DNA from: Hemileia vastatrix
Lineage: Eukaryota; Basidiomycota; Pucciniomycetes; Pucciniales; Zaghouaniaceae
NCBI GenBank assembly: GCA_030280995.1
Contig: JASXTE010000008.1
Span: 7,295,212-7,359,211, forward strand
Length of the DNA: 64,000 nucleotides
Direction of reading: 5' to 3'
Part shown: positions 1-64,000 of the stretch, piece by piece
Layout of the letters: each line of letters opens with the position of its first letter
How positions within the stretch are numbered: the first letter of the stretch is position 1
Notes under the pieces: model-generated
What the model saw: only the letters and a program-made list of their open reading frames with translations
What the model was told of the DNA's origin: nothing
The model's database searches: none
Made by a program: the position numbers and the translations under genes

Positions 1-2399
1 ATATTAATGATTTGCCAGGGAGCATCAGGTGCTTCAATTTGCGGTAATAACCCTGCTCTTTTACCAGTCATTCTTTTGGATTTCTGGCATGAATCACAAG
101 ATTAAACATATAATTTTGCATCTTAAGACATATTAGCCCACCAAGAAGTGTTTTTGAGTCTAATCAGTGTCTTCTCAAGATCAATATGACCAGCTAATAT
201 GTCATCATGACAAAGTTTGAGGATAATTTCTTTCATAGAAGGAGAAATTACAATTACATTAGTAAGCTTTCTTCTATAATAAATATATCCATCTTCAATA
301 GAAAACTTTCCTTTACTCAAAGCATTTTGATACTTTGCAGGAAGAGTTTTTATCAATGCTTGAATAGAAGCATTCTTAGGATCATTTAAGATAGTAACCA
401 ATTTATTTAAATCAGAATCTTTATCATATGAATCCAGTATTAATTGTAACAACTCCTCTACCATATCAACAATAAATATACCATGTATATGAGCAGTATC
501 ATATTCAGGTACATAAGCAGGATTTGAGTCATTATTTGGCAGAGGCAATCTAGACAGCATATCAACATTGGAGTGAACATTTCCAGCCCTATGGATAATT
601 GTCATCCGTCCTCTGTATTCTTGAACAGCAAGTTGCCACCTGAACATATGTCTTTTAGGTGTTTTCAGGTTTAAGAGGGACTTCACAGCACTACAGTCAG
701 TTACCAATTCAAATTTTTGGTCATCTAGATAGTAATGAAGCTTCTCAAGAGCCCAAACAACTGCTAAGAACTCTAATTGAGTGGCACCATATTTCAATTC
801 ACTATTTCTCAAGGTTCTTGAAATATAACAAATTACAACCTCTGAGGATTTATCATTTATAATTTGTTTCTGGTGAAGGGCAGCACCCAGACCAACAAAG
901 CTAGCATCTGTGTATAGGACAAAAGGTTTGTTGAAATCTGGAAGAGCCAATATAGGGGCTGTCATCAAGCAACTTTTTAATGTATCAAAATCTTTTTGAC
1001 AGTCATTATTCCAGAGAAAGGCAACATCTTTTCTGGTCAGTTTTGTAAGAGGCAAGGCTATGACCTGATAATTTTTAATATATTGTCTATAATAGCCACA
1101 CATACCCAAAAAACTTTGGATTTCTCTTACAGAAGTTGGTGCTTTCACATTTTGAATGGCAGCAACTTTGTTTTGGTCTACACAAATTTGTAAGCCTGAC
1201 ACAACATGGCCAAGGACTTTCAAGGATGGAAAACCAAATTTACACTTTTTTAAGGACAAGGTCATATTGATTTCATCCATTTTCTGGAAAAATCTATTCA
1301 AGTGAATCATATGATCATCAAAAGTTTTAGAAAAAATTATAATGTCATCAATATAAACCATGAGCCATCCTTCAATTATTTACTGATGGAAAGTGTTATC
1401 CATGACTTTTTGAAAAACTGAAGGAGCATTTTTAGGGCCAAATGGCATCCTAACATACTTATATATTCCCATATGAGTAGCAATAAGCAAAAAGTTTTGA
1501 GAATTTTTCTCAACTTGAACTTGATGATATCCTTTATTACCATCCAGACAACTAATAAAATTTTCACCTTGCAAGGTAGCATGTATTGAATTAATTCTGG
1601 GTAAAGGATAAATATCATCAACAGTATAAGTGTTCAATGCTCTGTAATCACCACATAATCTAGCCTTATCTTTTTCATAAGAAATTAAGACTGGGGAGAT
1701 GACACAATATTTGGGGGTGACATCCACTTTCTTAATGATATTCATTTTTAATAAAGTGGCAATATTATCTTCAATATCCTTTCTTTTTGTTGGAGAAGCA
1801 GGATATGGTTTTTTCTTAAGACTAGGAGGGATATCACTCAAGTTACAGGATAAAGTAATTTTCATTTCATCCTTAACAACTCCTAGGACATGAGAACCAT
1901 GAGCAAAAGCCATAGGAAAAGAGGCAATTGAGGCAATTATAGAATCCTTCTGCTCACTAGTTAATTGATCACCAAAAGAAGCAGTATTTATTTTAGTTAA
2001 TAACCTATCCATTTCATTTGTTGGTCTACCTGTACATTGAATTAATGAGTTACAAGACTTTAACAAATAAGTAGAAGATCTTATAGGGGAAGAAATTTTG
2101 AATTTCCTTTTGCCATTCAATCCCAATGTGAAGCAATTATTGGCAGGGTCCAATTTTACACCAAACATGGTCAGAATGTCATTTCCCATAATAAACCAAT
2201 TGCTCAAATTATCATTTCTCATGACAACAAATTCACAAACAGCTCTGACAAAACCACCATTATATTTGAAGAATACAGTGGCTTTGTATTTGCCAATGGG
2301 ACATAAAACAGAGCCATAACCTCTCCATTTTTCACATGTCATAGGTAATAATTTATCCATATAATCTTTATCCACTGAAGCCAGTGCCTTTTCAGACAC
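1..2399 (-). pseudogene. pol: family-1 pol: protease end, RT, RNase H, start of integrase
   Basis: Translates as the end of an aspartic protease domain, then RT with the YIDD catalytic box (just inside 1361), then RNase H (motif YTDAS near 905-920), then the integrase zinc-binding region whose CDSC cysteines are read near 100. An in-frame TAA at 1380-1382 stands where copy B has Glu (HQEMVEGW), so the RT is broken just before YIDD. A second stop at 123-125 precedes the integrase core. Frame is otherwise kept across the 1380 stop, so this is a recent nonsense copy. Polyproteins of this kind are cleaved to copy the element RNA into cDNA and integrate it. Confidence 0.9.
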
Positions 2400-2589
2400 T
2401 CACACCTCCATATGTAACCTTCAATATTTTCTTGAGGTTTGAACAGGCTTTGAGCATGTCTACATTGATGGAGCTGATTAGGAGGCATGAAAATTTTCTG
2501 ATTTAGAACCTTAAAAATGAATAAGATTTCTTGAATCCTGTCCTTCAGAAGTTCTACTTTAGCATTATATCTTAATTTTCCTCATTTAA

Positions 2590-3525
2590 TGTCAGGCTAA
2601 GATCAACTAAATGGACGTGAAATAGCTTGAAAAGTCTTTGTCTAGAAGATTTAAATGGTCCTATATGAATACTGTAGTATAAATCCAACAAATAGTAAAA
2701 TATAATTCAGAATAAAGGTTTCAGTAATATAATTCTCACTATTCTTATATGTGGCTTACAATCTTTTTAGTTGGTAGAAAAATAGATTCAATAATTTCAG
2801 ATACTATTCAAAAGTCTTATAAAAGTACTACTTGATTTCTATTGTAATTTGTTTGGTTATATTGGATAAATTGAAGTGATAAAGAATGAAGAAAACAAGA
2901 CCCAAAACCTCCTCCTTTTATACTCACCAAGTTCCCCAATAAATCCCGTGATGTACCATCCAATACAATGTTAATGACGCCTCAAACAACTAATAGACCT
3001 CTCCATCAACATCCCTAGTGACCCATAACATAATTAGACAAGGAACAACCACTAAAATCCTATTAATCACCACACAATATGGGGGGCGGACTTGCTAGCG
3101 AGTCTGCAACCTTGGACCCAAACTCACCACAGGTTGAACACACATTGAGCTATTGATAAAGGAACCATACAATCAGGGATGAACACCACTCAGCAGAACA
3201 GTTTTAGGTGGGTGTTCAAGTAGAGTTCAGTATGGGTTCAGTATGAGTTCAGTCTGAGTTCCATCTGAGTTCAGGTTGAGGACTTGCTAGCAAGTCCACC
3301 CCCTATATTGCGTAGTGAATAATAAGGGAGATCCATCACAATTAAAGAAAAGACAAAAAGAGAGTATATGCGTGAAAAACAATGATATAAAAGACTAAAG
3401 GAGACTTTTTAAGGTTAATTATAGCTTAATAATAAGGGGAATCTACTGTAGAAATGGAGGGTCTAATCCTGACATTATACTATGTGAAATTCCCATCCAA
3501 AAATAACCAATATTGACTGAGAAAT
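2590..3525 (-). repeat. family-1 LTR of copy A, 3'-truncated, with MITE inside
   Basis: Begins TGTCAGGCTAAG and is highly similar to 3526-4003 and to 15383-16070. The sequence after 3525 should continue with the block seen at 16070-16373 but instead a new TGTCAGGCTAAG starts. The LTR is interrupted at 3068-3317 by a CACTA-like MITE. Confidence 0.85.
3068..3317. mobile_element. CACTA-like MITE, copy 1 (250 bp)
   Basis: The right end read inward starts CACTACGCAATATAGGGGG and the left end starts CACCACACAATATGGGGGG, followed on both sides by a GGACTTGCTAGC block, giving imperfect terminal inverted repeats of about 38 bp. A 3-bp AAT duplication flanks it, and the uninterrupted site is seen in the LTR at 15856-15866. 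CACTA/CMC elements are known for CACTA termini and 3-bp duplications. There is no ORF. The interior has a run of degenerate GAGTTCAGTCT-like units near 3225-3290. Confidence 0.85.
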
Positions 3526-4003
3526 TGTCAGGCTAAGGTCAAGTACAAGGACGTGAACTAGCTTGAATGGTCAGTTGTCTAGAAGATTTTAATGGTCCTA
3601 TATGAATACTGTAATCTAAATCCAATAAGTAGTAAAATATAATCAAAATTAAAGGTCTCAGTAATATAATTCTCACTATTTTTATATATGGCTTACAATC
3701 TTTGTAGTTGGTAGAAAAATAGATTTTATAATTCAGATACTATTCAAAAGTCTTATAAAAGTACTAATTGAAGTGTATTGTAATTTATTTGGTTATATGG
3801 TGTAAATTGTAATGATAAAGAATGCAGAAAACAAGACCCAAAACCTCCTCCTTTTATACACACTAAGTTCCTCAATAAATCCCTTGATGTACCATCCAAT
3901 ACAATGTTAATGACGCCTCAAACAAGTAATAGACCTCTCCATCAAAGCCCCTAGTGATCCATAACATAATTAGACAAGCAACAACCACTAAAATCCTATT
4001 AAT

Positions 4004-4090
4004 AGGGGGTGTCAGTTCTGGCAAATCAGCACTTAACTTAAGTGCGGATATTAAACCAAATCAGCACTTACAAATCAGCACTTAAATTTT
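4004..4090. repeat. left TIR and subterminal repeats of the Harbinger-like element
   Basis: Terminal inverted repeat followed by alternating AAATCAGCACTTA and TAAGTGCGGAT motifs. Such arrays are the usual transposase-binding sites of Harbinger elements. The same motifs recur at the right end (about 7580-7737). Confidence 0.75.
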
Positions 4091-5270
4091 GCAAAAAAGT
4101 CACTTATTTCAAAAAAGGGTGTCAGTTATGACCTCAAATCAGCACTTTTTTCCCGTTTTTTTTCACAACCACATTTTGGCCACAAAACATCCCTTCCTTT
4201 CTTACCCCATCCCTATCACATGTGACACACTGACCTTCCTCGCTACCTACCCATCAATCCTCGGCACACACCCCTTGCTGACATTTTCAATATTTTGACC
4301 AGGCATGTTTACATTCTTTTTTACTTATTTCTTCTACTTCTTAATCTTTTTTCTATGGGTGTCAGTTCTGACCTCAAATCAGCACTTTTTTTGTGATTTT
4401 TTTTTTTCAAAACCACATGTTGGCCACATCATCCCTTTCTTTCCCATACCATTTTTTACTCTCCAAATGTCCTCTTTGTGTACTTCACTCACTTGGGTTG
4501 GTATTTTGGTTTGTTGCATATTCATTTTTTTTGGAATTTACGGTGAAATTTTTTTTTTTTGGATGGCTCATTGGTTTTCTTTCACCAGCTCAACATGAAA
4601 TCGCATATTTTCTGAAATCGCATATTTTGTCAGTGATTTTTTTTTCATTCATCCCTCATATCCTTTTCCTATTCTCCTCCAACATCCCTCAAACAATTTG
4701 GTTTCATTCATTTTGTCATCTCATCTCTCCAGGTAAGTCACTTTATTCTTTTTTTTTGATTTTTTGATTACTAATTATAATTTTTTTTTTCTGTTTATTT
4801 TATTTTTTTTATCTAAATTTTTTTTGTAAGTGGTTATTTTGGATTTCAATGGTATAATTAACCTTTTTTTTCTCTCCCTCTTTACTTTCTTTTTTAGCTC
4901 CATCACCCTACTCTTCATCCCTCCTTGGCATGGTCATTATCCCCTCTTTCCCTTATTTCACTTTTTTTGGCTCCATTTCATTGAAACACATACATTGCAC
5001 ATTCTTTATGCATTTCACTTACTCCATATTCAATTTCCCCACAATTCCAACATCAATCTTTCTCACTCTATTTTTCCTACTTTTCAATCAAGGTAAGTTT
5101 CATCTCCTTTTTTTCATGCCTATATGATATCTCATTCCTTTTATGAAAAGTTCATACTTAAATATATGTATGACTCTTATCTGGATAACAGTGAACTTAT
5201 AAAACTCCTTTTGATCTCATCTTCATTACCACTTTTCAAGTTTTTGTAAAATTTTGAAAATCAGACTCGG

Positions 5271-5640
5271 AATTAGGGTTAGGTTTATTCAAATCTAATG
5301 TTCTTTTTACTGAAGATTCTCCTGAAGGCTACCTTTCATTTCCCACAAACAGATTTGAATTTGATTCAGTGGTTGCTGAGATATTGACCATTAAAGTTGA
5401 GCCTTTTTTTTCCCAATTTAAATTTTTATTTCATTTTTTTATGTAACAAATTAGGGTTAGGTTTATTTAAATCACATGTCCTTTAACTGAAGATTCTACT
5501 AAAGCATATCTTTCATTTCCCACAAACAGGTTTGAATTAGGTTCAGTGGTTGCTGAGATTTTGACCTTTGAAGTTGAGCCTTTTTTCCAAATTTCACTTG
5601 TCTTATTTCACATTTTTATATTGCATATTTAGAGGATAAG
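5271..5640. repeat. direct duplication, about 180-bp unit, two copies
   Basis: Units start near 5271 and 5450, both with AATTAGGGTTAGGTTTAT. Both continue through CATTTCCCACAAACAG, TTCAGTGGTTGCTGAGAT and a GTTGAGCC plus poly-T tail. The duplication lies just upstream of the TET/JBP-like gene. It may be leader or promoter DNA; function unknown. Confidence 0.8.
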
Positions 5641-5697
5641 GATTCTGAAACTCTTATATTATTATTATCTAGGCATTTCAATTATATAGGCATATAT

Positions 5698-6318
5698 TTG
5701 TTGCTCAAGAATATCACTAAAGCTCAAAAAGATGATAATTTTTGCTTATGGGACACTCTACCTTCCTTTAACTCTTTTCTTGCTCTTCGACTCAAAAGGC
5801 ACTGTAATAAAGCATTTGAAAAAAATCATGAGCTTGCAACCAAAGTTGGAATACTGAATTGGTGTGACTCCAAATGGGAAGATATCAGCCATGAATATCT
5901 TTTATTTTCTAATGTTATTATCACTCATTCTGGATTTCACAATAAAATTCACACTGATACCAAGGACACCAATTTTCTTACTTTTGGTATATTCTCATAT
6001 ATCAAACCGATTACTGGCCAACCAATACCATCTCCAGCTAAAATCAAATGACATGGTTTATATTTTCCAGACCACCGGTGCATCATTGATTTTGGTTTGG
6101 GAAATGGTATCATCAAAACTGTTTGGAATTCTTCTAAGGATAATCATCAGACAACCAAAGCTCCTCCTGGTTTGGAATCCTGTCAAGATTTAACACATTT
6201 TGGTTGCTCATTTCAAATCAGTCATAAGTTGATTCAAAGAATCAATAAGGTAATGAAAGAAGGTAAATTTAATCAATTTAAAAAAACTTTATTTAGATCC
6301 AAAAAGTATGGGGATTAG
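5698..6318 (+). pseudogene. TET/JBP-like 2-oxoglutarate/Fe(II) dioxygenase, one in-frame stop
   Basis: One frame of 207 codons. Residues about 20-60 hold LRLKRHCNKAFEKN and GILNWCDSKW, about 80-100 hold HNKIHTDTKD and LTFGIF, then a TGA (6049-6051), then GLYFPDHRCIIDFG, TVWNSSKDNHQTT and FGCSFQISHKL. This order resembles the double-stranded beta-helix of fungal TET/JBP enzymes as I remember them: HxD iron ligands (HTD), a GGxFxFPDxR-like strand, the distal His (NHQ), then a strand ending in SxQ. Such enzymes oxidise 5-methyl bases in DNA, and in basidiomycetes they are known to travel with transposons. The expected 2OG-binding Arg before GxSxQ appears to be His (THFG). No alignment could be run. 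I infer a decayed copy. Confidence 0.72.
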
Positions 6319-6599
6319 AGTTGTCATCGAAAATTTTATATTTTTTCGTAAATTTTTAATAAATATTTGTTATGTATCAATTTCCTCAACTAAAGTAATG
6401 GGCCCACAACCTTGTGTTGTATAAATGGTAATCATTATAACAATTATTTGTTTCATGGGGTTCCTCTAGCCTATACCTGTGGAAAGTCCCAAACTTTTGT
6501 TTCTAGATTTGATCTGCATTTTGGCTAGGGGGATTGTCATTACTTTAAACTAGGGAAAGTGATATATATTAGATATTTATTTAATAATTTACGTAATTA

Positions 6600-6765
6600 T
6601 ATTAAATTTAGATGACTTCCACCACTTACTTCAATAAAATGCAGGGGGGGGTATTGCCAAATTTTTAAATCTGACATGTGAAATTGATGACTTAGAAAAA
6701 TTTTGGTGATATCCACCCCTTGCTTCAATAAAATTCAGGGGAGAGTATTGCCAATTTTTTAAAAC
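6600..6765. repeat. tandem repeat, about 95-bp unit with CCCCTG/CAGGGG core
   Basis: Two units, read on the minus strand, each start TTGGCAATACYCYCCCCTG and continue TTTTATTGAAG, then (unit 1 most clearly) AAGGGGTGG and ATCACCAAAATTTTTC. The unit replaces the expected C-terminal half of the Harbinger transposase. A related array lies at 46560-46820 next to another DNA-element remnant. Confidence 0.7.
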
Positions 6766-6814
6766 AGATATAGAATTTTTTTGACTTGTAAATATTTTGG
6801 TGAAAATTTTTGAC

Positions 6815-7451
6815 GAGAATGTGAAAGTAATTGTTTCCACCTTGAGCAGGTTTCTGGCTCAAAGGAATAGCAGTACCATCAACAAAACCAATACATCCTG
6901 GGAAGCCCTCTGCTTGCATAACCTGAGATGATTCAAGTTGCTCTTCTATCGTTGGCCAGGTGAGAAGTTGAGATTACAAGGAGTTGATGGCAGTGATACA
7001 TTTTTTGGTATAAGTGTTAACTGAACCATACCCTAAATAAAAGACATTTTCTAAACATTTCAAAGCGGCTCCATTACCATTTGAACCCAAATGTCATAGT
7101 GTGATGGCCAATTGAATTGAAGGGTGTCGTTGTTCTTTTTGAGAATTATTGTGAAATATGGGATGATCCTGAATAAGCTCAAGAAATTTAAGGAAACATT
7201 CCTGAGAAGTCCTGAAAAATTGTCTAAAACTTGGTACAGATAGGTTAAGAAGTGTTTTGATGGTGTACTTGGGGGTATGAAGTACTTAAGCCTTTCCTGG
7301 AAGAAGGTAATGTTTACAGGCCACTTTTGATAAAAAAAAAATCTTCTTCTAGATCAGAATCAGAATTGCAATCAGAGTCCAAGAGCAGTTCAAGAGCCAT
7401 GAAAGTCATTGCTTTATGTAATTTATCACGATTTGAAAGTGAGGAAGGCAT
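6815..7451 (-). pseudogene. HARBI1-type DDE transposase, frameshifted and 3'-truncated
   Basis: Reading the minus strand from ATG at 7449-7451 across several frame changes gives an acidic N-terminal stretch (LLLDSDSD type), then LGSNGNGAALK, YGSVNTYTKKCITAI, LLTWPTIEEQLESS and finally GFPGCIGFVDGTAIPL. The last is the HARBI1/DDE_Tnp_4 block holding the first catalytic Asp (VDGT). Coding similarity stops after GGNNYFH, where the tandem repeat begins, so the second Asp and the Glu are missing. The region 43471-44400 is a homologue. Confidence 0.8.
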
Positions 7452-8987
7452 AACTCTTATATGATATGATATGAAGATGTAAGTGATGTACGATGTTTTG
7501 AGTTATGAAGTGTTATGCTGCGGAGTGCTGCGTATGAATGGGATGATGCTGACAAATCAGTGAAATGGGACTTGATGGTGAAATCAGCACTTTTGGTTGA
7601 GAAAGTGCGGATTTGAGTGAAATAAGTGACTTATTTCATTTTGAAATCCACCAGTATTGGGGCTAGTGTGTTTTGGAAATCCGCACTTATTTAAGTGCGG
7701 ATTTGTAAGTGCGGATTTGCCAGAACTGACACCCCCTAATAAGAAGGGAGATCCATCAAAATTAAAGAAAAGACAAAAAGAGAGTATATGCGTGGAAAAA
7801 AATGATATAAAAGGCTAAAGGAGACTTTTTAAGGTTAATTATAGCTTAATAATAAGGGGGATCTACAGTAGAAATGGTGGGGCTAATCCTGACATTATAT
7901 TACATGAAATTCCCATCCAAAAATAACCAAAATTGACTGAGAAACCACCCAAAAACTTAAAAAAGAGTGTGAGATGTGGGGTAACTACATGCAGTCCTTG
8001 TCAGGCGCTTGCACGGGTAAATCCTTGACTAAAAATTAAGCGAATTTAAGCGTGGTGATGAAATAAGGTGCCAAGAGTGAGGTTATTAATGAAATTAGTG
8101 CATATAAACAAGGTCAATGCACTATTAATTAAGCTAGGACACTAAATACGCGCCTGTTGCCTATTTTAGTGTGTTTCACCACAGTTGGCGTAGAATGTGG
8201 GGTAATTATAGTGTGGAAAAGCTAACTTTGCTAAAAATGAAGCTATTCACACGGGAAAAAAGCAGGCAGTATGTGGCCAGTACACAGAAGCCATTTCTGG
8301 CATAAAAAACACCAAATTTGAAAAGTGTTATTTTTATGCATTTAAATAGCCAAATCAATAGTCCTCAATGAGCTCAATTGATCTGTCAAAGCGCATTTTT
8401 GATATTCTCAATTTCATAGAGCATATAGTCAACTTTTAAGTGAAATAAAGCGCATTTCTTGTTTTTTGCGTAAAACAATGAATATAACAGCTTTAAGTGT
8501 ACTTAAAAATTATGTAGCCTTATAATTAAGGTTCTTAATATTACCCTAACATATTCCAACTTAATATTAAGTACTTAAGACCTATAAAAGGTGGATATAT
8601 GCATGTATATAAAGTGTTATAATGGCATTTTTTGTGTATTTATCATAATTTTACTTATGTATATTATTTGTGTACTCTTATTTATTGTTCCCATGTATAG
8701 TTCATGTGTTTAACATAACTTACAAGCACTTTTTACTCAGTCCTGTATATATACAGGCTGACACTCGCCCACCCAAAAAAAACAATAAAAAAAATTATAA
8801 GTTATACATTTTATTTATTTATTTGTAATTTTCAGGTATTCAGATTTACTCTGTAGCATTAAAGATTGTACTTTAAAGAAATAAAAAATAATAAATTATT
8901 ATGAGTACTGGTTTTTAACCCCTCAGCTGGTTGAACAGAATTTTATTTCTGTTTAAATTTTTTAAGAAGGGTGGATAAATTAGAAAT

Positions 8988-11900
8988 TTATTTTTCAGGT
9001 ATCCATTTATCAAATTCATTTGATTTCCCTTTAAATCTTAGTAAATACTCAGTTCCTTTTTCTTTAGTAAGGATTCTTTTCTTGAGTTTTTTTTAAATCT
9101 CTGCTTTTTTCACAATTTCTTCAGGTTTCTTTTTAGGCCTTCCCCTTCTCTTTGGAAACAAGTCAAGATCATTTGCATGGTAAGGTTTCAATAATGAGAT
9201 AGGGAAAACTGGATGTTTCCTATCATATGGAGCATATAATATGACTTCCACTGCATTATTACCAACCATTTTACTTACTAAAAAAGGTCCTAAAAAGGGA
9301 TCCTTTAATTTAACATTACCTTGTAAGTTAAAATGTAGTGTTGATATTAGGACTTCATCTCCCTTTTTGAATTCAAATTCTTTATGAGATTTGTCCCACC
9401 TTTTCTTTTCATATTCAAATGCTTTTTGTATACATTCTTCTGCATGCTTTCTACACATTTGTTGCATATGAATAAAGGATTTGGTACCAGGGTGTATATC
9501 TAACCTTGGTAATTTATTTAAATGATTTACTGGGGTATTTGGTACGTATCCCAGCCAGAGTTCAAATGGTTTCTTCTCTGTTACAGAATGAGCTGTGCTG
9601 TTATAAGCAAATTCAAGGCCAGGAATTAATGTCACCCAGTCATGTGTGAATTTCTCATTGTCTTTGTATTCTAATCCAAAGGCACAATATCTTCTGATCA
9701 TGTCTTCTAGAGTTTGTATCATTCTTTCAGCCAGCCCATCAGTTTGTGGGTGGTGTGCTGTGGATTATTTCAATTGACAACCTGATACTTCCATCAAAGA
9801 TGTCCAGAACTCTGAAGTAAATTTAGGGTCTCTGTCAGAGATTATGGCTTTGGGGAACCCAGCAGTATTCATCATCTGAGTCCACCATAGTAATGCCAAG
9901 TCTTTTGCAGATACCTCTTTATGGGTAGGGATAAATTTACACATTTTTGTTAATCTATCCACAATTACCCAGCAAGAATTGAAACTTTCTTTTCCTGTTA
10001 ATGGCAAGCCAGTTACAAAATCCATGTTTATAATTTCCCATGGAGCTTTTGGCTGCTCTATTTGTTGTAACAACCCATCTCTCTTACCAGTTAATTATTT
10101 AGATTTCTGACAAGAGTCACATGTTTCAATGTATTTTTGTACATCTTCTTTCATGTTTATCCACCAGGCTGTATTTTTAACTCTGGTTAATGTTTTGTTA
10201 AAGTCAAAATGACCAGCTAAGATGTCATCATGACAAGTACTCAACATTAACTCTTTCATAGAAGGTGGTATTACTATAATATTACTTAATTTTTTCCTGT
10301 AATATATATATCCATCTTCAAATGATAGTTTACCTTTTTCCAATGCATTTTTATACTTTGGAGGCAAGTTTTTAATTAATGCACTCATGGGGGCGTTTGT
10401 TGGATCATTAAGAATGGTAGATAGTTTAGACAAATCTTTATCAGATGAATAATTTTCTAATATAGTTTGCATAAATTCTTCTTCTAAATCCACTATATAA
10501 ATCCCAAATATATTTATAACTTCATTTTCAGGTACATAAGCTGGGTTGTCAGCATCATTTGGCAAAGGACTTCTAGATAATAAATCCACATTAGAATGCA
10601 ATGTTCCTGCTCTGTGAGTGATTGTAATATTTCCTCTGTACTCTTGTACAGCTAGTTGCCATCTAAACATGTGCCTATTAGGTGTTTTCATGTTTAGCAA
10701 TGATTTTACTGCACTGCAATCTGTTATGAGTTCAAACTTCTGGTCTTCCAGATAGTAATTAAGCTTCTCCAAAGCCCACACCACAGCTAAACATTCTAGC
10801 TGTGTGGAACCATACCTTAATTCAGTTTTTCTTAAGTTTCTGGATATATAACAGATAACTACTTCAGATAATTTTCCATTCATTATCTGTTTTTGATGTA
10901 AAGCAGCACCTAAACCTATGAAGCTTGCATCAGTGCACAAGATAAAAGGTAAGGTGAAATCTGGCAGTCCCAAAATTGGAGCTGTCATTAAACATTCCTT
11001 TAATTTATTAAAGGCGTGTTGTCTTTCATTATTCCAAATGAAAGCCTCATTTTTCCTGATTAATGTTGTTAAAGGAGCTGCAATACATTGTTAATTTTTA
11101 ATATATTGTCTATAATATCCACACATACCCAAAAAACTTTGAATTTCTTTTACATTCTTAGGTATACCAATGTTTTTAATTGCTGCCACCTTATTCTGGT
11201 CAACACAAATTTGTAATCCAGATACAACATGTCCAAGTACTTTCAAAGATTGAAATCCAAATTTACATTTCTTTAATGCAATTGTCATATTAATTTCATC
11301 CATTCTTTGAAATACTCTTTTCAGGTGATTTAAATGTTCATCATATGTTTTTGAAAACACTAAGATGTCATCAATATAGACCAATAGCCATCCTTCAACC
11401 ATTTCCTGATGAAAAACACTATCCATCAATTTTTAGAAGACTGAAGGCGCATTCTTTGGGCCAAATGGCATTCTCACATACTTATATATACCCATATGTG
11501 TGGTTATTAATAAGTAATTTTGAGAATTTCTTTCCACAGGAATCTGGTGGTAACCTTTGTTTCCATCCAGACAGGAAATATATTTTGCTCCTTGTAAAGT
11601 AGCATGGATAGAAGCTATCCTTGGTAGGGGGTGGATATAATCTACTGTGTATGTATTCAGAGCTCTATAATCACCACATAATCTTGCCTTATCTTTTTGA
11701 TAAGAGATCAATACTGGTGAAATGACACAATACTTAGGTGTTGTGTCCACTTTTTCAACAATACCTATTTCCAACAACATTTTTATATTGTCTTCAATAT
11801 CTTTCCTTTTTGCAGGAGATGCTGGGTAAGGTTTCTTTTTTAGGCTGCCAGGAAAATTATCCAAATCACAGCTTAGAGAGATTTTCATCTCATGGTCTTT

Positions 11901-12654
11901 GACCAATCCTAGTTCATTTGAACCATGAGCAAATGCCATAGGATATGATTTAATCAATCTCAAAATATTTTCTTCTTCAATTTTTGAGAGTAGAGGACTG
12001 AAAGAGGCCTTTTGGATTTCATTTTCCAATTCAACCACTTCATTGGTGGTTCTTACACCTTGTAGTTGTTCTTCTCTAGGAGAAATGGCATACACTGAAT
12101 TTTCTCTTACTATTCACTCCTATGGTGAAACAACTGTTTGCAGGATCTAGTTTAATTCCAAATTTTTTCAATAAATCATTTCCAATAATAAACCAATCAC
12201 TAAAATTATTATTATTCATTACTACAAATTCACAAACTGCTCTTACATATCCATTATTATATTTAAAGAATACAGCAGTTTTTTATTTGCCGATTGGATT
12301 TAATATTGAACCAAAACCCCTCCAGTTCTTTGTTTGAACAGGTTCTAGTTTTTCCTTATACTTACTGTCAAATTTCATTAATGTATTAATAGAAACTACA
12401 TTACCTGCAGCCCCAGTGTCAAGAATGGAATTCATTTCTCTTCCACATATAATAAGAGGTGCTCTGATAGGTGTTATTTTGTAAGTATCATGAGATACAT
12501 CTTTAATTATTTCAGCTTCTTCAATGGAAGTTAAAGATGTATCTGTATGAGGTATAGCATCATTCAGGAACATTATATCCTGTTCCAATACAAATATCTC
12601 ATTTTCATCCTCACTGTAAGATATGTTACTTTTACAATCCTCACTGGATTCCAC
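8988..12654 (-). pseudogene. pol: family-1 pro-pol: protease, RT, RNase H, integrase, chromodomain
   Basis: In order from 12654: an acidic linker, protease (SILDTGAAGNVV), RT (DKARLCGDYRALNTYT, later VYIDDILVFSK), RNase H (CTDASFIGLGAAL), the integrase H2C2 finger ending CDSCQKSK, the integrase core (MDFVTGLP, SDRDPKFTS, STAHHPQTDG with a stop just before it), and a C-terminal basic tail (KRRGRPKKKPEE). After a TAA at 9093-9095 the same frame continues RILTKEKGTEYLLRF and KWIPEK, a chromodomain-like ending. In-frame stops break it at 12283, 11433, 11091, 10095, 9765 and 9093, all TAA where I read them. The coding sequence is otherwise well kept, so this is a recently dead copy. Confidence 0.9.
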
Positions 12655-12689
12655 ATTTTCATTTTCATGATTACTTGGTTCAGAATTCT

Positions 12690-13730
12690 TGGAGGTTTCA
12701 ATAACATTTATTCTCTTCTTACACGTGTGACCCTTAACCCAAGGTTCATTACATTTGTAACAAGTGTTATTCTCTTGCTCTTAGGGACAAGGGGAGCTGA
12801 AGGTTTTTTCTTCTCCACTGGTAATTTACTTGTAGTAGGTTTTACCACGTCAACACTTTGTCTGTAATTACTATACTTGGTTTTATACTTGTGGTTTAAT
12901 AATATCTCATTGCATATATTAATGAATCCAGAGGTATCTCTGATGGTTTCAGTTCTAGCCACAATAATGTCTCTAACTGATATAGGCAACTTGTATATTA
13001 TTTTTTCTTTCCACTCTTCATAATCCATTTTTGGATCCATAGCTTTCATGATTTTTATTAAATTCATTAAGAAGACCATGGGTTTATCTCCAGCATTTGG
13101 ATTATATCTGGTCCTTTCATAAAATCTTTGTTGAGTGATTCTTAATTTTGGGCCACCAAATTGCCTTTCAATTAGTGCCTTCCATTCATTCCAGAAGTAT
13201 TTAATTCTCTCACTCAATACAGATTCAAACCATAATAAGGCCACATCTGTAAATAAAGATATTAACTTTGAAGTAATTTCTTCATCAGGTAATTTGTATG
13301 GAAATTTTAAGTTATCAATTCTTTGTATGAATTGCTTCCAATCAGATTTTGAATCTCCGTCAAAAGATGGGTACTGATATAACTTAGGCCAGTTTATTTG
13401 GCTAGTTTTTGCTTCCCTAACCTGAGGAATATTGAGTAATTCACTTACATTAGAAATATGATCATGTATTTCATCTTTTACTGATTTTATATTCTCAGAG
13501 CCTATGACACTATGTTCATTTTCAATCATTGGTTTATTATCAGAGTGTTTCATATAAACTGGTCCTCTTTCCACATAAGAGGTATTATCTTTTATTTTTT
13601 CAGTATTTTTCAAAATTTTAGCTACTTTGATTTCTACTCTTGGTAACCTATCTTTTATTACAGGTACATGAGCTAAGGTATCATTTACATTTGAAAAAGA
13701 CAATTTTATATGTCCCTCTATGGTAGCCAT
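12690..13730 (-). pseudogene. gag: family-1 Gag (capsid and zinc knuckle)
   Basis: A 340-residue frame whose middle (YPSFDGDSKSDWKQFIQRID, later LLWFESVL and WKALIERQF) matches the retrotransposon Gag capsid pattern of packing helices around conserved Trp and Phe. A zinc knuckle follows in another frame near 12720-12765 (CYKCNEPWVKGHTCKK, a Cx2Cx7HxC-like type), so a frameshift near 12790 separates capsid from knuckle. Gag coats the RNA and builds the virus-like particle. Copy G (62392 onward) repeats this region on the plus strand. The upstream 13731-13976 stretch reads as a further coiled-coil part with stops. Confidence 0.8.
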
Positions 13731-13976
13731 AATATTCTGAGAATGTTCAAATTTATGTTCTAAATTTTTAATCTCAGAGTTTAATTTTTTGTTTTCATTG
13801 AGTAATTAATTATTTGAATTCTCAATAATTTTTAACCTATTGGCCGGTGTACTCAATGATTGTGTGAGGTTTAATAATACACTTTCTGTATTATTGTTGA
13901 ACTCTCTATAGAATTCTTCCAATTTTTCTATTCTTAATAATAGTTTACTAATTATTTTTGATTCCATTGGGGTTTC

Positions 13977-14843
13977 TTATAGAAAATATTCAATTTTGTC
14001 TGTTTCCAATTTAGAAGACTCATCATCAGGGTCAAGATTTAATTCATTTGATTCCATTTTTATATTAATAGTATTTTCCTGGTGGTCAATTAAACTATGT
14101 ACATTGTCCTCATTTAAAGACGAGTTTAACATGTTATTTTCAAATGAATAATTTTTTAAATCCTTATCAATTATATCCAATACCTCTCTATCAATTTCAT
14201 TACCTATAAGTAAATCAGTGTTAGGATTATATAATTGATCCTGAGAAGATGGATGACTTACCACGGTCTTATTCTGTTTCCCCTGCCTCTCCTTGGCTTT
14301 CCCCTGTAAGGGTGACTGCTGGATCCTTTTTGAGGAGGGTTGTTGTAGTTTTGGGCATACCAATCCCATTTCCATTTGCTTACTGTAATTTTTTGGTCGT
14401 CCTCTTGGGATGGAGGTGTTGCTATGGAATTTTCGGGTGCCACTGTTGGTGGTTGAGTCTTTATGTCCACTAGAGCATGTTTGACTTCTATGAAACCTTG
14501 AGCTGCTCTCTTTTCCAGATTGTTGATCTGGTACACTATATTGTTGACTCTTATTGTCAAGGTGTTCAGTAGGGTGGATAGGGAGTGAACTTGTTCTTGT
14601 AATGTATTTTTTGATTTCTTTATTGAAACCTGCTTTAAAAGCTTTTCCATTTCCTCCAGAGACATTGGTGGAGTGTTTTTGATTATGGGAGAGTCCTGGC
14701 CCTCCATTTGAATGTCCTGTAACAGGTCTTTCAGCTCTAGGTCTTAAGTTATAAGGTTTTGCCTTATTACTTACAATGTCATTGTTGTCACACATTTTCA
14801 CATGGAATTTAAAAAATTGAAAGTTTAGATATGAAAACTTCAA
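13977..14843 (-). CDS. family-1 N-terminal Gag-like ORF with overlapping second frame
   Basis: A 288-residue open frame starting near the leader. The N-terminus contains KPYNLRPRAE, a motif common at the start of gypsy Gag. The C-terminal 80 residues are acidic. The middle is Ser/Gln/Lys-rich and looks unnatural, while a second frame (14258-14707) over the same bases encodes a convincing coiled coil (EEMEKLLKQV, TLTIRVNNIVYQINNLEKR) and a basic RG-rich end (RGKPRRGRGNRIRPW). The likely native protein is N-terminus, coiled coil, acidic tail, now split by two compensating indels. True overlapping coding cannot be excluded. Confidence 0.55.
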   Translation of the reverse strand: MKFSYLNFQFFKFHVKMCDNNDIVSNKAKPYNLRPRAERPVTGHSNGGPGLSHNQKHSTNVSGGNGKAFKAGFNKEIKKYITRTSSLPIHPTEHLDNKSQQYSVPDQQSGKESSSRFHRSQTCSSGHKDSTTNSGTRKFHSNTSIPRGRPKNYSKQMEMGLVCPKLQQPSSKRIQQSPLQGKAKERQGKQNKTVVSHPSSQDQLYNPNTDLLIGNEIDREVLDIIDKDLKNYSFENNMLNSSLNEDNVHSLIDHQENTINIKMESNELNLDPDDESSKLETDKIEYFL

Positions 14844-15365
14844 AAAGGAGTTTTATCAGTATTTATCAATACCACTAAAGACAATTTTATTGCTTACTTA
14901 TTGGTATGAAGTGAATCTTTAAGAGCCAAAAGTCAAATATGCTTTTTATGTGGTCACTTGATTTAACTGGTCTACAATGTGTAGCCGTGTTTTTATATTT
15001 AAAAGAAAACAACTGTCAGTAAGATTCTTTCTAAATATTTAATGAATATTACAAACCAATAAAAAGAAAAGATTAAGAGTCCTGTTAAAAGAAAACAATT
15101 AATCAGTTTAATTGGTTTATTATCTGCAAAGATCACAAATTTAATTGGTCTATTGACAGACTCCCACTAATAACAATTTTATGTTAAATTAGTGGTAAAA
15201 TTGTTTATTCAATATCACAATTTTATTATATAACAGGTCTTCTTTTTCTGAAATCACTATATCAGTGAACCCAACCTGTTGTAATTATCCAAATATTTCT
15301 ATAGGGATATTATTTACGTGCACCTTCTTTGAAAATTTCACTTACTGGATTATAACAGAATTCTT
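14844..15365 (-). other. family-1 leader between 5' LTR and first ORF
   Basis: AT-rich, no ORF. I see only short AATTGGTYTATT repeats near 15110-15155. Probably the 5' untranslated leader with packaging signals, which cannot be defined by eye. Confidence 0.5.
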
Positions 15366-15382
15366 GAGGAAAGGTCCCCAAT
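15366..15382 (-). promoter_or_regulatory. candidate primer-binding site of copy B
   Basis: On the minus strand the LTR end TGACA is followed by AT and then TGGGGACCTTTCCTC. A site starting TGG directly after the LTR is the usual complement of a tRNA CCA end. I cannot name the tRNA. Copy A is diverged here. Confidence 0.45.
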
Positions 15383-16373
15383 TGTCATGCTAAGATCAAC
15401 TAAATGGAGATGAACTATCTTGAAAAGTCTTTGTCTAGAAGATTTAAATGGTCCTATATAAATACTGTGGTATAAATCCAACAAATAGTAAAATATAATT
15501 CAGAATAAAGGTTTCAGTAATATAATTCTCACTATTCTTATATGTGGCTTACAATCTTTTTAGTTGTTAGAAAAATAGATTCAATAATTTCAGATACTAT
15601 TCAAAAGTCTTATAAAAGTACTAATTGATTTGTATTGTAAATTGTTTGGTTATATTGCATAAATTGAAGTGATAAAGAATGAAGAAAACAAGACCCAAAA
15701 CCTCCTCCTTTTATACACACTAAGTTCCCCAAAAAATCCCGTGATGTACCATCCAATACAATGTTAATGACGCCTCAAACAACTAAAAGACCTCTCCATC
15801 AACACCCCTAGTGACCCATAACATAATTAGACAAGCAACAACCACTAAAATCCTATTAATAATAAGGGAGATCCATCAAAATTAAAGAAAAGATAAAAAG
15901 AGAGTATATGCATGAAAAACAATTATATAAAAGACTAAAGGAGACTTTTTAAGGTTAACTATAGCTTAATAATAAGGGGAATCTACTGTAGAAATGGAGG
16001 GGCTAATCCTGACATTATACTACGTGAAATTCCCATCCAAAAATAACCAATATTGACTGAGAAATCACCCAAAAACTTAAAAAAGAGCGTGAGATGTGGG
16101 GTAACTACATGCAGTCCATGGCAGGCGCTTTCACGGGTAGATCCTTGACTAAATTTAGGCAAATTTAAGCGTGGTGATGAAATAAGGTGCCAAGAGTGAG
16201 GTTATTAATGAAATTAGTGCATATAAACAAGGTCAATGCACTATTAATTAAGCTAGGACACTAAATAATCACCTGTTGCCTATTTTAGTGTGTTTCACCA
16301 CAGTGGGCATAGAATGTGGGGTAATTATAGTGTGAAAAAGCTAACTTTTCTAAAAATGAATCTATTCACACGG
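15383..16373 (-). repeat. family-1 5' LTR of copy B, first part
   Basis: Starts TGTCATGCTAAG and matches 3526-4003 plus 7741-8250. It keeps the unoccupied TAATAATAA site that a MITE (copy A) and the Harbinger-like element (B 3' LTR) each invaded. It breaks at 16373, where copy C begins, and resumes at 38083. Confidence 0.88.
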
Positions 16374-17465
16374 TGTAGACAATCCTATAGTACTAGCTAT
16401 AGGCCTTGACAAAGGGAGTTGGAGAAAAACCAGAGAGAAAATCCCCTGTCCCTTTAGAAAAATAGAGTGAGATTTACTTGCTAAAGTAAGTTGGTTCCTG
16501 TTTTGCTAAAGCCCCTTTTTAACACACTTGACTGCTTGATGAGCCAAGAAAGTAGTACCCAGATAGACTACCAGACCAAAGAACTGAAATATAGAACAAG
16601 TCCACACCAGAGACAGCAAAGATACTTGATGTAGGCTGCAAATCCACACCAGAGACAGCAATAATACTTGCTATAGCTTGCAAGACTATAACAGAGAAAA
16701 CAGTTGCTAAAGTTAAGTTAAATGAAGAACTCACTTGCAACAAACACAGCCAATTGTGGCCAGAAAACAGTGAAAACTGAGTGAGGAACAATGATATCAC
16801 CTCCAGATGGTTGTATGATGATTAAGGTTGCCCCAAACTGTCTTATTCACTATGTACACACAGACCACTAACTAAGAGCCCATGTGCACCCACCAATCTG
16901 GCGCCTGTACCTGCCAAATTGCATAAAAAACCCTCCTGGAGCGCTCCCCAACCTCCTAAAACAGAGGGGGACGGGCCGCCCAACGTCGGAGATGCCGCCT
17001 GAGGCGGCCCGGCCTCCCTGAAGCCAGAAAACCAATAAAAACCACTAATCTTCTTAGAAAAATTAGCTACAACTACTAAAACCTTTAAAACACGGAATTT
17101 CACTATAACAACATTGTGACATGAAATATAGAGAAAAATTAGCTTTATCAAATGGTACTAAGCTCTTAACCCTAAGACTTAAGGTTAGCCCGTAAAACAC
17201 GAAAAACAAAATTAAACAGCAATCTTTTTTAAATGAAAAATGAGGAAATGACCCCTTAAAACTCAGAATATGAAAAATGTCTACACGAAATAAAATATAG
17301 AGAAAAACCAGGGCTATCCAATGATAGTACCCACATACCCGCAGACCCAATATCCACGGAATAAAACCAGAAAAATACCAAATTCCTTAACAGATGTCAA
17401 TTAAGACATGCACAAACAGCGCCAAATCACACAACAAAGGCCCCTGCCAATGTTGGAAGACCACA
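16374..17465 (-). repeat. family-2 3' LTR of copy C (1,092 bp)
   Basis: Runs from TGTAGACAATCC to GGAAGACCACA, so read on the minus strand it is TGTGGTC...GACTACA-like with matching short inverted ends. It matches 36998-38082, 47191-48282 and 61459-62391. It contains a 42-bp direct repeat (CCACACCAGAGACAGCAA at about 16602 and 16648) and two copies of an ATATAGAGAAAAA block near 17130 and 17295. Confidence 0.9.
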
Positions 17466-17484
17466 TCCTCCCTCCAATTGAGAA

Positions 17485-18154
17485 TGTCTGCATTCTTTCT
17501 TCATCCACCCACCATGTTTAACCTCCTTTCCAAATCTGCCTCTGAAATGGGCCCCTGCCAATACTGCATCAACAATAATTTAATCTGCGCCATGACACCA
17601 CCTGTCCATCCATACAGAACTTCCTGCGATGTCTGCCAATCTAGAAAGAAGTCCTGCTACAGACCTGGTCTATTATCCTCCGCAACAGCTTCACCTCCAC
17701 CTCAACCTGGTCCATCTTCTTCTAGAACAAAAAGATCTAGGCTATCCATCTTGATTCCCAGATTAATCAAAAAGCTCCACCCTTCCCAGAAGAGTGCCAC
17801 AACCCATAAAACAACTAGTTCCCCCATCCCTGGTCCATCTGATGGTAAAGAACATTCATTCCTTCCTTCAACTTTAAAACTGATAACTTCTCAGTTCCTC
17901 CCTCTTCTGATAGTGATGATAACAATGTAGGATCCATTGCACCACCAACACCAACACACTTGCCCACTATCAAGGCCAAGTTCCAACAACACACATCTCA
18001 ACAGAACCAACTTCTGCTTCACTACTTCCAATCCACTCCTGCTAGAGATCCACAGGACATTGAGAACAGAAGACACCTCATTCACCAGTTCAAGGCTAAT
18101 TCTGAACACTTAATTTCCTCTCTTGATTCACTCTGTAATTCCACTAGCACTTGA
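17485..18154 (+). pseudogene. accessory ORF 1 of family 2, Zn2Cys6-like, antisense to gag-pol
   Basis: Starts 20 bp outside the 3' LTR, reading away from it. Residues about 25-60 carry six Cys with spacing CX2CX6CX12CX2CX6C (17556-17661; second half CDVCQSRKKSC), which fits the fungal Gal4-type binuclear zinc cluster (CX2CX6CX5-12CX2CX6-8C). A Ser/Pro-rich basic linker follows (PGPSSSRTKRSRLS). After one frameshift near 17880, an acidic stretch (SDSDDNN) leads to a helical end with FQQHTSQQNQLLLHYFQS and FKANSEHLISSLDSL, stop at 18152. Zn2Cys6 proteins are sequence-specific DNA-binding regulators. A role in controlling the element is inference. The LTR could supply its promoter. Confidence 0.65.
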
Positions 18155-18204
18155 GTTTGATTCAGAAAAGAAAAATTGACCACACCCTCTATAGGATGTA
18201 ACCA

Positions 18205-18790
18205 CAAACAACCCTCAGTTTTAAGTCTTGGGGGACCATCCTCATTTTATAGTCTTGGGGGACTCAAAAACCCTCAGTTTAAAGTCTTGGGGGACTCAAA
18301 AACCTAAATCATAAACCCAAAACCAGAGATCAACCACATTAAGACACAGAGAAAAAACTAACATTCTGGGGTAATTGTAAATAGAGCTTCCAGCCCATCA
18401 ATTACCCCCAAACTTGCCTTTGCTAAATTCGGAGGCTCCCCCTGTGGATACCCTCCACCAATCTTTCAAAACCAACTCCAACAACAAAACCCTTTTTCCT
18501 AAGTTTATAGTCTTGGGGGACTAAACCAACAAAAATCCTCAGTTTAAAGTCTTGGGAGACTAACACAGTGTTCAGTTTAAAGTCTTGACAGACTAGCCTT
18601 GATAAAATATTGAAACCAGTCAGTTTAAAGTCTTGGAGGACTAACAGAAACCAGATTTCAGTGTAAAGTCTTGATGGACTGGTCTTGATACCATAGATTT
18701 TTCAGTTTAGAGTTTGATGGACTCACTTGATAACATAGCTTTTTCAGTTTAGAGTCTTGATGGACTTACAGAATTTTGCATAAAATGGAC
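18205..18790 (+). repeat. array of about ten 22-nt mini-hairpin repeats
   Basis: Degenerate copies of CAGTTTAAAGTCTTGGGGGACT start at 18216, 18275, 18540, 18573, 18621, 18659, 18703 and 18745, with partial ones near 18250 and 18502. Each has a conserved CAGTTTA and then a 4-bp stem (AGTC/GACT) closing a 5-6-nt loop. Spacing is irregular. It lies upstream of accessory ORF 2 and includes one larger hairpin at 18368-18408. Related copies with a different stem sequence occur elsewhere in family 2. Confidence 0.75.
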
Positions 18791-18917
18791 GCAGCCAATT
18801 TCATGCAGCACACCTCTACAGCCAACCTGCTGAGCTTTCCCCTTCACTTCATCATCTACCCATCACTGACAAAAATCTCCTTCTATCCCTTTTCATCATC
18901 TTTTCTCACCACAGATC

Positions 18918-20468
18918 ATGGCTGGATCTCCTGATGTTAACCCTTCTACTCTCCCTTGCTTCACTACTCCCAAGGACTATGCCTGCAAACAGTGCATCCA
19001 CATGTGCAGAACTTGCACATTCACTCTTCCAAATCCTGAATCCAAATTCTACAACAGGGCTTGTGACTCTTGCTATTTCAAAAAGAAAAGATGTGATAGA
19101 GACTCCAACTACCCTATTCCTCCACCTTCTCCTTCTCACAAATACATCTCCAGATCTCCTACCAGATCCCCAGAGCTTGGTCCTTCCTCTTCCTCTCTGT
19201 CTTCTGCTCCTTCCAGAAGATCCAGAAGCTCAGCTTCCGCACTCTTCCCAAAAGACCAGCCTTAGCCTCACAAGAAACTTCTTTTATCTCCGCCAAATTA
19301 GATCCAAAAGCATCAAGATCAACTCCCAGGCTTCTAGACCGCGTCCAGGCGGCCTGCCCGCCTCATCAAACAGTGAAAATCAGGGCCAAAACCTCCAAAA
19401 ACGGCCAGAAAACAGCCAAATTCATCCAGACAACAACAACAACTCAACCCAACTACCTCCTACTGCTCCGAGAGCAATGCAATCCACCCTTCCAAAGTCC
19501 AAAAGCACCAAAATTTACCAGATTTCTAAGAGACCTGCCAGAGAACCCCAAGAAGAAACCAGAACACCACACACTGCTCCACAACAACAAATTCGTCCCC
19601 AACTAAGACAAAGAAACTACACCTCTCCTCTGTCAGCCAACTATTCTTCTGACAGTTCCATCTCTTCAAAAGCTCTATCCAGAAGAGATCAATCTGCTTC
19701 CAAATCCCCCTCTCCTGCTACATCCTTTAAAAACCCTGGTACTCCATCACCAGCACCTCCTCCAGCTGATTACAACAGAAATAACAACCACAACAACAAC
19801 AACAATCCCACTGCTCCAAATAGGCCCCAGGAACATCAGCCTCCTAGTTCACCTTCTCAAAATTATTCAGAGGAAAACCATGAGAACCCATATCTTTCCC
19901 TAATTGATCCACCCACTATGACCATTACAAAATTGTCAGAGATCCAAATTCCAGCTGCTTACAAATTTGATGAGCTTCCAATATGTAAGTACCAAATTAA
20001 TTATCCCATTTCTTCAACAAAAATAATTACTGATCCAATTCTTCTTGTCTAGTTGACACCCCTCCTCCTGAATCTATTATTGGAGTTGGCCAGCCTCTTG
20101 AAACTTCTTTGACCCTGGATTATGGAGACATGAAGAAACACCTAAGCACCATGTGTTCCAACATGCTAAAAGCCTTTGCCCTCCATGGACCTTTGAATGA
20201 CTTTGAAAAATCCCTGAGAAAGCGCCTGTTGGACAACCACTGGAAAATGTGTAGGATCATTAAACACACCCTTCAGCACTCCATTCCTGCCTCTTCTTCT
20301 TCCTCCTCTGAACTTCCCTCTAATCCAATTCCTTATCATTAAAATCCCTATAATCTCTCCAGCAGGATGCACTTCAAAGAAGACAGTGCTTCCCACAATC
20401 CCAATAAAAAACAAAAACGTCATCACAATCCAGACCAGCCTCCAGAAGATTCATCATCCAGACAATGA
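18918..20468 (+). pseudogene. accessory ORF 2 of family 2, Zn2Cys6-like, spliced, antisense to gag-pol
   Basis: ATG at 18918. Residues about 22-58 hold CX2CX6CX15CX2CX6C (18981-19092; ends ACDSCYFKKKRCD), a Gal4-type cluster with a slightly long middle loop. A Ser/Pro-rich region follows, then (after a frameshift near 19262) a long Asn/Gln/Pro-rich region. An intron at 19985-20052 (GTAAGT...TTGTCTAG, 68 bp) keeps the frame into FDTPPPESII and a helical domain (DYGDMKKHLSTMCSNMLKAF). A TAA at 20340 is read as Tyr in copy D, and the frame then continues to a basic tail (NKKQKRHHNPDQ), stop at 20466. The protein and its intron are conserved in D on the strand opposite to pol. Function unknown; DNA binding inferred from the cluster. 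Confidence 0.68.
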
Positions 20469-20559
20469 GCTCCTGCAAAAAGACTAGAACATAATAATAA
20501 TATAAAATAATTAATAAAAAATAATTTCAGAATTTTTTTTTTTGTTTTGTATCTACTAA

Positions 20560-20930
20560 TATGCTAAAATTAAAAATTAATAAATGAAATGAAATGAAAT
20601 AACATAAATGAAATAAAAGAAAATATAAAAAATAATACAAATGGTATCCCCCAGCCGATTGATGAGCTGATCCCCTGATACCTTACCCACATCCAAGTGC
20701 ACCTTGATGTGGATACACAATTAAATATTTTAAATGATTAACAGAAAAAAAATCAAAATATTTAGAAATTCAGAAGATAATAAAAAATGATGAAACACAG
20801 AAACACATGAAATAAATAATAAATAAAACAGAAAATAGCATTTCCCGGCCAATTGATGAGCCTTTCCCCACCAATGCTTGCACACATCCAGGTGACTCTG
20901 ATGTAGTAACACCCTATATTTTTGATTTTA
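20560..20930. other. two paralogous long stem-loops in the family-2 accessory region
   Basis: Two blocks (about 20642-20720 and 20836-20912). The first is closed by GGTATC/GATACC and the second by GCATT/AATGC around a shared core ATTGATGAGC. Each is followed by a smaller hairpin built on CACATCCA/GATGTRG. The rest is A-rich, and TGAAATGAAA-type repeats surround them. Copy D has both (55720-55790, 55915-55985). No coding potential. Confidence 0.6.
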
Positions 20931-21184
20931 TAATTTTAAACAGCCCCCATAAAATAATTAAAAGAAAAAAAAGAGAAAAAAAGAAAAAATCTAAAACTGC
21001 TATCTAGAAATAACATAACTGCAAAATCAAAGAAAGTCCAGCCCCATAGATGGTCCAATAAGGGAAAGTCCGGTCCATAGAAATGATCACTGGGTGGGCT
21101 CCCTCCAAAAAATAAAAATGATGGGAGACCACCAGTGATCCACCACCAACCCAGAAAAACCAAAGATAAAGAAGCCAGTCCCAA

Positions 21185-21721
21185 ACCAGTTTAAAGTCAT
21201 AGTGGACTTTAAACCTGAATAATAAACAACAGAACTAGAATTCAACTAGGAAAAAAAAAGACTTGAAACAGACATTCTGGGGTAACTGTTCTACAGAGCA
21301 GCCAGCTCATCAGTTACCCCCACACTTTACAAAATAAAATCTAGAAGCCCCCCCCAGGGTACCTTCTAACAAAAACACAACATCCAACACAAAAAAACCA
21401 AAACCAATAAGAGTGAAGAGTCCAGCAGTTGAAAACCCAAGGAAATTCCAGTTTAAAGTCATAGAGGACTAAAACCTGTGAAAAGAAACCAATACTAGGT
21501 TTCAACCAAATTAAGAAATAGGGTTGGAAACAGACAATCTGGGGTAACTGTTGATAAAGAAGCCAGCCCATCAGTCACCCCTACACTTGCCAAGATTGAA
21601 TCTAGAAGCCCCACCCATGGGTACCTTCTAACAAAAAGTTTCCACACAAAAGCTGCTCTGCAACACCACAAAAATTCCAAAACAAAAAAAGAACGTTCCA
21701 TAGTTTATCCTCATTGCGGAG
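21185..21721. other. family-2 post-pol region with hairpins and repeats
   Basis: Two units of about 260 bp, each with a CAGTTTAAAGTCATAG mini-hairpin (21187, 21449), a large hairpin closed by GGGGTAACTG/CAGTTACCCC (21279-21320, 21541-21581), and then CTAGAAGCCCC..GGGTACCTTCTAAC. A third hairpin is at 18368-18408. The D copies are at 55033-55073 and 55295-55336. No ORF. It lies directly after the pol stop, so it may act on the element RNA. Confidence 0.7.
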
Positions 21722-23252
21722 TCAATCTTCTTCATGCCTAGTGCCTCTGGGATAAAACCTCTTCACTTGCTCTGCAGCCACCCTCTTTTTCAAGACTGCA
21801 CCATCCAACTCTTCCAAAACATAAGAACCTCCAGACGCCTGAGATCTGACTCTGTAAGGTCCATTTCATCTGTCAGCAAACATTTTCCCCCACTGACTCT
21901 CCAAACTTCTATTATACACCAAAACCAAACAACCAGGTTTCAAGGGATTCCTGAATCTATGAGCCAACTTCTTGTCCCAGTACCTGACTGATTGATTCCT
22001 AATCTTCATCATTCTAGAGTATGCCTTCTCTTGACATTCCTCTCTACATTCCAACTGTTGTATCCCGGCACAGAGCAATTCTTCTGTTGAGTGCACGTAA
22101 TCCCAATCAATTCCAAGATAAGAGACAGCTTCCAAGTCCACTGGTAGAACAGCTTTCTGACCAAACATAAACTTATAAGGAGAATAGCCAGTTTTCCTCT
22201 TCACAGTGACCCTATCAGCAAATAACACCAAGGGTAAATAATGCCTCCACTTTTCAGCACTATCTCCACACATCTTCACCAAAGCATTCTTGATAACTTG
22301 ATGGCCTCTTTCAACCATGCCTTCAGCTTCAGGATAATAAGGTATAGCCACTCTAACCCTAAAACCAACACTAGCCAAAGCTTCTTTAAATTCGGCACCA
22401 AACTCTGGCCCACCATCAACAGTGACCAACTTCATCAACCCATACCTATAAATCCACTCCTTCTTCAAAAACTCTGCCACATTCTTGGCAGTCAAATTAA
22501 CCAGAGGCACTGCCTCAACCCAACCAGACAAATCATCCCTAGCAACAATCAAGTATTTATACCTGCCCTCTTTAATATGGACAGCATCCAGACTGACCCT
22601 TCCAAAAACAGTTGATTCACCAGTAGCACGGCCGACCTCTTTAGGTTTCAAGTGACTTCTTCTTTGACATTCTTCACAAGATTGAACCCAACCCTGCACA
22701 GCCAACTTCATGCCTGGCCACCAAAATCTGTCTGCTACTCTTCTATAAGTCTCCCCAAAGCCTCTATGACCAAGGTCTTAATGCAAAGACTTCAAAACCA
22801 ATTCTTGACACTTCTTCTGAGTCACCACCACTTGAGGATTTGGATGTCTCCTCCTCATCAACCGCCTTCCTGACACATAAAATCCAGGACTCTTCTTCTT
22901 GATTGCCAACCAAGTATCATCATCACAACTATCTGGCCTCTCCAAGGTCAACAGATATTCCACCAAAATAAAATAAAACCCAGACTGACCCCAGGTCTCA
23001 TCTTCAAAATCCAACAAAACAACATCCAAGGGTACAATTCTGTCATCAAAATCACCAGTGTGAACATGAGCCAATTGAGCAGCCCAACCAGGACACCAAT
23101 CCTTAAATTTTGGCACGTCCTTCTCTTTCCACTGAACCTTGTGAGAATCCAGTTCACTAACAAAAACACCCTTTTCCAATTTTGCGCTGTCCCAAACTAC
23201 AACTCCATCTTCATCAACAAAAACATCCTGATCACCAGACTCAAGATCAGAT
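21722..23252 (-). pseudogene. pol: family-2 pol C-terminal part: pre-integrase domain and integrase
   Basis: From 23252: an acidic linker, a conserved region (LLDFEDETWGQSGF, LMRRRHPNPQVVV), an in-frame TAA at 22778-22780, the zinc finger (LGHRGFGET, CEECQ), and the integrase core with its Asp/Asp/Glu in DAVHIKEG, VDGGPEFG and YYPEAEGMVERGHQ. TGA at 21866 replaces the Trp of ADRWNGPYRV. The frame then resumes to RGTRHEED and the stop at 21722. The start of this segment joins RNase H at 31839 once F is removed. Confidence 0.85.
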
Positions 23253-24055
23253 TGTCACGCGCCACGTGACACTCAAGGCAAAAGTAGCTCATTAAATCAA
23301 TACTAAAGGGTTCAAATCCATACTCGAAGCGCAGAAAGCAACTCTCCATAGCAACTGCGACTTTCCTTTGTGTACTCGCTATTCAATTGCGCTAGCCTAA
23401 AACTCTAAATCTAAATTAGTCAATCTCTCAATAGTGTGTCTTAGTCTTTGTCCCAATAAGCAACGCACAGCGCAATAGTTAATATAATAGTACATTAAAA
23501 GGTTTATGAAATGTCTGCGGGTTATTAAGGGGTAGTGAGCATGGACTGAATGGTTAGTGAAGGATTAAGGGGTTAACAGATGTTAGTGAGGAGGGTCCAG
23601 GTGTAACGGATATATTTTAAATGGTTTGTGGTGTGCGGAATAGTGGATGAGTATGAGGTCAATGCGAGGAGGAGTAAAGGATATAAAAGGGGCTGGGTTT
23701 TTGGTTCGACATTCCTTAGAGTTAAATTATAAAACGTATTTATAGTTAATAGTGATAAAACTCTAAGTGAAAATCATTATTATTGTATCTTTCTTTATTT
23801 TCTCAATAATCATATCTAAATCCTAAATCTTTGATTTTTGAGTTTCCAACCCTTTGTGAGATCTTAAGAATTTTAATATTACCGTTCAATTATATTAGAA
23901 TCCTTCTCGAACATAACTCGAAGCAGTAGTTCTTCCTTCGAGTCATCCTCGAATCACTTCCTCGAACTATCCCTCTGTGCTTCGAAGAAGTATCTGAACC
24001 TTTTATCTCACTTGCAGGAAAATCCTCGACCTTGTGCGTGGGTCTTCCGGTGACA
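23253..24055 (+). repeat. 5' LTR of chromovirus F
   Basis: TGTCACGCGCCACGTGACA at the start and CCGGTGACA at the end. It is rich in TCGA sites and has a TATA box at 23682-23689. Confidence 0.93.
23682..23731 (+). promoter_or_regulatory. TATA box and predicted transcript start of F
   Basis: TATAAAAG at 23682-23689. About 30-36 bp downstream, AGAGTTAAATTATA (23718-23731) is the stretch that pairs with the primer-binding site, so the RNA should start close to 23718. LTR 2 has the same layout (31460-31467, 31496-31509). Confidence 0.6.
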
Positions 24056-24056
24056 G

Positions 24057-24070
24057 TATAATTTAATTCT
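24057..24070 (+). promoter_or_regulatory. self-priming primer-binding site of F
   Basis: TATAATTTAATTCT lies 1 nt after the LTR. It is the exact reverse complement of 31496-31509 in LTR 2 (one mismatch to LTR 1, where one base has changed). It does not start with TGG as a tRNA site would. The Tf1 element is known to prime cDNA from its own folded-back 5' end, and this arrangement fits that mechanism. Confidence 0.7.
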
Positions 24071-24132
24071 CCGTAGTTCTCATTCTTTGCACTACTACGT
24101 CCCTTTTCAGGTGTTTTCTCTAAATTCTTAAA

Positions 24133-25320
24133 ATGGCACCTGTTCAACGCACTCCTCCTACAGGCCCTACTACTAGAGCTCGCGCCAGAGGCAGGCCAAC
24201 AGCCACTAGGCTTGTTTCCCGCACTCACTCCTTGGAGCCACTCGACCTTAGGGAACGGCAACATTCAGTCCAATTGGTAGAAGACATCCCACAAGATTTC
24301 GATGATTCCAGTGATGATGAAGAAGGAGAGGATACAATGCACGAGGCACCATCCGCCCCTGCTAACCACCCTTCTGGTCAACCTTCAGAAACTGGACCAT
24401 CCAATTCTCTGGAAGATTTCATGAGAATTTTCATGAAGACCCTTTCAAATTCAACGTCTTCAGAGGGATCTAAATTCAAAACTCCTTCTATGAAATCTCC
24501 TGATAAATTTGATTGAGAACATCCAGACAGATTGCGACCCTTCTTGCAAACCTGCAAGCTCCTGTTCCATAATGACCCTCAAACCTTCAATAACGACCAA
24601 TTGAAAGTTGTTTATGCTTCTTCATTCCTGGCCAGAAAAGCAGCAAGATGGCTCAAACCTTATCTTCTCATGCTCTCTTCAACCGAAACCCACTTACTTA
24701 TTGATAACTGGGAAAAGTTCAAAGACCAACTCTTCACATTGTTTGGTGACCCTAATGAAACTGACAACGCAGAAATTGAACTTGATTTCCTTTGAATGAG
24801 TGATAATGGGAAAGCCTCTGAATATATCTCGAACTTCAGAGCGCTTCAAACTCGAGTAGGTTGGAATGATGCTGCCCTTAAGTATCATCTCAAAAAAGGA
24901 CTTCCTTCCAGGATTCTGGATCAGTTAAATCTTCACGGTCAGAAGATGACTACTTTAACAGATTTAATGGATTGAACCCTCAAAATTGACGGCGTTTACC
25001 TAGGACGACTTAAACATTGTCAATACGCCAACAAATCTCAAGGCTTAAATTTCAAATTGGGACCTTCTTCACACCCACAAACAACTCAATCCTCCTTGAC
25101 TCAATCCAAACCTATTAAGGGAAAGGACAAACCTCGACTGAAACGCTCGACCCCAGGCAATATCAGTAAAGTACTGGATCATAAAGGGGAACTTAAAGAA
25201 GCTGAGAGGAAGAGGCCAACAGATAATGGGTTATGTATGTATTGTGGGGGTAAGCACAAGCTGGAAGATTGTGTAAAATTGAAGGAAAGAGAAGGTACTA
25301 GTTTGAAGCCAAAAAACTAG
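24133..25320 (+). pseudogene. gag: Gag of chromovirus F, three in-frame TGA
   Basis: ATG at 24133. The N-terminus is basic and disordered (TRARARGRPTATR) with an acidic patch. The capsid region has RLRPFLQTCKLLF, AARWLKPYL and FKDQLFTLFGDP. Near the end is a CX2CX3-type zinc knuckle start (LCMYCGGKHKLEDC). TGA codons at 24514, 24793 and 24973 interrupt one continuous frame. In each case the preceding base is T, and Arg (CGA) is plausible there. The gag stop TAG is at 25318-25320, immediately after the frameshift site. Confidence 0.85.
25311..25317 (+). promoter_or_regulatory. minus-1 ribosomal frameshift site (A AAA AAC)
   Basis: The heptamer is in the correct phase for the gag frame (CCA AAA AAC TAG) and ends at the gag stop. 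The pol frame is minus 1 and is open only from 25302. Downstream structure was not evaluated. Confidence 0.8.
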
Positions 25321-28300
25321 TAGATAGTTTACTTGTGTGCAAAGCAAACTATCTTATCTCTCCCAGTGCACAGAACCTCCAAGTCTTAAGGACTGGAGTT
25401 GCCTTAAACCGCTTGAGATTCATTCTTTTTAAGGAGGATATCCCCTTCAGTTGTCTTATAGACTCTGGAGCTTCAATTTCTTTTGTCAGTTTATCTTTTG
25501 CCGAGAGGTTACAGCTGACATTTACAGATATTGATTGAACTCCAATTTACTTGGTTGAATCAGAGGAACCCAAATATTGGGTCAGTAAGAAAGTTTTATG
25601 GGTTTTCAACTTTCCAAATTTTCCCCCCTTTGAGTGGGAACTAACAGTCTTGGACGCCCCAAGGATGGACGATACCATTCTTGGCCATGAATTTTTAACG
25701 CATTGGAATCCTGAAATTGATTGGACATGGGGATTGATCCCCCCACGGACTAAGTATATTTCTGATTCTTCAATGCATGTCAATAGGGAATTTAACAACC
25801 CGCCTGACAATGTCCTGCTAGAGGACAAATCTCTTCCAGATGACTTGCAAGCATCTGATCTTTCTTTAAATGAGAAATTGGCTAACCCTTCTAGCTCAAT
25901 GACTTCACTCGAAGAGGACTTAAATTGTCTCGAAGTAATCAAATTATGCTCTCTCAATTCTGGTCTTCCCTCAACAGATTCTCTCGAAGATGATGAGGAC
26001 GACCAAATCGACGTTGAAGCCATTAAATCGACTCTACCAGAAATCTATCATGATTTCCTTGATGTTTTTTCAATCTGCAAGGCCGATAAGTTACCACCTC
26101 ATCAACCCTACAACCATCAGATAGAGTTAATAGGTCCAGTACCTCCGGCAGGTCCTGTCTATTCTTTGTCAAAGGACAAATCTCAAGTTCTTCAAGACTA
26201 CATTTCAGAGAATGTAGCCAAAGGTTTCATCAAAGCCAGTAAATCGCCAACCGGCTCCCCTGTCCTCTTTGTAAAAAAGAAGGATGGTAGTCTTATGTTG
26301 TGTGTTGACTATAGAAAGCTCAACACAGTCACTAAGAAGAATGCATATCCTGTTCCTCCTATGTCATTGCTTCTTACCCTTTTTAATTGTGCTAATTTCT
26401 TTTCTAAAATTGATCTTAGAGGCGCTTACAATCTTATTCACATTGCGGAAGGTCATGAACCACTGACTGAAATGCGCACTAGATTTGGTAGTTTTGAATA
26501 TTTAGTTATGCCTTTTGGATTGTGTAACGCACCATCTAATTTTCAAACTTTTGTCAATGACATCTTTCAAGATGTTGTCGAACAATTTGTCGTTGTCTAT
26601 TTAGATGATATTTTAATTTTCTTGAAGACACTGGATGAACATATTCATCATGTTCGACAGGTTTTAAATCGACTTCAAGGTCATGGACTCTACGCCAAGC
26701 ATAATAAATGCGAATTCCATCTTAAATCTATTGATTTTTTGGGTTTTACATTATCCACTGATGGTTTAGTCATGGATGAAAAAAAATTTCAAAAGGTCCT
26801 GGAATGGCCTGAGCCCAAATCCATTAAATCCCTCCAAGGATTTTTGGGTTTTGCAAATTTCTATAGAAGATTTATTAAAGATTACTCTAAAACTATTTCC
26901 AATCTTACTTCTCTTCTTAGAAAAGATATTCCTTTTGTTTTTACTTCTACAGCACGAAAGGAATTTGAAGCATTGAAGACGGCATTTACCACAGCTCCAA
27001 TTCTTCAACACTTTGATCCTACTGCTTTGACAATAGTCAAGACAGATGCGAGCGATTATGCTATTGCAGGGGTCATTTCTCAATTGAATCCGGAAACAAA
27101 ACTGTTTCATCCTGTTGCTTTTGAGTCACGCAAACTCATTGCAGCAGAATTAAATTATGAAATTCATGACAAAGAGCTTTTAGCTATTATTCATTGTCTT
27201 AAAAAATGGCGTTCTTTTCTTCTCAGCCTAGATAGTCCTTTTCAAATTTTAACAGACCATAATGCTTTGAAATACTTTATGTCTTCCAAAGTATTAACCA
27301 GGCGTCAAGCCAGGTGGGCTGAATTTCTGTCTGAATTTCCCTTTTCTATTTCCTATCGCCCAGGTAAGAACTGCATTGTCCCAGATATCTTGTCACGTCG
27401 GGGGGACGCATTTGTTGACAAAAATCCAGCAAATGTGAAATAAATCTTCAACGAATCAATTTTAACGACTCATCAACTTAATTCAATGACAATTCAATCG
27501 TTTCAAAATCCACTATCCAACATCCTTGAAGCTCAGTCGGAGGACGATTATTGTTTAGGGTTAAAAGTCAAAATACTCTCGAAGCAAGGGGCCAAAAGAT
27601 TTAGTATTGAATCAGGTCTATTAGTCTTCGAAGGTAGAGTAGTCATACCCGACAACAATGAGATAAAATTATGGATTTTCAACAGTCAACATGATTCTCC
27701 ATTAGCTGGTCATTTTGGGGTTGTTAAAACCTACCAGTTAATAGCGAGGGATTTTTTCTGGCCAGTTATGACCAGGGAAATCAAGGCCTTTATAAAAGCT
27801 TGTTACAAATGTAATAGGAATAAGGCTCCCCGTCACCGGAAGTATGGGTTGCTTCAACCACTTCCTATTCCCTCTAAACCTTGGGAATCTTTATCGATGG
27901 ATTTTATTTCTCAACTTCCTCTTTCTAATAATTTTGATGCTATATTAGTAATAGTAGATAGATTCTCAAAAATGTCTATTTTCATTAAAACCACTACTAC
28001 TGCTACTGCAGAAGATCTGTCAAAATTGTTTTTAGAATACGTATTTTCCAAACACGGCTTACCTAATGATATTATTTCAGATAGAGGCTCATTGTTTGTA
28101 TCCACATTCTGGACTCAACTTTGTCGACAACTCAATATCACGAGGAACCTCTCCACAGCCTATCATCCCAAAACCGATGGGCAAACAGAAAGGGTCAACC
28201 AAATCCTCGAACAATACCTTTGAATGTATGTCAGTTACCAACAAGACAATCGGACCACATGGCTACCATTGGCCGAATTTGCTTATAATAACTCGACTCA

Positions 28301-28946
28301 TTCTTCGACACAACAATCTCCTTTTGAAACTGTTTATGGAAGACATCCTCGATTCAATTCAATCCATGTAGGAACTAATCATCCTGCAGAACATTATCTT
28401 CGAACCATATCACGACTCCAAGAGGAACTTAAATCAAATCTGGAATTAGCAGTTCGAAGGTACAAGGAACAGGCTGACAAACATCGACAAACTGCTTCTC
28501 CTTTTAAACCAGGCAACAAAGTATGGCTCGACGCACGGAACATTCAAACGACTCGACCATCAAAGAAACTGGCTGAAAAAGGCTTGGGGCCATTCAAAAT
28601 TGACTCTGAAGTCTCTAAAACTGCATTTCGACTCAAGCTACCTCCTAAATGGCAGGCTATTCACCCTGTTTTTCTCGTATCTCTCCTGGAACTGGCTTGA
28701 GAAACATACCCAGGCAAGAACCAACCTCCTCCGGAACCGGTCTAAGTAGAAGACCATCTAGAGTGGGAAGTAAGCCATATCCTTGATTCAAGAATGCGCA
28801 AGGGGAAACTTCAATACCTCGTGGAATGGGATGGCTTCCTCGATGACTCAGAAAAAACATCCTGGGAACCAGCCATCAATGTTTCTAACGCCCCTGAACT
28901 CCTAAAATCTTTTCATCTTAAATACCCTTTAAAACCAAAACCTTAA
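25317..28946 (+). pseudogene. pol: Pol of chromovirus F: PR, RT, RNase H, IN, chromodomain
   Basis: Minus-1 frame relative to gag. Protease CLIDSGASISFVS. RT with VKKKDGSL, DYRKLNTVTKKNAYP, YLVMPFGLCNAPS and the catalytic YLDD. RNase H has KTDASDYAIAGV and TDHNALKYF. The integrase finger includes CYKCNRNKA, and its core shows MDFISQLP, SDRGSLF and HPKTDGQTERVNQ. Next come the GPF region (GLGPFKID) and a C-terminal chromodomain (EWEVSHILDSRMRKGKLQYL, VEWDGF, TSWEPA). Chromodomains steer such elements to heterochromatin. Stops: TGA at 25538, 28222 and 28699, plus TAA at 27441 and 28744. The remaining sequence is intact and homologous throughout. Confidence 0.92.
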
Positions 28947-29957
28947 AACTCTCTTTTTCTTTTCTCTGTTTTTTTTCTTTCTTTTAAAATCTAAAACATT
29001 TTTATTTCTAAAAATTTCTTTTGTTTTCTTCTTTATTCTTTTTCTTTTCAAAATGTTTCAACCTTCTTTTTTAAAAAAAAAGTAAAATTAAATTAAATTA
29101 AAATAAAAGTATAATAAAATAAAAATAAAAATAAGATAAAATAAAATAAAAAAAAAAAATTTCTTCTCAATTTTCTATATACATCACCACACAATATGGG
29201 GGGCGGACTTGCTAGCAAGTCGGCAACCTTGGACCCAAACTCACCATAGATTGAACACACATTGAGCTATTGATAAAGGAACCATACAATCAGGGATGAA
29301 CACCACTCAGCAGAACAGTTTTAGGTGGGTGTTCAAGTAGAGTTCAGTATGGGTTCAGTCTGAGTTCAGTCTGAGTTCCATCTGAGTTCCATCTGAGTTC
29401 AGGTTGAGGACTTGCTAGCAAGTCCACCCCCTATATTGCGTAGTGCATTTTTTTAAAATTTTATTTTCCTTGAACTATCAAAATTCTTCACGAACATTAC
29501 ACAACCATCTTTCTCGAACTTCACTTTAACTTCTAAATCAATTTTTTAAATTCTTTGAAACAAATTACTTCTTTCTTCAAAATTCTCTTAAAATTTTTAT
29601 TTTTTCATCTCTTCTTTTTTTTTCTTTTCTTTTTTCAAATAACTAAAATCCCTCAAATCTTCAATTAACAAACTTAAATAACATTTTTTTTCTTTATTCT
29701 TTTCATTAAATTTTCTTTACAACAAATTTTTTTCAATCAACTATATATATATTTTTTTTTCATTCAGACATATTCTTTCAAAATTAAAAAAAAAATTTCT
29801 ATTTAATTCTTTTTTGTTTTTTCTCTGTCTTTTCTTTGTTCTTATTTCTCTCAAAATCTTATAAAAAATAAATATTAAATTCTAAATAAAATAACAAAAA
29901 TAAAATAATTAAATACAAATTGTTTTTACATTTATTTTCTTCTTTTCTCTTTTTATT
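28947..29957. other. AT-rich tail of F
   Basis: Mostly T- and A-rich low complexity with no ORF on either strand. A CACTA-like MITE sits at 29185-29445. Confidence 0.6.
29185..29445. mobile_element. CACTA-like MITE, copy 2 (261 bp)
   Basis: Same termini as 3068-3317, with 3-bp CAT duplications on each side (29182-29184, 29446-29448). About 95% similar by eye to copy 1. It has additional GAGTTCAGTCT/GAGTTCCATCT units in the internal array near 29340-29400. Confidence 0.88.
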
Positions 29958-30925
29958 TTAAATTTTCTCTTTTATCTTCTCCCGAACCAATTCCTTCATC
30001 TTCTCCAAAATTTCCCTTGTCTCCTTTCTACATTTTTCAAAGTTCTCCCCCTCTCCTACCAGAATCAATTCCCCAAGTTCAAGTAACTCCTCGGCTACGT
30101 CGAAGGAAGCAGCATTGACAATTTTATCAATCTCGCCACTCAAGTCTTCAATATATTTTGCTCGTCAAACCTGACGAGGTTTCTTCGACCATACTTGATC
30201 GAGGGTTTCTTCGTTTTCCTCCCTAGAGGTAACAGTTGGTAATCTATCCTCCACCGACACTGCCACTTCCACAGAAGTGGGTCCCACAAGGGTTGCTTCC
30301 ACATTTGAAGCTTCCGTCGTAGGGACCTTGATGATGACATCTGAATTCTAAAACAGAATCATCAGTAATTAAATTTATAAATTATAAAAAGGTGAACTTA
30401 CTTCGAAGATTGGGTCAGGCTCCAAAAATAATCTAGGAGTGACCTTCTCTACCACCTCGCTTTCCTCTTTTTCATCTTTGATGACCACCCATTGCTTTTT
30501 CGGGGTTTCCCTCAAGATGGGAATTTCTTCTTCCTCCTCAACGACCCCCCTCTTGTTCGCAGCCCTAGCTACCCAGATGTTCCATCATCCTCAACTTCTT
30601 CCTCATTTCCCCCCACCGATTTATTGTCCCCAATGGACAAATCCCAAATTTCCTTGACTACTTCCTTCGTTTTAGGGATCACCCAATACTTCGTCTTAGT
30701 AAACCGACTCTCAATGTTGGCATTCTTTGCTAAGGCATCACAAGTCACTCTTCTCCATCAGCAAAACTCGCACTTCTGGCGAGGCCCTTGTGTCGCCGTG
30801 CTCTCCACGCAAAAATACTCCATCAACTCGCAAGCCGTGCAAGTCTTCGAAAATTGCCGTGTGACAACACCCCCATCCGCTTTAGGGTGTGGAGGCGTGG
30901 GAGTCAGTGTAGGGAAATCCGTCAT
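29958..30925 (-). pseudogene. accessory gene of chromovirus F, Zn2Cys6-like, spliced, antisense to gag-pol
   Basis: ATG at 30923-30925. Residues about 28-62 contain six Cys spaced CX2CX6CX12CX2CX6C (about 30740-30840), the same spacing as family-2 accessory ORF 1. One in-frame TGA sits inside the last CX6C where Arg is likely (CEFC then WRRVTCD). After a frameshift near 30583, an acidic linker leads to an intron at 30348-30401 (GTAAGT...TGTTTTAG, 54 bp). Exon 2 stays in frame through one more TGA (in TTGA context) to a helical, charged C-terminus (DVAEELLELGELILVGEGEN, ILEKMKELVREKIKEKI), stop at 29958-29960. The shape is a short N-terminus, zinc cluster, disordered linker and helical end, as in family 2. 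A DNA-binding regulator is inference. Confidence 0.68.
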
Positions 30926-31030
30926 AGTGATTTAAAGTAATAAAATAATAATTAAGTATAGAGGAAGGAAAATTAGTGTGGGAAATATGTTTTACGCTCA
31001 ACGGAGCTCGCATTCTTATACCCGGGCATC

Positions 31031-31833
31031 TGTCACGTGCCACGTGACACTCAAGGCAAAAGTAGCTCATTAAATTAATACTAAAGGGTTCAAATCCATA
31101 CTCAAAGTGCAGAAAGCAACTCTCCATAGCAACTGCAACTTTCCTTTGTGTACTCGCTATTCAATTGCGCTAGCCTAAAACTCTAAATCTAAATTAGTCA
31201 ATCTCTCAATAGTGTGTCTTAGTCTTTGTCCCAATAAGCAACGCACAGCGCAATAGTTAATATAATAGTACATAAAAAGGTTTATGAAATGTCTGTGGGT
31301 TATTAAGGGGTAGTGAGCATGAACGGAATGGTTAGTGAAGAATTAAGGGGTTAGCAGATGTTAGTGAGGAGGGTCCAGGTGTAAAAGATATATTTTAAAT
31401 GGTATGTGGTGTGCGGAATAGTGGATGAGTATGAGGTCAATGCGAGGAGGAGTAAAGGATATAAAAGGGGCTGGGTTTTTGGTTCGACATTCCTTAGAAT
31501 TAAATTATAAAACGTATTTATAGTTAATAGTGATAAAACTCTAAGTGAAAATCATTATTATTGTATCTTTCTTTATTTTCTCAATAATCATATCTAAATC
31601 CTAAATCTTTGATTTTTGAGTTTCCAACCCTTTGTGAGATCTTAAGAATTTTAATATTACCGTTCAATTATATTAGAATCCTTCTCGAACATAACTCGAA
31701 GCAGTAGTTCTTCCTTCGAGTCATCTTCCAATCACTTCCTTGAACTATCCCTCTGTGCTTCGAAGAAGAATCTGAACCTTTTATCTCACTTGCAGGAACA
31801 TCCTTGACCTTGTGCGTAGGTCGTCCGGTGACA
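31031..31833 (+). repeat. 3' LTR of chromovirus F
   Basis: Starts TGTCACGTGCCACGTGACA, a perfect 19-bp palindrome, and ends CCGGTGACA. Compared with LTR 1 it has lost several CpG sites (for example TCGA to TTGA twice near the end). Confidence 0.93.
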
Positions 31834-31838
31834 CAGAT

Positions 31839-33600
31839 CCAGCCAGTTTAGCCTCTTGGGGGAGGTCAGAACAATTGTCCAGTTTAGCCTCATGGGGGAG
31901 GAGAGAAAAATCTCAGAACCCTTTGTGCTGGCCCTAATCACTGGAACATCTTCGTCAAACTCTTCAGAATCAGAATCCTCATCTGTAGGTGGCCTCCTTG
32001 ATAATCCATCAGGCATAGTAAACGTTTTACCTGGTTTGTGTACCAGGTCAAAAGAAAAATGTTGAATAAATGCCACCCACCTAGTCATTGGAGCTTTTGG
32101 AAGACTAGGTGTATTGATCATCTGAACCAAAGATTTTGCATCCACCTGCAGCTCAAAATGCTGCCCCCACAAAACCGTCTGTAGCTTCTTTAAAATTTTA
32201 GCTACGCCACACAATTCCAACTTAGGTTGAGAATACCTAGATTCCACCTCATTAAACACCACAGACTCATATCTTACTGGCCTGAACCTCCCAGTCTTAT
32301 CCTCCTGAGACAAAACAGCACCAGCAGCAATATAACTTGAGTCCACTGCCAGATAAATTTTTCCAGCACCAACCCCATAATCCAACTTGTGAAGAACAAT
32401 ATCTTCACCAACAACCTTTTTCAACTTCTGAAAAGCCTCTTCACACTCTTCAGTCCATTCCCAATCTGCATCTTTTCTGGTCAACCTCCTTAAAGGTGAA
32501 GCCAACAAAGAAAAATCCTTAATAAAAATCCTGACATATACACTCACACCCAAAAATCCCCTGAATTCAGTAGTACTTTTAGGCCTTGGCCATGACTGGA
32601 TTTTATTAATCTTCTTCTTCGCCATAATCCTCCCCTCTTTACATACCACATGACCCAGAATTTCCAAAGCAGGAACACAACAACAGAATTTTGACCCTGA
32701 AATGGTCAAACCAGCCTCTTCAATCCTGAACAACACTCTCTCTAGAGTTATTGCATATTCGCACATAAACCTCCTTATGCCAGGGTTCTCCGCTAACACC
32801 TCAATACCATAATCAGTGGATGGTCCTTTAATTCCACCATCATCAATTAAAATACCCACATGAGTAGGAACCTCATCCTGAAAAATCCAAGCCATCTGTG
32901 CTTGATATACTGCCACTGAATTAGTTTCTCCCAGAGGAAACCTAGTGAGCTGAAATCTTCCCAAAGGAGTCTCAAAAGTTGTGAGAAGCCTTGAATCTGT
33001 ATGGAGTTCCCTCTCATAATAAACACCCATAATATCACCCAAAACATAACACACCCTTCCAGCAAAAGCTTCAACAAAATCCTCTGCACCTGGTGGCATA
33101 CCAGCGTCCTTGGTAGTGACTCTATTCAAGGCTCTAAGATCATGAACCACCCTCAACTTTCCATTCTGCTTTTTTACACAGAAAAATGGACTTGAGTAAC
33201 TGGATGTCGATTGTTCATATAACCCAGTCCTGACTCTTTCCCTAACAATCTCTACAAAATCCTCTCTAATAGCAGCTGGAATCAGAATAGGTTTGATTTT
33301 CCAAGGTTCATGGCAAACAACAGGAATCAAGTAAGGTTCCCCATAAGAGTGCTTCAATACACCCCTTTCCTCCTCAACAAACGCCACAGCTTTTTCCCTT
33401 AGCACAATAATGTGCAACAACAACTTCTTTTCTTCATCAGACAACCACCCATCAGGACCAAAATTAACAACTTTCAATCTTTCCACAGTCACCCTAGCCG
33501 TCTCTACAAATTCTGGAGGATTCTTCACCAAAGAACTACAGTACGGATCTCTTGACAAAGGAGGTCTCTTCAAAGGCGGATACTAGCCAACAGGCATAGG
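31839..33600 (-). pseudogene. pol: family-2 pol: RT and RNase H of copy C (part before F)
   Basis: An open frame of about 590 codons cut at 31839 by the F insertion. RT blocks: KQNGKLRVVHDLRALNRVT, CYVLGDIMGVYYERELHTD, and a catalytic box written LIDDGGIKGP rather than YxDD. RNase H: YLAVDSSYIAAGAVL, ELQVDAKSLVQ, then LVHKPGKTFTMPDGLSRRP. After SRRP comes an acidic linker that continues at 23252. The intact frame suggests a young copy. The frame also contains two mini-hairpins (31844 and 31880, plus-strand coordinates). Confidence 0.88.
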
Positions 33601-34520
33601 CTCATTGACAGGCCTAATCTACTGCGCTACCTTCTTATACTTTGCCGCTCCACCTTCAACTTGAGGGATCTTCAGGAATTCTTCATCACCAGACCTGGAA
33701 CAAAAACCAAGGGTTTCCCCATTGCTCACATGTGTGGCAAAGGTAATGTTTTTGAAAGGTGTAGAAGAAACCCTAGCGGTGCAAAATTGGGAGGACTTAC
33801 TTTTACACCTTAATTTCACCACTCCAAAAATTTTCCGCAATTCCACATCTTCATCCTCGCTTCCAACTTCCAAATCTTCAAATCTTGATTCATCTTCTGA
33901 ATCACATCTTCTAAAATTGTGCAGTTAATCCTCATTCTGGAGGCCCAAAGATTGATCTTGATGATCTTCTTTCTTCATAATTTTCTGCAGTTTAACCTCA
34001 TGCTGGAGGCCCAAAAATCAATCTTGATGATCTTCACAAAAATATTTTGCATCTTCTTTCTTCATTATCTTCAGATTTTTTTCTTGATTTTCATGAATTA
34101 TTTTGAAATTTTTATCTTCTTTTCTTGAGTTTTCTTCTTACCTACAAAAATAACCAGGGGTTTCCCCAATGCTCACAGGTGTGGCCCAGGTAATGTTTTT
34201 GAAAGGTGTAGAGGAAACCCTAGCGGTGCACAATTGGGAGGACTTACTTTTAGACCCCAATCTCACCGCCCCAAAGCTTTTCCGCATATCTTTCAATAAA
34301 GATATATAACCAATCTTCTTCTTTGAACTTGAATTAAAAATAATTAAGAATCTTGAGAGAGAACAGAGACTTGATAATAAACTTGATGAATACTTGCAGA
34401 GAAGAGAAACATTAAAAAGAGAATGTTGAAAATCCACTTGGTATATCTCCAGGGGAGCTGACCTACTACAACCTGGGATTTCCTCATCTTGGCAAGAGGT
34501 TGTAGCACTAGGGTTATCAG
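33601..34520 (-). pseudogene. family-2 protease-RT linker with duplicated intron-like blocks
   Basis: Joins protease to RT. It contains two copies of a roughly 110-bp block that opens GTAAGTCCTCCCAAT and closes TTTTTGTAG or TTTTTGTTCCAG. Between them lie 22-residue-type repeats (FLGLQHEVKLQ, REDHQDQ). If translated, the blocks read SSTPFKNITxATxVSxGET; if spliced, they are introns. Frames are broken in C. Confidence 0.6.
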
Positions 34521-34526
34521 CTCTTA

Positions 34527-35075
34527 TTACTCTAAAAAAGACAGACTCTCAATAGAGCCTGAGACGCACTCCAAAAAACCAGAGGCAGCACCCACTTCCT
34601 TCCTTCTCCTGCAGCAGTCCATGCACTGGCACATTGAAGATGAACCAGGCCTAGTCTCCCAACCATCCTCTGCAGGGGATGACAACCTCATGTGAAGCCT
34701 CCTTTCTTCTTCACCAGTCAACTCCAAACTGATTCCCAAATCAAATTGATAACCAATTCTTGCCTGAAAATCCATCAAGAATGGCCCACCCAAAACTGCT
34801 TTTACATTACCTTTAGCAATGTAAAAATGAAACTTCCCTGAGGCTCCTCCAACATCTAACTTCACAAACTCTGAAATTCCAACCAATTCAGTGACATGGC
34901 CACCAATCCCTCTCAAATTCCCATCAATACCAGTTTTGATGGTGAGGCCCATATGAGTTGCCTCAAACAAAGAAATCAAGTTTATCTGAGAACCTGAATC
35001 CACCAATGCCCTTGCCTCTCTTCCATTCAGAGTGACATTGACATATCCCAGAGGAGCAGAAAAAAGAGTTTCCAA
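34527..35075 (-). CDS. family-2 protease domain of copy C
   Basis: About 180 residues: GYVNVTLNGREARALVDSGS is an aspartic protease with DSG active site, followed by ISLFEATHMGL, a GNVKAVLGGPFLMDFQARIG strand pair and a Cys-rich tail (MCQCMDCCRRRK). It is offset by one frame from the upstream gag, whereas copy D keeps one frame, so C probably lost a base near 35065. Confidence 0.75.
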   Translation of the reverse strand: METLFSAPLGYVNVTLNGREARALVDSGSQINLISLFEATHMGLTIKTGIDGNLRGIGGHVTELVGISEFVKLDVGGASGKFHFYIAKGNVKAVLGGPFLMDFQARIGYQFDLGISLELTGEEERRLHMRLSSPAEDGWETRPGSSSMCQCMDCCRRRKEVGAASGFLECVSGSIESLSFLE

Positions 35076-36902
35076 CCCTCACCAAACTTTCAGCAGAATC
35101 ACAGATGTATTCCACCTCCCCAGAAGACACCCTTCTTCTGGTCAACAACTTTTTCTGCCTATCATCCAACCCTAGACTGATAGTATACAATTCCCCATAA
35201 TATAGTGAAAACTGACCCTGATTCATCATTTCCAGGACAGAGTCCATAACATTAACTTGACCAGACACTACTGGCCTCTCAAAGTGAGCTCTTTGCTTCA
35301 CCATCTTCATCCTAGAAGCTTCTTGAGGACCAGCACCACCAACAGGTTTACCATTAACAGGAACCAAACCAGATCCCTCACCAGAACCTCTGACTCCAAC
35401 AGGCTTTGGTAATGAAGCCAAAGGGACATCCGCCTCAGAGTCAGAATCCACCTCCATTGGCATTGGATCACCATTCATATCCAATGCGCCAAAACTAGGG
35501 GGGCCCATATCAGCCATACCCTTCTGCATCTTGTACAGCTTCTCTTTGCTGTACCTCATCCTAGCTGCACTCAGCTTAGGATCCCCCTTTGAAGCATTTG
35601 GCTTTGGATGGGCCTGAGAACTGCTCTTAGGCCTTCCCACCTTTCCTGCTTCCACATCATAAACACCAGCCAAGCATTCACCACCTGACTTTCCACCACA
35701 AGAATACAACTCCAAACCACCAAAGGAAGTAGAAAACGAGACCTTATTGACCTCCTTCCCCTTTCCCTTGACGTCCTCATCTACCTTAACAGAAGACTTC
35801 CCCTGATCAGGAATCTCCTCAAACCTTGGCCTCCTTTGATTGAGACCACCCCTTCTCCTGACCAAATCAACAGGAGCCTGCCCCTCACTGGGCTTCACAA
35901 AAGAACCGTCAGGGAACTTAAAAACCCTGCCATCAAACTCCACTTTTCATTCAGACACATCTCTGTTCAGTGCCCAACAATCATTGGACCTGTGCCCCCT
36001 CCTACTGCAATAAGAGCAAACCCAAGGATCACTCCTACCAGCCCTTCTTTCAAAATCTATAGACTGAGAAGGTGCCTTATTAACCCTCTTGGCCTCCTGA
36101 ACAAAAATGTGCATCTGCTTTGTAAGATCAGCCAACTGCTCCACTATTGGGTCCCTATCCTGTTTGGGAACCTGCACCAAATTTTTCTCCTCCTTCTTCT
36201 CCCTAACTTCCTCTTCAGCCAAAGCCTCACTTACTTTGCTGACATACTTGGCACACCCCTCCTGATAGGTGTCCACAGCCAATAACTTCAAATGGGCCTC
36301 AACAGCCTCCTTCACCTTATCCAAGGCAGGCAACTTCTGATCCCCATTAGAAAGAGTTTTCATCAATTCCTTTCTTGACAACTCCTTCAAAACATCCATC
36401 CTGACATCTCTAGCCAGGGCAGACCAAAAAACATCCTTGGCAGCATTTTCATGTGCCAGCTCCTCCCCTTCCACCAAATATTCCACCACAGGATCAAACT
36501 GTAGCAGAAACTTCCTGTAACTATGTAAGTTACCAACACCACCATAAGATTTCCATTCACTGACAACCTTGTTCAGATCCACCATAGTGAATCTGACACC
36601 CCATCTATCCACCATCTCCCTACACAGCAATTTCCAATCCCTCTTCTTGTATCCAGACATGGCCACAATCTCCTTCTCCACTGACCTATCACCAATGAAG
36701 AAGATAATCTGCTTCACCATGTCCAGGTAGGAAGCACCATCCACTCCAGCAGCAGTTTCATACTTCTCTAGTAACCACTTGACATCCTCCCCATTAAACT
36801 TGGTACCATCCCAAGTTTTAATTCTCACACACTCCCTAACCATCACAGAAGGAGGACCATCCCCCCCACTGACAGTCACCACAGGAATAGAGGAACCAGA
36901 AG
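35060..36902 (-). pseudogene. gag: family-2 Gag of copy C
   Basis: Start chosen at MASGSS (36900-36902), which copies D and E share. The capsid-like region has IKTWDGTKFNGEDVKWLLEK and VWRFTMVDLNKVVSEWKSY-like helices, then a CCHC knuckle (WVCSYCSRRGHRSNDCW). An in-frame TGA at 35944 sits where D reads Gly (SEGKVEFDG). The remainder (FKFPDGSFVKPSEGQAPVDL and on) is a long disordered, charged region leading into protease. Confidence 0.85.
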
Positions 36903-36976
36903 CCATTCCTCCAGACCAAAACACCAAAAAGAGCCAACCAAAGAAAACCGAGATTCCAAAGAACTAGCAAGTTCTA

Positions 36977-36993
36977 CCCCACGTTGGGCGCCA
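36977..36993 (-). promoter_or_regulatory. family-2 primer-binding site (tRNA-Lys-like) of copy C
   Basis: The minus strand reads TGGCGCCCAACGTGGGG, 4 nt inside the 5' LTR. It matches the complement of the 3' end of a lysine tRNA as I recall it. D (48287-48303) and E (61438-61454) have the same site, D with one change. Confidence 0.75.
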
Positions 36994-36997
36994 GAAA

Positions 36998-38082
36998 TGT
37001 AGACAATCCTATAGTACTAGCTATAGGCCTTGACCAAGGGAGTTGGAGAAAAACCAGAGAGAAAATCCCCTGTCCCTTTAGAAAAATAGAGTGAGATTTA
37101 CTTGCTAAAGTAAGTTGGTTCCTGTTTTGCTAAAGCCCCTTTTGAACACACTTGACTGCTTGATGAGCCAAGCAAGGAGGCCCCAGATAGACTACCAGAC
37201 CAAAGAACTGAAATATAGAACAAAGTCCACACCAGAGACAGCAAAGATACTTGATGTAGGCTGAAAATCCACACCAGAGACAGAAATAATACTTGCTATA
37301 GCTTGAAAGACTATAGCAGAGAAAATAGTTGCCAATGTTAAGTTAAATGAAGAACTGACTTGCAACAAACACAGCCAATTGTGGCCAGAAAACAGTGAAA
37401 ACTTAGTGAGGAACAATGAGATCACCTCCGGATGGTTGTATGATGATTAAGGTTGCCCCAAACTGTCTTATTCACTATGTACACACAGACCACTAACTAA
37501 GAGCCCATGTGCACCCACCAATCTGGCGCCTGTACCTGCCAAATTGCATAAAAAACCCTCCTGGAGCGCTCCCCAACCTCCTAAAACAGAGGCAGGCAGG
37601 CTGCCCGATGTCGGAGATGCCGCCTGAGGCGGCCCGGCCTCCCTGAAGCCAGAAAACCAATAAAAACCACTAATCTACTTAGAAAAATTAGCTACAACTA
37701 CTAAAACCTTTAAAACACGGAATTTCACTATAACAACATTGAGACATGAAATATAGAGAAAAATTAGCTCTATCAAATGGTACTAAGCACTTAACCCCTT
37801 AGACTTAAGGTTAGCATGTAAAACACAAAAACAAAATTAAACAGCAATCTTTTATAAATGAAAAATGAGGAAATGACCCCTTAAAACTCAGAATATGAAA
37901 AATGTCTACAAGACATAAAATATAGAGAAAAACCAGGGCTATCCAATGAGAGTACCCGCAGACCCAATATCCACGGAATAAAACCAGAAAAATACCCAAT
38001 TCTTTAACAGATGTCAATTAAGAAATGCACAAACCGCGCCAAATCACACAACAAAGGCCCCTGCCAATGTTGGAAGACCACA
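36998..38082 (-). repeat. family-2 5' LTR of copy C
   Basis: TGTAGACAATCC to GGAAGACCACA, about 97% like 16374-17465 by eye. Confidence 0.9.
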
Positions 38083-38595
38083 ATGGGAAAAAAGCAGGCA
38101 GTATGTGGCCAGTACACAGAAGCCATTTCTGGCGTAAAAAACACCAAATTTGAAAAGTGTTATTTTTATGCATTTAAATAGCCAAATCAATAGTCCTCAA
38201 TGAGCTCAATTGATCTGTCAAAGCGCATTTTTGATATTCTCAATTTCATAGCGCATATAGTCAACTTTTAAGTGAAATAAAGCACATTTCTTGTTTTTTG
38301 CGTAAAACAATGAATATAAAAGCTTTAAGTGTACTTAAAAATTATGTAGCCTCATACTTAAGGTTCTTAATATTACCCCAACATATTCCAACTTGATATT
38401 AAGTACTTAATACCTATAAAAGGTGGATATATGCGTGTATATAAGGTGTTATAATGGCATTTTTTGTGTATTTATCATAATTTTACTTATGTATATTATT
38501 TGTGTACTCTTATTTATTGTTCCCATGTATAGTTCATGTGTTTAACATAACTTAAAAGCACTTTTTACTCAGTCCTGGATATATACAGGCTGACA
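38083..38595 (-). repeat. family-1 5' LTR of copy B, second part
   Basis: Continues 16373 after removal of copy C and matches 8255-8763, ending ATACAGGCTGACA. The terminal palindrome has one mismatch here. Confidence 0.88.
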
Positions 38596-38984
38596 TTTAA
38601 TGCCAGTAATTGAGCTGATAGATTTATTGTTCATCATAATTATTCATTTTCAATTCCTTAGTGGCAGTCATGTTATTAATTTTTGCAGACATTGTTCCTG
38701 AAAATTTAAATAAACAAAATTTAAATCATTTTCATTTCAAAAAATTTATTTTTATTTATTTTCTTAATTTTAAAAAAAATAAAAAAAATAAAAAAATATA
38801 AACTAAATAAAATCTGAAAAAAAAACTTTAATTTTTATATATAAAATAATAAGCCTAAATATTATCTAGTGGACTCAATTATTTTCAAAAAAAAAAATAA
38901 TAACACATATTAATGACAAAACTAAATTAATAATTCATCAAAAATAAATGATATGTTAAAATTAATTTTTTTTTAATAAACCCA

Positions 38985-39390
38985 TAGTCATTTATATTTC
39001 AAAATAATTGTATGATTATAAAATATTGGACAAAATCAATTAACAATATTTATATCAAAAATTTTATTTAAATAGTATGACAATAAATAAATATGTCAAA
39101 AATAAAAAATCCAATATACACACATATTACTTCTATTTCAACATAATTGTATGATTATTTATAATATTGGACATAATATTGTCAACAATATTTACATTGG
39201 AAATATAATTATTTATTATGACTATAAATTAATATGTCAAATTAAAATTTTCAATATACACACAATATATTTTCATTTACAAAATAATTGTATGATTAAT
39301 TATAATATTGGACAAAATGTCAACAATATTTATATTGAAAATTTATTTATTTTATTATGACAATAAATTAATATGTCAAAAATAAAACTC
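38985..39390. repeat. AT-rich minisatellite, about 130-bp unit, three copies
   Basis: Units start near 38990, 39126 and 39258. Each contains AATAATTGTATGATTA or the close variant ACATAATTGTATGATT, then ATATTGGACA, ACAATATTTA and AATATGTCAAA. Confidence 0.75.
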
Positions 39391-39764
39391 ATCTAGGACT
39401 AAGAGTGTTGCTCTATCATGGTCAACTAGGAAAAAAAATATTTAGGAAGACCAACTTACACTCAGTGATTCAGCAATTAAGCCACAATCACTGTTATTGC
39501 CATAAAATATTTAAAATAGATTTGTTAAGTGCAAAGGCAAACTTAATATAGTGATCAACAATTACTCTAAAATGTATAGAATTTTGAAATATATAACTTG
39601 TTATGTAAGAACCCCAGTTCAATTCACAGTCGCAACACAAGTTGATTTTGTGTGCGAGGGTGGTCCGTGCATTAATTGTTTGTCCAATTGTCAAGAAATC
39701 GATGTTGTCATTCGGAAAGGGTCCCCAAATGTCAGCCGGTCGTCTAGAAAAAGGAGAAAAAGAG

Positions 39765-39794
39765 GAGAAGAAGAAGAAGAAGAAGAAGAAGAAG
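39765..39794 (+). repeat. GAA microsatellite
   Basis: About ten GAA units, which create a misleading poly-Glu ORF. Confidence 0.9.
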
Positions 39795-40987
39795 GAAAAG
39801 AGGAAAAGAAATGAAAAAAAAACTATAACAAAAAAAATAAATAGACAAAACTTGGACTGGGGAGTCAACAAAACTTATAACAAGTTATTTATGGGATGAT
39901 ACATGGCAAGTTTTTTTATTCTCTCTGCTTAAGTAACAAATGCTAATATTAAATGATCTTAAAGCAACCCTTATATGCATAATATATACAAGATTCCAAA
40001 GGCAAGAAAGCGCCATAAATAAAACTATTATAATTATAACATTTGTAATTAATAATAAAATTAATAATAAAAATAAAGTAAGTAATAAGTGGTGAGGCTA
40101 CAGGGGATTATGCAAGGCCTTTTTATAGGCAATGGGTCCTCTGAAGCGCCACTACATTTGTAAATACAAGAGCCATAATAATATGAAACAAGAATATAAA
40201 AGAATAAGTGAAACATAACAATTTAGAGAGAAATATGAAACAAATAATTAAAACCCCAAATAAGAACCAAATTTTCCTACAGCTAATTCCCAAATCAGTA
40301 AGTAAAAATAGTGAGTAACTAAACAAGCCTGAGACATAGGTACTATGAGAAAAAATAATTCAAAAAAGATGGTACAGTATGCTTTAAGGGTTTTTAAGTG
40401 AAACAAGTAAAAATATTTTGACGCAACAAAATATGTAATCAATTTTAATTTAGTATAAAGAAATTAATTAATTGTTCCAACTATGTAATTAAATAATTAA
40501 TTTATATGAAACAAGTAATTAATTTATTTTTAAATTAGGTTGAGAATTTTAATACTATTTTATAAAATAAGTATTATAATTTATTTAATTTTTTATTGAC
40601 ACAATCAAGGGTCCAAAAAACAGCGGCCATAATTATGGATAATAGTATTTGAAAAAGTATATTTTAATAATTAAATTTAATTAATAAAAGTAATTATAAT
40701 ATAAGATAAACACTAGAATATAATTATCTTATAAGTTTTTAATTAATTAATTTATAATTATTAAATAAACAATGCGCCCTTTGTTATGGAATATAATTAA
40801 ATGCTTTTAAATTATCTTATAATAAAATTAAAATAATGTTTACTTGATTTATATAAATAAAATATTAATATAAATTTATTATGTAATATAATATTAATGT
40901 TAAATGCATACTCTGCAATTATTATGTCTTTATTTAATTCCAATAAATTGTATGGTTATTTACTGGGCTCCTGGGACAGCCTGGCTG

Positions 40988-41480
40988 ACAAAGATCATCT
41001 GGTCAGATGAATCTTAGTTTTCATCTTTTATTCTGGCTTGGTGCAGAAAAGAAGAAAAATATATTGATCAATGTCTTCAACTTACTTTCAAGAGTGGACA
41101 AACATCAACAATGGTTTGGGGTGCATTTTTCAACAAAACAAAACTTCCCCTTATCTTTCTACATCCTAAACAGAGAAAATATGCTGATTTCATCAATAAT
41201 GTATACCAGAGTACTCTTGTTCCTATTCTTAAGAAAAAAGACCCCCAACCTATCCTAACATTAATCAAAGACAACAACCCTCTTCACAAAGCCCTTGCAT
41301 CTCAAAAAATTCTGAGAAGAACACAAAATTAATTAAATAGTCTGGCCAACTCAATCTCCAGACCTTAATCCTATTGAGAATGTATGGAAGGCTCTAAAAT
41401 GTGATATGCAAGATAAATACCAAACTAAAAATGTAAAAAAAATGCAACAAGAATTAAAACAAGCTTGGGAGGACTACCCA
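40988..41480 (+). pseudogene. Tc1/mariner DDE transposase fragment
   Basis: Across frame changes: KIIWSDES (first Asp, 41006-41008), TMVWGAFF, LIKDNNPLHKA (second Asp), then WPTQSPDLNPIENVWKALK with the catalytic Glu near 41377. This is the DDE_3 block order. The N-terminal helix-turn-helix region is absent because the TIR abuts the first catalytic block. Confidence 0.85.
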
Positions 41481-43203
41481 ATAACTCAATTTACTTAACT
41501 CAATGTCTTCAAGGATGAAAATTGTCATTGATAACCATGGAGGGTCAACTTGTTGGTAGCTTACAGGAGTGGAGGAGAGGGGGGGGACTTATTTTCTTTT
41601 TGAAATTTATTTATTTTTCATTTTTTATTTTTAAAATTTCCTTTTGGGGAGGCATTCTATAATGTCTAGGCTATCTAATGGTATGTATTTCATCTGGCTA
41701 AAAAAATATTTCTAGTAGCTGAAAAATTTGCTTTTTGGTATTCAAATTTTTTTTGTTATAATAGTGTTTTTGTCAGCCTAGATATCCCCAGGACTGAGTA
41801 ATTCTTATATTTAAATTACAAAAACCTTAATGGCCTTAAGCTTATAAGTTAAATATATAGTTATTATATTTATATATATGGTTATTATACATATGTATAT
41901 GTTTATTATACTATTATATGGACTTATATAAGTATAAATAGCTTATCTGTAGGCCCATAATACTTATTAAGGTTCTAGTTTGGTCATAATATGCTTACCT
42001 TAAGTGATATTAAGTAATTAGATACATACATATGAATATATGTATGTATAAACTCCATATTGAGTGAAATATGCATATATAGGACTATATGCAGGTTTAA
42101 CCCTGTGAATAGCCTATATGCGTGGTTATCCTGCTTATTTAAGGTCATATGCAACTATTAAATGGATTCACCATCCCTAAACATGCATATATCCAGTTTG
42201 GATAACTTAATCTGCTTCCTTCAATGGGTTATCACGGATTTATGAGTTAGGAAATGATTAATGGGTCAATGTGGGGGTTTGGGAATGTTACTGGGAGCTT
42301 GGACACTTATTTTGTTTCTTTTATACATTTTGTGGTTCATATTGTTCTCTTTAGATGAGTTATTTTAACTTTTTCCTTTATGGTACACACTTTTATCTGT
42401 TTCTTCTAATTATGGTATAGTTGTATGATATCATTAATTGAGATGGAGGGCCCAAACTGGAGGTCTGGGTGATGAAAATGCTTTAAGTGGACACCATGGG
42501 GAGACAATGAGCCCTCCCAGTGCTGTAACTTCTGGGGATGGAAGTGGAATCATGTGGACTGAAGGTCTGTGCACTCCTGTGGATTTTGGTATAATTAAAA
42601 GGGGATTTGGCTGGTTATTGAACATCAATTACTTACTACACATTAAAAAATTAATTACAACCAACTATTACTCCATAGAAATATATTTTAAAAGCCCTTA
42701 TAAATTGATTTTATCTTTATACTAGCTAACTTATATTTTATTAGTCTATTTTCCACCACTAACATACACCAATCCAAATATTGTGAGTTGAAAATTGAGT
42801 ATAACAGTGTTATCAGTCATTCCCTGAGGTTTAAAACATAAATCAAATCTTATTAAGTAGTCTGAGAATTATTATTTACTATTAAATCATACTTATTTAC
42901 TAGCATAAACTGACAATTTTTGTATTTATATATGATTATATTAATTAGAAACATTCTTTTGAACCAGAATACAAAACAATAAGTTTTTTTTAGCAATATT
43001 GAGTGAGTGACATCAAAAAATGACTATTCACAGACTTTTGGTAGGGCAGTGTAAAGTCCCTAGCAATAAGTCCTCAACACTTTTCAAACATTTGGCTGAG
43101 CCCACCATGATCACTCAAATGACATTAAATAATTTTTTTTTCAATATGGTTTATTCATATAGTTCTTGGTTTGTAAAATAACATATCATCAAAAACATAT
43201 AAT

Positions 43204-44690
43204 AGGGGGTGCAAGTTGTGGAAAATACACACTTATCTAAGTGCTGATTTTGGGCACACATTAGCCTCAACACTGGTGTATTTCAAAAGTGAAATAAGTC
43301 AATTATTTCACTCAAATATGCACTTTCTCAACAAAAAGTGCTGATTTCAACATAAAAACAATTTAACTGATATTTAAGCATCATCCCATTCATACACAGC
43401 ACTCTGCAGCATAACACTTTAGAAATCAAAACATTGTAAAACATTTTTATTTTCATATCATATAAGAGTCATGATTTTCTCATTCTCAAATTATGATAAA
43501 TTATATCAAGCAATGAATTTCATAGCTCTTGATCTTCTCTTGGACTCTGATTCTGATGTTGAAGAAGATTTTGTTGTTTTTACAAAAATGGCAAGGAAAT
43601 GTTACCTTCTTCCAAGAAAGCCCCAAGACTTCATACCCTTAATTACATCATCCAAACACTCCTAAAATTATCTGAACCCAGTTTTTGATATCTATTCTGG
43701 ATCTCTCAGGAATGTTTCCTTAAATTTCTTGAGCTTATATGGGATCACCCCATGTTTCACAATTATTTTCAGAAAAACAATATGATCCTTCAATTCAATT
43801 CACTTTCAAACTATGCTTTTTGGGCTCCAATGGTAATGGAGCTACTTTGAAAAATTTGAAACATGTCTTCTCTTTAGGGTTTGGGTCAATTAATAGCTAT
43901 ACACAACAATGCATCACTGCTATCATCTCCATAATATTCCATCTTCACACATGGCCAGCAAAAGAAGAGTGACTTGAAACCAGCTCAAGATGGAAAAGAT
44001 TACTTTGACAAAAAAAGAAGTGTCATTTTTTTATTTCATTCATTATTTTTGATACTAACACAAACTAATATATCTTCTCTATAGATATTCATTTTCTGTT
44101 CAGCTTATATGTGACATTAACACAAAATTCCATATAATTCTTTTCTGGATATCCTGGATCATGTCATGATTCCTATGTCTTCCAAGGAATAAAAAATTAA
44201 AAAGAACCTGAATATGTGAATGGAAAGTATATACTTCCTACATTTTGGGGAGCAGCTTCAGAAGACAACCAAAATTATAACTTCAAGAAGAATTTTTCAA
44301 ATTCAAGAGACTGTATTAATCACTCTATTGGAATCTTGAAAGTTCATTTTGCTAGTTTATGGTGTGGTGTGATAGCTCTTTGTAAGAGTAAAAAGGAGTA
44401 TCTAGTTGATACAGTGTTCTATGGCTTATTTATTGAGTTATATGTTTTCTTCTGGTCTAATAGGGAGTCTTTAGGCTTAAAATTGACAAAGAAATATCTC
44501 TCAATGGATTCAGTAAGCTTGGTTGGTCTTCAAATGTTAATGAAAATCTTTGTTTTACCAAATTATGGCAAGAAATGGGGTGTTTTGAGGGGTTTTGGGT
44601 ATAAATATACTTCTGTGGAAGTCAATAGAGATCCTGTGATGTCAAGGATAATAAAGGGAAATAGGGAAAATTCTCTGGAAAAATTATGAA
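43204..44690 (+). mobile_element. second Harbinger-like remnant
   Basis: Starts AGGGGGTGCAAGTTGTGG after TAAT. Its first 270 bp follow the inverted right end of 4004-7737 with many substitutions. The transposase follows in the same relative place. The right end was not found. Confidence 0.75.
43471..44395 (+). pseudogene. HARBI1-type transposase, multiply frameshifted
   Basis: N-terminus NYDKLYQAMNFIALDLLLDS, then LGSNGNGATLKNLKHVFSLG, FGSINSYTQQCITAI and LHTWPAKEE. The VDGT block is lost between 43975 and 44215. The C-terminal part has CINHSIGILKVHFASL, matching the HARBI1 region around its catalytic Glu (ExxFGxLKxRF), here with His or Asn in place of the usual acid. The tail to 44689 is open but unrecognised. 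Confidence 0.72.
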
Positions 44691-45581
44691 ATTGAAATTT
44701 TTAAATTAGGCTATATTTTATTTTTAATGACTTTTTTTTTGTTATACAGCTAGTATAGCTGAAAATTTGGTGGTTTTGAAGGTTTTTTATGTAAATTATG
44801 AACTTATTAAAGGATCTAGAAGTGTAAAATGGACTCAAATATAGAGTATTTTTACTCACTTAATTTTTAGTAAGGGTTGAATATTTTAATTTTAATTTAT
44901 TTAAGGAGAAATAGTGGGGAAAATGGTGTTTTTGGGGCTAACATGCACCTGTAGCAGTCAATATGAGGTCAAATGATTGGAAAAATGACTCAAAGTATCA
45001 GCCAGGCTGTACCAGGGGTCCAGTAATTGCTGTGCTAATTTATTGGACCTGAAATAGGGTATAGAATTATGCATATTAAATATATAAAGTAATATTGTAT
45101 TGAATAAAAATTATATATCAAACTTATGATAATAGGGGGTATCAAAGTTAGAAATCTTCCATTTCAAAATACCTCTTTTTTATGCCAATGAGATATGGCT
45201 GATTTGGTACTTAGGGCTATAAACATGGGGTCAAATATGTCCTAATTTTGTACAATTTTTTTTAACCACAATTCAGCCCATAAGTGCCCACATCTTCCCA
45301 ATCAGCTGTGCATCACCTTCCTTCCATACTCACTCATATACTCCATGTCACAACTCTTATCCCCCAGTTCATTTCTAAATCAAATTTTTCTCTTTCACAC
45401 CACAGTAAGTTTATTACAATTTATTCTGCTTTTTAGAAAATTTCCCTGCTCAAATTTATATACTCACAACTTCTTATCTTTATACAAAGCATAAAAAATA
45501 TCTAGAATCTTTGTTAGCTTCTCCTTTTATTCAACAAAATTCTCTTTTTTCACTGATTTCTTTGTTTAGTGTTAATTTATC

Positions 45582-46460
45582 ATGCCTTGTCCAAAATTAA
45601 CATCTCAAAAATTTACGCAATTGAAACCACCTAACCTACATATTGCAATTAACTGGCTGAAAATTAAATCTAATTTTGATGCCTGTTTTGGCTGTGCAAA
45701 GTACACTCAATTTGGCCATCCACTCACATCAAAATTGAGTGGCTTTAATCAAATGGAAGTGGAGCTGAAGTCAAAAACTAAAGGTAAGATGGACTTGACA
45801 ACAAAGCAAATGAGGGAAAGATTCAAAAAATATCAAACAAAATACAAGAAATCAAAGATTGCTTCTTCTTCAACTGGGTTTGGAGTTACCAAAGATGATG
45901 AAAAGAATGAGATCACATCTGTTTCTGAAAAACTCAACTTTATGTGTCCTGTTTATGATCAAATGGACAAAATATTTGGAAAAAGGCCCAACTTCAACCC
46001 CTTACACATGAATCAAGGTCCAAGAATCACTGAGTCTCATATAAATAGTCAAGATTTTCTTTTAGATCCTTCACTTGACTCTCAAGAAATTGGAGAACCA
46101 TCTGTGTATTCTGAAATTGAGCTTGATGAGACCATAGTAGTAATACTAAACAACTTTTTCTATTATTTTTTCTTTTGTAGTGCTGATTTACTCCCCATTT
46201 ATAAACCAGACCCAATCCTCATCAAATCTAGAAACTTGTAAAAAATTATCTGAAAATGTAAGATTAGAAGATAAAGAATCAAAAACTCCAAGAAAAAGAC
46301 TCAAGCAAAGAGCTTCTGCTAGTTTTGGGAAAACTCAATCAATGTCAAAGGCTGTTTTTTCTGCTTATGGGGAGATTGTTAATAAAAACAAACAAGGTTA
46401 TATTTTTTATTTTGTTTTGACTAAAGATTTTTTCTTAATTTATTTCTCTTACTCTTAAAA
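45582..46460 (+). pseudogene. Myb/SANT-like DNA-binding protein, probable Harbinger partner
   Basis: ATG at 45582. Residues about 55-130 (LTTKQMRERFKKYQTKYKKS, ASSSTGFGV, CPVYDQMDKIFGKRPNFNP) follow the Myb/SANT-like pattern of a basic helix pair, then TGxG and an aromatic tail, common in the second protein of Harbinger elements that helps nuclear import and binds DNA. An intron-like stretch at 46137-46180 (GT...TTTTGTAG with ACTAAAC) separates it from a basic part (KTPRKRLKQRASASFGKTQS). The simplest join changes frame, so an indel or another splice site is needed. Confidence 0.6.
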
Positions 46461-46559
46461 GTTAAAATTGTTGCAGAAAAAGAACAAGTGCAAATTGAAA
46501 TCACAAAACTTGAAATATATTTTGGTTTTTAGAGAAAATGGCTCAAAGTAGACCAAAAA

Positions 46560-46830
46560 TATTTATGGAAACAAAGTATGCAAGTTTTTTTTGTCAAAAA
46601 ATTAACCTGAAATTTATTATATTATGGGTTCTAGACCACCATATTGTTTCAAAGTCAAAAAAATTTATGTCAATTTTTTTTTTTGGAAATACCCTCCCCT
46701 GCTATTTACCATAACAGGGGGTGGGAATCACCATATTTTTTCTAAGTCAGAAAAAAGTTTATGACAAAAAATGGCAATGGCCTCCCCTGTGTGTAATTGA
46801 AGTAGGGTCATAGATTGCCAAAATTTATGT
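46560..46830. repeat. tandem repeat related to 6600-6765
   Basis: About 2.5 units of roughly 105 bp, with AATACCCTCCCCTG, CAGGGGGTGG, AATCACCATATTTTTTC and TAAGTCA in the same order as the inverse of 6600-6765. Confidence 0.65.
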
Positions 46831-46837
46831 TCATTGC

Positions 46838-47175
46838 ATAAATTAACATGTAAAAATATAACCATGGTTTTGTAAGAGCTATTTGTGATTTTTTTGTCAT
46901 GAAAAATGATAATTCAAGCAGTTGGTTTATCATAGGAAATGACATTTTAACCAAATATGGCATAAAATTATATCCTTCAAACCAATGCTTCACAATGGGG
47001 ATAAATGGGAAGAGGAAATTTAAGTTTTCCTCCCCCAAAAAATTATTAAAACCAGAATTGAACACATGTATTTCTGTGGCTCAATAAAAATGAAGATCTA
47101 CAAAAGAAATGCATGCCCTTATTTCTGAAATTGACAATGCCTCTTTTGGAGAACAACTTTCTGGTGAGGATAAAT
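46838..47175 (+). pseudogene. pol: family-1 protease-RT junction fragment
   Basis: Reads SSWFIIGNDILTKYGIKLYP and CFTMGINGKRKFKFSSP, close to copy A (2098-2240) but on the plus strand. It is cut at 47190 by the D/E composite. Confidence 0.85.
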
Positions 47176-47190
47176 GACTCAGACAAACGT

Positions 47191-48282
47191 TGTGGTCTTC
47201 TAACATTTTCAGGGGCCTTAGTTGAGTGATTTGGCGCTGTTTGTGCATGTCTTAATTGACATCTGTTAAGGAATTGGGTATTTATCTGGTTTTATTCCGT
47301 GGATATTGGGTCTGTGGGTATGTGGGTACTATCATTGGATAGCCCTGGTTTTTCTCTATATTTTATGTCCTGTAGACATTTTTCATATTCTGAGTTTTAA
47401 GGGGTCATTTCCTCATTTTTCATTTATAAAAGATTGCTGTTTAATTTTGTTTTTTGTGTTTTACGGGATAACCTTAAGTCTTAGGGTTAAGTCTTAGTAC
47501 CATTGAATAGAGCTAATTTTTCTCTATATTTCATGTCACAATGTTGTTATAGTGAAATTCCGTGTTTTAAAGGTTTTAGTAGTTGTAGCTAATTTTTCTA
47601 AGTAGATTAGTGGTTTTTGTTGATTTTCTGGCTTCAGGGAGGCCGGGCTGCTTCAGGCGGCATCTCCGACGTTGGGCAGCCCGCTTGCCTCTGTTTTAGG
47701 AGGTTGGGGAGCGCTTCAGGAGGGTTTTTTATGCAATTTGGCAGGTACAGGTGCCAGATTGGTGGGTGCGCATGGGCTCTTAGTTAGTGGTCTGTGTGTA
47801 CATAGTGAATAAGACAGTTTGGGGCAACCTTAATCATCATACAACCATCCAGAGGTGATATCATTGTTCCTCACTCAGTTTTCACTGTTTTCTGGCCACA
47901 ATTGGCTGTGTTTGTTGCAAGTGAGTTCTTCATTTAGCTTAACTTTGGCAACTGTTTTCTCTGTTATAGTCTTGCAAGCTATAGCAAGTATTATTGCTGT
48001 CTCTGGTGTGGATTTGCAGCCTACATCAAGTATCTTTGCTGTCTCTGGTGTGGACATTGTTCTACATTTCAGTTCTTTGGTCTGGTAGTCTATCTGGGGA
48101 CTACTTTCTTGGCTCATCAAGCAGACAAGTGTGTTTAACAGGAGCTTTAGCAAAACAGGAACCAACTTACTTTAGCAAGTAAATCTCACTCTATTTTTCT
48201 AAAGGGACAGGGGATTTTCTCTCTGGTTTTTCTCCAACTCACTTGGTCAAGGCCTATAGCTAGTACTATAAGATTGTCTACA
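47191..48282 (+). repeat. family-2 5' LTR of copy D
   Basis: TGTGGTCTTC to GATTGTCTACA, followed by TTTC and the tRNA-Lys-like primer site at 48287-48303. Confidence 0.9.
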
Positions 48283-48286
48283 TTTC

Positions 48287-48303
48287 TGGCACCCAACGTG
48301 GGG
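48287..48303 (+). promoter_or_regulatory. primer-binding site of copy D
   Basis: TGGCACCCAACGTGGGG, one G-to-A change (a lost CpG) relative to C and E. Confidence 0.75.
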
Positions 48304-48373
48304 TTGAACTTGCTAGTTCTTTGGAATATCTGTTTTCTTTGGTTTGCTCTTCTTGGTGTTTTGGTCTGGAGGA

Positions 48374-50092
48374 ATGGCTTCTGGTTCCTCTATTCCTGTA
48401 GTGACTGTCAGTGGGGGGGATGGTCCTCCTTCTGTGATGGTTAGGGAGTGTGTGAGGATTAAAACTTGGGATGGTACCAAGTTTAATGGGGAGGATGTCA
48501 AGTGTTTTCTAGAGAAGTATGAAACTGCTTCTAGAGTGGATGGTGCTTCCTACCTGGACATGGTGAAGCAGATTATCTTCTTCATTGGTGATAGGTCAGT
48601 GGAGAAGGAGATTGTGGCCATGTCTTGCTACAAGAAGAGGGATTGGAAATTGTTGTGTAGGGATATGGTGGATAGGTGGGGTGTCAGGTTCACTATGGTG
48701 GATCTGAACAAGGTTGTCAGTGAATGGCAATCTTATGGTGGTGTTGGTAACTTACATAGTTACAGGAAGTTTCTGCTACAGTTTGATCCTGTGGTGGAAT
48801 ATTTGGTTGAAGTGGAGGTGCTGGCACATGAAAATGCTGCCAAGGATGTTTTTTGGTCTGCCCTGGCTAGAGATGTCAGGATGGATGTGTTGAAGGAGTT
48901 GTCAAGAAAGGAATTGATGAAGACTCTTTCTAATGGGGACCAGAAGTTGCCTGCCTTGGATAAGGTGAAGGAGGCTGTTGAGGCCCATTTGAAGTTATTG
49001 GCTGTGGACACCTATCAGGAAGGGTGTACCAAGTATGTCAGCAAAGTAAGTGAGGCTTTGGCTGAAGAGGAAGTTAGGGAGAAGAGGGAGGAGAAGAATT
49101 TGGTGCAGGTTCCCAAACAGGAGAGGGACCCAATGGTGGAGCATTTGGCTGATCTTACAAAGCAGCTGCATATTTTTGTTCAGGAGGCAAAGAAGGTCAA
49201 TAAGGCACCTTCTCAGCCTAGAGATTTTGATAGGAGGGCTGGTAGGAGTGATACTTGGGTTTGCTCTTATTGCAGCAGGAGGGGGCACAGGTCCAATGAT
49301 TGTTGGGCATCAAACAGAGATGTGTCTGAAGGAAAGGTGGAATTTGATGGCAGGGTTTTCAAGTTCCCTGATGGTTCTTTTGTTAAGCCCAGTGAGGGGC
49401 AGGCTCCTGTTGATTTGGTCAGGAGAAGGGGAGGTCTCAATCAAAGGAGGCCAAGGTTTGAGGAGATTCCTGATCAAGGGAGGTCTTCTGGTAAGGAGAA
49501 TGAGGATACTAAGGGAAAGGGGAAGGAGGTCAATAAGGTCTCTTTTTCTACTTCCTTTGGTGGTTTGGAGTTGTATTCTTGTGGTGGACAGTCAAGTGGT
49601 GAATGCTTGGCTGGTGTTTATGACGTGGAAGAGGGAAAGGTGGGAATGCCTAAGAGCAGCTCTCAGGCCCAACCAAAGCCAAATGCTTCAAAGGTGGATC
49701 CTAAGCTGAGTGCAGCTAGGAAGAGGCACAGAAAAGAGGAGCTGTACAAGATGCAGAAGGGTATGGCTGATATGGGTCCCCCTAGCTTTGGCACATTGGA
49801 TATGAATGGTGAGCCAATGCCAATGGAGGTGGATTCTGACTCTGAGGAGGATGTCCCTTTGGCTTCATTTCCAAAGCCTGCTGGAGTCAGAGGTTCTGGT
49901 GAGGGATCTGGTTTGGTTCCTGTTAATGGTAAATCTGTTGGTGGTTCTGGTCCTCAAGAAGCTTCTAGGACCAAGGTGGTGAAGCAAAGAGCTCACTTTG
50001 AGAGGCCAGTAGTGTCTGGTCAAGTTAATGTTATGGACTCTGTCATGGAAAGGATGAATCAGGGTCAGGTTTCCCTATCTTATGGGGAATAG
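48374..50092 (+). pseudogene. gag: family-2 Gag of copy D, one nonsense codon from complete
   Basis: Start at MASGSS as in C. Contains FNGEDVKCFLEKYE, the zinc knuckle WVCSYCSRRGHRSNDCW, then the long charged, disordered region rich in KGKGKEVNK and PMPMEVDSDSEEDV. It ends at TAG (50090) where C and E read Leu (YGELY), so gag and protease were originally one frame. Confidence 0.88.
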
Positions 50093-50755
50093 TATTCTAT
50101 CAGTCCAGGGTTGGCTGATAGGCAGAAAAAGTTGTTGACCAGGAAAAGAGTTTCTTCTAGTGAGGTAGAATACATTTGTGATTCTGCTGAAAAGTTTGGT
50201 GAGGGGTGGGAAACTCATTTTTCTGCTCCTCTGGGATATGTCAATGTCACTCTGAATGGCAGGGAGGCAAGGGCATTGGTGGATTCAGGTTCTCAGATAA
50301 ACCTGATTTCTTTGTTTGAGGCAACTCATATGGGCCTCCCCATCAAAACTGGTATTGATGGGAATTTGAGAGGGATCGGTGGCTATGTCACTGAATTGGT
50401 TGGAACTTCAGAGTTTGTGAAGTTAGATGTTGGAGGAGCCTCAGGGAAGGTTCATTTTTACATTGCTAAAGGTAATGTAAAAGCAGTTTTGGGTGGGCCA
50501 TTCTTGATGGAATTTCAGGCAAGAATTGGTTATCAATTTGAATTTGGAATAAGTTTGGAGTTGACTGGTGAAGACAAAAGGAGACTTCACATGAGGTTGT
50601 CATCCTCTGGAGAGGATGGTTGGGAGACCAGGCCTGGTTTATCTTCAATGTGCCAGTGCATGGACTGCTGCAAGAAAAGGAAGGAAGTGGGTGCTGCCTC
50701 TGGTTTTTTGGAGTGCGGCTCAGGCTCTATTGAGAGTCTGTCTTTTTTAGAGTAA
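50093..50755 (+). CDS. family-2 protease of copy D
   Basis: Same frame as gag after the TAG. DSGS active site within REARALVDSGSQINLISLFE, then VKAVLGGPFLMEFQARIGYQ and a Cys-rich tail MCQCMDCCKKRKE. Stop at 50753. Confidence 0.82.
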   Translation, partial: YSISPGLADRQKKLLTRKRVSSSEVEYICDSAEKFGEGWETHFSAPLGYVNVTLNGREARALVDSGSQINLISLFEATHMGLPIKTGIDGNLRGIGGYVTELVGTSEFVKLDVGGASGKVHFYIAKGNVKAVLGGPFLMEFQARIGYQFEFGISLELTGEDKRRLHMRLSSSGEDGWETRPGLSSMCQCMDCCKKRKEVGAASGFLECGSGSIESLSFLE

Positions 50756-51410
50756 TAAGGGCTGATAACCCTAGTGCTACAACCTCTCCTCAAGATGAGG
50801 AAATCCCAGGTTGTAGTAGGTCAGCTCCCTTGGAGATATACCAAGTGGATTTTCAACTTTCTCTTTTTAATGTTTCTCTTCTCTGCAATTATTCATCAAG
50901 TTTTTTATCAAGTCTCTGTTCTCTCTCAAGATTCTTAATTATTTTTAATTCAAGTTCAAGGAAGAAGATTGGTTATATATCTTTATTGAAAGATATGCGG
51001 AAAAGTTTTGGGGCGGTGAGATTGGGGTCTTAAAGTAAGTCATCCCAATTGTGCACTGCTAGGGTTTCTTCTACACCTTTCAAAAACATTACCTGGGCCA
51101 CACCTGTGAGCATTGGGGAAACCTTTAGTTATTTTTGTAGGTCAGAAGAAAACTCAAGAAAAGAAGATAAAAATTTCAAGATAATTCATGAAAATCAAGA
51201 AAAAAAACAGAAGATAATGAAGAAAGAAGATGCAAAATATTTTTATGAAGATCTTCAAGATCTATTTTTGGGCCTCCAGCATGAGGTTAAACTGCAGAAA
51301 ATTATGAAGAGAGAAGATCATCAAGATCAATTTTTGGGCCTCCAGCATGAGGATAAACTGCACAATTTAGAAGATGGGATTCAGAAGATGAATCAAGATT
51401 TGAAGATTTG
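50756..51410 (+). pseudogene. family-2 protease-RT linker of copy D
   Basis: A Ser-rich block (FLSSLCSLSRFLIIFNSSS), an intron-like block from GTAAGT at 51036 to TTTTTGTAG at 51141, then two roughly 60-bp repeats with GGCCTCCAGCATGAGG (about 51280 and 51340). A second intron-like block follows at about 51484-51586. Confidence 0.6.
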
Positions 51411-53864
51411 GAAGTTGGAAGTGAGGATGAAGATGTGGAATTGCGGAAAAGTTTTGGAGTGGTGAGATTGGGGTGTAAAATTAAGTCCTCCCAATTGTGC
51501 ACCGCTAGGGTTTCTTCTACACCTTTCAAAAACATTACCTTGGACATACATGTGAGCAATGGGGAAACCCTTAGTTTTTGTTCCAGGTGTTGTGGTGAAG
51601 ATTTCCTGAAGATCCCTCAAGTTGAAGGTGGAGCGGCAAAGTATAAGAAGGTAGCGCAGAAGATTAGGCCTGTCAATGAGCCTATGCCTGTGGGCTTGAA
51701 TCCGCCTTTGAAGAGACCTCCTTTGTCAAGAGATCTGTACTGTACTCCTTTGGTGAAGAATCCTCCAGAATTTGTAGAGACGGCTAGGGTGACCGTGGAA
51801 AGGTTGAAAGATGTTAATTTTGGTCCTGATGGGTGGTTGTCTGAGGAAGAAAAAAAGTTGTTGTTGCACGCTATTGTGCTAAGGGAAAAAGCTGTGGCGT
51901 TTGTTGAGGAGGAAAGGGGTGTATTGAAGCACTCTTATGGGGAGCCTTACTTGATTCCTGTGTTTTGTCATGAACCTTGCCAAATCAAACCTATTCCGAT
52001 TCCAGCCGCTATTAGAGAGGATTTTGTGGATATTGTTAGGGAAAGAGTCAGGACTGGGTTATACAAAGAATCGACTTCCAGCTACTCAAGTCTGGTTTTC
52101 TGTGTAAAAAAGCAGAATGGAAAGTTGAGGGTGGTTCATGATCTTAGAGCCTTGAATAGAGTCACTATCAAGGACACTGGTATGCCACCAAGTGCAGAGG
52201 ATTTTGTTGAAGCTTTTGCTGGAAGGGTGTGTTATGGTTTGGGTGATATTATGGGTGGTTATGATGAGAGGGAACTCCATACGCATTCAAGGCCTCTCAC
52301 AACTTTTGAGACTCCTTTGAGAAGATTTCAGCTCACTAGGTTGCCTCAAGGAGCAAATAATTAAGTGGCAGTTTATCAAGCACAGATGGCTTGGATCTTG
52401 CAGGATGAGGTTCCTAATCATGCTCGTATTTTTATTGATGATGGTGGAATTAAAGGACCATCCACTGATTATGCTAATGAGGTGTTAGCGGAGAACCCTG
52501 CCATAAGGAGGTTTGTGTGGGAATATGCAATAACTCTAGAGAGAGTGTTGTTCAGGATTGAAGAGCCTGGTTTGACCATTTCAGGGTCAAAATTGTGTTG
52601 TTGTGTTCCTGCTTTGGAAATTCTGGGTCATGTAGTATGTAAAGAGGGAAGGATTATGGCGAAGAAGAAGATTAATAAAATCCAGTCATGGCCAAGGCCT
52701 AAAAGTACTACTGAAGTCAGGGGATTTTTGGGTGTGAGTGTATATGTCAGGATTTTTATTAAGGATTTTTCTTTGTTGGCTTCAACTTTAAGGAGGTTGA
52801 CCAGAAAAGATGCAGATTGGGAATGGACTGAAGAGTGTGAAGAGGCTTTTCAGAAGTTGAAAAAGGTTGTTGGTGAAGATATTGTTCTTCACAAGTTGGA
52901 TTATGGTGTTGGTACTGGAAAAGTTTATCTGGCAGTGGACTCAAGGTATATTGCTGGTGGTGCTGTTTTGTCTCAGGAGGATAATACTGGGAGGTTCAGG
53001 CCAGTAAGATATGAGTCTGTGGTGTTTAATGAGGTGGAATCTAGGTATTCTCAACCTAAGTTGGAATTGTGTGGTGTAGCTAAAATTTTAAAGAAGCTAC
53101 AGATGGTTTTGTGGGGGCAGCATTTTGAGCTGCAGGTGGATGCAAAATCTTTGGTTCAGATTATCAATACACCTAGTCTTCCAAATGCTCCAATGACTAG
53201 GTGGGTGGCATTTATTCAACATTTTTCTTTTGACCTGGTACACAAACCAGGTAAAACTTTTACTATGCCTGATGGATTATCAAGGAGGCCACCTACAGAT
53301 GAAGATTCTGAGGATGTTCCAGTGGTTAGGGCCAGCACAAAGGGTGCTGAAGATTTTTCTGACCTTCCCCAAGAGGCTAAACCGGCTGGATCTGATCTTG
53401 ATTCTGGTGATCAGGATGTTTTTGATGATGAAGATGGAGTTGTTGTTTGGAACAGCTCAAAATTGGAAAAGGGTGTTTTTGTTAGTAAAATGGATTCTCA
53501 CAAGGTTCGGTGGAAAGAGAAGGACGTGCCAAAATTTAAGGATTGGTGTCCTTGTTGGGCTGCTCAATTGGCTCATGTTCATACTGGTGATTTTAATGAA
53601 AGAATCATAACCTTGGATGTGGTGTTGTTGGATTTTGAAGATGAGACCTGGGGTCAGTCTGGCTTTTATTTTATTTTGGTGGAATATCTGTTGACCTTGG
53701 AGAGGCCAGATAGTTGTGATGATGATACTTGGTTGGCAATCAAGAAGAAGAGTCCTGGATTTTATGTGTCAGGAAGGCGATTGATGAGGAGGAGACATCC
53801 AAATCCTCAAGTGGTGGTGACTCAGAAGAAGGGTCAAGAATTGGTTTTGAAGTCTTTGCATTAA
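51408..53864 (+). pseudogene. pol: family-2 RT and RNase H of copy D
   Basis: RT VKKQNGKLRVVHDLRALNRV, catalytic FIDDGGIKGP, RNase H YLAVDSRYIAGGAVL, then the pre-integrase region. A TAA at 52362-52364 (Ser in C) and one at 53862-53864, which C also has, interrupt one frame. Confidence 0.88.
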
Positions 53865-54897
53865 GACCTTGGTCATAGAGGCTTTGGGGAGACTTATAGA
53901 AGAGTAGCAGACAGATTATGGTGGCCAGGTATGAAGTTGGCTGTGCAGGGTTGGGTTCAATCTTGTGAAGAATGTCAAAGAAGAAGTCACTTGAAACCTA
54001 AAGAGGTGGGCTGTGCTACTGGTGAATCAACTGTTTTTGGAAGGGTCAGTCTGTATGCTGTCCATATTAAAGAGTGCAGGTATAAATACTTGATTGTTGC
54101 TAGGGATGATTTTTCTGGTTAATTTGACTGCCAAGAATGTGGCAGAGTTTTTGAAGAAGGAGTGGATTTATAGGTATGGGTTGATGAAGTTGGTCACTGT
54201 TGATGGTGGGCCAGAGTTTGGTGCCGAATTTAAAGAAGCTGTGGCTAGTGTTGGTTCTAAAGTTAGAGTGGCTACACCTTATTATCCTGAAGCTGAAGGC
54301 ATGGTTGAAAGAGGCCATCAAGTTATCAAGAATTCTTTGGTGAAGATGTGTGGAGATAGTGCTGAAAAGTGGAGGCATTATTTACCCTTTGTTTTATTTG
54401 CGGAAAGGGTCACTGTGAAGAGGACAACTGGCTATTCTCCTTATGAGTTGATGTTTGGTCAGAAATCCTTTCTACCAGTGGACTTGCAAGCTTTCTCTTA
54501 TCTTGGAATTGATTGGGATGACGTGCACTCAACAGAAGATTTGCTCTGTGCCAGGATGCAACAGTTGGAATGTAGAGAGGAATGTCAAGAGAAGGCATAC
54601 TCTAGAATGATGAAGATTAGGAATCAATCAGTCAGGTACTGGGACAAGAAGTTGGCTCATAGACTCAGGAATCCTTTGAAACCTGGTTGTTTGGTTTTGG
54701 TGTATAATAGAAGTTTGGAGAGTCAGTGGGGGAAAATGCTTGCTGACAGATGGAATGGACCTTACAGAGTCAGATCTCAGGCATCTAGAGTTTCTTATGT
54801 TTTGGAGGTATTGGATGATGCAGTCTCGAAAAAGGGGGTGGCTGTAGACCAAGTGAAGAGGTTTTATCCCAGAGGCACTAGGCACAAAGAAGATTGA
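53865..54897 (+). pseudogene. pol: family-2 integrase of copy D
   Basis: Zinc finger LGHRGFGET and CEECQRRS. Core YAVHIKEC: the catalytic first Asp seen in C (DAVHIKEG) is Tyr here. Then VDGGPEFG and YYPEAEGMVERGHQ. A deletion after RDDFSG removes about 10 residues present in C (WVEAVPL) and shifts the frame. C-terminus WNGPYRVRSQ to RGTRHKED, stop 54895. Confidence 0.85.
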
Positions 54898-56158
54898 CCC
54901 GCAATGAGGATAAACTGCGGACCATTCTTTAATTTTGGTTTTTTTGTGGTGATGCTATGCATCTGTTTGTTGGAAACTTTTGTTAGAGGGTACCCATGGG
55001 TGGGGCCTCTAGATTTTGTCTTGGCAAGTGTGGGGGTGACTGATGGGCTGGCTGCTCTATCAAAAGTTACCCCAGATTTTCTGTTTCCAACCCTTTCTCT
55101 TAATTTGATTGAACCCTAGTATTGGTTTCTTTTCACAGGTTTTAGTCCTCTATGACTTTAAACTGGAATTTCCTCTGGTTTTCAAGTGCTGGACTCTTCA
55201 CTGTTTATTGGTTTTGGTTTTTTTGTGTTGGACGTTGTGTGTTTTTGTTAGAAGGTACCCAGGGGGTCTTCTAGATTTTATTTTGGAAAGTGTGGGGGTA
55301 ACTGATGAGCTGGCTGCTCTGTAGAACAGTTACCCCAGAATGTCTGTTTCAAGTCTTTGTTTTTCCTAGTTGAATTCTAGTTCTGTTGTTTATTATTCAG
55401 GTTTCAAGTCCACTATGACTTTAAACTGGTTTGGGACTGGCTTCTTTATCTTTGGTTCTTTCAGATTGGTGGTGGATCACTGGTGGTCTCCCATCATTTT
55501 TACATATTGGAGGGAGCCCACCCAGTGATCATTTCTATGGATTGGACTTTCCCTTATTGGACCATCTATGGAGCTGGACTGTCTTTGATTTTGCAGTTAT
55601 GTTTTTTCTAGATAGCAGTTTTAGATTATTTTCTTTTTTTTCTTTTTTTCTTTTTTTCTTTTAATTTTTTTATGGGGTTTGCTAAAATTATAAAATCAAA
55701 AATATAGGGTGTTACCACATCAGGGTCACCTGGATGTGGGCAAGCATTGGTGGGGAAAGTCTCATCAATTGGCCGGGCAATGCTATTTTCTTTTTTTATT
55801 TATTATTTATTTCATGTTTTTCTGTGTTTCATTATTTTTATTATCTTCTGAATTTCTAAATTTTTTGAATTTTGTTTTCTGTTAATCATTTATAAGAATT
55901 AATTGTGTATCCACATCAAGGTGCACTTGGATGTGGGTAAGGTATCAGGGGATCAGCTCATCAATTGGATGGGGGATACCATTTGTATTATTTTTTATAT
56001 TTTATTTTATTTCATTTTATGTTATTTCATCTCATTTTATTTATTAATATTTTTATTTTAGTATATTAGTAGACAGAAAAAAAAATAAAAATAAATTCTG
56101 AAATTATTTTTATTAATTGTTTTATTTTATTATTATGTTTCTAATCTTTTTCAGGAGC
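54898..56158. other. structured non-coding region of copy D
   Basis: Counterpart of 20469-21721 in C: mini-hairpin at 54903, large hairpins 55033-55073 and 55295-55336, and the paired stem-loops near 55720-55790 and 55915-55985. Otherwise T-rich. Confidence 0.65.
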
Positions 56159-56930
56159 TCATTTTCTGGATGATGAAGCTTCTGGAGGCTGGTCCGGATT
56201 GTGATGATGTTATTGTTTTTTGTTGGGATTGTGGGAAGCACTGTGTTCTTTGAAGTGCATCCTTCTGGACAGATGATAGGGATTGTAATGGTCAGGAATT
56301 GGATTAGAGGGAATTTCAGAGGAGGAAGAAGAAGAGGCAGGAATGGAGTGCTGAAGGGTGTGCTTAATGATCCTAGAAATTTTCCAGTGGTTGTCCAACA
56401 GGCGCTTTCTCAGGGATTTTTCAAAGTCATTCAAAGGTCCATGGAGGGCAAAGGCTTTTAGCATGTTGGAACACATGGTGCTTAGGTGTTTCTTCATGTC
56501 TCCATAATCCAGGGTCAAAGAAATTTCAAGAGGTTGGCCAACTCCAATAATAGATTCAGAATGAGGGGTTCCAACTAGACAAGAAGAATTGGATCAGTAA
56601 TTATTTTTGTTGAAGAAATGGGATAATTAATTTGGTACTTACAGATTGGTAGCTCATCAAATTTGTAAGCAGCTGGAATTTGGATCTCTGACAATTTTGT
56701 AATGGCCATAGTGGGTGGATCAACTAGGGAAAGATATGGATTCACATGGTCTTCCTCTGAAAGATTTTGAGAAGGTGAACTAGGAGGCTGATGTTCCTGG
56801 GGCTTAGTTAGAGCAGCAGGATTGTTGTTTTTGTTGTGGTTATTATTTCTGTTAAATTCAGCTGGAGGAGGAGCTGGTGATGGAGTACCAGGGTTGTTAA
56901 AGGATGGAGCAGGACAGGGGGACCAACCGC
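56159..56930 (-). pseudogene. accessory ORF 2 of copy D (3' part), antisense
   Basis: Minus strand: NPGTPSPAPPPAEFNRNNN, LSEIQIPAAYKFDELPI, an intron matching that of C (GTAAGT...TTGTCTAG, about 56575-56643), then LTLDYGDMKKHLSTMCSNML and the basic tail to TGA 56159-56161. A TAA after NPNKKQ interrupts the tail. The zinc cluster exon is missing because the copy is cut at the D-E junction. Confidence 0.7.
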
Positions 56931-57640
56931 AACTTTCAATTTTGCTTCTTTACACATAACACCTGACTTGAGTAACTGGATGTCGATTGTTCGTATAACC
57001 CAGTCTTGACTCTTTCTCTAACAATCTCCACAAAATCCTCTCTGATAGCAACTTGAATCGGAATAGGTTTGATTTGCCAAGGTTCATGACAAACCACCGG
57101 AATCAAGTAAGGTTCCCCATAAGAGTGCTTCAATAAACCCCTTTCCTCCTCAACAAACGCCACAGCCTTTTCCTTAGCACAATAACGTGCAACAAAAACT
57201 TCTTTTCTTCTTCAGACAACCACCCATAAGGACCAAAATTAACAACTTTCAACCTTTCCACGGTCACCCTAGCCGTCTCTACAAATTCTGGAGGATTCTT
57301 CACCAAAGGAGTACAGTACGGATCTCTTGAAAAAGGAGGTCTCTTCAAGGGCGGATTCAAACCGACAGGCATAGGCTCATTGACAGGCCTAATCTTCTGC
57401 GCTACCTTCTTATACTTTTCCGCCACACCTTCAACTTGAGGGATCTTCAGGAAATCTTCACCACAAGACCTGGAACAAAAACTAAGGGTTTCCCCATTGC
57501 TCACATGTATGGCCAAGGTAATTTTTTTGAAAGGTGTAGAAGAAACCCTAGCGGTGCACAATTGGGAGGACTTACTTTTATACCCCAATCTCACCACTCC
57601 AAAACTTTTCTGCAATTCCACATCTTCATCCTCCCTTCCA
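56931..57640 (-). pseudogene. pol: family-2 RT start of copy E, with second copy of a duplication
   Basis: Ends at the D-E junction shortly after SSYSSQVLCVKKQN. Contains RVTVERLKVVNFGP and a one-base loss giving VLRKRLWRLL instead of VLREKAVAF. The same loss is in the duplicate at 57836-58080, so it predates the duplication. Confidence 0.82.
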
Positions 57641-58515
57641 ACTTCTAAATCTTCAAATCTTGATTCATCTTCTGAATCCCATCTTCTAAATTGTGCAGTT
57701 TATCCTCATGCTGGAGGCCCAAAAATTGATCTTGATGATCTTCTCTCTTCATAATTTTCTGCAGTTTAACCTCATGCTGGAGGCCCAAAAATCGATCTTG
57801 ATGATCTTCTCTCTTCAAAATTTTCTGCAGTTTAATCAACAAACGCCACAGCCTTTTCCTTAGCACAATAACGTGCAACAAAAACTTCTTTTCTTCTTCA
57901 GACAACCACCCATAAGGACCAAAATTAACAACTTTCAACCTTTCCACGGTCACCCTAGCCGTCTCTACAAATTCTGGAGGATTCTTCACCAAAGGAGTAC
58001 AGTACGGATCTCTTGAAAAAGGAGGTCTCTTCAAGGGCGGATTCAAACCGACAGGCATAGGCTCATTGACAGGCCTAATCTTCTGCGCTACCTTCTTATA
58101 CTTTTCCGCCACACCTTCAACTTGAGGGATCTTCAGGAAATCTTCACCACCAGACCTGGAACAAAAACCAAGGGTTTCTTCATTGCTAACATGTGTGGCC
58201 AAGGCAATGTTTTTGAAAGGTGTTGAAGAAACCCTAGCAGTGCACAATTGGGAGGACTTACTTTTAGACCCCAATCTCACCACTCCAAAACTTTTCCGCA
58301 ATAACAAATCTTCATCCTCACTTCTGTCTTCCAAATCTTCAAATCTTGATTCATCTTCAGAATCAACTCTTTTAAAATTTTGCAGTTTAACCTCATGCTG
58401 GAGGCCCAAAAATTGATCTTGATGATCTCCACTCTTCATAATTTTCTGAAGTTTAACCTCATGCTGGAGGCCCAAAAATTGATCTTGGCGATCTTCGCAA
58501 CAATATTTTGAATCT
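57153..58515 (-). repeat. tandem duplication of about 680 bp in copy E
   Basis: The block from TCAACAAACGCCACAGCC (57153) recurs from 57836, joined at GCAGTTTAATCAACAAACGC. It includes the linker repeats and the RT start. Confidence 0.8.
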
Positions 58516-58990
58516 TCTTTCTTCATTATCTTTAGATTTTTTTCTTTATTTTCTTGAATTATTTTGAAATTTTTATCCTCTTTTCTTGAGTTTCCTTCTG
58601 ACCTACAAAAATAACCAGGGTTCTCCATAATGATCACAGGTGTGGCCCAGGTAATGTTTTTGAAAGGTGTAGAAGAAACCCTAGAGGTGCACAATTGGGA
58701 GGACTTACTTTTAGACCCCAATCTCACCGCCCCAAAACTTTTCTGCATATCTTTTAATAAAGATATATAACCAATCTTCTTCTTTGAACTTGAATTAAAA
58801 ATAATTAAGAATCTTGAGAGAGAACAGAGACTTGATAGAAAACTTGATGAATACTTGCAGAGAAGAGAAACATTAAAAAGAGAAAGTTGAAAATCCACTT
58901 GGTATATCTCCAAGGGAGCTGACCTACTACAACCTGGGATTTCCTCATTATGGGGAGAGGTTGTAGCAATAGGGTGATCAGCCCTCATTA
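57645..58990 (-). pseudogene. family-2 protease-RT linker of copy E
   Basis: A 447-codon open frame through linker and duplication. The SSTPFKNITWAT-type block is seen twice here and a third time near 57540, and FLGLQHEVKLQ repeats four times. That the frame stays open through the GTAAGT blocks shows that they can also be translated. Confidence 0.65.
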
Positions 58991-59605
58991 ATCTAAAAAA
59001 GACAGACTCTCAATAGAGCCTGAGCCACACTCCAAAAAACCAGAGGCAGCACCCACTTCCTTCCTTCTCCTGCAGCAGTCCATGCACTGGCACATTGAAG
59101 ATAAACAAGGCCTGGTCTCCCAACCATCCTTTCCAGAGGATGATAACCTCATGTGAAGCCTCCTTTCATCTTCACCAGTCAACTCCAAACTGATTCCCAA
59201 ATCAAATTGATAACCAATTCTTGCCTGAAATTCCATCAAGAATGGCCCACCCAAAACTGCTTTTACATTACCTTTAGCAATGTAAAAATGAACCTTCCCT
59301 GAGGCTCCTCCAACATCTAACTTCACAAACTCTGAAGTTCCAACCAATTCAGTGACATGACCACCGATCCCTCTTAAATTCCCACCAATACCAGTTTTGA
59401 TGGGGAGGCCCAAATGAGTTGCCTCAAACAAAGAAATCAGGTTTATTTGAAACATGAATCCACCAATGCCCTTGCCTCCCTGCCATTCAGAGTGACATTG
59501 ACATATCTCAGAGGAGCAGAAAAATGAGTTTCCCACCCCTTACCAAACTTTTCAGCAGAATCACAAATGTATTCTACCTCCCCAGAAAAACTCTTCTCCT
59601 GGTCA
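58988..59605 (-). pseudogene. family-2 protease of copy E
   Basis: Frameshift around 59450 removes the DSG block from the main frame (FQINLISLFEATHLGL follows). The rest (GNVKAVLGGPFLMEFQARIG, MCQCMDCC) is as in C and D. Confidence 0.78.
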
Positions 59606-61376
59606 ACAACTATTTCTGTCTATCAGCCAAACCTGGACTGATAGCATACAATTCCCCATAAGATAGGGAAACCTGACCCTTATTCATCCTTTCCAGGACA
59701 GAGTCCATAACATCAATTTGACCAGAAACTACTGGCCTCTCAAAGTGAGCCCTTGGCTTCACAACCTTGGTCCTAGAAGCTTCTTGAGGACCAGCACCAC
59801 CAACAGATTTACCATTAACAGGAACCAAACCAGATCCCTCACCTGAACCTCTAACTCCAACAGGATTTGGCAATGAAGCAAAAGGAACATCCTCCTCAGA
59901 GTCAGAATCCACCTCAATTGGCATTGGCTCACCATTCATGTCCAATGCGCCAAAACTAGGGGGGCCCATGTCAGCCATACCCTTCTGCATCTTGTACAGC
60001 TCCTCTTTGCTGTACTTCTTCCTAGCTGCACTCAGCTTAGGATCCACCTTTGAAGAATTTGGCTTTGGTTGGGCCTGAGTACTGCTCTAAGGCCTTTCCC
60101 TCTTTTCTGCTTCAACATCATAAACACAAGACAAGCATTCACCACTTGACTGCCCACCACAAGAATACAACTCCAAACCACTAAAGGAAGTAGAGAAAGA
60201 GACCTTATTGACCTCCTTCCCCTTTCCCTTAGTATCCTCATCCTCCTTACCAGAAGACCTCCCTTGATCAGGAATCTCCTCAAACCTTGGCCTCCTTTGA
60301 TTGAGACCTCCCCTTCTCCTGACCAAATCAACAGGAGCCTGCCCCTCACTGGGCTTAACAAAAGAACCATCAGGGAACTTGAAAACCCTGCCATCAAATT
60401 CCACTTTTCCTTCAGACACATCTCTGTTCAATGCCCAACAATCATTGGACCTGTGCTCCCTCCTTCTGCAATAAGAGCAGACCCAAGGATCACTCCTACC
60501 AGCCCTCCTATCAAAATCTCTAGGCTGAGAAGGTGCCTTTTTGACCTTCTTAGCCTCCTGAACAAAAATATGCAGCTGATTTGTAAGATCAGCCAACTGC
60601 TCCACCATTGGGTCCCTCTCCTGTTTGGGAATTTGCACCAAATTCTTCTCCTCCTTCTTCTCCCTAACTTTCTCTTCAGCCAAAGCCTCACTGACTTTGC
60701 TGACATACTTGGCACACCCCTCCTGATAGGTGTCCACAGCCAATAAATTCAAATGGGCCTCAACAGCCTCCTTCACCTTATCCAAGGCAGGCAACTTCTG
60801 GTCCCCATTAGAAAGAGTCTTCATCAATTCCTTTCTTGACAACTCCTTCAACACATCCATCCTGACATCTCTAGCCAGGGCAGACCAAAAAACATGCTTG
60901 GCAGCATTTTCATGTGCTAGCTCCTCCACTTCCACCAAACATTACACCACAGGATCAAACTGTAGCAGAAACTTCCTGTAACTATGTAAGTTACCAACAC
61001 CACCATAAGATTTCCATTCACTGACAACCTTTTTCAGATCCACCATAGTGAACCTGACACCCCATCTATCTACCATCTCCCTACAAAACAATTTCCAATC
61101 CCTCTTCTTGTAGCCAGACATGGCCAAAATCTCCTTCTCCACTGACCTATCACCAATGAAGAAGATAATCTGCTTCACCATGTCCAGGTAGGAAGCACCA
61201 TCCACTCCAGCAGCAGCTTCATACTTCTCTAGAAACCACTTGACATCCTCCCCATTAAACTTGGTACCATCCCAAGTTTTAATCCTCACACACTCCCTAA
61301 CCATCACAGAAGCAGGACCATCCCCCCCACTGACAGTCACCACAGGAATAGCAGAACCAGAAGCCATTCCTCCAGA
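59606..61376 (-). pseudogene. gag: family-2 Gag of copy E, frameshifted
   Basis: MASGSAIPVV start near 61366. A frameshift or nonsense change near 60940 (FDPVV then LVEVEELAHENAA) and one near 60060. The zinc knuckle reads WVCSYCRRREHRSNDCW, with Gly replaced by Glu. Confidence 0.82.
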
Positions 61377-61437
61377 CCAAAACACCAAAAAGAGCCAACC
61401 AAAGAAAACAGATATTCCAAATAACTAGCAAGTTCTA

Positions 61438-61454
61438 CCCCACGTTGGGCGCCA
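61438..61454 (-). promoter_or_regulatory. primer-binding site of copy E
   Basis: TGGCGCCCAACGTGGGG on the minus strand, identical to C. Confidence 0.75.
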
Positions 61455-61458
61455 GAAA

Positions 61459-62391
61459 TGTAAACAATCCTATTGTACTAGCTATAGGCCTTGACCAAGG
61501 GAGTTGGAGAAAAACCAGAGAGAAAATCCCCTGTCCCTTTAGAAAAATAGTGTGAGATTTACTTGCTAAAGTAAGTTGGTTCCTGTTTTTCTAAAGCCCC
61601 TTTTTAACACACTTGACTGCTTGATGAGCCAAGAAAGTAGTCACCAGACAGACTACCAGACCAAAGAACTAAAATGCAGAACAATGTCCCCCCAGAGACA
61701 GCAAAGATACTTGATGTAGGCTGCAAATCCACACCAGAGACAGCAATAATACTTGCTATAGCTTGCAAGACTATAACGGAGAAAAAAGTTGCCAAAGTTA
61801 AGTTAAATGAAGAACTCACTTGCAACAAACACAGCCAAATTGTGGCCATAAAACAGTGAAAACTGAGTGAGGAACAAGGATATCACCTCGTGATGGTTGT
61901 ATGATGATTAAGGTTGCCCCAAACTGTCTTATTCACTATTTACACACAGACCACTATCTAAGAGCCCATGCCCACCCACCAATCTGGCACCTGTACCCAC
62001 CAAATTGAATAAAAATCCCTCCTGAAGCGCTCCCCAACCTTCTTAAACAGAGGTAGGCAGGCTAGCCAAAGTCAGAGGTGCCGCCTGAAGCCAGCAAACC
62101 AATAAAAACAACAAATCTACTTAGAAAAATTAGCTACAACTACTAAAACCTTTAAAACACAGAATCTCACTATAACAACATTGAGACATGAAATATAGAG
62201 AAAAGTTAGCAAGACATAAAATATAGAGAAAAACTGGGGCTATCCAATAATAGTACCCACATACCTGCAGACCCAATATCCATGGAATAAAACCAGAAAA
62301 ATATCCAATTCCTTAACAGATGTCCATTAAGACATGCAAAAACAGCGCCAAATCACACAACAAAGGCCCCTGCCAATGTTGGAAGACCACA
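61459..62391 (-). repeat. family-2 5' LTR of copy E, internally deleted (933 bp)
   Basis: TGTAAACAATCC to GGAAGACCACA. Lacks about 150 bp relative to the others around 62090 and 62210. Confidence 0.88.
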
Positions 62392-64000
62392 CCATGGATT
62401 GAAAAATGGATTATGATGAGCAGAAAGAAAAAATATTATATAAATTGCCTATATCAGTAAGAGACACTATTGTAGCTAGAGCTGAAACCATCAGAGATAC
62501 TTCTGAGGTTATTAATAAATGCAATGAAATATAATTGAACCATAAATATGAGACAAGTTATAATCATTATAAGAAAAATGTTGAGGTAGTAAAACATGCT
62601 ACAAATAAGTTACCAGTGGAGAAGAAAAAAACTTCTTCTCCTCTTGTCCCTGAGAGACAGTAAAGTAACACTTTCTACAAAGGTAATGAGCCTTTGGTTA
62701 AAGGTCATACTTGTAAGAAGAGAATAAATTTTATTGAAAACTCACAAGATTCTGAACCTAGTAATCATTAAGATAAAAAGTAGGAGTCTAGTGACAATTG
62801 TAAAAGTAATATTTCTAACAGTAATGATGAGAATGAGATATTTTTATTAGAACAGGATAATATAATCCTGAATGAATCAATATCTGCAGAAGATACAGTA
62901 TAAACTTCCATTGAGGATCCTCAAATAATAATAGATGTGAATCATGATACTTAAAAAATCACACCTATTAGAGCACCTGCTATTATATGTGGAAAAGAAA
63001 TGAATGCCATTCTTGACACTGGGGCTTCTGGTAGTGTAGTTTCTCTTAATACTTGAATGAAAATTGATATGAAGTACAAAGAAAAACTGGAACCTTTCCA
63101 GAAAAATAACTGAAGGGGATTTGGTTCAAAATTATGTCCAATTCCCAAATAAAAAACTGCTATACTTTTCAATATAATAATAGATATGTAAGAGCAGTAT
63201 GTGAATTTTCAGTAATGGGTAATAAAAATTTTAGTGATTGTTTTATTATAAGCAATGACTTATTTACCAATTTTGGCATCAAAATAGATTCTTAAAATAG
63301 TTGCTTCACTATAGGCATGAATTGAAAAAGAAAATTCAAAATTTTCCCTAAAAATTCAATTTATTCCATTTCTCCTAGAGAAGAAAAACTCCAAGGTGGA
63401 AGGACCAACTCTGAAGTGGTTGAGTTGGAAAATGAAATCCGAAAAGTTTCTTTCAGTCCTCAACCCACAAAAAAAGAAGAAAAAAAATATTTTGAGATTG
63501 ATAAAATCTTATCCTATGGCATTCACTCATGGTTCAAATGAACTAGGATTGGTCAAAGACCATGAGATAAAAATCTCTATAATTTGTGATTTAGAATATA
63601 TTCGTGGAAGCTTAAAAAATAAACCCTACCCAGCTTCTCCTTAAAAGAGGAAATACATTGAAGAAAACATTAAAATTTTGTTAGAAATGGTTATTTTAGA
63701 AAAAGTAGACACAAAACCTGAGTTTTGTGTTATTTCAAAAGTTTTGACCTCTTATGAAAAGGATAAGGCATGATTATGTGGCGATTACAGAGCTCTGAAT
63801 ACATTCACTGTGAATGATATATATCCTCTCCCAAGGATAGCTTCTATCCATGCCACCATACAATGAGAAAAAAATATTTCCTGTCTTGATGGAAACAAAG
63901 GTTACCACCAGATTCCTCCATAAAATAATTCTCAGAATTTCTTACTAATCACCACACACATGGGAATATATAAACATGTGAGAATGCCTTTTGGCCCCAA
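62392..64000 (+). pseudogene. family-1 copy G: gag end, protease, RT; many stops
   Basis: Plus strand, begins within gag (KMDYDEQKEKILYKLPISVR) directly at the E LTR. Protease NAILDTGASGSVVSLN at about 63002-63050, RT LCGDYRALNTFTVNDIYPLP, ending at VRMPFGP at the window edge. There are more than ten in-frame stops (for example 63054, 63150, 63643, 63771), so this is the oldest family-1 copy here. Confidence 0.88.

What the first reader, a model, noticed from the sequence alone, without database searches (positions are those of the whole stretch)
17485..30925. Two distant gypsy families both carry antisense Zn2Cys6-type genes between pol and the 3' LTR
Chromovirus F (29958-30925) and family-2 copy C (17485-18154, 18918-20468) each have, on the strand opposite to gag-pol, genes whose N-terminus has a Gal4-type cysteine pattern. 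F and C ORF 1 share the identical spacing CX2CX6CX12CX2CX6C. All have a disordered linker and a helical C-terminus, and two have frame-preserving introns. The polymerases and priming modes of the two families are quite different, so a shared recent origin of the whole element is unlikely. I infer capture or convergence on an element-encoded transcription factor, perhaps acting on the LTRs. Antisense ORFs are known in plant gypsy elements, but I know of no described Zn2Cys6 version.
Basis: partly seen in the sequence, partly recalled or inferred. Interest (0 to 1): 0.92.

Follow-up and report, generated by a model that had tools for sequence, protein, structure and literature searches.

The report
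Antisense zinc-cluster genes in retrotransposons
Two distantly related jumping genes in what is probably a fungal genome each carry, on the strand opposite to their replication genes, what looks like a gene for a small zinc-binding DNA-reading protein whose two halves are in swapped order, which may let the element control its own activity.

Summary
In six frames of 64 kb the Zn2Cys6-type pattern occurs three times, all antisense between pol and 3' LTR (ORF1 and ORF2 of gypsy copy C, one in chromovirus F); resampling predicts 0.005. Most antisense parts show codon periodicity; the spacers do not. C and F reverse transcriptases are 29% identical. Corrections: F's gene is broken, C ORF2 changes frame, dN/dS cannot be told from 1, no domain reaches the Pfam cut-off. 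New: half-motifs match the opposite halves of Gal4-type domains, as in a circular permutation, and a 22-bp motif with dyad AGTC-N6-GACT recurs eleven times around ORF2, with its only other copies in the window in copy D. Best reading: an element-encoded zinc-cluster DNA-binding regulator from an antisense transcript. Antisense genes at this place are known (plant Retand, Grande; fungal Boty brtn); a zinc-cluster version appeared in none of ten literature searches. The protein and contig collections gave no relative of the antisense proteins; the host genome search did not complete (16 calls).

The parts
16374..17465 (-). 3' LTR of element C (gypsy, gag-pol on the minus strand)
   Evidence: 95.4% to 36998-38082; flanks ACGG / ATGG fit a 4-bp target duplication with one change (my reading), and an uninterrupted copy of the target lies near 8253
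36998..38082 (-). 5' LTR of element C
35947..36963 (-). C gag (named by position; no profile run on it)
   Evidence: ORF; C-D dN/dS 0.26
31786..33582 (-). C reverse transcriptase / RNase H
   Evidence: PF17917, PF17919 above cut-off, PF00078 just below (28.5 against 29.6 bits)
21866..22777 (-). C integrase, cut off from RT by insertion of F
   Evidence: PF17921, PF00665
17484..18154 (+). C ORF1, antisense gene of 206 aa; exons 17484-17844 and 17895-18154; starts 18 bp inside the edge of the 3' LTR
   Evidence: translation and splice
17556..17657 (+). ORF1 six-cysteine domain, CX2CX6CX12CX2CX6C
   Evidence: first half matches Zn_clus positions 16-35
18918..19265 (+). C ORF2 N-terminal part with the second six-cysteine domain (18984-19094)
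   Evidence: second half matches Zn_clus positions 1-16, 20.0 bits; codon periodicity 0/300
19267..20342 (+). C ORF2 middle and C-terminal part in a different frame; exons 19267-19984 and 20053-20342, intron 19985-20052
   Evidence: D does not share C's stop codon
56147..56922 (-). Same ORF2 C-terminal part in copy D
   Evidence: 94% identity, no gap in 776 nt, intron 68/68 identical
18216..18766 (+). Array of 22-bp motif CAGTTTAAAGTC-N6-GACT, nine copies with 0-2 mismatches between ORF1 and ORF2, plus one near 18703 that has lost a base of the left arm
21187..21208 (+). Further copy of the 22-bp motif
21449..21470 (+). Further copy of the 22-bp motif
55144..55165 (-). Motif in copy D, identical to that at 21449
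55407..55428 (-). Motif in copy D, identical to that at 21187
16987..16997 (.). CGG-N5-CCG dyad in C 3' LTR (also 37612 and 47658)
   Evidence: present in 3 of 4 LTRs aligned
23253..24055 (+). 5' LTR of chromovirus F, inserted in C (match limits; true ends within a few bases)
   Evidence: 97.1% to 31031-31833; CAGAT on both sides
25539..27443 (+). F reverse transcriptase / RNase H
   Evidence: PF00078, PF17917, PF17919
27444..28223 (+). F integrase
   Evidence: PF17921, PF00665
28746..28946 (+). F chromodomain
   Evidence: PF00385, 48.1 bits
29958..30925 (-). F antisense gene, broken in this copy; candidate intron 30348-30401
   Evidence: codon periodicity in all three parts 0/300
30740..30841 (-). 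F six-cysteine pattern, interrupted by a stop codon
31031..31833 (+). 3' LTR of F

Best explanation
Both gypsy families carry antisense genes, starting just inside the 3' LTR, for a small protein with an N-terminal zinc cluster of Gal4 type whose two half-motifs are in swapped order, a low-complexity linker and a family-specific tail. The likely route: an antisense promoter in or near the 3' LTR makes a spliced mRNA; the introns persist through retrotransposition because the genomic RNA is the other strand; the protein binds DNA and tunes the element's own transcription, most likely at the repeated AGTC-N6-GACT motif around ORF2 in family C. Shown: pattern, position, strand of the pattern, coding signal, a second copy of part of ORF2 in D, swapped match of halves (weak scores), motif array. 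Inferred: transcription, splicing, zinc and DNA binding, target, effect on the element. The rivals below are not all exclusive of this, so the odds do not add to one.
For: Three of three six-Cys matches lie in this position (chance 0.005 per window). Three-base periodicity, shuffles reaching the observed value: ORF2 N 0/300, ORF2 middle 1/300, F parts 0/300 each, ORF1 exon 1 14/300; ORF1-ORF2 spacer 122/300, three other spacers 166, 201, 205/300. No gap between C and D in 776 nt that span ORF2's C-terminal part, its intron and 138 nt past C's stop, against 14 gap runs in 1190 nt of the adjoining spacer; no stop in the 188 codon pairs compared. Half-motif matches: ORF1 first half to Zn_clus 16-35 (14.8 bits), ORF2 second half to Zn_clus 1-16 (20.0 bits); GAL4 and AlcR both align with halves exchanged, PUT3 by its second half. 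ORF1 and ORF2 N-termini align at E 1e-4. Motif: 12 exact AGTC-N6-GACT in 64 kb, expected 0.60, largest 3 in 100 shuffles; 10 in C, 2 in D; 12 at spacing 6 against 0 to 3 at each of the ten other spacings from 2 to 12; the commonest dyad of the C region, 10 copies against at most 5 for any dyad in 60 resamples.
Against: No domain passes the Pfam cut-off. Two of the four half-pieces tested give no profile hit, nor does F's first half. F is one broken copy, and its sense strand is open for 167 aa over the same DNA. Identity of C to D is hardly higher in ORF2 than in the spacer: exon A 91.8%, exon B 95.8%, spacer 92.3%, while the intron is 100%; dN/dS of ORF2 is not different from 1, nor from RT of the same pair. 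Periodicity is not significant in ORF1 exon 2 (51/300) and the last ORF2 exon (39/300), and does not tell the strand. C ORF2 changes frame and its stop is not shared by D. AlphaFold2 on two-sequence alignments gave low confidence and conflicting models (pLDDT 60.7 and 56.0) and no structural match for the first. No relative in the protein collection. AGTC/GACT is not the CGG half-site recalled for Zn2Cys6 factors; motif copies may descend from one another, so their count is not independent.
Confidence: 0.5

Rival explanations
1. The two families took up the gene independently from a host (or other transposon) family of zinc-cluster proteins that already had swapped halves; the element only carries it.
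For: Likeness is confined to the N-terminal domain; tails show no similarity. Polymerases are far apart. Sharing of additional ORFs between very different retroelements is in print for rotifers (PMC5408684, passages).
Against: Same orientation and same place next to the 3' LTR in both; part of ORF2 is also in copy D. No host relative was found, but no positive control shows that the collections searched hold this host group.
Confidence: 0.35
2. The antisense RNA, not the protein, matters (double-stranded RNA or interference with the sense transcript); the reading frames are a by-product.
For: Antisense non-coding transcripts of retroelements are described (PMC7264820, passages). F's frame is broken, C ORF2 changes frame; ORF2 exons are hardly more alike between C and D than the spacer.
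Against: Codon periodicity and the absence of gaps in ORF2; six-Cys pattern three times.
Confidence: 0.15
3. The six cysteines form another zinc fold that binds RNA or protein (a nucleocapsid-like accessory), not a Gal4-type DNA reader.
For: Profile scores below cut-off; uncertain fold; basic residues fit RNA binding as well.
Against: Both half-motifs align with GAL4 and AlcR halves; C-[DE]-x-C-x2-[RK]-[KR]-x2-C is present in ORF1 and ORF2.
Confidence: 0.2
4. The cysteine patterns are chance in antisense reading frames.
For: F is broken and its sense strand has the longer frame.
Against: Expected 0.005 in the window, seen 3, all in the same position.
Confidence: 0.03

Closest known systems
Antisense additional ORFs between pol and 3' LTR of plant gypsy elements (Retand TRP28, Grande gene23, RIRE2)
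   Same: Same place and orientation; Retand proteins are predicted to bind DNA and about half of those elements have repeat arrays in the same region (PMC11963269, passages)
   Different: Domain in Retand is TRP28 (PF04195), not a zinc cluster; plant hosts; no intron mentioned in PMC7264820 (term count 0)
Boty brtn antisense gene of Botrytis cinerea gypsy elements (Zhao et al. 2011)
   Same: Fungal gypsy element with an antisense gene between pol and 3' LTR (PMC7264820, passage)
   Different: Not compared: the paper is not held and I had no BRTN sequence; the passages read in PMC8365987, PMC4227169 and PMC7264820 name no zinc cluster for it
Zn_clus PF00172 (GAL4, PUT3, AlcR)
   Same: Six cysteines in two CX2CX6C halves; halves resemble Gal4-type halves
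   Different: Halves in opposite order; whole domain under the gathering score
HTLV antisense gene from a promoter in the 3' LTR
   Same: Antisense gene reading inward from the 3' LTR (promoter mentioned in PMC7264820)
   Different: HBZ is a bZIP protein (recalled); no sequence relation claimed

Membership tests
Antisense aORF between pol and 3' LTR (aORF-3R) | Lies between pol and 3' LTR, opposite strand to gag-pol | tested here: met
Antisense aORF between pol and 3' LTR (aORF-3R) | Present in more than one copy of the family | tested here: met
   C and D share ORF2's C-terminal part; D is cut off beyond it, so ORF1 and the zinc cluster are seen in one copy only; F has one copy
Antisense aORF between pol and 3' LTR (aORF-3R) | Conserved about as well as pol | tested here: inconclusive
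   ORF2 dN/dS 0.68 (0.35-1.59), RT 0.64 (0.41-1.06), integrase 0.88 (0.42-2.55), gag 0.26 (0.14-0.48), gag2 0.41 (0.25-0.72)
Antisense aORF between pol and 3' LTR (aORF-3R) | Antisense transcription | not testable with these tools
   no RNA data
Zn_clus PF00172 | Six Cys in two CX2CX6C halves | tested here: met
   (in F with a stop codon inside the second half)
Zn_clus PF00172 | Profile score above gathering cut-off | tested here: not met
   15 and 16 bits for the whole pieces, cut-off 21; best half-piece 20.0
Zn_clus PF00172 | Order of halves as in GAL4 | tested here: not met
   scores individually weak
Zn_clus PF00172 | Predicted fold | tested here: inconclusive
Zn_clus PF00172 | Zinc and DNA binding | not testable with these tools
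   bench work
Boty brtn | Sequence homology to BRTN | not testable with these tools
   paper not held, no sequence at hand

The most novel reading that the evidence does not exclude
Fungal gypsy retrotransposons of two clades encode a circularly permuted Gal4-type zinc-cluster regulator from an antisense, intron-bearing gene, and in one clade carry its own operator array (CAGTTTAAAGTC-N6-GACT) around that gene: a retroelement with a complete built-in transcription factor and target circuit.
Probability: 0.2. Interest if true: 0.85.

Novelty: new variant of a known kind. Interest (0 to 1): 0.62.

Why it matters
What antisense genes in LTR retrotransposons do is open; for plant Retand only a predicted DNA-binding capacity is reported in the passages I read. 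A zinc-cluster version with candidate target sites inside the element would make the regulator hypothesis directly testable, suggest that transposons exchange regulatory domains across distant clades, and add a swapped-order form to a large fungal transcription-factor family (size recalled). It also warns that some predicted fungal Zn2Cys6 genes may be transposon genes (inference).

Tried and rejected

Literature: ten searches. Papers seen as passages: PMC2864245, PMC11963269, PMC8444563, PMC7264820 (plus its section 6), PMC5408684, PMC8365987, PMC4227169; term counts only: PMC12210899. Other titles were seen as search listings. Nothing seen describes a zinc-cluster antisense gene in a retrotransposon; that holds for these searches of an open-licence library only.
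Full report
Check of the observation. All six frames of the window were scanned for the Zn2Cys6-type spacing. It occurs three times, at + 17556-17657, + 18984-19094 and - 30740-30841, where chance gives 3 hits in 600 resamples of the window. Each lies between pol and the 3' LTR of a gypsy element and on the strand opposite to gag-pol. The element maps are clear: C runs from 38082 down to 16374 with LTRs 95.4% alike, and F (LTRs 97.1% alike) sits inside it between RT and integrase of C. F has RT, integrase and a chromodomain; C and F share only 29% in RT and 23% in integrase. A third family in the window (element A, pol end at 9093, terminal repeat match up to 8763, my reading) leaves about 330 bp there, and no six-Cys match lies in it.

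Is it coding? In C the antisense frames show three-base periodicity (ORF2 N-part 0 of 300 shuffles reach it, middle part 1 of 300, ORF1 exon 1 14 of 300; ORF1 exon 2 at 51 of 300 and the last ORF2 exon at 39 of 300 are not significant). The spacers show none: ORF1-ORF2 spacer 122, C spacer 20500-21700 166, two F spacers 201 and 205 of 300. The three F parts are at 0 of 300. A second copy, D, keeps ORF2's C-terminal part: no gap in 776 nt that span this part, its intron and 138 nt past C's stop, and no stop in the 188 codon pairs compared, while the adjoining 1190 nt have 14 gap runs. Against this, base identity is hardly higher than in the spacer: exon A 257 of 280, exon B 273 of 285, spacer 92.3%, and the intron is identical, 68 of 68; and C's stop is not shared by D. 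dN/dS is 0.68 (0.35-1.59), not different from 1; gag of the same pair is 0.26 (0.14-0.48), gag2 0.41 (0.25-0.72), RT 0.64 (0.41-1.06), integrase 0.88 (0.42-2.55). Since C's own LTRs differ by about 4% (4.6%, 3.6%), much of the divergence dates from after insertion and pulls all these values to 1 (inference).

Limits. F's gene is broken in this copy: a stop inside the zinc pattern, a change of frame, and a further stop; its sense strand is open for 167 aa. C ORF2 changes frame between the zinc part and the rest. Copy D is cut off before the zinc domain, so the domain itself is seen once per gene in this window.

The domain. Pfam finds Zn_clus below the cut-off (15 and 16 bits against 21). The first half of ORF1 matches profile positions 16-35, the second half of the model, at 14.8 bits, and the second half of ORF2 matches positions 1-16, the first half of the model, at 20.0 bits. 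ORF1's second half, ORF2's first half and F's N-terminal piece give no hit. In the solved structures GAL4 and AlcR each align with both halves exchanged, and PUT3 aligns by its second half to the first half of ORF1 (E-values 0.45 to 3.1, so individually weak). All the GAL4, PUT3 and AlcR alignments printed point the same way: the half recalled to hold the DNA-reading helix comes second. This suggests a circular permutation of the zinc cluster. Structure prediction did not settle it.

The motif array. Reading the spacer between ORF1 and ORF2 showed a recurring 22-mer, CAGTTTAAAGTC-N6-GACT. AGTC-N6-GACT occurs 12 times exactly in the window against 0.60 expected, 10 in C and 2 in D; with the full motif at up to 3 mismatches there are 17 rows, all in C and D: 11 sites in C, 2 in D, and 4 reverse readings of these. 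At other spacings of the same arms the whole window has 3 exact cases (spacing 2), 1 (spacing 5), 2 (spacing 8) and none at 3, 4, 7 and 9 to 12. The eleven units that I lined up were picked by their arms (at most one mismatch), so the high arm conservation there (seven of eight columns at 2.0 bits) is partly built in; the fairer figure is that the ten units found in the C region by the left block alone, AGT[GT]TA[AGT]AGT, all have GACT on the right, nine at N6 with both arms intact and one with a base of the left arm lost. One central spacer column has 0.2 bits and the columns to the right of the motif mostly 0.0-0.7. The two D sites equal their C partners in 44 of 44 bases where the surrounding spacer is 92% alike. 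Intervals are irregular (27 to 226 bp in the array). I infer a protein-binding site array; an RNA role is not excluded, and shared descent of the units means that the counts are not independent. The LTRs carry no copy of the motif; they do hold a CGG-N5-CCG dyad in 3 of 4 copies, in a GC-rich patch.

Mechanism. Most likely the 3' LTR or its inner edge drives an antisense, spliced mRNA for a DNA-binding regulator that acts on the element, with the array upstream of ORF2 as the prime candidate target in family C. Introns survive because the sense genomic RNA cannot splice them. Nothing here shows transcription or binding.

What is known. Antisense genes at this place are established in plants (Grande, RIRE2, Retand) and in the fungus Botrytis (Boty brtn). 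Retand's TRP28 protein is predicted to bind DNA and about half of those elements have repeat arrays in the same region, a close parallel in layout. The zinc-cluster domain in such a gene, its swapped halves and its presence in two distant families appeared in none of ten literature searches. Hence a new variant of a known kind.

Host. Not identified. The genome search tool did not answer in sixteen calls.

Noticed in passing
18216-18766, 21187-21208, 21449-21470, 55144-55165, 55407-55428: 22-bp motif with dyad AGTC-N6-GACT, confined in this window to the post-pol region of the C/D family.
   Followed up: yes
29178-29448 and 3061-3320: Repeat of about 260 bp, 93% alike, with palindromic ends (GGACTTGCTAGCAAGTC): looks like a small non-autonomous DNA transposon, one copy lying in F's spacer.
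   Followed up: partly
5578-6051: ORF with a Tet-like 2OG-Fe(II) oxygenase domain (PF20515, E 1.7e-15); such genes are reported in fungal DNA transposons (PMC12730594, search listing only).
   Followed up: no
56922: Copies D and E of the C family are joined tail to tail here, D cut inside ORF2 and E inside pol: an inverted junction.
   Followed up: no
57150-58509: Direct duplication of about 680 bp inside pol of copy E (94% alike).
   Followed up: no
16970-17020: GC-rich patch in the C LTR with CGG/CCG dyads, shortened in copy E.
   Followed up: partly
L001: A gypsy RT 56% identical to F's lies in a contig filed under a cyanobacterial genome: probably eukaryotic contamination.
   Followed up: no
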